The translations under genes and the position numbers were made by a program. Positions 1 through 64,000 of a stretch of 64,000 bases of DNA are shown here, piece after piece (the first letter of the stretch is position 1; every line of letters begins with the position of its first letter). The notes under the pieces are model-generated. The model ran no database searches. It was not told where the DNA came from and was given only the letters and a program-made list of their open reading frames with translations. This DNA is from Branchiostoma floridae (Eukaryota; Chordata; Leptocardii; Amphioxiformes; Branchiostomatidae), in the NCBI RefSeq assembly GCF_000003815.2, contig NC_049985.1:7070066-7134065 (forward strand). Direction: 5' to 3'.

Positions 1-1009
1 CACAAAATAAAGTGCTTGCCAACAAGTTTTGATCGGCTCTCTGACCCTTCTCAGTTGAAATAACTCAAAGCCTGAGTCACATGACCTGAACAGAACTGAC
101 ATGTCAGCAATGGGTCAAAAGTGTACAGCAGTCAGTGATTGTAACTGTTGGTCTTGGCTAAGGAATGGTCGCTAGCCTGTTACTGATGTCACAATCAGGT
201 CAAGTGACGTAGGCATTGGATCCTTTCAACCTGAGAAGGATGGGAGGACTGATTGAAAGCTTGTTGGTAAGCACATAACATTGTGTATGGAAATAGCTTC
301 ACAGTGAAGATATGATCTCAATATGTGATGAGCTACATGAATATTCTAAGCCTTCAGAAGACTACATCCCACTAGGCCCACCCATAAGTAGCACGACTAG
401 CCATTAGGTTGAGTCTAGGTGAGAAGGAAGGGAAAGTGGGAAGACAGATTTTAGTTGTCGCTCCAAGAATCTGGGCAAGCCAAATATTTCATACGGTGAG
501 TCCAATAACTGTGAATTAGTGGGGATTTTTTTCAAGCAATGGAGTTAACTAATTAGAAATACCAATCGGCTGCTTTGGATTTAGATGGTTTTCTCATTTT
601 TGTAACTTGTAACAAAAACCACTGAAAAATCGTTTTGCTTGTGTGTTCTGCATAAATGGTTAACTGCCCTTAAACGTAACACAACAGCTTTGTACACTAG
701 ATTTTAGTAGATTAGAACAAGTTCTGTACACATGATGGTACAAATGTGTTTCTTTTTCAAAATGATATTTTTAGTACCATGTTATAAACATTTTATGGCC
801 TTTGCAGACCTTTGTTAGCAATGAAATCAATTCTTTTTTCAAAAAACTACACAGTTTGAGCCAGTCCATCACCACAAGTAGGTAACAACATGGAACATTA
901 AAGCCGATGATGACAACACTGGAAACAGGCGATGAAATGTGAGAAACTACATGTAGATGGTTTGAATCAAAAGTGCCAAAGCCAAAGCCAACACACACGA
1001 GGAACATAC
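1..1009. other. 3' flank or intron of the DHHC gene, terminal exon unresolved
   Basis: The last recognised exon ends at a GTATGT donor (1009-1004 on the minus strand), so at least one more exon must follow. One compatible acceptor (CAG at 473-471) would open a 22-residue reading that ends with TAA at 406-404. It shows no likeness to ZDHHC tails, so I do not call it. The remaining sequence has no recognisable coding content on either strand. Confidence 0.4.
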
Positions 1010-4000
1010 CCAACGCTATCTGGACTATCGGGGGATTCAGTGGCGGGGGAATCAGTTGGGGCCGGCTCACTTGGATCGTATTGAACTCGCGTGGGGAACT
1101 TCAGCCCATCACCCAGACTACAGCAACGACAACGGAAGGATACAGTGTATTAGTAATAAACAACATAGGCCACCAAAATTCAGAAAGGGAGTGTGGAATA
1201 GGGGTACAGTAGACATTGCAACAAGGTTGCGAGGGGTAGAAAGCATGAATAATTTAGGATACAGAAACAAAAGATGATAAAACCATAGCTAAGAGATGAA
1301 AGGTGATATTATACTATTCTACATTACTGGAACGTAAAGTAATTAGTGCACATAAAGGCTTTGTTTGTTTACAGTGTTTTATGTCTCACTTTATGTTGAC
1401 CTTAGCAGCACTGTAAAAAATGCTTGTTCAGTCTTCAGCCTCCCTACCCCCTTGCTTCATCTGCAAACTTAACACCACTGTCAATACCCCATTTTCTCCC
1501 CCGATCACGAACTGAAATCCTGGTGAACTTCAACCTATTTACAGTAGATTCCATTGGCAATATGTTAATACAACAAATTGTCCCTGGAATGCCTTCTGTG
1601 GTAGAGGGCAAAAGAGACTCAGCAGCTATAGTATGTATGGATACCACGCTGAGAACTTATGGCTACTAAGTAATTATAAGAGCTATTGAGTTTAATAAAC
1701 TACTAAATCTTGGTTTAAGTCACTGATTTTATTCCCTTCTCAGACTGGCTCACAGTGGGTGTTACTAAATACATGCTGCTTTTGTGATCACTATTCAAAT
1801 ACATATCTTGATAGGACATTCCACAAAAATCCATCCCACAGGAAAAGATTGGGGCTGCAGTAAACAGGTGGAGTCTCTAGAAGAATTCAAACATTAAAGG
1901 AAAGTAAGAATTGCAGACATCCTTGATTTTCAGGAGTGGGACAACTGAAAAGGTAGAAAGGAATGGTGAAGAAGAAGAGAAAAGTAATGTAAGGAGGTTC
2001 ATAGTTTCAAATGCACATGTGCAGTGAAATGTGAGTAACATGTCAAAGGTGAAGGCTCCTGCGACATAAACAAACTCATCTGGACATACATGCATCATGG
2101 TCAGGGCTCGTGTTTACGTGTTAGGAGCCTTAACCTGACATATTACCCACAATGCATTTTGCTGAACATAAGCAGTCAAAACTATGAACCTCCTTATTCA
2201 ACAGGAAATACAAGCAGTGCAGCACAGAATGAGGCACACAGGATATGATTATGATATTACAGGTGACAAAAGTAAAAGTATGCAACAGGGGCTTAAGGAA
2301 AACAGTGTGCTGGAATACAAGATGGCAGCACCCGTGGATGAAACAGAACAGGTTTATGGTGAACATTCAAAAGCGCCCCCTACCCACCTGGTGAAGACCG
2401 GCAGGAACCATAACCTCCTGTCCTCCCCAAACACTTCCTTCAGGTTGTTGGACGACCCCAGGTTGAACCCATCCTTGTCAGGGCCGTGTCTGAACATCGG
2501 GGTTCGGAAGGATTCTGCATGGGAAGTTTCAAGTTCAAGAATGTTCAAGTCCTTCCAATACCATCTGGTGTACAGGGCGGTGCCCATCTCCGCTTCCTTA
2601 GCCCATGGGCCACACATCGGTACAAATGTGATGTTGATTTCCATTCTACATTGTTATTTTCACAATTTTATTGTTGGATTGGCCGAAATCAACAATGAAA
2701 GAATCCCTACCTTCTGACCATACATTTTTTTTTTCAGGACTTTAACTGGAAACAAATGATTCCCCTCCCTAGGCCTAAGGTACATACCTAATGTGGTCCT
2801 GTTGCTGAAGACCAGGTAAAGGTGATAACCAAACAGGGACACCAGGCTGATGGAAAACATGGCCGCCGCAAAGAACAGGAACAGGATGTGGAACCTGCCA
2901 TTCCCAATGGTGTCATCCAGCTCTTTCTACAAGATGGCAGCAAAAACATTGGTTAGAGACCATTAAGAAATTTCAAAGTTTATTGTAATCTAGAAGTACA
3001 TTTATGAAAGTTAGACATCCAGGTAAACAATATTCAATTGTACTGCCAGTTCATTCAAGTGATGCTGAAGAAGAGTGAAGGATGTCACTCGAAACATCCG
3101 GAAATAATCACCGTTTTTTATCCGGTTGTAGAGATTGAATTGTATTTGAATATTGTAAATGGATGACATTAATTAATTTTTTTCGCAGGGACTTAATTTC
3201 ATGGTAGAAGGGAAAAAAGGATGGTTTTTGATGTGTTTTAAGTTCACAGTGGAAACAATTCTACAGTGGTGATACAAATTCATATATGGAGTGTCATGAA
3301 TTTGAAACGACAGAAAAAACAATCAATAAGAACATCTTACGTTCCAGAATTTGATGAAATACTCCACAGAAGTGCCTGCTACATATATACAGTACAGGAG
3401 ACCATAGCCGAGGAACAGCACGAAGAACTTGTAGTTGCTGTACCCAACACAATTGTTCACCCTGTAACAAAGAGAAGAATGCAATCAATGTCACAATCGG
3501 GATTAGACAAGAAATCTAAGATTTCACACCTCTGTGAAATACAAATATAGGTTTTGTGAATGTCTTGATGCCATAGCCCTAGCTGTCACAGATGTAATCA
3601 ATCCTATTTGTCTCCTTCCAACAGGGAGCCATTTATCTGGCAGTTCGCCATGTTTCTTCAGGACCACATACCGAAATACATACAAATCCATCAAAAGGAT
3701 CGTGAGTTAATAATATAGCCTTATAGCTGCGAGCACAGAACCACAACTAAAAACAGGATCCATGCATATAGAGTTCATTTGTGGACACTATTCAGAACAT
3801 ATTTCATGTACCTTATTGTAGTGCTAAAGCAGAGGAGGATGTCTGACCGGTGACAAAAATGTAACAGTTTCCAATTGATGGATGACTATTCGCTTAACTT
3901 ACCAAGGACAGTGATGATCCATCTTAAGTACACACCTGTAAAATACACATGAAAAAGTCAGAAGATAGCAAACATGACTTTACATCTATCTGATAGAAAC

Positions 4001-7000
4001 TGCTTTGAATGCATTGTAACTTTTCTGTATGTCAGGGTAAAGACTGCAATCTGACATGATTGATGACTCTACTAGTAAAGATTGTGATCGCAATCTGTAT
4101 TAGCGCAGAATCCATTTCGAACCTTTGACTTTATTTCCATTGTAACAGTATGACACAGTAAGGTGTAGCACGCAGCAGATTGCTGGATGTTTGCAATCTC
4201 TATCAGAAGAATTGCTGATTCTGCTGGATTGCAATCTGACATAGATATTCTATAGACTATGGATGAGTAGCCCACACACCTGATGTTATGTTTAGGTACA
4301 CATCTGTAAACATAGGACACATCCAACACTTACGTTCCACACATTGAACAATGATGACATCTGTCTGGCTTGATGAGCTGGCAGGGTTCACAATAACGGA
4401 TTGCTATGAGAAAAAATAATGTTATTACAACAAAGTCAATGCTTCTGTTTATAACATATATGATATAGTGTCATTTCTTTATGGACTGAAGATCATATGT
4501 GCTTGAAAAATGAAGCAAAGCATCTCTAGAAAACCTGAAAATTTATTGGATATGAGCCATAAAAGGTAAATATTTTCTTACTAAGCCCAACGTCAAAGCT
4601 TAATTCATGGGAAGTTAACAAAAAGGATTGTTTGTGTGTTGAACAAACATACATTTTTACAATGGTGATCAGGAAGAGATGGTTCATTTTGTACCTTTTC
4701 TTGAACATGTCAATAATTGTTCTTGGCCTCTAACCCTTCAATATTAGATAATATCTTCCTGACTACCAAAAACAGCTCAACCCCTGGATCTGCCAATGAT
4801 TATGAAGAAGGAAAGATGCTTACATCCTCCAATGGTTCTTGTCACCAGGGGCAGGTCTTTAGCCATCTGTGCCAGGTACTGCTGCTGACGGTCTTCCCTG
4901 TCCTCATGTTCCAGTCTGTCCACATCCGCCTTGCTCAAGTAAAACTTCAGGACATGGGGAGGACATCAGTTAGCCCTTAACCTTTGTACTGTATTCAATT
5001 TAATTAATTTAGATTGTATTTCAGACTCAATCTGATCTTAAGCAAAAGTTGTCATATAAATATGCTAACTTAACACTGAATTACATGTACTCATGACTTT
5101 TATCTTTCCAACACCTACCCACATAGCGAATACCATCACAAACCACCCAAAGGTATTGGCACAGAAACATGAACACACAGACATATGTAAAAAAAAGCTT
5201 CCTTACCTCCTGTGCAGGTTTCCCCACCGGAGCAAAGATGGTCTGGTAGTACGACCACACAAATATCAAGAAGAAGACGTGGTACAGGACAAGATACACC
5301 ACTGGAAGAAAGTAACAATTAACTTGTTACTAACGAGTTAACAATTAACTAAGTTACAAAGCAAACTGTTTTGTCTACAATGACATATTTGTACTATATA
5401 TATCTGGATCAAGTAATTCTTAAATATAAATGAAATTCATACGGCCAAAAAAGCACAATTGATAAAAACTGATAGTCAGACTACGTACCTTTCTGTGGAA
5501 GGCTTGTGATGGCAACTGCAAAGAAGATACAAAGTCATTTTTCTTGTCATGATACATGTACCTTATTCATGTAATTACTACTAATTACTAATCTCCAAAC
5601 AGATCCTACGGTAGCATAAGATAGTATCAAAGGCTGGCAGAGGAGTGAAGCCAGCTTAAGAGTGAGTTTCGCTACCTGTGAGTTTGGCAAATGGACACCT
5701 CTTGACTGACGACACTCCTTGGCCAGTTTTGTACAATCTTATGCCATTGTAGGATCTGCTTGGAGATTATGTAATTACCCCTTCCCTTCTAAATGATTTA
5801 CACTTGTAAATGAAATTTACAATCATAAGACGTAATGTTAGCATTGGAGCATTTGGTTTCAGGATACGGTATAAGGTATACTATATTAGCATTAAAAGAA
5901 ATTGCAGCATTAGTATTCACATATTGGTAACAACAGGCAGCCTAAAGTTCAAAGCCCTTTGAACTTTTGTCATTTATTATTTATAGTTACTGCCATCACG
6001 ATCTGCACTCTTGAAGCAAGTTACATTTTAAAAGCTTTAGACTGACATAGTGAGTGAGTGTACATGTACGTGTACTACTAGTTGTATACAAATAAAATAA
6101 CTGACAAAATTCAAGTCAAGGATCAAACTTTCAAAGAATTCTGATCTGAATGTCTAAGAGGTCAAAGGTACCATCTGTCACATTTGTCAGTAACATTAGA
6201 GTACTAGTATTAGGGGAATGTAGGTCATGTTTTTGTGGATATCAGACTGCTGATATCCTTCTAATCTTTCTTATTTATTACAATTTTTTTGTTTGTGTTG
6301 CATAAACAGCAATGTGTTTCATAGGGCACCAAGTTTGTACGGAAGAGTACAAGATGCATATACTTGATCCATTCACACCCAGATAGACTTCTGCTCTTTT
6401 TGATAAGTTTTGTGGGATCTTTAACATGCTGAAGGTGTGGCTCTATCCAAATACACTGTACTAGTAGGGAATCCAAGTTAAATATGCCACACATTCCCAC
6501 TGAGGGGTGTTCCTTGCCCAAACTAAGAACATGCATCAAGTATCCATTTACACCTGAGTCATGGGAGGAAATTGGTGTACAGAAATGGGATGAAAAGAAA
6601 TTGTCGCTGAAAACAGCCCTTCATCAAACGCTAGTGCACGGAATGGATCACAAATTGATGGCAATCTTCTGATCATGCATCCCCACAGTATGGATATCAA
6701 ATTCATCCCACTGACACGAACGGCAATCAGGACATATTGCCTGCCTTCTAGACAGGGGAGACCATGGCTGATGCTGTGAAACTGAAAGTGACTTACTTCC
6801 TGGTCTTACCTAAAGGTATTGCTATCATCTATTGCATATCCCTATAAATTTTGTCTGATCATGCATCCCCACACAATGGATATCAAATTCATCCGACTGA
6901 CACGAATGACAATCAGGACATATTATGGGCCTTCTTGACAGGGCAGGATATTGCTGATCCTGTCAAAGTGACATACGTTAGCAATTTGGCCAATTTGTAG

Positions 7001-8072
7001 TTTGAAATGTCACTAGGTCGAAACATAATGCATTTTGGCTATCTTACTTCCTGGTCTTGCCTGAAGGTATTCCTACCGTAATGTCTATTGCATTTCCCTA
7101 CATATTTTGCCCCTTTTTGCTCAACTTTGAGGCAAACATATAATATGGCAATCTTCTTTAAACCCCCATAAAATTTAATACCTAATGTAAAGGGATTCTA
7201 AAAATTAGTAAAATATACATTCTGACCATAATTAAAGGACTATCTCGGGAGTCAGGATTATAGTAGTATTACATTTATGTGGTTAAGAGATGATAATACA
7301 TCTTGCAGAGAAATATTCAAATCTACTCTCGAAAAGTTACTGTAAATGCGAGAAATTTTTGCAGCGGTTTAATGTTTGCGGTTTTCGCGGTGGCCACTTC
7401 ACCGCAAACTTAAAAGTAATAAAACCACCTCGAACATTTTTCCATGGCAGTAAGAGACTACGGTGAATGGTGCTACCGCAAANNNNNNNNNNNNNNNNNN
7501 NNNNNNNNNNNNNNNNNNNNNNNNNNNNNNNNNNNNNNNNNNNNNNNNNNNNNNNNNNNNNNNNNNNNNNNNNNNNNNNNNNAAATGCATTTAGTGATTT
7601 CAGTAATTATGGACTTGCCCTTGTCCTAGATCATGTGCAGGGTGGTACCTTAGAAACATAAAATAAACACATATTTTCTTCTCTTCTCTTCTAATTGGGC
7701 GAATCACTTATTATTCATTGCACAGTACGTTTTAAAGCATGTGACTAATGGCAGGTAAATCTGACCAGTAATATTCTAAGCTGATCACCACAGGTGTCGC
7801 CTGGTTCGTAATGGGTTGTCTGACCCGTGACCAACATTTTCAGTGCAACAACTGGTCCGACTACAGTCAGCCATGAAACGTACACACACGTCGGAGACTC
7901 AGATTACAATCGTGACAAAACCACGGCACAAAAGATCGTGAAACTCCGTGTACTTACACACGCACATCTCCACCACGTAAGCGTAGTACGACCAGAGCAC
8001 GATGAGCGTGATGAAAACGACTGGAAGCCATTTCATCAGGCGGATGCAGAAGTTCAGCACCGGGTTCGACAT
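1010..8072 (-). CDS. ZDHHC20: DHHC palmitoyltransferase, ZDHHC2/15/20 clade (3' end missing)
   Basis: Integral membrane protein S-acyltransferase that attaches palmitate to cysteines of client proteins at the Golgi or plasma membrane (family knowledge). Ten coding exons were read by hand: 8072-7958, 5515-5489, 5301-5207, 4944-4824, 4403-4334, 3935-3903, 3461-3341, 2926-2788, 2514-2388 and 1117-1010. All have AG acceptors and GT donors, and phases agree, giving 318 residues. The start MSNPVLNF is followed by a first membrane segment ([20 protein letters not shown]), and a second lies near residues 44-66. The Cys-rich domain is at about 121-170, with the catalytic D149-H-H-C152 in KMDHHCPW. Two more membrane segments follow at about 165-190 and 206-234, then the conserved TTxE motif (TTLE, 238-241) and the NLKEVFG motif near 264-270. 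VVEMCV, VVYLV and YCE resemble human ZDHHC20 most, but ZDHHC2 or ZDHHC15 orthology is possible. The reading ends in mid-codon at 1010; the variable tail was not found. Confidence 0.9.
3903..3935 (-). other. 33-nt coding microexon carrying the DHHC catalytic motif
   Basis: A TTTTACAG acceptor and a GTAAGT donor enclose 33 nt that read [12 protein letters not shown] when joined to flanking half codons. The exon therefore carries the whole active-site motif. Skipping it keeps the downstream frame (33 is a multiple of 3) but removes the catalytic cysteine. Confidence 0.9.
5489..5515 (-). other. 27-nt coding microexon of the DHHC gene
   Basis: A TTTGCAG acceptor and a GTACGT donor enclose 27 nt. 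With the single base left by exon 1, the exon reads FAITSLPQK and joins in frame to VVYLVLYH of the next exon. It encodes the short loop between membrane segments 1 and 2, a place where human paralogues vary in length. Confidence 0.85.
5569..5778. mobile_element. MITE-like element with 34-bp inverted ends
   Basis: The left arm 5589-5622 (starts TAATCTCCAAACAGATCC) and the right arm 5736-5769 are reverse complements with a handful of mismatches. The 10-bp direct repeat ATGTAATTAC stands outside both arms, at 5569-5578 and 5769-5778, and may be a target-site duplication. There is no open frame inside. This suggests a non-autonomous DNA transposon; the superfamily is unknown. Confidence 0.75.
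6298..6480. repeat. Dispersed repeat, diverged second copy near 63745
   Basis: The segment shares several ordered blocks with about 63745-63930, including TTTGTACxG and a stretch like TCTTTAACxTGCTGAAxGTG followed by a CTATCC block and ACACTGTA. Both copies lie in noncoding DNA and have no open frame. It is probably a short interspersed element or transposon remnant; the class was not determined. Confidence 0.5.
6664..7112. repeat. Tandem duplication within DHHC intron 1
   Basis: Two diverged copies begin with TCTGATCATGCATCCCCACA (about 6669 and 6856). Both continue through ATGGATATCAAATTCATCC, then ACTTCCTGGTCTT. The second copy has an insertion of about 70 nt before ACTTCCTGG. The duplication is wholly intronic. 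Confidence 0.75.
7337..7482. repeat. TACTGTAAATG family repeat, cut by the assembly gap
   Basis: The segment opens with TTACTGTAAATGCG and continues with GCGGTTTTCGCGGTGG and a TTTTTCCATGGCAGTA block. These words recur in the same order at 24532-24690. The right end is lost in the N run. It is probably a copy of the same short inverted-repeat element seen whole at 61961-62138. Confidence 0.65.
7483..7582. other. Assembly gap of 100 N
   Basis: There are exactly 100 consecutive Ns, the usual placeholder for a gap of unknown size. It lies in DHHC intron 1 and interrupts a repeat, which probably caused the break. Confidence 0.95.
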
Positions 8073-8739
8073 TTTGCAGGACTGTGCTATCTTAGTCAGG
8101 GGGTGTTCCTCTCTATCGTATTTTACTGAGGTAAAAATATCTCAGTTCACGCCATGGTTCTGTAATTCAACTTTAACAAAAATATAAACAGGCAAGGAGA
8201 TAGCTATCAGTGAATTTATTTTCAAATTTTATATTGATTTACGAAGGAAGCTTTATTTTGAAAGCACTTAAAGCACACAGTAGTATAGATGGTACGTCCT
8301 GCACACAAACACATGACGTGCCAAACTGGGCGCAGCTTTTTACACAAGTGTGTCTCTCGCAATGACTGGCACTTTAAGAAGCTCTACTACTCTAAATATT
8401 CATTTCAACTCAACAAATATCTTATGATCAACACTTTTGTGTCGAATTTGAACTCCCGGAGCTAATTTCAGGAGCCACTGCACTAATAGTACCCAGTTTT
8501 GATGACGTATGCTAATTAGAGCGCTGATTGGATTCTTTTCGAAACATAGAGCGCATCCAAAAAGCAAAGTGATATTGTTTTGATATGCCATAAGAGCAGA
8601 ATAAGAGCATATATACAGAGTATCAACATTCAAAACAAATCAATAATTATCGGATATATTCACTTTTTGGCAGGTGTTGAAGTATGAACCGACATTCCGA
8701 TGGTAGTGAATGTTGTTTAGTTGGGTGCGTTTAGATGCG

Positions 8740-8755
8740 GTTGTACCCGGGCAAC
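8740..8755 (+). promoter_or_regulatory. Candidate RFX X-box
   Basis: GTTGTACCCGGGCAAC is an imperfect palindrome with GTTG and CAAC half sites, like the RFX X-box consensus (GTTGCC, short spacer, GGCAAC). The spacer is one or two bases longer than usual. X-boxes drive many ciliary genes, which would fit the VWA3B-like gene downstream. Confidence 0.35.
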
Positions 8756-9377
8756 GGGAAGCAGCTCAACACAAAATCTCCGAACATGGCTGCCTGACAT
8801 GTCGGGGTAACCAGTGGCTCCGGGGCATAACATAGCTCCAAGTCGGGTTTTCTCAGTAACCAGACATTTCCCAGTGCCAAATCTTAGTCTCTGGTGAGTA
8901 TATAATGTATACTTTACATCCACGTTGTTGTGAGTACTGTTTCTTTCACAGACTAGGGGAAAAATTGTTGTTTTTATAGCGGGTACGCGATCGCGATCGT
9001 TGCCCTATACGATCGTCTCTATGCCGGTGGGCGTATAACATATTGATCAGCTTTGTTTTGTATGATCTATGTCTTAATACAATTATGATTTAATGTTAAG
9101 GTACTCTTCTATGGGCACCATCAATGATATCATTGCTATTTTATAGTTTCTAAACAGTTACTTTGTCTGAGACGCTTTTTAAATGAGAACATTTGTTTTC
9201 AATTTTCTGTTGGAAATACGAGAAGGCGTAAGAAGTAGATTAGAAACAGATGCTTTGATTTTCGTAATGTATCGGAACCTGTACCTGCTACGGTGATAAA
9301 TTAGAAATTATCACGCTTAAGATTTTATCTAATAGCCCAAATTCTCACACGTGTGATATTGTTGGTTGTTATTTTAG

Positions 9378-9401
9378 GAAAGTTTAGAGAGAATTTCAAA
9401 G
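9378..9401 (+). other. 5' UTR piece of the VWA3B-like gene before its ATG
   Basis: An ATTTTAG acceptor precedes this stretch, so the start codon probably sits in the second exon. A good donor (CTG followed by GTGAGT at 8894) could end an untranslated first exon near 8893. The start ATG at 9402 is the first ATG after the acceptor, preceded by CAAAG. Confidence 0.5.
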
Positions 9402-12400
9402 ATGGCCACAACATTGGATCCGGTGAAGATTCAAGCTTGGCGAGAAGGTGAGTTTTGAGTTAGAAATCGAAAGTTTTTCGTTAGTTTTATGAATCGACAT
9501 GTTTTTGCTTTAACTGTTGCATTTGACTACAAAATGTTCTTTGCCATACTCTTTATGTTAAAACATCTTAAGATCAAGAGAAAGAACTTAAGTACACAAC
9601 ATAAGTGTTACAGAAGAGGGACAAAAAGAGATGATTTTGATAGGTTTAGCAACTTTTGAAGATCCATCTCTTCTTTTACATTTTAGTAGTAACTGCAAAA
9701 TTCTTTGTATTTTACATTGTCATTCTAAAAGCAGCAGTTTTTCCTTTGTTGTGTTATAAATGGTTTCCTCTGATCGCTCTTACATTCACATCTTTGTCAG
9801 CTACTTCCTTTGAGGTACACAGAAATACCTGTAATACAAAAGTTGTGCGGCCAGTTTACGACCCTAATTGATTTGCTGTTCCTCTCTTTCTCCTCCAATT
9901 GTGGCCATGATGAGCACAATTATTCCCATAAATGTCCTTACAACTCTTAGCTATTGTCAGGGGTAATCACGTTCTGTTTGCCAGTGTCCTACAAATGTAC
10001 CAGGTGGCGTGACAGGTAGTCGTGACAGGTGTACAAAACACCTTTGTAAAATGCCAGATATGATCTTTCCCCACTTGGGAATTATAACATTTCCTTTAAC
10101 AGTATATACTAGTAGATGAAGTTTTGATAGAGAAATTGTGAAGAGCAAATGAACAAAAGCATTTATCATGTCAGTCCTTAAATGTTGTATCCAGAGTACA
10201 ATATCGCAGCATTTATCAGCAATGGCTCTATTATCCTTACACAATAATATTTTTTTTTAGGCACATAGAAAACCAAGTTCTGACATTATATTACATATTT
10301 TTCCTTTATGAAATTTCCCCACATTAGACAACTTAAAAATGTTGAATGCATTTAGAAAAACATTTTAGTGAAGATCAATCTTTTTGTATCATTGACATAA
10401 CGAAAACCAGTCACTGTTAATTTTGATGATGTCTGTATTATTGCTCCCATTTCTAAAGATAATTGAACTTGATATTGTTGTGAAATTACGTCACCTACAT
10501 CGTATGAGTTGTTATTACCTTAAGTTAACTTAGGTTCGTTGTAACCAGAGTACAACCACCATCCCCGGTATGGAAGGATGCCTTAGTATAGCCAGAGTAA
10601 TATACGGTACCAGACATGAGGGAAATATGAATTATAAATGAATTTCTGATGTAAAGCATGGGTATGTGGGTGTTTTGTGGGTGGTCTTATGTGACAAACA
10701 ACAACATTCTAGGAAGATCAGGAATTTGATAATAGCAGAAACCCAAAACCCTTTTTGATCTTGAAGTTCAAACAAGTGGGTGGGGCTGTTACCCATTGAT
10801 ACACAAACACTGTTTCAATGTTGTCTCTCAACAGCTCTATGGTTCCCTGGGAATTTTGCCTGGCACACCCATGTACAAATGAATGAATGAAATAATATTT
10901 CCTTGAATTGATACCTTTTTTTTTTTGCAACTTGCAAGCTCAAGACTCAATACATGCACATAGAATGAAGTTTAATGAGATTTTACAAAATCATAAAATC
11001 AAAATTTGGAAGAGTAGTTTCAGGCTATTATCAAGTGTAATCACAGAATTGCATTTTGAAATTACAAAATGTATCTCTCTTAAGACATCTAATCTTAAAG
11101 AGATAATATTCATACTCTTTTGTGATAAGTTGACCATTTGCTTTCTTGGCTTAAGTTTCAAACATAAAATCTTTTGCTAAATGACTTTGGGTCAACTTAT
11201 CAGCTAAGTGGTTTGTTGATAAGTGAAGCAGGTATTCCCGTTAAATATTGTTACATGTCAGTGTGTACCTGGTGAACACCTGGTGAGGATCACCTAGGTG
11301 ATGTGAAACACCTGTTATCTATTCTACCTGCTGTTGAAACATATTATCTTGTGGTTCTATCCAATTTGTAAGATAGTGTTACACTTGTTTCACTACATAG
11401 CTGTTCTAGATTGCAGTTGCTATGTGTTAGAAATCCGGTGATCTGGAAATTGAAATCATGTTGCATGTGTGTTGAAGCAAAACTCATCTTTAAGTTATAA
11501 ATCTGATGAAATGTCTTAAGAGAAAATCTTGGCTCATACGTAGACACATTTATTTAATATCCTCTGAACTTTGATCCTGGTAAGGTTAAATCAACCTTGT
11601 AAGCATGTCATGCCATGTCAAATCAATTTTTAAAATCCTGCAATAAATTTTAAAACAACACAGAGTCCCAACAGAACCGGGTAGTGTAGCCGTTGTCTAC
11701 TGTCAAGCCAGCATTAATGATCTCCAGTGTTAAACTTTTTTCCATCCCACTCATTTTGTTAATTCTTGTTGTTAGCTACATCATTTAAAAAAAATTAAAT
11801 TTCATCAATTTTGTATCATGATGTTTAGCATTTGTTAGCAAATCTCCATCCAAAGGGACTGGTCCTGGAGACAGCCTTGAACAGCCCCACATTGTTGACT
11901 GTAAACTTGTTGGTATGCCGCCATGTTACGTAGGTTATACTCAGCTATGCCGTCTGTTGTTAAAGCAAATACACACACACACCAACTGAAGGATTTTAGA
12001 CATGTGATTTTGTATTGATCGACATCTATGAGGCCTTTTCTTTCATTTCATTGGTAAATTGGTTTTCAATGTTGGTGACTTTCTTGGTGTCTTGGCACAA
12101 AACTTATGCTTGCTCCAGACAGTCTGGGCTTGCCAAATAATCCAGACATTTCGTATTGTCCCATTAAACATGTAATATTTTGTAATATTGATCTTTTCAA
12201 AGCTGTTTTAAAAGTCTAGGGGAATTGCCAAGGATTGTAGGTACTTCTAAGCACTTCTTCTGAATCAGCTACTGTAGCCATTCTTGATTTTCCCTTACTT
12301 TAATGACACATTTACTGTGAAGGTGATTACACATTAAAGATGAAAGTGTTAACAGGTGGTTGTTTTGGGTGCCTTTTTCACCCTTAAGCACTCTTAAGTT

Positions 12401-15400
12401 GTAAATCTCTTTTTCCTATGTATTGACTTTTATAAGGATGTCTACTGCCTTTCTTACAAGTATTCTCTCTCCAGTAACAGCATTAACAAGAGTAGACCCA
12501 TTATGATTCTAGACATGAAGTCACTCATGAAAACCTGTAGTAATCGCCTTGTGCACCATGGAGACGGCAATGCCTCTCTGCTGACCCACAAAAGCTGCAT
12601 TATGTTCAGTCGTTACATTCTTCAAGAAAATGCTGGTGAAAAGGGTTGGCCTTCAACAGACCTTCTTGTGTGCTTTAAGATTAAAGACTACAATGCTAGT
12701 CAAAAACACTGAGATTAGTATCATGTATGATATACATGTAGTATGATTGTGCACTACTTGGGGTTGAGATGCATATTATGTCCTTCTATTCACCCCGAAC
12801 TTGAAATAGAATTTCAGCAAAAATCCACTTGTTATTTGTAAACTTCATGTCAAAATGATATGTTCTATTGTTGGCCATAGTCCTTATAATGAAAGGTATG
12901 CAACTTAAAAACATATCTGTTCTAGTATAATACACGGGCTACCTGACTATTGTGATCATTATTTGTGGTTGTTCTTTTTTTTGTTCTCACCAACCCAAGC
13001 ATTTAGAATATCTTGTCTACAGTAGCCACCTCTAATGTGGTCATTGTTTTCAAGTCCTTTGAGCCATCACAATGAACATATTTGACTGTATTGTGAAAAT
13101 AGGTCAGCCAGTGTGTTGGACAAACATGTTTTTCTAGTACCCAATCGGAGGTAATTATTTGTGACAACAAAAAACAGGTTACACAGGTCCTCACTGTGCC
13201 CTGCTGTGTCAGTAACTGAGGCCATTTTTAAATCTCCCCTAGGTCCTTAGATTTATTTTAAAAATCTACCAGACTTTGAGGCAAAAAAGTACAACATTAG
13301 CTTTAGATGTTATACCTTACTGAAAGCTTTAACAGCAACATTTACCACTAAATATAAGTGGGTATAATACCTTGTTGTTATTCTGCCATACAATTGTAAA
13401 ATTTTCACCATTTGGTATGTATATGTCAGAGGCTTTAAGTTTAAGTACTATTCATTGTTTGGTCATTAAAGATATTCTCATTGTATATGGATCTGACTAT
13501 TGGGAAATCAACTCACATTTTCAACAAGAGTTCATCATATTGTGGTCACTGACAGCAGTTCAGAATTGATTATGACATATTACATCTATTGATGAATTGC
13601 TAATACTGTATAACCTTTAGGGCAGACTTTGCTGATAAAATACACATTTGTATATTATTTTTGTGTCATGTTTTAGGTGTCAATATCTTGAATTATAACT
13701 ATGCATGATCTGCACTATCACTAGTATCAGATAATGTAGTAAAAGAAAAATGCGATTTGAATGCAATTTTAACTATCCATTTTTAACATTTTTGATAGTA
13801 TAATGCTGGTTTGATTGCACTATGTAATATTACCTAACATAACATGTAGTGAACTATCAATCTTTCTTTACTCAAAGAATGAAATATTGTATTTGCTTGT
13901 TTGTTTGTATATGTGTGTGAGTGTGTGTTTCCATGATTTATATATTTAGTCCTTCTATTTCTGTCTGCAAGGGTCAACAAAAAGCTAAAGGAATGTTTGC
14001 TTGCTTGGGGTGTAGGGGTTCCGTTTATATGTGTATGTTTGGGTAAGGGTAGTACCCTTACCCAAACATACACATATAACCGGACCGTACGAAGGCTGCC
14101 ATATATCTGATTGCCATGGTTTTCTGACATGTTTGTTTGTTTGAACCTTTGTTTATTCACAAAATCTCAAATCAACCTGCAGGCTGCTTGTCTTTGAGGT
14201 CAGGAGGAAAGAGGCAAGGGTCAAACAAAGTATATAAAATAGATACAGTTTACATCATTTAAAGTCCTAATGAGTGTTAAAAGGCTATAAGCCCATACAC
14301 AAATTTTTTATATACATGGTACAAAATGAATAATAGTGAGAACTGCTACATATTAAATTCGAGTCTGTTCATGTTTCCCCCCAGATCCCAAGTTTGACCT
14401 GAAGCATCGCGACCAGCCGCCCCGGCTGGACCTGTACGATTTCAAGACCACGGTGGACATGAAGGTTGCCATACCGACCCCGCCCAAGTCCACCTGGGAG
14501 CTGGACGTGACTCCGGCCATCTCCACCCAGAAGTGGCTGACCATGTACGGGCTCAAGAAGAACAAACTGACCATGGGTCAGATTCTCCCGGCCATCGGCT
14601 TCAAGCACAGTGACGGTAAGATGTTTTGTTTTTCTTCGATTTGCAAAACCAATAAACTACCTGTAGGCATAACATGTAAGCTGTTTTGTACAGTAAGCAC
14701 AAGCTGGGTAAAATTAGACTTGAAGGTTTCATCCACTCAAACTAGAATGGACTCTTAAATGATCCACGAGGATATCCATAACTGAAGCCACATGTAGGTA
14801 TAATGTAGGTACTCATTTCAAGTGAGGAAATACATGCAAAGTGCCTTTCCCAAAGGCACAGCATTGCGGCCTGCTGGGTATTAAAAGCCAGAACCATTAG
14901 ATTCTAAGTTAACAACTCTAAACAGAAGACCACCTTGCTAGTTTTCACCTGACAACCATTCTCCTTGCACGAAGGCTTGCAGTTTCACTTGGAAAGAGTG
15001 CAAAGGAATATTCACTGTCTTGATATACCAAAGATGGAGGGATGCAATTAGAACAAGTGCCGAGAACAAAATGGGCAGATTTAAGGTCAATTTGATGGTC
15101 CAGAAATATTGTGTCGCACAAATCCCTTACATTTCATGTAGAGTTGCTTTTGCTTCCTCAATATATAACCTGTACATACATTTCAGCACCAGGGACAGGC
15201 ACACATGACTACCATATGGTGTATCATGCAAAATTTTCTGCAAATGTTTTATAATACAGTTGACAACTCGTGACAGCAGTGAAAGCTATGTTCTTTTGTT
15301 TTACCAGTCCATACTGCCTTGAACCTCTCAGTGTAAATGTCAGACATCCATTATTTACCATATTTGTACTGAAATGTCATTTCTTGTGACATCACAGACT

Positions 15401-18400
15401 GCAGTGGTTAGTGCCATATGGGTAGAGTTCAAAGCCAACCTTATCCCTTGGGGTACAAACCCCCATAATGCTGGCTAAAGTAAGCTTTCATAGTGGCAGG
15501 AAATGAAAGTGGCTCTAAAAGCTGTTTTGCTTGTTGTCTGCAGCTTGCGTGTAGTCAGGCTTTCTCTAGCTTTAAATTGTTTCGATACTACTCATTGTTT
15601 GGGAGCCCATGTTGTTGATATTTATTATCAAATCTGTCAGTTTTAGCTGATGAAAATACAGTTCCGTCCATTTTTTGTCACAAAGTTTGAATTTTTTTGT
15701 TTGGATGAATGGGGCGACATTTTTTTGTCCATTTAGGGTGACAGATTCTGGATGTGATGATGCATAGTACAGCAAAAGAAAAATAATGATTATCCTCAAA
15801 AGAAATATTCAGAATCAAAGTTATATATAGTACTTAGTTTACAGGGTTATCAAGTGGCTTTTGATGCTTTTATATCAAAGGCTTTGCCTACCAAAGATGA
15901 TATCTAACATAATATGAAATACATGTACTACAGTTTATTGATATAAAAACCTGTTTAAGTAGCCCACTAACAAAAGTGTTCTACCTTACTACAGACTATG
16001 ACTATTCACTGAAGAAGCCAGTGAGTTCCAGATACGGAGAGGGGTTATTCCAGAGGTTCCCAAGAAAAGACGGCAAAACATTCAACGTAAGTCAATTTCA
16101 AGTTTCCCTTAACATAAAATGGATACCTTTTCTCCTTTCAGATTGCAAAGAAAAATTACATTTATTATGCCATAAATCTAATACTTGTAACTTTTGTGTC
16201 ATGTGTTTTTGTTTACGATACAAATCATAAGTTTGTGAAGTATATCATCACAAAACAAGGCTTAGAAGCTTTAGAAGTGTGCTGAATTGTGTATTTTGAT
16301 ACCTGTATCTGTAATCTATAGCCAGTATTACCACCCTTGGACATGACACAACAGCTTTGCAAGCACACAGCACGACAGCAGCTGGTTATAATACACTTAA
16401 TGACCTGTCATACCTTATTTTCCTCAAGTATTCCTTAAAACTATATATATGTGTAACTGAGTTGTATAATTATACATGTCGATATAGGTAACTGTAGGCA
16501 AAGACAAGTTGAAACAGATCGAGAGCAGACTGATGCAGGCCATCACCCTGTACAAGAGGAGACTGGAGTGGTTAACGTCCGAGAGTCGGCGTACGTTCGG
16601 AGTCATCGAGGAACACTGCGTGGTTCTTGTGTTGGACATCAAGACGATGGACCCGGCGGAGTTTGAAATCTGCAGGGACATCATCAGAAGAGTTGTCAAT
16701 GAACAGATAGCGAATGTCGCCAAGTTCAACCTCATCAGGTGAGACAAAATCTTGTGTTGTGTATTTGAAAGGACACACCTTACAGTTTACTGTTTCTCAT
16801 ATTTAAAAGTAAGGAAGTCGACGTACAGGGTAATACCGCACTGTCATGGTTATACCACCTGTTGCATGAGGGGTGACATACCCTTTCTTTTGCTGATACA
16901 AGACGGGGTGCGCCAGGTATCCCGTCTTGGTGATTGATGTAAATGTATGTGGAAAATTAACATGACAGCAGAGTATTGGGGGGGGGGGGGGATAGACCAG
17001 TCCCATAGCCTTACCCATCTGTCAGAACATAGGAATGCCACTCTCTTGTTGGTTATACCGCTAGTTGCTACTCTGTCATCTGAATTTGTAGTGGTGATGA
17101 ACGTTTCTTTGAGAAAATTTGTTTGTTTCGGTAAACCACATTGCCACTCATTGTACTAACTTATCTAAACATTTGCTGTGTGAATGTATCAGAGCCCAGG
17201 AAGACCTGAGTGTGTGGCAGCCAGGAGGAGCCATCCCGTACTCTGCAGAGAGCAGGCTGTCTGCGCTGACGTGGCTGGAGCAGATCGACAGGATGGCGGG
17301 GAGGTCCAAGACTTCCACTGTCGAGTCTGTCATCAGGGCCATGAACGATCCTAACGTGAGTACAATGAAATGATTTATATCTTATCCTTTACGGTATTGT
17401 CAAGAAATAATGAGTGTATTATCGTGCAACATTCAAAGCAGACAAGGAAATGTCTTTTATAGAAATGGTTCGTATGTATACCTTAATTAATCAACGTCAT
17501 TTCCACTCGATTGATGCTATGTAACATACACAGTGTCAAAATCTGTTCTGTTGGTCAATTGTTACAGCTTGATCAAATATACTGTCAATCTGTTTGAGAT
17601 GGTTTTGATTTTGCCGTCACTTCTCCACTGCAAATTCATGACCCAAAGAAATATCCATGTACATCATATAACTACACTGTATTTGGCCCAGGTGCAAAAT
17701 TCAACCCGTCCTAACCCAAAACGAACACTCCCAAAACTGACTTTTGCCTTCTCTTTCAAATGAAAGTCCCCAGATAAATCATGCTCGATAAATGAATGAA
17801 TCTGTACTGTACCTTTGTTGATTGAGTAATTTTCTATTCCCCTGGTGCAGGCGGAGGCAGTGTACCTGTTCTATGAGGGTGACCTGTCCAACGACACCCA
17901 GCACCTCCTGAGGCAGAAGCTGGTGGGGCATCGCTACCCTCTCCACATCGTCTCCTTCAACGCAACCAGTGAGCACACCACCCGCTTCCTCAGGGACCTC
18001 ACCAAACTCACAGGAGGGAGGTATGTTGTACCTGTGTTAAACAATCTCTTGGTGCAAGTTCCTGATGGGGCCTCCTCTCAAAAGCTTGGGGTTATACACC
18101 TCTAACTCAAGAGAACTAACTCACACAGAATTTCTGATAGGAGTTCAAGATTCTTAAATACTGTAACGTCAAGAGTAAACATTAAAAAAACTGGCAATAA
18201 CCGGTCCGTTTTAGCAAATTATGCATTACCTTAAATGAAAAGGAACCTTGAACCCTTGAAAACTGGCTCAGGCCAAAGAGATACTTGTGTGTAAATCAAG
18301 GCTAAATAAAGGTTGAAAAAAAGGATTAGCTGCTGTTTCCAATTCTTCTGACTTAGAGGTGTTGGCCATTAAGCTTCTTGGGCCTGGTCAGTGGAATTGT

Positions 18401-21400
18401 TCAAGTTTACGTGTGTCTGACTATTTACTGGAATACACCAGAGTACACATAAATAAGGATGAGGATATTTAGACGAGTAGATATCGCAGGTTGCTATATT
18501 GGCATAAAATGCATAAAGTATTGTGTACATTTTGAACTTACCAATGCTGTTCTACCATAGGTTTCATGCATTCACACTTCGGGAGGGCAGGACACCGATT
18601 GGTGGAGTTCCGCCTGGTGCAGGGGTGCGACCAGAGGTCATTGAACTGTTTGAGGAGCTGGAGGAGGCCAGGAACACCCTAGCAGAGGTGCAGGTGCTGA
18701 TTCAAGAGGCTCCTGATCCCAAGACACAGATGGGTATGTTTTACTTATACTGTAGAATTACTATTGCTGTGGTTTTATTTCATGGTAATAAGGAATATGG
18801 CATAAGATGAATTCCTTCTTCATAATTTGAGCCTCACTCTAAACAAATCAACATCAACTTTCATTGTTCCATCAGGTGGTACATGAGAAAAAGTGCAAAC
18901 TATTTCCAGCGATTTAAACAGATGTACAAATGCAGCATTTATATACACATCAGGTATTTCGGTGTTAAAGACAATAATAAAAGTCCTATATAACTTTTTT
19001 GTGATGTGACAGTATTATGGCACTCAGTAGAATTATGAGAGTTGATGTTACATAACCTAAACCACAGTAATTGTACTTTTTGAAAACTGGAATATTACAT
19101 TGAATCTTAACTAAAAATGATTTCAAAGAGGGACATCCACAGCAGAATAGAATCAGCACAGTATAGGCCTTGTCCTTGGTGCTGAATGACCACCTAATAC
19201 CACTGTTATTGTATCAATGCCTTCCCATGGAAGCTGAAGCATACAGGAGAGGCAAAGAAAGAGGTGAGGGGGTGCAAGGTTACCTCTGTGTCATAATCTA
19301 ATCCTTCCAGTGTCATGATTATTATTATAAACTATATTAATCATATTTCATAACACTAAAGAGGTGATAGAGTACAATTTTATAATACTTAAGGGGTGAA
19401 GGAGCATCATAATCACAAAATGTATTCATCATTTTCTATTATACTAAATAATTATTATTTTCCCCCAATGCCTTCCAATTGTAGTGGAGGCACGAAAAAA
19501 TAAGGGAAATGGTGAGAAAACATTAATTACCTACTGCATGTTTGTACTGATTTTATAAACTTTTAGACATGAAGAAATCTTTATTGACACGACAAAAGTG
19601 CAACTTACAGTACAACTAAACAGACATATACAAATATCTATAGGTATGAATAAGTCAACATATTGGGTCTAGCATGTCATTTACTCAATTGGTTCTATGG
19701 TATAAACATTCTTGGATATATTTGGCTATTTGTACACAGTAGGGGTTATCGCCTCCCGGAATGAACTGGGATGGATACCCTAGTAAGATAACAGTTAATG
19801 ACACTTGAAACTGTCCCATTATTTATAATATTTTAGGATTGTACCATTTGCCCTTCATCATTATTTCCAATATCAGAGGAGTCAGCCAAGAGTCCTTTAC
19901 CATAAGCTCAATTGGATTCATACATCAAACCAGGAATAGAAGTGCTCTTGGCGTGCCCAATGAGGTTTGAAAAGTGCACGTTGCCTCGGGCATATGTTAA
20001 CAACAGTGGGTTAAAACATGTGCCAGTTATATATAGCTGCAATTTCATTTTTGAAAATGATTGATACTGGATTGACTTATCTATCAGCAGAAAGTATTTG
20101 TACATGTAGGTTATTGACCCTGCTGCCTATAATAGAGCTTCAATCTGCAGTAGATTATTCAATTGGAAAGCTCATAATCTATTTGGACTCTAATATTCTT
20201 CTCTTCAATATCCCCCTTAAAACATTTTTAGGTTTTGAGTGTGTATCCTTACTTCAGCAAAGTCCTTAGGACAGTCCCAAAAGCATGTATTACGTGCCAA
20301 GTTACATCTGCTTTTGACATGCAAGCTTTAGCTCCAGAGCCGGCGTGCTTCCCAGATGAATGGGAATCTACGCTAATGACAGAGTGCCTGCTTGTTACCC
20401 ATGGCAACTGTCAATCACCCTGTATAACCCTGATTAACTCCTGGGGTAGGCTGTCAATGTAGTATATGTTGACATCCATTGAACATGGCAGCCAAGAAAA
20501 CAGTCAGATGGCTTGATCAAGGTGAAAGAAGGCAGTTTTCCTATATTTAGTAAGCTTTATCACCTCCATGAAAAATTGAGGTATAGTTTTAGGCAGTGTC
20601 TGTCTGTAGATGTGTGTATGTTTTCCCAGAATAGTTACTTAAGATCCTATCAATGGATTGTTATGATATTTGCTATGTTGGTTGTGGTTAGAAAGGCAAA
20701 GGTCATGGTTGATTTTGGGTCCCCTCAGTTTTTCTTGGTACTGCAGTATAACTTATGGTTTTGCTATGTTTGTCTTAGACACGCTGTATAATCATGTAGC
20801 TGGCATTCCTGGCAAGAAGCCAATTGGCAACAGGGATTTCCATTTTTCAGTACAGATTACCATTCATACCTCCTGCATACGATGCAGTCTTTCCATGACC
20901 TTATCGATGCATTATCAACTGAAGCATGCTCAGATGTTTGATCAGGATTTTTCTCTGTTTATTTCAGCCACAGTGAAGCCAAGGCCTAAAGTGAAGAGTG
21001 AACAGTACATGGGATCAAAAGAGTGGTTAGAGGTAAGATTATGAATGTTACATTTGGCCTGATTCATTCTATACTTTACCATATGTCAGATGAAACTTGT
21101 GTTGCAGTTCTGTTTTTTTTTTCACGTGCAATTTGTGTTCCAAACATACTCCTGGCATTCTGCATAAAGATTGTTTTCAGACATTGCTTTCAATTCATTT
21201 GGTACATGTGCAATGTACTGGCAGTTAATTTGTGTAGATCACATTATTTTCCCTCTGTTGAACTTCTTTATAAGATAATGGTCCTATGAACTCTTATGAA
21301 CTCCATTGCAAGCTTGTTTGAAAAAGACATTGCCTGTGTGTGAGTCTGAAATGTTACCATATATCAATAATGGATATTCTATTGATTTTCATTGTTGGCA

Positions 21401-24400
21401 GATTCATACCTGAAAGTGAATTATATAAAAATCCTTTGCCTTGGCTTGGCCTTTGACAAAAGACCAACCAATGACCACTCTTACTATATTCAATAGCTAT
21501 GAATAATTGATTAGTTGTAGATTTGATGTTCTTATCTCGGAGTAGATCTTATAGTACATGTATATAAAGGAACATAGCTGAGACCTCAGGTTGCAAATGG
21601 GTGCATGCCATCACATGGAAGCAATAGGCAGCCCCAATTCAGTACCCTGGTTCTGTTAGCTAACTTCATTTGAATACCACCGCAAAAGATTCAGAATCTC
21701 CACATTGAATACTGAGGCCATACCAAATCAATGTGTTGGCTTATGGAAGGAAGACATTAAAACAGAACCCAAGGGCCAGCTTTATGCTAAAGTGCACACT
21801 ATTTTCTTTGGTGAATTTTTTTCTCAGATTAATGTTGCCAGATTCATTTTTCTTCTACTCTTCTAATATCAACATGGCTAATGATTTTTGATGGCTTGTT
21901 TGCTAGAATTATGGCATTGATGCAAGGAGAATGGACTTCTATGATGTGATCTCCGGCTGCTGCTTCAAACACAGTGATGGGGTGGTGGAGCTGAAGAAGA
22001 AACCAGGAGACCCCCACTCACAAACTGATGCTGTAAGTTGGAGGTCATTTTCAAGAATCAATAAAAAAACTTCTATATCTTGTTGCATATATTCTTGATA
22101 CCCTTGTGTGCCTGTGGAATGATCATGAGTCCCATGATGATAGTCGTAAATTTTGTTTCCCAGCATTCCCAGATATTTATCATTAGATGTTGGGATTACA
22201 CTGATTGAATACAGTTAAACCTGTCCTGGTCACCAAGAACCACCTGACTATTGTGGCCAATTTTTGGCAGCCCCTTAGACATGAGTCCTATGATGATGGA
22301 ATGAAAGCTATGCACTTTGGCTGTTGTATATAATGTTGGTTGTTGTGTTATGATGTCCTGATGCTCATTAGTATCCCACTGCTGCCACCATGTTGTGCTC
22401 TGTGTGTCCTAATGCCCATTCCTAGCCAGTTAACCACACAGACATCTTTGTGAGCTGACTCAAAATCTTGTATTCTTCACATTTCATGAGGTGTTGTATA
22501 GTCATAAAAGTTATCTAGGTATAATGCAGGTTACTTATAAGTATTACAAGTTACCTTTGTCACAGTCAATTTGCATTGATATTAAACTTAAATAACCACT
22601 AAGGGGACAATTGATATGCCTGATTAGAAGTATGGATGCTGTCTGACTTAGATATAGAGCAGTAGTTATCATGATGTGATTATATCTTAACAGTTTTGTG
22701 ATCATGTCTGTTATATCCCCATGTTCCAGAGCTTGCATGGATGCATAGTTTCAACATGTCGTGTAATCTCAATTTTTCCCTTTTGGTGACTAGAGCATAT
22801 ACAATGATTCAAAACAGAATATGAATTAAAGCCTCACAGTGTGACAAAGATTAAAAACTTCTTTTGTTCTCTTTTTGTTGAAGAAAGTTTAGCATTGTAC
22901 TATTCTTTTGTTCCTATTTTTGTAAGGTGTGTTTCTATTTTTCAGCAAAATTCTTAGACATTTTGTGCACCGTTTATACTAACCGCAGAAAAAAGCACAT
23001 TTCAAGCAAATGCTTTGATGAATGCTGAATGTGTACTGTTGATGTTTTAGGACACGAAAAACAAGCTGATCAATGCAAAGTACTGCGACCGTTTTGCCCA
23101 CACCAACTGGAAGGATGGGTCAGTGGTACATGTACACGTCACCCCTGAGTTCCACAGGCACTATGAGCAGAGAGTCAGCACAGTGGTACAACAGGTCCAG
23201 AGAAGGTAACGTTCAATCTTATTGTGTGTCTGACAAATAACAAAGAGAAGGACATTCAATTGTCTCCATCCTAAAGGTGCAATGGATGTTTTGCCTGCCG
23301 ATGTCAAAGAGAAAATAAGCTGTCATTTTTTGAGATCTAGTGGAAACAATTTTCGAAACAAATAAGATATGTTTGCCTGGAAAACATGGTAGTCTAATTT
23401 TTGCAATTAAAATTGCTACTTTGCTTATTTCAGTTATAGCAAACCACATAATTATCTTTAATGACAACGTGCAGTATTGAAACTATAAAATTTCACACAG
23501 CGTGCTTAATATTGAAGAGGTTACTTACCAGACGTTTTCAGAATTCAGAGACCTCATACATGTACTTTATTTAGTGCTTCTGTAAAGTTTAGTCAAATGA
23601 CTTCTACATATCTATACATCATGGTGATGTTTGCCTTGAACGTTGTCACAAGTCACATGTATAAAATTCTCATCATTTTTCAAATAGGAATTATAGCATA
23701 GTGATATTAATTGTGTAAATTGTGTTTCCAGGATTGACTGGTTGCGGGAGGGCAGTCGTGAGCTGTTTGGTACTGTGATAGAGGAACAGGTGTACCTGCT
23801 GATTGACACCTCTGAGTCCATGAGGGATAGGCTCCCCTTTGTCAAGGAGAAGCTTTTCCAACTCATGCAGGTAAAGACATACCCTTTTGCTATTCATTTG
23901 CATCTTCTGTTGATAGAACTGAAAATCTTGAAACTCTTCAAGGAAATTTCCATCACAAAGTCATAACACTACAAATGTCTCCTTTCTGTGACTACTCTAC
24001 TACAGATATTCTGTAATACTCCAAAAATCTCCTTTTTCTTCTTTTTGGAAAATGAAAACAAGGGTGAATAAAATGGATATTTTACAGTCATCATTTTTCT
24101 CTTGAGAGCTGTTTAACAAAGTGAAGCAGTATAAAATAAATTCAGTGGTTGTTTTGTTATAGTGATCCAAAACAGCTACAGTTATTAGAAACATTCTGCA
24201 GCTGCAGTTAACAGAAAGCAATTATATTTCTGATTTGTAACTCTAATCTCATTTTCATAGGAACAATTGAGACACAAAGCCAAGTTCAACATCGTAAAAT
24301 TCGACACGCGGGCCATCCCCTGGCGCGACCGCCTGGCGGATGTGAACGAACAGAACCTGGAGAACGCGTGGCAGTGGGTGAAGGGTCTGACGGCAGGAGG

Positions 24401-27400
24401 AACCACAAACACACTCGCTGCCATCAGACTAGCACTGGCTGACCACAACACACACGCTATCTACCTGTTAACGGATGGTAGGCCTGATCAGGTAGGGACA
24501 ATTTGTTTATTTGCTTTTTTACTTGTTTGTGTTACTGTAAATGCAGAAACTTTTGCGGTGGTTTAATGTTCACGGTTTTTGCGGTGGTCGCATCAAAGCG
24601 AACTTAAAACCACCGCAAATATTTTTCCATGGCAGTATGGTGCTACCGCGAACTTAAAACCACTGCGAAAAGTCCTTTTTCCCGCTACAGTGAAATTGCC
24701 AACAAAGGGCAGTCCCGATCAGCTTGAGACAATGTGTTGATTTGCTAATGATTGTTTGTGCCATCTAACTATCAACAGATAGCAGGCCTGACTAAAAAAA
24801 TTGGAATGCTACCCAGTAAATCATGTACATACAAAACAGCAGGAAGGATAAATAGTAGGTTTAAGTGGCAAACATATTTAGGAGTGCTGCCAGCTTCTTT
24901 AATTTGGTAAGCTGAAAAAATATGAATTGCATCTGAGAAGCAAACAGGAGACACTTAAGATGTCTTGTGTTTCCAGCTGCCCAAGACAATCTTGGCGCAG
25001 GTGCAGCTGCACCCCCAGGTGCCCATCCACACCATCTCCTTCAACTGTGATGACATCGAGGCCAACCGCTTCCTGGCTCAGATGTCACATGACACCAACG
25101 GGAGATACCACTACTACTCCACTGATGGGAGGGATCCGGAGGGACCGGAACCTTTTGAGGTCAGAGATTCTTCAGATTTTTTTTAACGAAATTGTTCAGA
25201 GCAAGGTCATTAGACCACTTCAAGGCAATGAACCAAGAAGTTGGAAAGAATTGTACATGGAAATAGCAGTGGGTTGAGGTCAGATTGAGGTCTTCATTAT
25301 CTTGAGATTTAGATTAGGATTAGGATTAGAAGGACCAAAGAATTTCTGTAAAGTCTACTCTGATTTCTGCTCTTGAGATGTTTGTCATGTATTAACTTGA
25401 CTCTTCTTTTGCTCTCTTCATGCTACTGAAAAGTTTCAGACAAAAGGAAAAGTGGCCTTTGATAAGGAGCCAGTGGTACAGAAACAATTGATTTCTTGCA
25501 CTTGTAGTTTACACAATCACAATTTACAAACTATTTACAGTGATGAATGGATATCATTTTCCTTTTCTTAAGGCACAGTATTAATCATCTAAAACAGAGA
25601 CTTGGAACTCTAACACAGAACCCTGTCTTCTTCCCAAACAATCCTGTTCACATTGTAAGCCACAAACACACCCATAACAACTTATTGTCACCATGGTGCT
25701 GAAGTACAGGCTTTCCTTTCCGTGGTGCTGAAATCACTATGTTTGTAACGCTTGCCTTCCTTTACATTGTATTTGCTGTAGGTCATGTTATGGATGACAG
25801 AATTATGGCCAAAATCCAAAATTGAATCTAATGGCTTATAATGCCTTTTCTCCTATACCATGTTCTGTGTGTTCAGTCATTTGTTCAACTGTCCTGTTTG
25901 TTCATAGTTCATAATGAAAGCAACTTTTTTGCCCAGCTCTATTTTCTCGCACACTTGCATGAGTTTTGGGGACCCCAGAGGACATCATCTATGTAATCAA
26001 ATCAGCATGGGCTGATGTTAAAAACATATGCTGTACTAATACACTGCCTGTTCTCCTGTGCTATTCCACAGAGTGAGGATATCCAGCTCCTGAAGCAGGA
26101 GATAGAACGGGCCAACAGTGACCTGGCCAAGGTGGCCCAGCTCAGGGACGAGTGTGCAATGTTGGACTGGAAGAACTCAGGCAGCAAGGCTATCAGGTCA
26201 GAGGAAGTCATGTTATGTTAACCTTCACAGAAGGGAAGCATATTGTTCTTTTTTTAACAGGTTTATTAAATGTAAGGCCATTTGACCAGTATTAGGCAAT
26301 GAAGTAAGTTGATGGATGGTGGAAATCACTATGCCATTAGTTAAACTTAATTTTTGAAGGCTGGAAGATTGTATACAGTAGGAAAACAACTGTCATCAAG
26401 AAGGTGACATTTTTTTCCATATTGCAGTAGAGAGAAAATAGAGTATTTTCAGTGGTTTTAAGTTCACCGTAACACTATAGTCAAATACTGTACAGTAATG
26501 AAAATTTCAGTTTAAAATTTATGGTGGTCACCACCACAACTACAAACATAAACCTGCCACAAAAATGATAAGAATTACAGTACTCGCTAACACATGTGCC
26601 ATTGTACACAGGAACCAGAGACCAGACTCAGCCTCCACCAGCTCCAGTAAGTCCCACTCCCGGTCCTCCTCAGGCCCCACCCCTCCCTCCACCCATCGCC
26701 CCTCCTCCGCCCCCTCCCACCGCAGACCCATGACAGCCCTGGGGTTCTCCCACACCACCCCCAGCCACACGCCCAGGTCCACCCCCCGCCCCAGGACGGC
26801 CAACGGTTACCGCAGTCCGGCGCACGCCGCTCACAGCCACGCCCGACACACGCCGCGTAGGCCCAGGAGTAGGACCTCCGACCTTCATAAGAAACCTCTC
26901 TTTGCAGGTAGGTTTTCTTTTTTGTTATAAAACATGTTTGCTATCTATGCAGTGTGAAAAGTATATATAATTTATCTTGCAGATGCAGAATACAGTGAAT
27001 GATAATGTCAAAAGGTGCTTAGGTCAAAAGTTCTGGAAAGTTCCCCAAAAGGTTATCAAACTTAAGGTGGCCTCAATCCTGTTTACAATTTTCTGCTGCA
27101 TGATGATCTGTTGCCTTATGGGAGTGAGTGGAAAAGCTGCATTAGACAGAATCAGCAAAAAATTCACAATTATGATTAATGAAGCAAGAAATACAAAATA
27201 TCCTGTATTTTACAAAGGTATGAGATCGTCAATTTCTTGTTCAATCTTGTCTCTCTCCAGGCCAAACCAAGACCAGCCTGTTACGGAGCATGAGTGCGAT
27301 GTCCATGACTCCCCGGGGGTTCAGCACATCAGGAAACACATGGATGCTGCCAGAGACGAAGGAACTCTTCGAGAGGCAGTGGGTCAAGTACAAGGAATCC

Positions 27401-30400
27401 CTGGATGGTCAGTAACTATGAAATATGTGTAGTCAACAATTTATCAACAGTTAATTGAGCTAAACAGCTTGCATAGTTATTGAATTTGTTACTGATTAGT
27501 TTTAGATTGTATTTTGCTGATGTTAAGATGACTATTGTTGACATTCATTTGAAATTCTAATACTTTCATTGTGATAACAGCAAGTAATTCTTTGTTTTTA
27601 TGTAAGACTAATGACATATTATTATTGTTGTCAACAGAAGCAGACAGAATACTGGACAAGAGGAAAAAGAAAAGGAAAGCAATAATACCATCACAGTAAG
27701 TGTTACATATCCACATTGTTTAGTTTGCTTTTAATGCCACTGGCTTTTGACTGGGAAAAGTTGGTGTTGATTTGGGTTCCCTAGCAACTTTTCTTGGACT
27801 TGCAGGTATGATTTTGTCAGAAACTTCGAAATATGATGACTCAACAAGGGATGAATGAATTTCTTTGGGATTCTTCAAATGTTCTTTCAAGAGCTTATTA
27901 ATAGGCTGTTATTTTCTTTCTTATTCTAATGAATTCTGCCTTGTGTCTACAGCCCACTGGACATGTCCTCCAAAAAGTGGCTGAAGAAGCACGGCCTGGT
28001 GGCCAAGAAACTGACCATCATGGATGCTCTTGCTCCAACGGCCATTCCGCACAAAGCAAAATATGTGCCCATTCTGGACAAGCATGTGGTGTCAAAGGTC
28101 TTTGATGAGGTAATGAAAGTTTCTATTTCCTTTGTAAGCAAAGTGCAATCAACATCATCAATGTAAGAGAAATGGTAGTAGTCAGACAGAACTCTAGTAA
28201 GTAGTCTTTGATAGGTTGCCTTCATCCCTTAGCATAAAGTATACTTTCCAACACAGTGGGCAAATGACAGCACCAGTTTTTTTATCGGAATGAACACTCT
28301 AGCTCATTATGCACATAGAACATAAGTGCCATCATGAATCATAAGTTGCAGAATGTTAATGGGGTTACTTACCATCCCACGTTTCAACTCTTTTTCTCCA
28401 AAACCCTCCAGTCAATTTGTACTGAGCTAGTACAAACTGCATAAGACTTGGATGTAGTCTTCCTCTATTTCATTAGGAAAATGATACATGTTTTACCCAT
28501 ATGGTGTAAGGCAACAATTTAAGTTTTCACATGTATAAACTTTAAGTAATACAATTCAACCTGCGATGTAGTGATTATAATGATCAAATAAACCATTCAT
28601 TCATATATTCATATTGTTCCCCTCAGTCCCTCCCCATAGCCCATGCCTCCAGCTCAGGAAAGCTGCGTCTGGTGAACCCTCAGGCTGTGGACCTGGTAGG
28701 CTATGAAGAGAGACTACAGAAGGCTGTGGACTCATATAAGAAGTGAGGAAGATATAATATCTAATGTGAAACTGATCGTAATGATTGTATTTCTGTATGT
28801 GGCAACATGTCTACAGTTGGGATTTTTTCAAAATGCTGCAAAATGGCTTGGCATTATACATGCCACTATGAGTATGTGTTTGTCCAAGACATTCTATTGA
28901 GAACTGCTTCTAACATAAGCAATATACATGTATTACACATTCTCCAAAAACCTGTTTCTAAAATACTTTTCTTGTATATCGTTTTAGGAGATTAGACATG
29001 ATTGTGTGGAGGAATCTGTCACAAGAGGAAAGAGACCAGTAAGTATTTTTTTTTGCTTATCCAAGTTTCTGTGTCTTTTTTTAGTTATTAGTAATACATA
29101 ATTTATTACTCAAGTGCTAAGTAACTTGCAAATGAGGAACTCTTAACAAATTCTGTTTTTAGTAAATCGATCAAGATGCATAAATTTCCCACATATGAAT
29201 TCCCTTCAATTGTCCTTTCAGGGTATCATTGAGAATCTCAGATTTGATAATACCCTAGTAAGACTTGTGATGTCGGCAATGGGTCAAAGTTTGTTGAAAG
29301 TCAACATGCTCCCCTGAAAAACTTTCATGCTAGGTCCATACTTGTACTGACTACGCGTAACATTCCAGGTTTGACAGTGAGGAAGCGGTGTCCTTTCTGG
29401 AGAACCGCCACGCCATGATGCAGGCGCTGGACCGGTTAGGCTGGCCCCTCCCCCAGCAGGACATCCTCCTCCTGGAGGATGAGATCGCGCGGGGTCAGAA
29501 ATACCTCCGACAATCCACCGACCTGAGGAAGGCCGCGGAGAAACTGCACCAATCAACCGAGGAGGAGGATGATGATGACGACACAGCGTCCGAGACGTCC
29601 GGGGTGGAGGCAGGAGACGAGACAGAACGCAGCAGGACTGAGTTTGAGGTACAGAAGGAAACATAACTTTCTTACTTCATGAACTTCAAGATAACAGTCA
29701 TCATCATCCGTACTCATGATCCATACTCATCACAAAATTTTGTCATGCAGAAACTTTAAATATGAGTTTGAGGTACAGAAGGAAACCTAACTTTCTTACA
29801 TCATCAAGATAACAGTCATCATCATCCACACACATGTACTCATCACAAAAATTTGTCATGCAGTAAATGTAAACATGGGTATCTAAACTGCTCTGTACCT
29901 GTGAGCTGATTAAGGGTGTTGCATGACTAGTATGATAATTTGATAATATTGCTGCACAGGCAGTATTTGCTATATATCAAACTCAGATCAAACAAGTGAA
30001 AAGATGGTAGAAAATCATTGCTTATCTTAAGATGTGACTCAAAGAATATTTAATACAAAATATGTGTCTGCTCTATGCAGAAGTTACTGCATAGTCATGA
30101 CATTACCTTATGACATGGGGACTGGTCAGGGCTGTCTCCAGAAACTGTCTGTCTGTCCTGGAGCAGAATTTCGATTATTGGGATCGAAATAAATTTGCCT
30201 TGCCCGTCCAAAATATTGGAAATTGTTGAGGTGAAAATATATTTTTATTAGCTTTTTAAATTAATAAAATGACTCACAGATCTATTAATGAAAATTAGCA
30301 ATATTGGCCTTTACCTTTGCAATACTCCAAATATTGATTATGGTTACTGCCTTCCAAGGCCTGAAATAGACCCCAATGTGCCCCCCCCCCCCAATAAGTG

Positions 30401-33400
30401 GGAGTGAAAGCTACCGGGTAAAGCTGGAGACAGCCCTAGAACAGGGTCTCCATCACAGGATTTTGAGATTTTTGGCCTGTCCTTTGTGAAGAAGATTTCT
30501 TTCTCCAAGTGGTACAACTAAATTGTGCTGCTATTTAGAACATAGTATGTTGTAGTGTATAAGAAGCTTGCATGATGCATGGCAGTATTTTTTAGACATG
30601 AGCATTTTACTGAATTTACTCAAGTGACTTAGTAAAAAAACTGCAAGGAGAATCAGAAACCATTTCATTCGCTAGTTTTGCATTTGAATATGTCATATCT
30701 TATAAAATATCTGCTCGCAAAGTTTTGTCGCCTAAAATTTAGAACGACCTTTGTTCTGCTTGCAATAATGCATGCTAGTCTGTCATCATTGTGACCATTC
30801 AAACTTGTAAAAGCATGTTTTCTAAAAACATAATGCATGTGGAACAATTCTCTGTGCTACATGTACATTTTGTACTAACAATCTGCTGCTAATATGTACT
30901 ACATATTTACTATTAGGTAAAATAAAAGGATGTACAGAGTGTGGGAGTCCTTCTCTTCATTGTGTTGCAGCAAAAATAATTTTGAAAGAAGAAAGCAAGT
31001 AGTCATGCTCTTTTTCATATAATTTTGGTTCTTAAATCTTTGCCAGCAAGGTTTTTTTTTTAGTTCTTTTCATTTTTCAGTTCTTTTCGGTTTAAAGATG
31101 ATATATTCAATTAGTTCATTCAGAACAGGGTAACCTTGGTTATTACGTTAGCACTTTGTTCCTTTGTCAAGAGTCATTTTATATTGTTAGGAGAGCAGCA
31201 GTTATTTTAGTACAGGCATCAACCTAAAGCGTACTGACGCTGCCATTTGGATACGTATGGGGCTAGGCAGTAGGTTAAATGTGTGATATTTGAAGGAAAG
31301 CCTCAGAATTAACTGCTAAGCCTTGTACAGACTGGCCATGATCAACTATTAGCAGCTTGCAAGGTTGTAAGCTGCATCACTTAAAGACGGTTACTAAGAA
31401 ACGGTTGCTAAGCAACCTGAGGGGAAACAAATGTTTGCAGTATCAGTCAGGAAATGAGGCATATGATTGTTGCATTAGCGCTATTGTGATTCCCCCATTA
31501 GTGCTGTGTGACTGAACACATGCCAAACAAAGAACTCTAGAGTAAAGCATATACGCATTTAGTAGCACAAAAGGATTGAATGAATGCAAGTTACTTTATG
31601 GATTTGTATAGGGAAATATTGAGATACTTACATGATTATTATTGGTTCATATCTTTCTTATTCTGCAGTGAAATTGAACAAACTTTTTCATGAAAATGAT
31701 CTTTTAGAAAATAACCCCTACTTCTGCCATTTTAAGAAAGTACCCCTTTAAAGAAAGGGTTAGTGAATTAATGTGTGTTGATGCTAACGGGGAGTTCAGA
31801 CATTTGTGTTCAGATTTTTAAAAGTGCAATACAAGACCAGGGGAAGGTAAGAGAGTTCTATTGGTGCACAGAGACTATGGGGCTATTGCACCTGCACAAT
31901 ATGTTGTGCATGGTACACAGGACATATTCAGCAGGCATGAAGCATTACTGACATTTGATGTTGTTTCAACTATGATGACTTTCTTTGTTGAAAAAATTGT
32001 ATCAAAAAAGCACAATATCATACTACAACCACAAAATAAACCACCATGTGAGTGCAGCTTACTCACAAATGAAAGTTTACTGTATAAAAGAAACAAATTG
32101 CATGTTTTGAGAAACCTACATTATGGTCAGAATATGTACTTTTTATAAATAAATGGTGCAATTATTTTTGTGATACAACAAATAAAGCATGCCAAACTCT
32201 TAGAATATACATTTATGAAAGTGTATTGATTTGATAAAAAGAAAACCGAATACAGAAGAAAAATTAATTCACAAAAAAGATCATCAATGCTGCTTGAAAT
32301 GTTTTCATATGCATGATCACCTTCACTTACTGCCGATATGCTGTCCCAGCATGTATCACTCACCCCTTCTTTTGTCTGTCTTATTGCAGGGTTTGGGCAG
32401 TGTCTTGGAAGGGAGTGGCGGCAGTGCAGAGAAGAGCACACCTGGTTCTGGCAAGCACAGAGTAAAGAAAGTGCTGGATAAACTTAAAGGGCACAAGGTC
32501 ATCGCAAGGAAAGAAGAAGACGGTTTTTATTACCCTGGTAAGAGAAGATTGGTATCATTTTAGTTTTAGAGGGAAATAATTATGTAATTTCTAAATCCTT
32601 ATGATATTATGTAACTATCATAATGACTAGTTTCGTAGCAAAACTATCATTGATTTTATGATTCTGTACTTTGACTTTTCTAGATTCTCTTCCAGAAATG
32701 TCTTGGTTCTTTTCATGTATCTGTTCTCCTTGTTGTTATTCCTTGCTATAACATTGCTATCGCCACATGTATCAAATACATTCGTCAGTCTATTTCTCTT
32801 GTATATGAACAAATGCGGCAATCTGGCAAAAATGTATCATGTCTTGCATGCATGGACTCAAAGCTTTCTGTGTGCTCTCTTTACCTGCTTGTGCTTCTGT
32901 GGACGATCTAATGTTAAACCTCCCAGCTAGAGTACGTGGTAAGTGGAACAGAAAACTTGAATTTGTGCACCATGTATGGACATCCATAACACAATGTAGA
33001 AACAATGTAGAAATTGTGAAGCTAGAATGTAGTTGAATGGGAAAATGTCAAAACATGTAGTCATTAGAAATGTACACAAAGACTGTTCCAGGATTATCCT
33101 AGCTATGATAACAAAAGGCAAGAATGATTTTTGAGGATCCAAATGTATGGCAATGAGGATAATGGCCAAGCACTACAAATTGAACAGAAAATGACAATGA
33201 CACTATATCCCTTTGCACTGCATGTTGGGTTTCTATGTTTAAGATTCCTGCAAACTGAATGTCGTTTATTTTGAACTTACAGGGATTGTAGTCAAGTGTC
33301 CAAACTCCAGACATGCGATCGTTGATTACCATGGCAATGGAAGGCAGCTCACGCCCACCAGATTCGTCATCCCTATGGGCGGGGCCAGGGCGTGTCCTGA

Positions 33401-36400
33401 GCTAAGGGTATGTTATAGTTTATTTCTGAGTTCTGATTTGTTATATTCAGAAAGAATGGAATGTATCCTGTAAGAGGCTTGAATGATTAGATAATGCATG
33501 TGATCAAAAGTGCTAAGTGATTTGCAAAGTAAGACTTGTTCATCTTTCTGAATGTATCTTCTGGCACTGGTCAGTTTAGATGGTGACATAAAGCAGGTTG
33601 CCCTGTGTATGAGGGAGCTTCAGGAAGTAGCCGAAGGCATAAGACTTTTGCACATAAAGGAACCCAACACACTTATTGAGAAATTAAAATTGCTGGGCTA
33701 ACAATGGATCTTTGAAAAGATCAGCCAGGCAGCCAGCATGCCAGCCAGGCAACATGAAACCTGGTCAAATAAAAATAAACAAACAAACAAACAAACATGA
33801 GCCACAGCAAAGCCACATTACACTACTAGCTAGCTACTTAAAAAAGAATCATACTTCATCTCAGTTGAGGATGATTGCTTTACCTTTTTATTTACCAACA
33901 AGTTTTGCTCAACAGTTGATAACACTTTCAGCACCAAGGACAGATACAGTATTTTCTCTCCAAATCAAATTTCAGAATTTTACAAAAGTTTTTCTCCCTT
34001 TTGTAGGTTGGAGATTTTGTGCTCGTGAAGACCACATCAGAAGAGGACCTGGAGTGTTGGGTACCAGGGATCGTACAGATGACACCCCGCAGGAGGGAGG
34101 CTCAACTTAAGTTCTACACCATCCTGCAGTTTGACAAGAAAAGGGTAGGTGGAGCTTCTGATGAAAGTAACATCCTTTGTCTTTGACATTAACTCCATGT
34201 ATGAATACCAATAACAATTCTTATTTTCTCATTCATGTACATATATTTAAAATTCAGATTTTATTATGTGACAATAACAGATGCTATCAGGCTTTATAGC
34301 AATCTGGAAAAAAAGGTCAAATGTAATGTTGGTATGGTCTTTGAAATCTGGAATTTACTGTGTGTTTTATTCTTTTGCTTCTGCAGGTGACCTCTCTAAG
34401 GAAGGGCATCATGAAGATTCCTAAGTCCAGATACGTGTTTGCTTGTCGCTACATCAAGGATGCTCAACAGATCAACTATGAGATGTGAGGATCTAGATTC
34501 TTTATCTTATGAAAATCAGTTAGAAGAAGCATTTTGGGGTATGTGTTAAATGTAGTGATGGTAGATGACATGACATCTAAAAGAGGTTCCTAAATATTTG
34601 AGTACCTTTGCGGAAAGAGAGATATTGTAATCAGTGAGTGTGTCTGTTTGTTTGTTTGTATGTCCTGGTTTGTGTCACAGTTCTTCAATCGGCATTTGAA
34701 TGTTTGTTATGCTGGGGAACAGGAAGTTAGGTCAAGGATACCAGAAAAGTCCCACAGGTGGCTGGAAATGGAGCTTGCCCAAGTCTGCTGGCAGGAAATA
34801 GAGATGGACCAGGTGCAGGATAAGGGTACCTCTGTGGGACTGGGAAGGTTACAGAGCAGCATGGGTAAGGGAGTGAAGTCTGCCATCTCTGATTGCCTTG
34901 TTTTTCTCTTGTTTCCCACACAGTCCCAGTGTAGACATTGTCCAAAGACAAGCCACTCCAGACAAAGCTGAAGACGGAGAGAGGCGACCGAAGTCTGGCC
35001 GGCGCGGGAGACACGCTAACAACGAGGACTCGGGTCACGTGGAGACCAGCAGCTCTGAGATGAGTGGAGAGGAGGAGGAGAAGGGAGACAGTGAGAAGAC
35101 TGGATCAAGTTACTCAGGTTTGGATTTTTTTTTTAACGAGATTGCTGCCTTATGAGAGCGAGTGGGCAAAATACACTAGGTAAAACTGGTGAGAAACTAG
35201 GAATAAACAATCCAATATATCTTTCATGAATATCGTTTATGAATAACCATGCCGGAAAACAAATATAAAAAAAAAGTAGACAAGAGTAGCAGAAAATTGC
35301 AATGAGAATTTGGATATTGCATGCTGAGGGAATTTATCTTAAATTTTCATTTGAAACTATGCAGAGCGAATTTATCTTTTCATTTGAATCCAACAGATAC
35401 TGAGTCGGAGACTACCAAAACGTCTCGGTCCACGGTGCACAGTCGTGAGCGTCTGTCGGACCTGGGCACCTCTCCGTCACCCCACACCACGCCACACGTC
35501 AGCGATGAGAAGATTGAGGAGATTCTGAGCCACCAGAAAACTCTGGAGGACCTGCAGAGGAAACTACAGGAACAGCAGGAGCAGCAGCTGGAGCAGCAGA
35601 AGGTATGGGAACTTCATGTCTTACAGTGTAACAGGCCAGAATGTACCCCTCACCAGAATGTACCCAGGTTCATTCTGACCAGGGGTATATTCTTGTATGC
35701 TACACCTTTACACAAGACATTATGATAAGAGTGGATAACATGTTTGCTGTATTGTCATGAAATTTTAAGGCGGATGTCCGCAGTACTAATAGAATGAAGA
35801 ATGTTACCTTCCAGTTGGCCACTTGTCTACTTGGATCTTATCACATGTTGTTTAAACAGTATGAATGAACCTTAAACTAATAAAAAAAGTCTGAAGATTG
35901 TATTCAGTATCACTGCCCTTTAAATATAATGATGTTCTTTACACAAACAATAAAGGCCATTTAAGTATTTGCAGTTTATGGAAGGCTTTACACTGTAGTT
36001 TCTGTGATCCAGGAATCTGTACTCATGCCAGTGTTTGTCACCCCTTGTTCTCGCCTTGGAAAGTTGCTCCAGAATTGCTATTTGGATTTTTGGGTAAGAT
36101 CAATGGCACAGGTTCCCCCTTCCTGACCCATGAAAAACCCACCCACCCAGTACACCCTCCCATCCATCTAGCAAAACCTACCCACCCATATACATGTAGC
36201 AAACCCACCCACCCATGTACAAGTAGCTAACCCACCCACCCAGCCACTCACCCACATAGCACACCCATAGTCCCACCCACCTTGGCCAAAACGTAGAAAT
36301 GAAAAATGAAAAATAAATTGATGCAAACATTTGACAGACACTCTCTCATTGGTTGAATGACTAATTGCCCTTTTCTCACTGGTTGTTGCTTTATGTGGTG

Positions 36401-39400
36401 GACTGTTAGGATCGGTCTGCTACATACATGTACATGTACAGGAATTCCTCCCAGAATAGTCTTACTTATAATTAACTGCTTGCAAATAACATATTCACAA
36501 GCGTATCTTCACTTCTCCGCAGCTACATACTTTTACAATACAAAGTACAATGTACATGTACAGCTGTAGTTCACACTCTACTCCAGCTATTATAGCAGAT
36601 GCACTGAACAACATGTAAACAAACAACATGGTTATCAGAATTATCCTGACTTTTCCCTTGCCAGGCTATCCAACAAGAACTGCAGAAACTGTCGGAAGCA
36701 GTGAAGAACAAACCTGAACCCGACCCAGAACCTGAACCTGAGGCAGTGGACCACAAACCTCCAACAGAAGGAGACCTGGAGAACATTGAAGAGGAGAATG
36801 ATCAGGAGGTAAGACAAGTCTGTCTAATACTATACAGGATGTAATAGGACAGCTTTATCTGGAATTAAGGCCATTTGTCCAATGTACTTCAGAATCCTCT
36901 AAAGCAAGCTGCTAGGGGACCAAATGTATATGACTTGACATCAATAAGCTACCTTCCATTAAAAATCATCCAGGGCAAAAGATCCAAAAGCCTGTTCTGC
37001 TGCAGTACCAATGGAAGCCACCAGGTCCAGAATCAACTTTGACATTCATCTTCCTAAGATCTACCCATACACTAAATATTTACTAATTGTTGTTTTATTG
37101 GATTTCTGTCACCAGAGAGTCAGGGAGTGGCTGAAGAAAGGAGAGAAGGAGGGAGAAGAGAAGGAGAAGGATAGTTCACAGAAAAGTGAGGGAAAGGAAG
37201 AAGAGACAGAGGAGAAATCGAAAACAAAGGAGCCTAGTGAGAAAGAGGAGACTAAAGTGTCCATGCACATGGACCCGCAGGGGAATGAGTCAGTCATTAT
37301 CACTCAGGTAAGGAAGATGTATAACTGTATAGACTAAGTGTTATGGCCCAGTGTTCTGACATCGCTTTGTTCTAACACACCTACATTGCATGTTCTCACA
37401 CCCCTATGTTCCGACACCTCTGTACAAAGGGGCATTGAACATAGGGATGTCAGAAGATAAGGGTGTCCCTGTATTAACAGACTGACACATAATTTTTTTT
37501 AAATGACTGATAATGTTTAAGTAATGTTATAGAAACATATTTGTGGTTTCATGTTAGGTGCTAGGCAGTGCTCTAGTTTGGTAAGTCTTATTTGAAAGTT
37601 ACACATTGTCATAATCATTGCTTTGAATTCTTTCCTAGGGTGATAGAGGGCTGCTGTTCTCACGCAAACCACCAGAGGTCGTCCCTGAGAAGGCAGCCGT
37701 AGCCAGACACAGCCTGCCCAAACTCGGGCCAGGACAGGAGGTTCTGGCCAGGTGGTCTGATGAGGGCTGGTACTACAGAGGTACTGTGAAACAAGCCCTT
37801 GGAGACGACAGTTACTACATCGAGGACAGTGTTGGTGACATGGAGAGGATCTTCAGGGAAGACATCATCACTGATGAGGATGATGCCAACAACATCATAC
37901 AGGTGAGATATCTACCTTAAAACATAGTATAAAAGTACCTGTATGAAACACACTATGTTACAAGTAGGCTAGCCCCCTGTACTGTAGTTTTATCTCTGCT
38001 GGCATGACTGTATGACATGATCTGTGGCCCAAGGGCTAATGAAATGGAGATGGGCACCACATTATACACCATATAGTGTGTCTACTAGAAGGATTTCAAC
38101 CATGATTATAAAGAAGTTGGTGCCCATATATTTGTCAAAATATGTACACCGTAGGAGATGAGGAAAACAAGATAGTATGACACAGTCATGTAACAATGTT
38201 AGGTTTTGCTGTCGCAAACCTGAAATGCATTGACACATGTACTGAGGATAAATTTTTCTTTGTTTACCCAGTCTGGGGACCCGGTCATTGGCCTCCACCC
38301 CAGCTACTCCTTCAGCTACGCCCCCGGAGTGGTGCTGGAGGTACTGCCGGACCTGTGGACCGTGGTGCGGTACTACGACGGCGCCGAGGCCAAGGTCCCC
38401 CGGGAGGAGGTGTACAAGATGGCCACCGAGAAGTTCGAGAAGGACGTGGCGTACATTCTGCAGTGCGAGGACAGCTGGGTGGGGCACGCCGTGGTTGCTA
38501 GGGACGACAACGATGGAGCGTACCATCTGGGTATGTCCTTGGTTACTGTACATCTGGAGATGCTCTATTGGGTTAAAATACGTTTTTCTTCAATACTATT
38601 TAACAGAATCTGATACAAAATATGGACAATACTGAGTTTCGTAGATGTGCCCTCTTGATGCAGCAAGCAAACTAGATAAAAGAATGGTTTGTTAAAGCAA
38701 TAAATGTAAAAACAGAAGTGCTACTATGTGTTAAATCTAACTCAGTCCAAAAGAAGCCACTGAGAAAAGAGCAATATAGTGGGATTTAAGGACAATGTAA
38801 AAGAAAGGATATTTACATTTTGCACATGTAGTATGGCCTTATATGTTTTGTAAATATTGTACAATGTCTTCATATATCTACAGGAACTGTGAAGGAGAGA
38901 GTAGGGAATGGTCGTCAGTACATCGTCCAGTGGGCCAATGAGACCATGCAAGTACAGAGCTCGTCCTGTATCTTCGGTGCCTTCACCAAGCGCCATGCAC
39001 TGGCACTGGGAGATCGTGTGCTGGCCGTCGCCGATCCCGTGGCACTCATATACCTCCCCGGATGGATCACTGGAACAAACGGGCAGAAGCTAGTGGTGAA
39101 GTTCTGCAATGGGACTACGTAAGTACATCCACTCTCCGGAACATTCAATGGTTATACTTGGAAGCGTTCAGATGTTTCAGACAGCATCCGTTGTCTTTTG
39201 TCAGTAAATACATTACATCAGAGAAAGATAAATTGACACACACAATTGCCAAAAAATGATGCAAAGCAAGCTTGAACCTGCATTTTAGCAATGAATAGTT
39301 TAAACTTTCTTTTAAAAATCCTTCTTTCAAACAAGGTAATCAGATTATTTACTTCATTTGAATAGTGTAGAGATATCTGAATGTGCTATGATTTGTGGGG

Positions 39401-39586
39401 AAGAGTCTTGTCATTTTGAGTTTTAACATCTATGAGATTCACACCACTTCATTCAAAGGAGTTAATTTTCCTTTTTTTGTTCTTTGCAGGTCTGCCCACA
39501 TCAACCCCCGGCAGTGTTTCTGGCTGTCTCAGGAGTACTTTGACATCGCTGTCTCTTTCTGGAAGACCAAGCAAGGGGCTAAGTAA
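9402..39586 (+). CDS. VWA3B: von Willebrand factor A domain-containing protein 3B-like, with Tudor-like C-terminus
   Basis: 33 coding exons: 9402-9447, 14385-14615, 15995-16086, 16488-16738, 17193-17355, 17851-18020, 18561-18733, 20968-21032, 21907-22032, 23051-23205, 23732-23870, 24261-24491, 24977-25159, 26072-26196, 26612-26907, 27261-27407, 27638-27695, 27953-28109, 28627-28742, 28988-29038, 29369-29648, 32390-32537, 33283-33407, 34007-34144, 34387-34484, 34924-35117, 35397-35602, 36665-36808, 37116-37307, 37639-37902, 38272-38530, 38884-39118, 39490-39586. Every junction has GT-AG and compatible phase; the sum, 5355 nt, gives 1784 residues and a TAA. Order: WLxxYG module (66-78); degenerate VWA (about 168-317); second module (395-); MIDAS-bearing VWA (about 510-675); Ser/Pro/Arg-rich linker (717-815); third module (893-); acidic stretch; Tudor-like block (1120-1245); acidic, Gln-rich coiled coil; second Tudor-like block (about 1535-1784). 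Human VWA3B is shorter (1294 aa, from memory). A ciliary role is inferred; VWA3A was the alternative. Confidence 0.88.
9448..14384 (+). other. Intron 1 of the VWA3B-like gene
   Basis: A 4.9 kb intron without recognisable coding content. It holds a cluster of CACCTG/CAGGTG words with the perfect palindrome ATCACCTAGGTGAT (11289-11302), a fragment like the CTGGAGACAGCC transposon end near 11868, and the perfect hairpin at 14025-14079. The short open frames here show no protein likeness that I recognise. Confidence 0.6.
14025..14079. repeat. Perfect 26-bp inverted repeat with a 3-nt loop
   Basis: Arm 14025-14050 (TTATATGTG ... GGGTAAGGGT) is exactly the reverse complement of 14054-14079 (ACCCTTACCC ... 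CACATATAA), with AGT between. Imperfect pairing extends about ten bases further out on each side. It lies in intron 1 of the VWA3B-like gene. Either strand could fold into a long hairpin. Confidence 0.9.
14555..14615 (+). other. Repeat module 1 of the VWA3B-like protein
   Basis: Encodes STQKWLTMYGLKKNKLT and following residues to FKHSDG. It matches module 2 (KEWLENYGIDARRMD, ending FKHSDG) and module 3 (KKWLKKHGLVAKKLT). The module precedes a helical stretch ending in RRLEWLTSESRRTFGVIEE and then VWA domain 1. Confidence 0.8.
14836..14945. repeat. Dispersed repeat fragment
   Basis: The words GTGCCTTTCCCAAAGGCAC, then GGCCTGCTGGG and a run ending in ACCACCTT, resemble the reverse-oriented tail of common tRNA-type interspersed repeats in marine animals. 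It is intronic, degenerate and has no open frame. The assignment rests on word likeness only. Confidence 0.35.
15590..15785. repeat. Degenerate copy of the GGGCTGTCTCC transposon family
   Basis: The block CATTGTTTGGGAGCCCATGTT here is the reverse complement of a block inside the element at 54596-54807 (from about 54750). The surrounding T-rich sequence and the GACAGATT words also fit. The ends are worn. It is intronic in the VWA3B-like gene. Confidence 0.5.
16488..18020 (+). other. First VWA domain, metal site degenerate
   Basis: Three exons (16488-16738, 17193-17355, 17851-18020) encode a Rossmann-like VWA fold that starts HCVVLVLDIKTM (residues 166-177). The MIDAS motif DxSxS is replaced by D-I-K-T-M, so both motif serines are lost. 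The last strand reads YPLHIVSFNATSEHTTRFL and parallels VPIHTISFNCDDIEANRFL of domain 2. Metal binding by this copy is unlikely. Confidence 0.8.
18734..20967 (+). other. Intron 7 of the VWA3B-like gene
   Basis: A 2.2 kb intron without recognised coding sequence. Near 19573 the words CTTTATTGACACGACAAAAG look like the tail of an interspersed retroelement, but no further support is visible. Confidence 0.5.
20985..21969 (+). other. Repeat module 2 of the VWA3B-like protein
   Basis: It is split over two exons (20968-21032 and 21907-22032). The joined reading is KEWLENYGIDARRMD, followed by FYDVISGCCFKHSDG. The intron cuts between the E and N of WLENYG, whereas module 1 lies in one exon. Confidence 0.8.
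23732..25159 (+). other. Second VWA domain with intact MIDAS
   Basis: Exons 23732-23870, 24261-24491 and 24977-25159 encode VYLLIDTSESM (DxSxS at residues 516-520), the conserved threonine in AGGTTNT (585-586) and the aspartate in LLTDG (609). All five expected metal-coordinating positions are present. It is preceded by RRIDWLREGSRELFGTVIEE, parallel to the helix before domain 1. Confidence 0.88.
24532..24690. repeat. TACTGTAAATG family repeat in VWA3B-like intron 12
   Basis: It begins TTACTGTAAATGCAG. It contains two GCGGTGGT blocks, TTTTTCCATGGCAGTA and two GCGAACTTAAAACCAC-type blocks, as at 7337-7482. It has no coding frame and lies 40 nt downstream of the exon that ends at 24491. Confidence 0.7.
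25909..26012. repeat. Dispersed repeat, second copy at about 62950-63055
   Basis: Shared ordered words are CATAATGAA, TTTTCxCxCACA, AGTTTTGGGG, CCCAGAG, ATCATxTAT and AATCAAATCAGxATG. The two copies lie in introns of different genes 37 kb apart, in the same orientation relative to the window. The class is unknown. Confidence 0.6.
26612..26907 (+). other. Low-complexity Ser/Pro/His/Arg exon of the VWA3B-like gene
   Basis: The longest coding exon (296 nt) encodes about 99 residues dominated by S, P, T, H and R, with short SRSS and TPR words. It is very C-rich on the plus strand. It is probably a disordered, phosphorylatable linker. The glycine-rich frames on the other strand are only its shadow. 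Confidence 0.8.
27966..28109 (+). other. Repeat module 3 of the VWA3B-like protein
   Basis: Encodes SSKKWLKKHGLVAKKLT (W893). The following exons give EERLQKAVDSYKKRLDMIVW, matching the helices before VWA domains 1 and 2. The VWA fold itself is then missing; a helix (LLLEDEIARGQKYLRQS) and an acidic stretch follow. Confidence 0.75.
29639..29880 (+). repeat. 124-bp tandem duplication that copied a splice donor
   Basis: Copy 1 starts at 29639 with TGAGTTTGAGGTACAGAAGG; copy 2 starts at 29763 with the same 20 bases. Both continue through AACAGTCATCATCATCC and TTTGTCATGCAG, with point changes and small indels. Copy 1 spans the 3' end of coding exon 21 (donor at 29649); copy 2 carries the same donor at 29773. 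Confidence 0.9.
29649..32389 (+). other. Intron 21 of the VWA3B-like gene
   Basis: A 2.7 kb intron holding the second copy of the 124-bp duplication and the inverted-repeat element at 30128-30437. The short frames at 31861-32148 show no protein likeness. Confidence 0.55.
30128..30437. mobile_element. Inverted-repeat element, CAGGGCTGTCTCC family
   Basis: The left end AGGGCTGTCTCCAG (30128-30141) and the right end CTGGAGACAGCCCT (30424-30437) are exact reverse complements. There is an internal poly-C tract at about 30380. The same ends flank the element at 54596-54807. Target-site duplications are not clear. It lies in intron 21 of the VWA3B-like gene. Confidence 0.8.
32390..34484 (+). other. 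First Tudor-like block (two modules)
   Basis: Exons 32390-32537, 33283-33407, 34007-34144 and 34387-34484. Module 1 reads VIARKEEDGFYYPGIVVK. Module 2 reads VGDFVLVKTTSEEDLECW and then VPGIVQ. Both show the beta-barrel opening V(x)A or V(x)V, an aromatic and PG. This resembles the region called DUF4537 in VWA3B and C11orf16 (family recalled, not searched). Confidence 0.65.
33771..33798. repeat. AAAC microsatellite
   Basis: AATAAACAAACAAACAAAC and on, about seven AAAC-type units, in a VWA3B-like intron. Confidence 0.85.
36128..36270. repeat. CCCACCC-rich minisatellite
   Basis: There are three to four imperfect units of about 27-30 bp. Each has ACCCACCCACC, then a spacer such as ATGTACAAGTAGCTA. 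It is intronic (VWA3B-like intron 27). The complementary strand carries several GGGTGGG runs. Confidence 0.75.
37639..39586 (+). other. Second Tudor-like block (four modules) and C-terminus
   Basis: The last four exons encode successive modules: GQEVLARWSDEGWYYRGTVK; DPVIGLHPSYSFSYAPGVVL with RYYDG; WVGHAVVARDDNDGAYHLG with YIVQWANE; and GDRVLAVADPVALIYLPGWI with VVKFCNGTT. Each ends near a polar turn typical of Tudor barrels. The protein ends shortly after YFDIAVSFWKTKQGAK. A role in binding a modified peptide or nucleic acid is only inference. Confidence 0.65.
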
Positions 39587-41743
39587 TGGAGAAGAGGTCA
39601 TCTTTTTGGGATCCAATAATTTAATCAAGAATTTGCCTGAGTTTCTACAGCAACTCACTAGATGGCTCTGTTGTACCATTCTTGATGATGCAGACTTTGT
39701 ATGACTACCTGCTTTGAGATTACTCAATGTTCGATTAAGATGATAGGAAAATGGAAACACTTGCCAAGGCTAAGCAACAAGAATCAGTCAATACCTCCAG
39801 ACCTGTGCCAAAATACTAGTTCATGTATACAGTATGGGTAATGAGGCTGTTTAACGTGGTTGAGGCACCTCCTCGAGCACGGGACCCCCGTACCTACTGG
39901 CTGCAAGATACACCCGATATACTTTAGCATAGCTGCATTTTTTTTGTTTTTTGATAGGAGGCGCTACTGTTCTGTTAAGCTGCACAATACTTGTACTGAG
40001 AGGTAACGTTTTGGACCCCAGCTGGGTCTCTTTCCAGAAGATCATAAGGAATTGTGTTGATGGAGGTAGAACTAAGGAATGACATGGCAAATCCAGATTT
40101 AAGGCTCTGACTACAACAGAAGATACAGTGCCAACTTTGCCAATTGTGGCCGGGAAAAGACTGGCTGTAAATCGAAGATAAAGCAAACGTGGACTTTACA
40201 CTCTGAAGATTCTGTGCCATTTCACCTGAACTGTAGGGCCCTTGAACCACCTTTCTCGTACGCTCACCTCTTTAGGAGGGGATGTTTGAGTGAAAAATGT
40301 TCATATTTTGGCATGTGTGCAACTAGAAAGCTAAATTCTGTCAAAGCAAACGATGTCGTCAATCAACTCCTATGGTTCAGGTAGTTGACACTGTAGGCAT
40401 GGACATCTTCATCCTATCAAATATCATCGTTAGAATATCTGCATCCATTGCCTCAATTGGTCAAAACTGCATCATGCGATGCCGGGATAAACTTGGCGCC
40501 CCGCATGTATGTGCGTTGATCGAGGACGTTTTTCATCGAGGGTGCCATAAGGCACCGGTCGCCCGTACCTCACAAGGACCCTCTCCCATTCCATTAGGGT
40601 GGAAATCGTTCAATCCGGATGCCCCGGCAGACTCCGTGTCTCCACAGAAGAATGTGCCGGTGAAATAGCACAGACCTGGCTGTGTTGTCTGGGGAGAAGC
40701 CTCCACCAAAACATCGCTGCCCACCTCCCTCGTTTAGACACCACATAAGCACGCAGTTAAAAGGGACATAGAAATCACATACGGGCGGAAAAAACAGCAA
40801 AGGTCGTCAGAGGGATTAGAAATAAGTCTGTTAGGAGCATGCACCAGGAATCTGAGTGGCTTTTAAAGAAGCATCGCATCAACAACAACGTTCAGTTACA
40901 TCTCCCTTGTTTATTTTAAGATAAACTGTAGCAGGTGCAAGAATAATACACACTTAGTCTGCAGCATTGGAGAAATGTCAATGATTCTGCAGCTTACAAC
41001 TGGGTGTGCATCTTTTCTACAGTTGGAAAGAAAAGACTTAGTAATACCCTAAAAGATGATAATGGACAAGTTCTAAAGACTAAAATCTTTGCCTCCCCAA
41101 ACCGCAAGTAGCTATAAGTACTTTTAAAAGTCACCACACTTGAAACAAGCCACAAGTTTGCACAATTCAGTAGTCAGAAGGAAATGTACAATCGCAGCTT
41201 GCCATATGGCTGTTTGTACCCGCCTGTTGTAGACCCCCTACTGACCAGACAAGAAATAATAGGGACTTGACTAAGGCCTTTTGCTTATAACTGAAATATA
41301 TAGGGGATAGATGTCTAAAAGCTGAGAGCTTTGCAAGTAAGTTTAGAAGCGTGGGAATGGTGTATTTTGGCTTTGAACAGATCATTTTCTGTGTGGTCAC
41401 TACCTGAGAGAGGAAATACTTCAAAAAGGTGTGAATTGTGAAGAAGAATGATTGTATAAAAGACTCATGATTGATTTGATGCGACAAAATAACAGTCAAT
41501 CAAAAAGATGATGACTGAAACGTTCTTTATCTGTAAATGTACTGATCTGTAACAGTTACTATAGAATTTACAAGATTGGGTTGTTCTGTAATGCATCTAT
41601 TTTCTTGTAGAGTAACTTATTCTTAGGCATTGAGGCAATAAGATTTTTACAAAATGGGATTATTAAGCTTGTATCAAAGTAAAAGGACTGTATAGAGGCT
41701 GCTTTTTTAATGTTGATGCATGGGTCAATGATATGCATCAAGC

Positions 41744-41998
41744 GCATACAATGTGCCAAGTATATGCAGTATGTACTATAACAGTACAACTAGAAAATTT
41801 GTAGAAAATCATGAAAGAAGAAAATAATTTTCTGCTGTTTTTAGCCTTTTGCGTAGTACCTTTTGCATGAATAGTCTATAAATATAGAAAGGCATACAAA
41901 GTGCCAAGTATATGCAGTACATGTGTATTACTGTAATACATTAGAAACGTAGTAGCCTTTTGCATTGTACCTTTTACATGAATAGTGTATAAACAGAG
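41744..41998 (+). repeat. Tandem duplication inside the probable 3' UTR
   Basis: GCATACAATGTGCCAAGTAT with a GCAGTA block recurs at 41892 with one change. GCCTTTTGC, GTACCTTTTGCATGAATAG and TATAAA recur at about 41954 in the same order. The copies are about 107-148 bp. Confidence 0.8.
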
Positions 41999-42268
41999 AT
42001 AGACATTGTGGGCTCTACTGTTAGTAGTTTTCTAAATCGAATGTTTGTATAAGGCTGTATAGCAGAATCACTTTGGTTGAGAACTCTTAGAAATGCTATA
42101 GGAAGAGAATAATGCTCTAAGTTCTTTCAATGCAGTTACTTGCTACATTAATGTGAGTCATTGAAAACAATGAGATGATTTTTCAAATGGTCTGTATATA
42201 ATGTAAAGACTTGTGAATTACACAATGAAAATGTATGATATGTTGTGTGACTATAGGGAAAGGAGTTC

Positions 42269-42274
42269 AATAAA
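42269..42274 (+). terminator. Candidate polyadenylation signal of the VWA3B-like gene
   Basis: AATAAA in GTTCAATAAAATAGC, followed within 30 nt by a T/GT-rich stretch (TTCTTC ... CAGTGTTTTG), the usual downstream element. It is 2.7 kb past the stop codon. Confidence 0.55.
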
Positions 42275-42295
42275 ATAGCTGAGACAAAATATTCT

Positions 42296-43589
42296 TCATT
42301 ATTCAGTGTTTTGACTTACTTTCTGCTTAAAATTTGTATCATTTCCCAGAATAGTGGTATTTCTATTTCAGTCAGTACAATAATCATTCTTGGCTTGAAA
42401 TTCATTTTGGGAATAGGCACACTTGTCTTTGCGCCCCGAACATAGGAATTCAGAGGAACAAAACAGATAAAGTACAATGTCAGCAAAACCTAAATCATGA
42501 TGACCATTCTGCTTACTCATATACCATGATAGTACATAATACACACCTTACACAAATATCTACACGTAGATACACCCATACACAGTCAAAATTGCACAAG
42601 TGCACAGCTCAAATTTTGGGTGCACAAATAAAGTGCATATGCACCTAGTAATTCGAGCAATAAATTTACAGCTTACGCTAAAACTCTCCTTACAGATATT
42701 TATCTGAGGTACATCACAATTTTCAGTTTGTCATACTTTTTAAAAGTGTAAGAAGCAACATCTCAGTTATCCTGATAGAAGCACTGGTTACAAAATCTTC
42801 CAAAACAAAAGTGAGACATTTGTGCCTACCTTGCCAAAGTGCTCCACATTGTAGGAATCAAATTGACAACAATTCTGATGGCTTCGATTGGTCACCTTTG
42901 ACAGCACAAATCATTGCATGTTTCTTCTATAAAAATACATACATGTGTACATGTACATTTCAGTATGCATGCTCTTAAACTGGGCATTTGTAACTCCACA
43001 CTATAAAAAAGACCTAACCTTGCGACCCTTGTGTCTAAGTGCTACAACTAAACAATGCCTTCTGTATACAAACTGCTGACTAGTTTCTTTCTCACCTATA
43101 GTAATAGTATATATACAAAGCAGCTCAATTGAAATATACGGCCATACCAATCTATTTTGTTCTCAGACATTTTAAGTCTGAAACCTTGACACTATAGCAA
43201 GCCATAGGTAGAGAGGCAAAACTTGACTAAGACTGTTTTACTCCACAAAACTGAATGTACCAGGCATAACTGTAACCTGGTCCACAGGATTTGTTTTCGT
43301 TATGTTTGTCCATTTTATGATATCTTTGTTATCTGACAACCAACAAGTTAAATTGGTGTGGCCTAAGGTTTAACAAGATCAAGGTCAATAAATACGTCAT
43401 CTCTTGTAAAGCTGTGACTCAATGACTACTACTGACTGTTTTTACTCCATAAGACTGAATGCACCAGGCATAAACCTGGTCGTTTTTGCAATGTTTTAAT
43501 GTCAAGTTTATGATATTTTTGTTATCTGACAACCAACAAGTTAAGATGGTGTGGCCTAAGGTTTAACAAGATCAAGGTCAATAACTACG
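42296..43589. other. Tail-to-tail spacer between VWA3B-like and AASDHPPT
   Basis: About 1.3 kb separates the two convergent genes. It contains the 3' UTR of AASDHPPT and a duplicated copy of that gene's end (43231-43415). ATTAAA on the minus strand near 43498-43493 is a possible AASDHPPT poly(A) signal. No other gene was seen. Confidence 0.5.
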
Positions 43590-43609
43590 TCATCTCTTGG
43601 AAAGCTGCG
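43231..43609 (-). repeat. Duplication of the AASDHPPT stop codon and 3' UTR
   Basis: Copies at 43231-43415 and 43434-43609 share GACTGTTTTTACTCCA, TTATCTGACAACCAACAAGT, GGTGTGGCCTAAGGTTTAAC and the following block through TACGTCATCTCTTG. The inner copy contains the gene's real stop (43592-43590). The outer copy retains the last few codons and stop with a change (TTTACAAGAGATGA instead of TTTCCAAGAGATGA). Confidence 0.9.
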
Positions 43610-46600
43610 GCCTCTCCTTCTTGTTACGGAAGCTGTCCCAGTAGGAGACATCCTCCGGAAGCAGGGGCTGAGCGAGCCCTGTCAGCTCCGGGAACTCTAC
43701 GGCTCGGAATGTCGGGGGATCCGAGACGGGCTGCGGAAACAAGGCGCGGGGTTTAACCAATAGAATTACGGTTACTTCTGTCTCGATGCGACACACTGTT
43801 GTATGTTCCATATTAAATTGCATGGTGTAACAATAGAGATATGGTTACTTCTGGCTTGATCAGACACACTGTTGTATGTTCCATATTAAACTGCATGGTT
43901 TAACATTAAAATTATGGTTACTTCTGGCTCGATCCGACACACTGTTGTATGTTCCATATTAAACTGCATGGTTTAACGGGTTAGTCGCCAAGCCTGTGGC
44001 AGTGAGGTCACGAGTTGATTCCCACCCAGGGTTTCAAAACAATTGGTAAGATTATCTCAATTTAGCCTGGAATATGAAGGAAATTTGCTTCATTACATCA
44101 TAATAATGTCTCTCGAAAACAGTGTGCAGGTGCGCAGGGCAATTAGGACCCAAGTAGGGCTTAACTGTATTGAAATGTAATTCCTGCAGTATATTTTATA
44201 TGACTGTACATTGTAGTTTACACCAAGAGGTTACAGGTGTCTAACACTATTGAAAAGAAGTTGTACAGACTTCTGCATACCAACTGAAATACACCTCAAT
44301 CCAGAACATTTATCACAGACTTAACAGATATGTGAGGGTCTGCATGGGGGGATAATGGAAACACTTAAAAAGGTCAATAAAATTCAATAAAAGCAGCAAG
44401 GCTTAATTGACTTGTTCTTGCAAAAGCAGCTGCTGTTCTGGGAGTTCATTGGATTGTTCCGTTGTATTCGTATAGGGTGTCTGGCTAAACTAGCCTGCAA
44501 ACACAGACACAACTGGGTGCTCCGTTCTTCAACTACAAGATGAAAAAAATGTGAAAATAAAGCCTAACAATGAATTCAGGGTCGAGGAAATACAGTCAAA
44601 CCTGTCTATAGCGGCCACTCAAGGGACCGGACAAATTTGGCCACTATAGACAGGTGGCCTCTGTATAGAGGTGGTAACTTGTAGATAAAATACCCAAGGG
44701 ACCGACAAAAAGTGGCCACTATGGACAGGTGGCCCCTCTGTAGAGGTGGCCCCTAATACAGGTTTGACTGTAACAGCATTACCTGCGTGAGACCTTGAAT
44801 AGCTACAGCTGTACAGTGTGTGTCGTCCAGGGCAGACTCCTGGAATAGCCAGCCAGGTTCCTGGGTCCCGTCGATGTACACCTGAGTGTCCTGTGCCACC
44901 TCACCTGGACTCACCTGCGGAGTCTTCAGGTGGAAGTCGATTCTCTGGAGCTCAAACCCGATCCCCACCCCCAGGGCCTTCACATAGCTCTCCTTCAGAC
45001 ACTGGAGATGGGAAAAAACAGGAGAAAATGTTTAGTGTAAATACACTGTTTGTATTTTATTTATGTAATACTCAGAAAAGACTGATTTGATTGCCAAACT
45101 ACTCATAAAAAGGATAAAACGTGACACATTGTTTCAACCTGCACCAACAACTTTATTCTTTATTCCATCTCCTTCAGACACTGGAGATAGGATAAAACAG
45201 GAGAAAATGTTTAGCTTATAAACATTATGCTTCACACAGCAGGAAAATTGATTGGCCAATGGGATCTGTGAGTTCTTAAGTGTTCAGTGTTCTCTTGATC
45301 ATTGTGCAATTTTCAGAGATTGCTTAATTGATTAATACAATTATAATTAATTGTATACAATTAATTGCATACAAATAATTGCATACAATTAATGTATACA
45401 ATTAGTTGTAATTGGCTTAACTTTGTGTACTTTATTTCACCCACTTCAAAGTGGTCACAAGGAAGGATGCTGGAGTCAAATCATGCTGAACAAGAAGAAT
45501 AAGTACATTATTTGTGAATTCTTTGAAAATGATGACAAAAAAGCAGACAAATATCTGTTGGTGAAAACTACAGAGAAATCATTGAATGTACATATATCAA
45601 CAATAGAAACAATGATGGGACAGGTGGAACAGTGGACTAATGGTCAGGGTTGATGACTCAGAACCTGGAGGTACCAAGTTTGAATCCCTTGCAGGTTCCA
45701 ATGTTGTGCCATTTCTTGTTTAAGGCAATTAAAAACAACTTCCTTCCTCATGAACTCAGGTGTAAATAAGTACACAGGTTCAGACAGAAACGTCCCTTAG
45801 ATAGGATGTCAAGTGGAAGTCCTGTGTTTGAGGAGACCCACACCTCGATCAAGGGAATTAAAAACCACACCAAACTTATCAAAAAAAGCAGGGATCCATT
45901 CTGGAGTGAGTAAATCAAATAAATCTGTCTGGATAAGCAACTTGTACTCTTCAATACAAACATGGTTTGTTTTGTTGTGGTTTACAGAGTATGTGATGTA
46001 AACAAATACATGTATCTTCATACAGCATGTTACACTACAAGAGTTGAACACACTCTGTGCCATGTGGAGCATGCAGTAATCCTAAAGCTGCATCGGAAGA
46101 AGATCTGAGAAGTTGCCTATGGGCTGTTGATAGCAGACAATGGACAACTGGGGAAACGGTGTCTTCGTGTCATCCTTTACAGGTTGTGGATAGGGCAGGG
46201 CGGAAACAGGGAAATTTATAGGCACTATAAACATGACAGTATGCAGGACAGGTGTTGCTAACAATGGCGGCTACTGTTCTCCAACCAGAGACCAAGACAG
46301 TTCAGTCCAATGAACAGAATGCTTTTACTTTCTAAACTACGATGTTGTGTGTATCATTCTGTATAGATAATATGATTGTTCTTCAACATGACACACCAGC
46401 TTCACAGGCACATAAGGACAATGTAGCTGTTATATTACACTGAATGACCTGTCATGCCTAACCTTAAACATACAACTGTAGGCATTGTTTAATTAAAAGC
46501 TATCTAATGAGTAATTTGTGGCAACGAGTTCAAGGGAAAAGTTTTGACACCTGAATTCTTTGTCTTTAAATGAGCTGTACTAAAGAGGCCCCTTGTAAGT

Positions 46601-49600
46601 TGTATGTACCAAACTCTGGTATCAGTCTCTTAAGTTTTACATGTGTAAGACACCCTGAAATAACTTTTAAAACACATGACTGCAACTGAATGTAATTAAG
46701 TTTGATTACTATAGTCTCTTAAGTAGCTATCAGACTGTGTTTTCATACTTTTTGTTGCATTTTTGTTGCCTTGTGAAGGAAGAATCAGGTTGAAAAGTTC
46801 TCTGGTTTGCGGGTAATGTGAAGTGAAAGTTAGGCAGAAAGGACTACATTATGTTAATACCTGGCAGGCATATGATAATGTAATCAATCACTTGTAGTTG
46901 TAGAGTTAGGCATGTTGTAGTCAGAGCCACGCAGTGAGAGCGAGTGTCCGTCAGACCTCAGGTGTGGTGCAAGGTGTCATTGTTTGGCTGTCGCCATGTC
47001 AGCCAGTCGCGGTGTCTCGTGTGTGCCCCCGGGGCACGGCATCGGGCGACAGTCAGGCTACGCCGGGCCGCCATGGGGTCAACCCCAGTCAGCCGCAATA
47101 CTCACACCTCGGGCTATTGTACCAACCAGTCACAGAGAGATTCTTGCTGTATTTTCATTAGATTAAAATGTATTCCAAAAAGCATTATTTGAGAATATAA
47201 GATTACTAGTAACCTCCTTACATGAAAACCTCAGTCAACTGCAATGTTCACATCTCAGGCTATTACAGCAATACTCACACCTCAGGCTATTATACTAACC
47301 AGTCACATAGAGACTAACATTTTTACTGTATGTACATTGGGTATTATATAGATTATGATGTATTCCAAAAAGCATTGTGTTTGACTATAAGAAGTATGGT
47401 AAAATGCATTCTATCCTCCTAAGATGAAATAAGGCATCCAGTTATAATATATAAATAAATAAATATATATATATATATTAGGACAATTGAAATCATACAG
47501 CTAGCACAAAAGCACGGTAATTCTATGCCAAATGTATTGTCATATATAACTTATATCAATTTTATAATAGATGATCAGGACATTTACATTTAATACTATA
47601 CTATGACAGACTGGTTAAATACAACATGTTTTGTAGAAGAATTTGAAAAGTAAAGAATTTCGAGATGTGTTAGAACTATACTTCTAGCACTATTAGTATT
47701 ACACTGAATAAGATGTAGCAACAAAATGCTTGCTTATGATCTCTATTTTTCTCATTCTCCAGTGCACACTTTTTCGATCATACAACTCAGTAAATCCTTA
47801 AGATGATACGGATCTGTACTGACATGACCTGGCACATGCCTTATTGATATCTGTGTCAGGACTACTTGGGCAAAATTTACAACCACAATGAATAAATGAT
47901 TAACTATACAAAGAGGACAAAACGGTATAGTTGGGAGGGTTAAAACCTGTATGTCCATTTCAAGTACCTGCATAAATTCACTTCACCTGAGAACTTGCAC
48001 TATAGTAGTTAATATTTAAAAAAAGGATTTCAAAATGAAGACAAATCATGAATGATAGCAAAGTAAGACAAATAGGCACTCTAAACTATCAGTCTTACAA
48101 AAAAGCTAGTTGACTTCTTCAGGAGCAATCACAGATATCAAAGATAGATAACTTGACAGGCTTTCAAATTTTAATGATGACGTCCTCGGAGAACACAAAT
48201 ATCTGCCGGATGACAGCTTCAAGGTATAAAAAATGATAACTACAATATATGACATTCTGTCAATTTGGGGCTTGGACACTCAAGGTGGGGATCAATTAAG
48301 AAATGTTAAATATACTGTGTACAGTCTAAGACATCAGAAGAGGATCAAATAAGACTTGATGAGATCTCAAGACTCATTTGACGGTGTTAACTTCTGAAAG
48401 AAGTTTGTGTTTTGGGTGCCATCTATACATGTGTTTCTGTCTGTGTGTTATCAGTTTACTTGCAAAGCTTTGGATAAATCTTTGGTAGGTGGATAGGGGT
48501 TGGAAAGATTTCATATTTGGCCCCCTAGCAGCTTTCTGTGGTACTGCTTCAGAACCTTTTTTTTGCCTGAGAAAGTAGTTGTCTTAGAAACCTTTGGAAT
48601 TCCAATCCAATACAAGCAGTTGATAACCATAACTTAAACTCATGTCTGGAATATGCTTTAAAAAATAAAGCAGGTGAGGTAAAACAGCAGTAATGCCTGC
48701 CTGCGCCTAACACATGTTAGACACGATGTTACAAAGCTACAACTATTACTCTTTCACACTACATAATGCCTTTCCATCGCATTGGCCATGAACTGTGAGG
48801 GCTAATATCACATTACCAGGTTCAGACTTAGTGCATTTTCCATCGCATTGGCTATGAACTGTGAAGGCTTATATCATATTACCCATGGCACTGCTACTAA
48901 GCAGGTGAGGTATGGATACAGCATATCTTATATCAAACCAATCCAATTCTGCAATTGTCTGAGTAATTTGGTTTGGGAGCCAAACGCCTGGGGCCGTGGA
49001 GCCAACCTCATCCCCTCAATTACCCCATGTCTGTAATTAGTCCTAATTAGGGCTGATTTAATTCAATTTTGTTTTTCGCGGCAACAGCGCGGTAAACAAA
49101 ATACGGTGTAGTTGTCACTTTTGCGTGACAAAAAACTGTGCAGAATTATAATGAATGCTGCGTACTGAAATTCAGAGGCACAGGTACAAGTCATCCAGTA
49201 GGGAAATTTCAGGTTTTGATAATGGTGGGAACATTGCGGATGGTCGTCACTTATGCTAATTTGTCGATTTTATCTCCTGAATGCCTGGGGCAGAAGGAAA
49301 AGGCAGATTGGTGGAAAATGAAGACAAAATTTATCATCCATTCAACGACATTCCTGAAAACACACTAAAGAGAAGTCTGCAGATAGCCGTAGCTGGATAT
49401 GAGAGCTTTTGTTTCTCTTTGTTAGACAGCATTAAGGGATCATTATCCATTACACCAACCCAACCAGGATTTTTACAGCTCCAAGTTTCCACAGAGAACA
49501 ATAAAGGGTTCCTATCAGTGTCGGCATCAGGGCGGCATGCAGAGGGCGGGCAGCGAGGCTCACGTACGCGTCTGGTCCTGGCGCCAACCGACGTTGAAAC

Positions 49601-52600
49601 TGTTATCTTCTGACAATGTGGCCGGTGGATTTGCGGTGCCCACAAAGCGGAAGTGATTGACATCTGCCAAGGACGGGATTAAACCTGGCAGCTGTCTTTC
49701 AGCACTAGACACGCTAGCCATCCTCAGTTTTTTTCCAAAGGCTATTCAGACATAACTGCATGGAAGACATCCTCTGGAAACACCAATCCGATGCACTAGC
49801 GAAAAAGAATTCAACTTTTGTGTTTTAAAATGACTTGAAGCCACGTACATGGAACCATGCATTTTTTTAATGTTTCATCAAAATTACAACATGCATGTTA
49901 CCTAATTATATCGTACGTTTTCAAACGCTCAACGCTTGTTGTGGTATTGCTGCAGACTATGGCCCATCTATTGAAACTGGTTGAGACTAGTCTTGTCTTT
50001 TTTCGGAGGCAATGCAGGCACATACCTTCACTGGAAAACGAGGCTTTGTGATAGAAGGGTACTGTATCTGTTCACTGTCAGAAATTTTCTTCTCAATACA
50101 TTTTGGCTCAGAGTACAATAATTCAGAAGAGTGACGATTATTATTTGTTGAAAAATTGCAATCTATCACAGTTTTCAAAGCCTTTCAAAATTTAAACCAC
50201 AAAAATTTTGCCGGGAAATGATTTTTAAAATTCAATATCAAAACAGCATTTTCCAAGCCACAGTTGAACCCCAAATCTTCTGCATTTAACACAAAAATCA
50301 GCAATTTCCGTTCAAATCTTTTGAATGTTAACAATGTCAAGAGCCCCTGCCGGGTGACCTCTGACCCTTACATTTCCCAGCCACTGCACACCTGAGGAAG
50401 GTGTGCTCACACCTGACAGGTAACCGACATCCGTCTTTGTACTACCTGACAGGAACAAGTGTTGCCAAACAATCCCAGAGTCATTGTTCTCAGACTACTG
50501 ACAACTGTCCGACCTTTCTTTCATAACAAGAGATATCACCAATGTCACTGACACAATCTAAGCAGTTTGAGTACTAACAGTAAATGCAAATGTACCTTAA
50601 CTACATTTTGTACTACAGTCAAACCTGCCCAAGACGACCACCCGGGGGACCGGAAAAAAGCGGTCGATTTGGACAGGTGGTCGCTGAGAAGAGTATCGAC
50701 TCAAAACATGCCCGATGCAAAGTATAAATGGTTGCCGTTATGTTTAATGGCAAATAGCAAGCACACTGCACGCACGCAAAGAAGCAAGGTCTTTAATGTC
50801 AAATACAACACGCACACTGTAAACTGTAAATTTAACCTCAAAACCCGACGCAAACTGGCCGATTTCGGCACAAAATCGCGCTAATTAACATCAAAAATCG
50901 ATGAAAACCTCAATCTTGAAAATGATGCGGTCGTTATGGGTCCCAATTTGGGCCGGTCGCGGTCACGTTGGCCAGGTGGTCGTTGAGAAAAGGTCGCTTC
51001 ATGCTTACGTCAATGGGAAAATAAATCGGGACCGAGAAAAAGCGGTCGAAATGGCCAGGTGGTCGCTGAGAAGAGATGGTCGCTCGGGCAGGTTTGACTG
51101 TACTGTGAAGCACTGAATATCAAACTACTGCAAAAGCCCCTCCTTTCTTTCGTTTCTTTTCAGTATGGTAGTTCTTTACATTTTTTAGGGCCAGCCTAGC
51201 TACATCATATACATGTCAATTCATTTTTAAAAGTTTCATCCGTCAAAGGTCTGCATATTACAGCTACATGTATATGTAACAAGGTTACAGGTTTGACAGG
51301 CCAGATCACACCCCTGTTCAAAATGTACCCGGTTATTCTGGGCTCTTAGTCTTACACCTGACGTATATACTGTACAGTCACCTACATGTACAATGCATTT
51401 GATTTAAGGGGAGCAGACAGTGTTTATTTAGTTGACCTTACATTATGTCATACTCATGAATAATATCAGCTGTTACATAAGTGCATGTTTCCAAGCTTTT
51501 TCAACGTGTGTGGAATTTCTCATTACGTATACCCTTGGGCCATTCATGGTTAATACATGCGCTAAGCTTAAAATGTGTGTTCCATTACAAAACTATCCAT
51601 CTTTAAATATTGTCTCTCTTTCAATTGCACTGGGCTGGAAGGTGAGAGGATTTCCAATGTTCAATCGTATTTTTGATTGAGAAATGAGCTTTTATTCATG
51701 ATTGGAAAAGCGCCCTTGTTCCATTGTTCTTTTCCACGCACATCCAATTGCTTTTCTTACAGACAATCCATTGTCCTGAACTCTGGAATTTAGAGCGACT
51801 TAATATTGAATAAAACAGTCACGAAAACTTTACACATCACCCAACTTTCTATTAGTGCCTTTTGAGTGAACATTGTGCATTTTGCAGATACTATTTGCAT
51901 ACAGCACTCCAACACATCTGTATATGGTAGATTATGACACAAGTAAATGGACTTCAAAAGTTGATCATCAAAATATCAAAATAGTGATAATAAATTTATT
52001 GCAAATTTCTGCCTGAGGGCTAACTTCAAAGAAAAGAAAATTAACGATTTACAAGAAGAACTTAAAACATAGATAAATTACAGGTGAAATAGCAGCTATT
52101 TCCACTTGAAGGGTTTCATGTCTTTTCTGAATGCAATGGGAGATGACTTGGACAATTTTTTTGTAGATTAACAGGTTGGACTAAGAAAGTAAGCCTTGTG
52201 AAAAGGTTTGGGGAGTGTGAAAAAAAATTCAAAATCCTTTTCACAAAGCACCAAACTCACCCACGTTGGGATAAAAAAAAGACATAAGCCGAACAGCTGT
52301 AAAATCTTATGCACTCATCACAATCCTATATGGCTCTGTGTTAATACGACAGCCATAAATACCAAATGTTATCTCACTGAGATATCATCACCACATCTGC
52401 CACTTTTTGTATGAACGGTGTTAAGTACATGCCGTACTTTCACCAAGGATTAACTCCTGGATTACAATGTATAAAGGGGGGATCGGGTGTTGTCTACACA
52501 CCTGTCAAAACCTTTTCTACCTGTTGTCGGAGCATCATGGCTGGGATTGTTATCAGTAATCCCCCGACCCTGACGTTAGCTGAGTGGAGCCCCGTAGAGA

Positions 52601-55600
52601 CGACGATCGTAGCGGCAAATTGTAGAGAAGGATTAGAGTACAGGAGTCATGGCACAGCATCTGGGACCGGTCTGACTCACAATTTTCACTAGCATTTAAC
52701 GTCAAAAAGGGCCATGTCTTTTACACATTTCATCTGTCTATCTCTCTCTCTCATCAATTGTTCCCCGTATATATATTTTGAGTATAGATCTTTTTTTTTC
52801 CATCAGTATGTATCTAAAATAATCATTAAAAACTTAACCTATAGACTAGTATAGCTATCGATACTCTCTTCTATATACAAATATACTACTAGTATCACAC
52901 ACTTCACACTGTCAGGCAATACACTACAGAACAGTACCCTTGGCTAGCTATTCCACCCACCCACCAGTAAGGTAGTAACTATGTTCATCTGTCAACATGA
53001 ATAAGGCTGGCGCACTAAACAAATCAATTACAGTCTCGTTAACCAATGACCTCATATTCACAGGATCATAATCACCCATTTGAGTCCCCCCATGTGGCAA
53101 ACATTTTACGAGTTGTAGTCTTTGGAACCAACATGCTTTTGGCCGACTACATTCACAATTGGCAATTGTGTTAACGTCACTTAATCTGTTTGTAAACTTT
53201 CTTAAAATGTGTGTCACTTCAAAAGGAAAAGATTTCAGACTGTAGCTATGCTTAACTTTCAAATGATTTTTAATTAAACCATTTGAAGTATTAAATACAG
53301 GCATACATTGTATAATATGATTTTAAATGTTTAAGATATACTAATGCTGCATTGTATCATACTGTGTTGCATTATATGATACAGTAATTGTATTGTGTTG
53401 TTCTGGCCATTGGAAAAATACTTTCTTCTGAACCTTTACCTAGGTGATCAAATGAAAACTCAAGTAACATGAAATTTCTTTGTAAGATTACACAAACCGA
53501 CAATCTGAACACAACTCAGAACACAGAGCATTAAAAGAAAGGCCACAAAGACCTAAAAGAAGTCAAGGTGTTTTCAATTACTTCTACATCTTTTTCTATA
53601 TATATATATATCATAAGTTAATCATGTTTTGCATCGTCCTATACAAAATGTAGTTTCAACATATTTTTAAGGTCAACTTTCAGCTGCCCAGTGAATGTCA
53701 CGATAAAAACAACAACAAGAAAACATTCATCTGAGTCATAGTCTTAAGGAAAACAAAGGCACATCTGCCAGCAAATTTTTGTCTTGATGCCAAATTTTTA
53801 GCAACCCCATAATCAGTGAAACAAACGAGGCATGTAATTGTTGTGGGAGAGAGGAGGCCGATCTGTTTCACCTGGCCTCACATGGCTGTGGTGTTCCTGT
53901 GCAGGTAGCATTAAGGTGATAGTGGTGCTTAGGTTCACCAAAATAAAAACAGAAAGACTACTATTAGTACTAACAGTGTATACTACTCGTTCAGACTATG
54001 CACAATGTAAAAAATGACTAATAAGCTGGTGGATGTTTCTGACTACTAAGAAATCTAATATCTGCAGAGAAAAGAAAAAGAAATACATGCAAGTCACTTT
54101 TATTATATATTATATAATGCTTGTTTCTGTGGGGGAAAATTTCGGAACCGTCAAAAAACTGCTGTCTTTAGGCGATGGTTGTCTAGTGCAAGTGGTCCTA
54201 TGACCAAGTCTGACTGTAGTCTTACCTTCAAAAGCATTTAACTTTTACATCTACGAGTACATACTAAAATGGCACTGTGCATAAGAATAAACTACATAGT
54301 GATTGAGAAAGAGCGATTCTGAAACCGAATCACCTATAGAACCGGATATCCCGTATCTTGACTGTGGTTCAATCCTATTCCCAGAAGCGACAACTGCCCA
54401 TCTGAACTTCATGTGAACTGGATCAAATGTAAAAGCAATCAATATTCAACACCATCCTACAGACTTACCCCTGATCCCTACGTACACAAAAATGCTTTTT
54501 GGGTAATCCTTTTATGTACCACCATACTGATTCATGCATAGATGAAAATTCATACGGACAGTGATACAGGTAGTGATGTTGTTGTGTATCTAAACCAGGG
54601 CTGTCTCCAGGACCCGTCCTTCCGTCCCGGAAATTTGCTTGTTGGGACAGAAAATCATTTTACCCCATCTGTCCCAGAAATGACATGAAACTGTTAGAAA
54701 TATACTTTCATAAGCTTGAAATAGCATATTTAACCAGGAAAATACACAACATGGGCTCCCAAACAATGAATGGGACAGAAAAAAATTTTTAAGCTGGAGA
54801 CAGCCTGATCTCAAGGATACATGTATTTGAAATTGGACAATGCACATTTCTTACTGTAATTTCAACTACCAAATGTAGAATATCCCCGTCCTATATAATC
54901 CTTAAGGTTGAAAGACAGGAAATCCCAGTAACAGCCTTAAGGACAGGTAAGCGTTGAGCACCTGTCGGAAGGCTCCACCCCCTCGTATTACTGTCAAAGA
55001 TGGACGCGCGGCATGAACAGATCAAAGAGACAGACGGGCCACAACTGGTCATTTCAGCGGTATTTACATATTGTCCCCTGGTAGACTGGTTGATCTGCTA
55101 CACTCATAGGATCGCAAAATGTACTACGAAATATAGGGGACAAAAGCTTTTCATATTGTGGGCAACTTTTCACATCGTTCAATCAACCAGCCAGGTACAT
55201 GTACTCCCAGATATTTCATGTCGTTTAGCCAATATGTAAAGAATTTTATGAACTCTATCAGTGCTGCGACTTTATAAACACATCAACAGGGATTGTGTTT
55301 CGGCAATGTTTTCAGTAAACATGACTTTACAAGAGTGCAGAGTAGAGAGTATGGTTCGGCTTCAATGAACACATCTAGCAGGAAGTCATCCTTTGTGCGT
55401 ATTACAGTGACCCTGGCACACAAAGGTATCTACCCCGGTTAAATCCCGTGGAGAAACAATGGGTTAAGGGAAAGGTGGGTTGTATACCTGGAGGCACCTG
55501 GGGATAGTATAACACACACTCCCCACACCTGCCTTCTCAGGTATGCTGTTGGTAATTACCTGTTTTGTTGGGCTTAAGACATAGTCTGGTCCCTGTCACT

Positions 55601-58600
55601 GCTACCCCTGACAATACACAGAAGGTGTGACTATACGAGTACGAACACAGAACAACATAGCTGAGATTAGTCACATTACATGCCTAGCCAGGCACAACCA
55701 AAGTCACCTCAATCCTTCCTCACTCTCTTTCACATGGCTTCCAGGTTTCCAGAGCTGAGTATAGACTCATGGAGGACAGCAATGTTTGATTGTCTCCAAT
55801 CTAAGACTACAGCAGCCACAGAACAATAGAAAACTAAGGGAATCTACCAAAGGACAATGGAATTCACAAGAGGAGCTCAGGTGGAAGGAAATTCATTCTG
55901 CAAGGTGGGCTCTAGCCTTTGTTCTAAAGTTTGCCTTTCAGCTGTTCTTGTATTGTTGATACAACATATGTATACCATGACCTTCTTGTACGGGGGTGGG
56001 TGGGATTTGGCTCACTGTGCCAACTTACCAGATGTTGTACATGTGATCTGAACTTCAGTATGTGCCAATTAACATCAATTTCTTTAATATATAATGATTG
56101 CGGTTATCAATACAAGTTCTATTATCACAACATAGTTTAGGCATAGGAGACCTGCCATATGCAGTGTGAGGAAGGTACCTCCCACCATACTAACTATGAT
56201 GCTACAAGTTAGATCTTTCTTTAACAAACCTTGCTATCTTTTATTCAACTTGAATTTGTATAATATACTATGATTACTAGGTTCAACAGATATTTTTTGT
56301 TAAAGCATCTTACGTTTCGTATGACAATTAACAGTGTCACAGACGAAAACCAAGGGATGTTGTTTGAAACGTCTGACCATTTTCAAAATCATATTCAGTT
56401 GCTTGAGTAACAGCTTATCTTACTACCTGGATGTCTAACCTTCATCGACATGACTTGACAATTTACATGATTTACCACTAAACTGAGGAAATGGGGAAAC
56501 AATTCATTTGAAGACTTTTGCATGAGTTGATGATTCCTAACAAATATGTCTGTAGTTATAAGTCTAGTTATTACAATTACCAATGTAAGTTGGCTGATAG
56601 TTACATTACTGTATTTGTAAATCAAACTGATCTTGGCAAGCTGTTATCATTTCACTGATACATGTCCATAAAAAATATCAATGAAATGGGTAATAGATAG
56701 ATTGCAGTAGACGATCAGTGGAAGAGTGACATAGCATGAAATATCAATATTTTTTAAATGCTGCTATTGACAAATATTGGGTCTTTGAAAATAGCATTAG
56801 ACTGCATCACACAAACCTTAAAAACACAACAGAATAGCATAGCCCTAGACTAGGGCTGTGATGTGTATGTAGTGACTGCAGCAGACAGATTTGATGGACA
56901 GGTGTCAAGTGACCCTAACCCTGTCTTGAGAGCTCCCTCTCTATCCACGCGAGCTGGTGCCTAAACAACTTAAAGTGGTTTCCTCCTAATGACAACATCG
57001 ACAACGGTATGGGAGAATCTTCAGCTCTTATTTTCATATCATTCGTAGCATTACAAAAACAATTCACAACTCAGACTAGCGTACAAACAAAATTTAAGAA
57101 AAATACAGCAACAGTTGTAGAAAATGTGCCAGTAAAAGGGTTTTGTGATTCTGGGAATGATTCTGGTGAAGTGCTGTAGATGGGCACTGGCCAAACATGT
57201 TTCAGTGGTGAGATAGATCTAGACTAAGACTCCGGAACAAACAATGGGAAAATCCCTGACCCTTTGAACTGCAGCGTATCTGACCTGTCGCCAAAACCTT
57301 GCTTCGATCTCGCAGTGAGATAGCAGGAAGAAGCTTCTCTTCTTCAGCCCCAGAATCTATGTTGCCACATTGGTAAAGTGGTATGATGGGCTAGTAGTTA
57401 GGGCTATGTCTTAGAACATGGAGATACTGAGTTCAAATCCCTGACAGGTCACAAAGAAGAAGGTCCCATTGATAGCCATTGTGAAGTCTAATTTTATCAC
57501 TCAACTTGGCAAAAACAAGAACAAAACTTCGGCTAGAGACATCCCTCAGATAGGAAAATGAATGGTGGCCCAGTGTTTGAGGAAGTTTTTAGCCAAAAGA
57601 GTAGGGGTCCATCCAGGTATGAGTGGCTCAAATAAATATGTCTAAATATGGAGCTTGTACTGTTTAGTATACACCTGGTGTGATAAACCTTGAAGAGTAT
57701 GCAATACGAACAAAGACCTATGCTACGACTTGTCTGTCTATACATCTATTCGTGCATGTCTGAATACGCAGTAATTGTCCTTCTAGTCTACTAAAACTGA
57801 CTGACAGTAGAAGCAGGACTCGAAATACCACCTGCATATGCAGGTTTGTGCAGGTAAAATTGGAGCTGTGCAGGTATTTCTGCTGTCTACCTGCACCTAA
57901 CCTGCACTGGTCCGTGTACTGGGTTTTATACCTCCTATAAGGAAAAGTTAGATGTATACGGATTGTTATTAGATGCATTGACTGTTACCACCTATAAAGT
58001 ATAAAAGGAAAAATAGCATTGGTTCCTGAATAATTCAAGTATGATACAATAACTTCCTAAATTCAGAGTGGTGCAGGTAAAATTTGTCTGGTGAAGGTAA
58101 TTTGCAATGTTACCTGCACTAGTGCAGGTATGCAGAAAAAAGTATTTCGAGCCCTGGTAGAAGTAATGTATTTCGTGGCATACAAATGCCATAAATATTG
58201 TGGATTGATACTGATGATAGCATTCAGTAACCATACATTTAAAGTGGACACTATCTGAAGACTGGAGTTATGAAGACAAGTGGACATTTTCTTTTATAGA
58301 CACTCAGATAATTACAGAAAAGACTGTCTAATACGAGCATGATGAAAAGGTGAGGAGCCCCTGTGGAGAAAATCATAGTCCTTCTCACCATAACAGGATG
58401 AGCAACCTTTTTATACACAATGTAAGGACTCTGCTGTCGTGACTGGTAGGAATTCAGTAGCTACAAAAGCTCAATGTTTTTCTTTTTTTTAAGTAAGCGT
58501 AAGGTGATCTTTTGCTCAAATGATGTGAATCATCATATTTATAGGTGGAATACAATGGTCGTGAGTCTCGTGACGCTAGGCTAGCAGACACAGGACAAGA

Positions 58601-60537
58601 AGTCACAGGTTTATTTTCTGGCAATCCTGGCCACATATTCTGTCCTTGGGGACGGCACTTCATACAAATTTCCTCACTCCATCCAGGTGTAAAAATTTGG
58701 AACTAAGCTCCTGTTTACAGGTAAAATGTACATAGCAGCAAGTTGATCTTCTAGGTGGCTTTATGTAAATCTCACACAACCATTCTCAGCACGTTTTGGC
58801 AGTGTCTTCTAAATTATGATATTTTGTTGTCAGCAGGACTAGACAGTCAATAAAAAAAACACACAGCACATTGTGGTAACTCATAACATGGACAGTATCG
58901 GGGAAAGTGATAGGTTGCTTCCTTGCTATTGGTAACACCAGAGACATTGGCATACACCTGGCAGTATTATGAGAGTACATCATACTACCAAAGCTCAGAA
59001 TATCCCTCCCAACTACAGATAGAACATATCAACTTCAATACGTTAGCCCAAAGGGCTTGCACATTGAGGATAATACGGGTGATTATGCCTTGAAATGGAT
59101 GAAAGGGTTCACAAGCCAAGATAGCTTTCACACCAAAGATTAGATAATATCATACAGAGATCACTGTATGAAGTAGTGTGTGTAGTCCGGTGGTTAGCGG
59201 CCCTGCCAAGCGATTGGGTGTTCAAATCCTGGCTGTGTCCCTCATCTACTGGAAAGAGCCACAGTCCTTAGAATGGGATGTTAAGCTGTGGTCCACTGGT
59301 TCATTGTATTTGTCGAAAAGAGCTATGGAAGATAATATCGTCCTTACGTCACATGAGTAGATGATGTTATTCAGCCGCCTTTTTCCACAAAATTTGTTGT
59401 TGATGCACCAGGAGACCATACCTAGAGATTTCACGTTGAAAGTAGCTGTACCAAAAACCACTCAGCACCTAGCGACCACTTCTAGTGAAATAATAGATGT
59501 TAAAAAAGATATCTACAACAACAACAAGGGAGAATTTTCATGGTGTCTATCTTTTCTGTCACGACCAGTGGAATATTTTGCTCTTCGGTGTGCTAAGCTG
59601 GTGCCACGTTAATCACTTTAATTTTACACAAGGTTTCACTCACAGTTCTCTATATAATTCCCTTATCTAGTTGACCTATCAGATGTAATATTTAAAGCAT
59701 TTCCAAGTGCTGAGAGATTGATCTATTTTGTAAACATACTGCACTACTAAATCAGCCTCCACTGCCATTGTTGCAATGTACTTGCGGTTGCATCACAACT
59801 GACACAGTAGCGTGACCAACGGATTACACGAATCTGCGAGCTAATCCACCGTCAACACTATTCTGTAAAACGATACTTTCCGAGGAGAGATATATGGATT
59901 ACTCAAGGATAATACTGCTCGGCAATGCACTGTCAACAGGAAAATCTTTGTACCTACGACAGGTGTTTTTGTTTATACATGACAGCCTGGCATACCTGCT
60001 TACAAGAGCAAAAACCCCTTGGGTGAACTATCTGTTTTCATACTACGATGATTTACTATGTTTTTACACCCGTATAATCATATATGGGATTTTACAGTAA
60101 GCAAAAGTTTTAAAAGCATTGTACACTGTAAACCACTGAACATCCATCTCTAAAAAAATATACAAAATATACAGGCTATACGATATAACATAGGTTGCTG
60201 GTTTGATCCCCGCCAAATCATACTAAACACTTCATATCAAATATACAATCATGGTAGTGCAGCTAGTCATAGCACACAGCAATGGAAGGGTATGAAAGCT
60301 GAAAACACACCGCAGGCAGTGTACATGGCATGATCCACCAAAACAAAGTTTCGGAACATTTCGGTTTAAATAGATGTCATTAGGAAAATTAAGTAAAGTT
60401 CTGTAGAGGCCTTACCCAGTGTCTGTAGAAGAGCTTGAGCTGTTCCCACTCTGAGCTGGGAGTCTTGATTGTGGACCACTCATGCTCAGTGAACTGCCTT
60501 CTCATCGTGCGGAAGAACTCTGGGACGTCACCTCGAT
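43590..60537 (-). CDS. AASDHPPT: L-aminoadipate-semialdehyde dehydrogenase phosphopantetheinyl transferase (C-terminal part)
   Basis: The cytosolic 4'-phosphopantetheinyl transferase moves the pantetheine arm of CoA onto carrier-protein serines, including those of fatty acid synthase (family knowledge). Three exons: 60537-60416, 45001-44783 and 43730-43590 (TGA at 43592-43590). They join at phase 0 after a two-base start. The first reads RGDVPEFFRTMRRQFTEHEW and ends FYRHW. The second reads CLKESYVKALGVGIGFELQR, giving the W-x-x-KE-S-x-x-K core with the catalytic lysine and glutamate. The third ends PEDVSYWDSFRNKKERPQLS plus KR. The match to human AASDHPPT (PEFFHIMKRKFTNKEWETI, LKESFIKAIGVGLGFELQR, PEDPSFWDCF) is strong along its length. 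The N-terminal half, with the ID-x-M metal site, must lie beyond 64000; no matching exon was found in 60538-64000. Confidence 0.92.
43758..43977. repeat. Three-copy 73-bp tandem repeat
   Basis: Copies at 43758-43831, 43832-43904 and 43905-43977. Each contains GGTTACTTCTG, GACACACTGTTGTATGTTCC, ATATTAAA and TGCATGG ending in TAAC. Copies 2 and 3 are the most alike. The array lies in the AASDHPPT intron 27 bp upstream (in gene direction) of its last exon's acceptor. Confidence 0.95.
44591..44772. mobile_element. MITE with TACAGTCAAACCTG ends
   Basis: The ends TACAGTCAAACCTG (44591-44604) and CAGGTTTGACTGTA (44759-44772) are perfect inverted repeats, with TA at the outer edge on both sides, as expected for a Tc1/mariner-type target. 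The inside holds two diverged repeats of GGGACCG, AAA, TGGCCACTAT and GACAGGTGGCC. There is no open frame. Confidence 0.85.
44985..45218 (-). repeat. Duplication of the AASDHPPT exon acceptor
   Basis: TCTCCTTCAGACACTGGAGA, then ACAGGAGAAAATGTTTAG, occurs at about 44990-45037 and again at about 45168-45216. The first copy spans the acceptor and first 12 nt of the exon at 45001. The second is an intronic copy about 180 nt upstream in the gene's direction. Confidence 0.9.
45328..45415. repeat. AT-rich tandem repeat of ATACAATTAATTG units
   Basis: Five to six short units alternate TACAATTAATTG and its near reverse complement, so the tract is both tandem and palindromic. It is noncoding, within the AASDHPPT intron. 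Confidence 0.7.
45628..45965 (+). repeat. tRNA-derived SINE-like element, copy 1
   Basis: A tRNA-like head (GTGGACTAATGGTCAGG for the A box, AAGTTTGAATCCC for the B box) is followed by a tail. The tail includes CGTCCCTTAGATAGGATGTC, GTGTTTGAGGAG, GGATCCATTCTGGAGTGAGT and AAATAAATCTGTCT. The same tail order occurs at 57385-57665. It is not a functional tRNA gene; no cloverleaf is kept. Confidence 0.65.
47092..47400. repeat. Local duplication (about 120-140 bp)
   Basis: CAATACTCACACCTC, GGCTATT, ACCAGTCACA and GAGA, then ATGTATTCCAAAAAGCATT, occur at 47096-47190 and again at 47261-47372. A third partial CAATGTTCACATCTCAGGC lies at 47239. Both copies are intronic. Confidence 0.75.
47450..47480. 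repeat. AT microsatellite
   Basis: ATAAATAAATAAAT runs into (AT)n, about 30 bp in all. It is noncoding. Confidence 0.85.
48771..48883. repeat. 47-bp tandem duplication
   Basis: TTTCCATCGCATTGG, TATGAACTGTGA, GGCT and ATATCA with ATTACC recur at 48771-48817 and 48837-48883 with a few changes. They are separated by 19 bp. Intronic. Confidence 0.85.
49017..49060. promoter_or_regulatory. Cluster of TAATTA-type homeodomain sites
   Basis: CAATTA, TAATTAG, CTAATTAG and TTAATTC occur within about 45 bp, including TAATTAGTCCTAATTAG. Such clustered cores are typical of homeodomain-bound enhancers, but AT-rich introns yield them by chance too. Confidence 0.25.
50614..51102. mobile_element. Longer MITE with TACAGTCAAACCTGCCC ends
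   Basis: The ends TACAGTCAAACCTGCCC (50614-50630) and GGGCAGGTTTGACTGTA (51086-51102) are perfect inverted repeats with TA at each edge. Subterminal direct repeats AAGCGGTCGA and CAGGTGGTCGCTGAGAAGAG stand near both ends. It is the same family as 44591-44772 but 489 bp long. Confidence 0.88.
53600..53613. repeat. TA microsatellite
   Basis: A short (TA)n run within AT-rich intron sequence. Confidence 0.8.
54596..54807. mobile_element. hAT-like MITE, CAGGGCTGTCTCC ends
   Basis: It begins CAGGGCTGTCTCCAG and ends CTGGAGACAGCCTG. Flanking octamers ATCTAAAC (54588-54595) and ATCTCAAG (54808-54815) match at 6 of 8 positions, compatible with a worn 8-bp hAT duplication. The inside repeats GGGACAGAAAA-like words. 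No coding frame. Confidence 0.75.
57385..57665 (+). repeat. tRNA-derived SINE-like element, copy 2
   Basis: The head has GGGCTAGTAGTTAGGG (A-box-like) and GAGTTCAAATCCCTGACAGG (B-box-like). The tail has CATCCCTCAGATAGGA, CCCAGTGTTTGAGGA, GGGTCCATCCAGG, GAGTGGCTCAAATAAATATG and GCTTGTACT. It matches copy 1 (45628-45965) block by block. Confidence 0.7.
57807..58163. mobile_element. hAT-like MITE, CAGG(A/G)CTCGAAATAC ends
   Basis: The element at 57814-58156 starts CAGGACTCGAAATAC and ends GTATTTCGAGCCCTG (one mismatch). GTAGAAG flanks it on both sides (57807-57813, 58157-58163). An 8-bp duplication with one changed base is possible, as in hAT transposons. The inside is made of many TGCAGGTA/TACCTGCA words. 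Confidence 0.85.
59165..59350 (+). repeat. tRNA-derived SINE-like element, copy 3
   Basis: GTAGTCCGGTGGTTAGCGG (A-box-like) and GTGTTCAAATCCTGGCTG (B-box-like) are followed by CCTTAGAATGGGATGTTAAG and GGTCCACTGG. That parallels the CCCTTAGATAGGATGTCAAG and GTCC order of copy 1. The tail diverges afterwards. Confidence 0.6.
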
Positions 60538-61960
60538 CTGGGTCAAAAACACAATACATTGTACATGTACTTTTAGTTTAGTTGTAGGACTAAAGCCAAA
60601 GCACATGTAATGTGACTTAAGAAGATAATATCAGTTAGTTATAACTTGAGCAAAAAGTCATATGATATCGAAATAGGCCACATGATTATAAAAAAAGGTA
60701 TGCAATCGTCATGATATCTCACTGAGATCTTAATAATCCTGTAGTAAAGATATATACCTTATACCTTAAGTCTTTGTTAAACATGAAGCATCACAAACAA
60801 TATAACCTTAGTTGCAATGGTATCATTCCATGTTGCTTTAAAGAATTGGCATAAGTTAAATTTTGCAAGCATAATTTTATAAAGGGATCAAACATTATTT
60901 ACTAGTATCTTATGGGGAACATTGTCCATATGGTATCATTTGCTCTAACTTAAAATGGGAACAAATTCATAACAATCAGATTTATGTTCTCTGGCTATGT
61001 AAGGAGAACTATTATATTAATATGATACCTACACAACATAATAAAATTAACATTATCAACTCTTTATACATGTATTATATTTTGCTAATAAAACAACAGA
61101 AAAGATGTATTCTGGGGCATGAATACAGTGCCCTAGGCATGGAATATGCAAAACAGCACATCTGAATGGCTGTGTGATTCCACAGTTCACTGCACAACAA
61201 AGGCCCAGGTGAGTGGATGGGGGGCAGAGGGGACACATGATGACCCTAATTACTTGTAATGAGCTTGCAGTTATATTCACTCACTTGACTCTCTCCTTTT
61301 ACTGATTAGCATGAAATATGAATTGGTCAGACTGGGGTGGTTCTTTACCTTGCTAAATAGTTGTAAGTGAATGTGATATATGTCACAGAAGTAAGGAATC
61401 TCTCCAATTGGGTATTGAAGTTGAAAATAGCTAGTTGCCTTTTGTGTTGAATTTGAACGTAGAAATACATTCTGTATTACAATCATGATGATCATCATTG
61501 TATGTTTATGTTTCAATCTGAAGATGTTTCAAATACAAACACTACTATCACTTCAAATACATACAGATAGGGAAAAAAAAACATATTTTTTGGGCAAGTT
61601 AAAAGTTGTTTTATGCAAACTTCCCTTAACTTTGTTTTTTATATAGTCCAACCCTCTTGTATGAAATCTTTTAATCTTTTACCCTTCAACTGAATAGATA
61701 AACTAACAGACCTGTGATATAAGTACAAGTGATTTGGCCAAGTTACTACAATGGAACAACACTACAAGTTTAAAATCTTCTGCATATTTTATAGCTTTTC
61801 AGTCATTAATGTGCAGATTCATAATGTCAATAATTGATATGAAATATGAAAACTGAAGTCAACATCAACGCTATCATTTATGCTACACTTCCTAGCGCCA
61901 TCCCTTCCAAAATACCTAACTACACACTGCTGACATGGGTAGCAAAGGATGCCAAGAAAG

Positions 61961-62138
61961 TACTGTAAATGCTTTTAAGTTTGCAGTGATTTAATTTCAT
62001 AGCAGGGAGGAAATAGAGCATTTGGTTTTAGTTTGCGGATGAAACTAGGGGGTAGGCCTGCATTTTCATTGTGCTTTTTTTGTGGTGAAGAGGAAGATGA
62101 AGATTGAACCACCTTAAAGAATTTGAACATTTACAGTA
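61961..62138. mobile_element. MITE with TACTGTAAATG ends
   Basis: The ends TACTGTAAATG (61961) and CATTTACAGTA (62138) are inverted repeats with TA at each edge. The inside includes TTTAAGTTTGCAGTG and TTTAGTTTGCGG, echoing the family copies at 7337 and 24532. Confidence 0.7.
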
Positions 62139-62949
62139 ATCTGGCTTATGATAATTACCGATAAGTATCTATCCTTACCTGTCATGGTACTTCTCAATCA
62201 TAATCACACCGTTTATTGTGCCGCACTGGCAACAGTTTATGTCGGGACACGTACAGTTACACTTCTTTGAAGTCAAATCTTTCACCCTCAATTATCCTGA
62301 AGGGCCAACGAGACTGGCGTCGCCAATGTTAACTGTTCTTCACTGGTCAGATATAAAGGCGGCATTCCTGGATGATGCTATCTCTTACTCTGTCTGTCTG
62401 TTGTTACACCTTTCATCGGGTCTACTCTTGTGGAAGTTAACAAATCTCTTGAGAACTAGAAGTTCACCAAACATGTAGCCGTATAACTGTTACAGTACAT
62501 GTACAGACTATGAGTTAGGAGTTAACCAATTTGTCTGTTGTAGGTGTGGCCATACTGACTTGATTACTGTATATGGATGACATCAGTGTGCAAAAAACAC
62601 TTTAAACTATACAAAGAAGCTGCAAAAGGAGCAAATATATGCCATAAATTGCAACAAAAAAAGAATATCAGAAAATGGATATAACAGGTACAAACAGATA
62701 GTGTCATAGAGTGTCTCTTTTCCTATTAGTGTGACCTTTTTGTTGGGTTTGTGCTACTCACACAAAAATGTTTTGGTGCATTTTATTTTTTTTGCCATGT
62801 GTATTAGTACAAGTTGAATGAAAAATCAGATTAAACCCTAAGCGAAGTCTAGAGAAAATGCGCAAGAACCAAAATAAAGAAATCATTGTTTGGTATACTG
62901 TACTGTGTTTCCAGTCTTTTCTAAACTTTCCTAAACTTACGTTACATTT

Positions 62950-63055
62950 CATAATGAAGACAGCTCTTTTTTCAGTAACTTATTTTTTCACACAGTGGCA
63001 ACAGTTTTGGGGTACCCAGAGAATATCATTTATATAAATCAAATCAGTATGACCC
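62950..63055. repeat. Dispersed repeat, partner of 25909-26012
   Basis: ATAATGAAGACAGC, TTTTCACACAG, AACAGTTTTGGGG, CCCAGAG and ATATAAATCAAATCAGTATG align in order with the copy in the VWA3B-like intron. Noncoding. Confidence 0.6.
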
Positions 63056-63744
63056 AACTATCAGAAAACTGATTGGCAAGGGGATGATGAGAGGATGGAC
63101 ACAGCATTGGGTCATACATGCCACGCATATCTCATTATTCAAACCTGTAACCCAAGAGTTGACGTCGAGGTTACGGCTAGTTTAATGGGGCCCCATCGGT
63201 CTCTTGTGAGCGCAAATATGTTCTTGTAAATGCGATTTTTTCATGATTCTGACTTGGACGGTATGCAGGTGTACTCAGTTAATGGGGTTGTCAATTTGCT
63301 AATGGCGTCTCTTGTTGGAGGTAATTCGGTAAGAAGAAAGTTAATGGGGGACACCAATGTTCAAGGGCAAATTGGGACGATGATTCAGCGTAATATCCCA
63401 CAGAAATATCGCCACACTGACCGAATGTGACGTTTATTGGACATTGTCCATGAACACATGGGAAGTGGAGGATCTCAAAATCCTATCTTGTTAATATGGA
63501 TGGATGGGAATCATCAGGGATTAACATTCTCTCATCATTCAGACTTTGAAATGTGGAGATTATGGCTTTTTATCTAACCCACTCAACTTTGAGTGACCCA
63601 ATGTTGCTACTTTAAAAAGTTATGCAAAGAACGTTGAATTCCTATTTGTGTGTGTACTTCTAATCCTAGTACCAAAAATATTACAATTGAATAGCTGCTT
63701 TATTTGTTTGTTTTTGTTTTTTTATGTTTTGCACAACTAGTAGG

Positions 63745-63930
63745 CAGCCTTAAAGTACAACACACCAGCTTTGTACAGTACAAGCAGCATAAGACTGGAC
63801 ATTTGGTCATAAGGTTTGATCTATTTACACAGGGAATGGACCCCTACTCTTTTTTAATATGTCTGGAGGGTTCTTTAACCTGCTGAAAGTGTATCTATCC
63901 TCAAACACTGTACCTCCAGCATTACATCCC
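63745..63930. repeat. Dispersed repeat, partner of 6298-6480
   Basis: It shares ACCAGCTTTGTAC, TTTGATCTATTTACAC, TTCTTTAACCTGCTGAAAGT, CTATCC and ACACTGTACC with the copy in DHHC intron 1, in the same order. A CATTACATCCCATG word follows. Class unknown. Confidence 0.5.
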
Positions 63931-64000
63931 ATGTGATACCTGAAGTCGAAATAAACATTTTGACTATCAATGCTTCTGTCATTCTTGAAGAGCAGATTAC

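Follow-up and report, generated by a model that had tools for sequence, protein, structure and literature searches.

The question raised by this locus is whether a VWA3B-like protein of Branchiostoma floridae is built from three copies of one unit and, if so, how the copies came to differ. A sequence-only reading of the window (the whole 64,000-nucleotide stretch of contig NC_049985.1 that was analysed) had proposed that a cassette of WL module, basic helix, VWA fold and further helix was duplicated twice, after which one VWA was lost. With a probability of about 85%, the gene is best read as an intron-rich, VWA3B-like gene with an old internal triplication, in which a front of about 105 residues occurs three times, followed by a VWA and a tail helix in units 1 and 2, and by 28 residues and a probable tail helix in unit 3.

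VWA3B is poorly understood and has been tied to cilia. A map of the repeat, in which the VWA is intact in one unit, degenerate in another and missing from the third, points to the region where metal and a partner may bind and supplies unit borders for the design of constructs. Among the literature matches listed, which consist of titles and opening abstracts with subscription papers mostly outside, there was no description of an internal repeat or triplication in VWA3A or VWA3B.

Gene Model and Parts

The gene region is intron-rich and AT-rich, and long open frames are scarce in it. Twenty exons, built from reading frames, were placed on the + strand between 14385 and 29648, each with AG before it and GT after it, and when joined they encode 1069 amino acids without a stop. 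The N-terminal end of the protein lies upstream of 14385, and the model starts within the gene. Residue numbers used here are those of the sequence-only reading minus 16, its W66, W395 and W893 being our W50, W379 and W877; its unit ends at 375, 716 and 1085 are our 359, 700 and 1069, which are the ends of exons E6, E14 and E21. The tryptophan codon of unit 1 (14534-14536) lies slightly upstream of the start given there, 14555. The gene model is supported by the unit alignment, which continues unbroken over unrelated exon joins.

Between E6 and E8 (units 1 and 2) there are two phase-neutral candidates for micro-exons, at 19234-19263 and 19485-19511, which were left out of the 1069-residue model. 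Elsewhere in the window, about 7340-7606 translates to X, which indicates unread bases. The parts of the gene are as follows, with the tail helices of units 1 to 3 called T1 to T3.

14519..16607, + strand: unit 1 front (WL module, linker, basic helix), aa 45-147, in E1 (part), E2 and E3 (part); aligns with units 2 and 3
16608..18573, + strand: unit 1 VWA-like region, aa 148-306, with a degenerate metal-site motif; aligns with the unit 2 VWA
16635-16649 and 17872-17883, + strand: unit 1 metal-site remnants DIKTM and YEGD, from the sequence
18631..18711, + strand: unit 1 tail helix, aa 326-352 (T1-T2, 4/2000 shuffles)
21009..23780, + strand: unit 2 front, aa 374-491, in E8 (part), E9, E10 and E11 (part), from alignment and profile
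23781..25120, + strand: unit 2 VWA, aa 492-646, from Pfam VWA_3 and PDB matches
23805-23819 and 24471-24488, + strand: unit 2 metal-site motifs DTSES and TDGRPD, from the sequence
26075..26155, + strand: unit 2 tail helix, aa 661-687, from shuffle and profile tests
26613..27693, + strand: linker joining unit 2 to unit 3, aa 702-867, rich in Ser/Pro/Arg and then in Lys, from the sequence
27963..29372, + strand: unit 3 front (WL module, linker and a basic helix longer by 5 residues), aa 872-977, in E18 (part), E19, E20 and the start of E21
29373..29456, + strand: unit 3 middle, 28 residues in place of a VWA, aa 978-1005
29457..29537, + strand: candidate tail helix of unit 3, aa 1006-1032 (T2-T3, 5/2000 shuffles; T1-T3 not significant)
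32390..34484, + strand: first DUF4537 (Tudor-like) region, Pfam PF15057, E 5.2e-26, its phase matching the end of E21

The Lys-rich linker exon, 27638-27695, matched the Pfam coiled coil of axonemal dynein heavy chains at E 0.0019 and 18.3 bits, below the cutoff of 27; this match is probably an effect of composition.

A Threefold Repeat

The peptides from which the repeat had been proposed were all found on the + strand, in the same order in the three units and within a single frame once the 20 exons are spliced, and all three pairs of units align with scores that none of 2000 shuffles reached. At full length, units 1 and 2 gave a Smith-Waterman score of 284 against a shuffled mean of 33.6, with 82 of 305 aligned residues identical; units 1 and 3 scored 98 (shuffled mean 31.9) and units 2 and 3 scored 76 (33.0). 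The fronts only, compared in the same way, scored 112 (units 1 and 2), 98 (units 1 and 3) and 67 (units 2 and 3), again with 0/2000 shuffles each. In the three-way alignment of the fronts, 29/100 residues are identical between units 1 and 2, 34/101 between units 1 and 3 and 23/100 between units 2 and 3; all three units agree in 13 columns. The common part is longer than first described, at about 105 residues: it begins with the WL module, ends with the basic helix and takes in a conserved linker that joins the two and had gone unremarked.

Profile methods gave a similar picture. A profile of units 1 and 2 scored unit 3 at 23.4 bits (E 7.6e-6), with the best of 5000 shuffles at 12.5, and the HHalign comparison that had been suggested as a check returned unit 3 at a probability of 95.5% and an E-value of 1.6e-8 over 116 columns. 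Leave-one-out profiles of the front scored the left-out unit at 42.2 bits (unit 1), 38.0 bits (unit 2) and 29.5 bits (unit 3); the best of 5000 shuffles reached 8.8, 8.3 and 10.5, respectively, the shuffles with any score numbering 4275, 4638 and 4836 of 5000. When the six-frame fragments of the window, 2147 in number, were searched with the profile of units 1 and 2, the top match beyond those units was the module exon of unit 3 (E 1.3e-4); no fourth unit was found among these fragments, the next match after unit 3 having an E-value of 1.6. All of this evidence comes from a single sequence, that of this B. floridae gene, and on sequence comparison it supports shared descent of the three units over the front of about 105 residues.

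The three-front profile found nothing convincing in Pfam (best E 0.028, DUF2937). Against the PDB, its best match was a lysozyme-type protein at E 0.046, which was taken as chance, and unit 3 alone reached a best E-value of 1.1. It is conceivable, if on balance unlikely, that the front is an undescribed domain that occurs three times and forms the core of the VWA3 family, with the VWA as a later insert that is intact once, worn once and absent once.

VWA Regions and the Metal Site

The metal-site motif known as MIDAS consists of DxSxS plus Thr and Asp residues. The VWA of unit 2 matches Pfam VWA_3 (PF13768) at 69.9 bits and E 3.3e-19, above the gathering score of 27 bits, and has the metal site in the form of DTSES, GTTNT and TDG. 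In the PDB, it matched inter-alpha-trypsin inhibitor heavy chains H1 (E 2.6e-5) and H4 (E 1.7e-4), and its DTSES and LTDG line up with matching stretches of H1.

Neither unit 1 nor unit 3 gave a Pfam match to a VWA (for unit 1, none at E<=1). The corresponding regions of units 1 and 2 nevertheless align with a score of 148 against a shuffled mean of 28.5 (0/2000 shuffles), from which it follows that unit 1 has the same VWA-like region as unit 2. At the metal site, unit 1 reads DIKTM, KTST and YEGD: both serines, whose loss the sequence-only reading had passed over, are replaced and the Asp of the third loop has become Glu, while the Thr of loop two is retained. The proposal of a VWA fold in both units thus holds as far as a common region goes, but unit 1 is without a Pfam match and its metal site is degenerate. 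A MIDAS-type metal site looks intact in unit 2 only, and the unit 1 region is probably a pseudo-VWA with a structural role.

Searched alone against the PDB, the VWA-like region of unit 1 had a best E-value of 0.16 and no believable VWA match. A structure model of exon E3 alone (pLDDT 63.1) placed a helix at the expected first strand of the VWA, and exon E18 modelled together with two aligned exons gave a pLDDT of 56.6; these models of E3 and E18 are of single exons and of low confidence, too poor for a fold search.

Unit 3 and the Origin of the Units

Between front and tail, unit 3 has 28 residues, versus about 155 in units 1 and 2, and a search of six-frame fragments of at least 20 amino acids from the introns of unit 3 gave no VWA remnant at E<=10. 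Both flanking helices had been said to remain in unit 3. The basic helix does, within the aligned front, but the tail helix is weaker than claimed: shuffles reached the observed score in 4/2000 cases for T1-T2 and 5/2000 for T2-T3, but in 1802/2000 for T1-T3, and the profile of T1 and T2 scored T3 at 4.8 bits, matched or beaten by 121/5000 shuffles. In an ungapped scan of the 1069-residue protein, the best non-self match of T2 was T3 (38), with T1 at 33; with the helix cores, T2 preferred T1 (32) over T3 (28), and the T1 core scored 12 with T3, not near the top. Homology of the unit 3 tail helix to the others is no more than suggestive as judged from these scores.

No two units share an intron at the same aligned column and in the same phase. 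The nearest pair, at column 103 in unit 2 and column 102 in unit 3, are both in phase 2 and one codon apart. Shared introns as proof of (recent) duplication were rejected, their positions being different. Since intron positions differ and identity is low, the duplications look old.

Several histories could lie behind these units. A chance likeness of short motifs, with no true repeat, might be argued from the low pairwise identity (23 to 34%) and from the lack of a Pfam family for the front, but it is very improbable given that 0/2000 shuffles reached the score of any of the three unit pairs and 0/5000 that of the profile of units 1 and 2 on unit 3. With a true repeat, the history first proposed, two duplications of a full cassette of front, VWA and helix followed by loss of the VWA from unit 3, is plausible, if somewhat short of an even chance. 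It is favoured by the ungapped scan, in which T2 outside itself matched T3 best, and by the T2-T3 score at 5/2000, and a tail helix after the VWA position suggests that the cassette was once complete. The same history sits less easily with the T1-T3 comparison, which is not significant, with the 121/5000 of the T1 and T2 profile, and with the lack of a VWA remnant in unit 3 and its introns; an hhalign alignment that reached the start of the VWA was too short to count.

A VWA-free ancestral unit, into which a VWA was inserted before units 1 and 2 were duplicated, would make unit 3 the older state. This agrees with a VWA in units 1 and 2 only and with a front that lies above no Pfam cutoff and so may be a separate domain, but the unit 1 front is nearer that of unit 3 (34/101) than that of unit 2 (29/100), in an order that is unrooted, and such an insertion is unlikely, although a serious contender. 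Rather more doubtful is a copying of the front alone into unit 3, in which the tail likeness would be chance between charged helices: the weak tail statistics would follow from it, but T3 lies at the expected place and in the expected order, and only 5/2000 shuffles equal the T2-T3 score. VWA loss and VWA gain are indistinguishable here because three units give no root. Of the two cassette duplications and the later loss first proposed, common descent of the front was borne out, but loss was not singled out, since gain of the VWA before the split of units 1 and 2 fits equally well.

DUF4537 Regions and a Possible Role at the Cilium

The VWA_3 is followed by DUF4537 exons that continue in phase after E21, the arrangement expected of VWA3B, with the status as one gene read from phase and not from a transcript. 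The first DUF4537 region probably belongs to the same gene as the repeat, to judge from the reading frame. Two further DUF4537 stretches lie at 37700-39119 on the same strand (E 5.4e-60 together), and the three regions are interrelated, with scores of 51, 65 and 82 (0/2000 each). The downstream DUF4537 exons were joined by hand, and the continuation from E21 was checked at borders only.

VWA3B was detected in wild-type human respiratory cilia and was undetected in DNAH5-mutant cilia, according to an excerpt of one report, in which its position is given as unknown, it is unclear whether it is a stable part of the axoneme, and a presumed involvement in DNA repair and transcription is cited (PMC12310455). 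VWA3B has also been reported, in an excerpted account, to be tied to neurological disease (PMC10524275). The available text on VWA3A reports an association with motile cilia, although in situ work in chicken described in the same excerpt did not show it in ciliated cells (PMC7331728). In a further excerpt, a VWA3A stop variant is among candidates for bull fertility and is not the most strongly associated variant (PMC8010996).

It is because of these reports on VWA3B and VWA3A (PMC12310455, PMC7331728, PMC8010996, each as excerpted) that the protein is tentatively considered a scaffold associated with cilia, in which one VWA would make a metal-dependent contact, a proposal that we hold at slightly below even odds and in which folds, metal binding, partners and the place at the cilium are all inferred. 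The three helical fronts would form a repeated platform, and the VWA of unit 2 would contact a partner in a metal-dependent manner. The VWA-like part of unit 1, together with unit 3, may have a structural role, and the Tudor-like DUF4537 region could provide a further protein contact.

Comparison with Known Proteins

No VWA3 protein was found in the PDB at E<=1, and no relatives were found among 67 pattern matches in viral contigs or 68 in genome contigs, as is expected for a eukaryotic gene. The inter-alpha-trypsin inhibitor heavy chains are secreted proteins; only their VWA aligns with unit 2, and the repeated front is absent from these chains. VWA3B has a VWA_3 in the middle of the protein and DUF4537 toward the C terminus, which we take to be the order typical of VWA3B, and the gene described here has the same order. 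It differs in that human VWA3B has one DUF4537, whereas three regions lie downstream here. VWA3A likewise has VWA_3-type domains, but with two annotated VWA and no DUF4537, in contrast to the gene here with DUF4537 downstream. The reported link of VWA3A to motile cilia, as excerpted, is a further likeness (PMC7331728). The gene fits a member of a known family, VWA3B-like in its predicted domain order, to which the repeat adds modestly.
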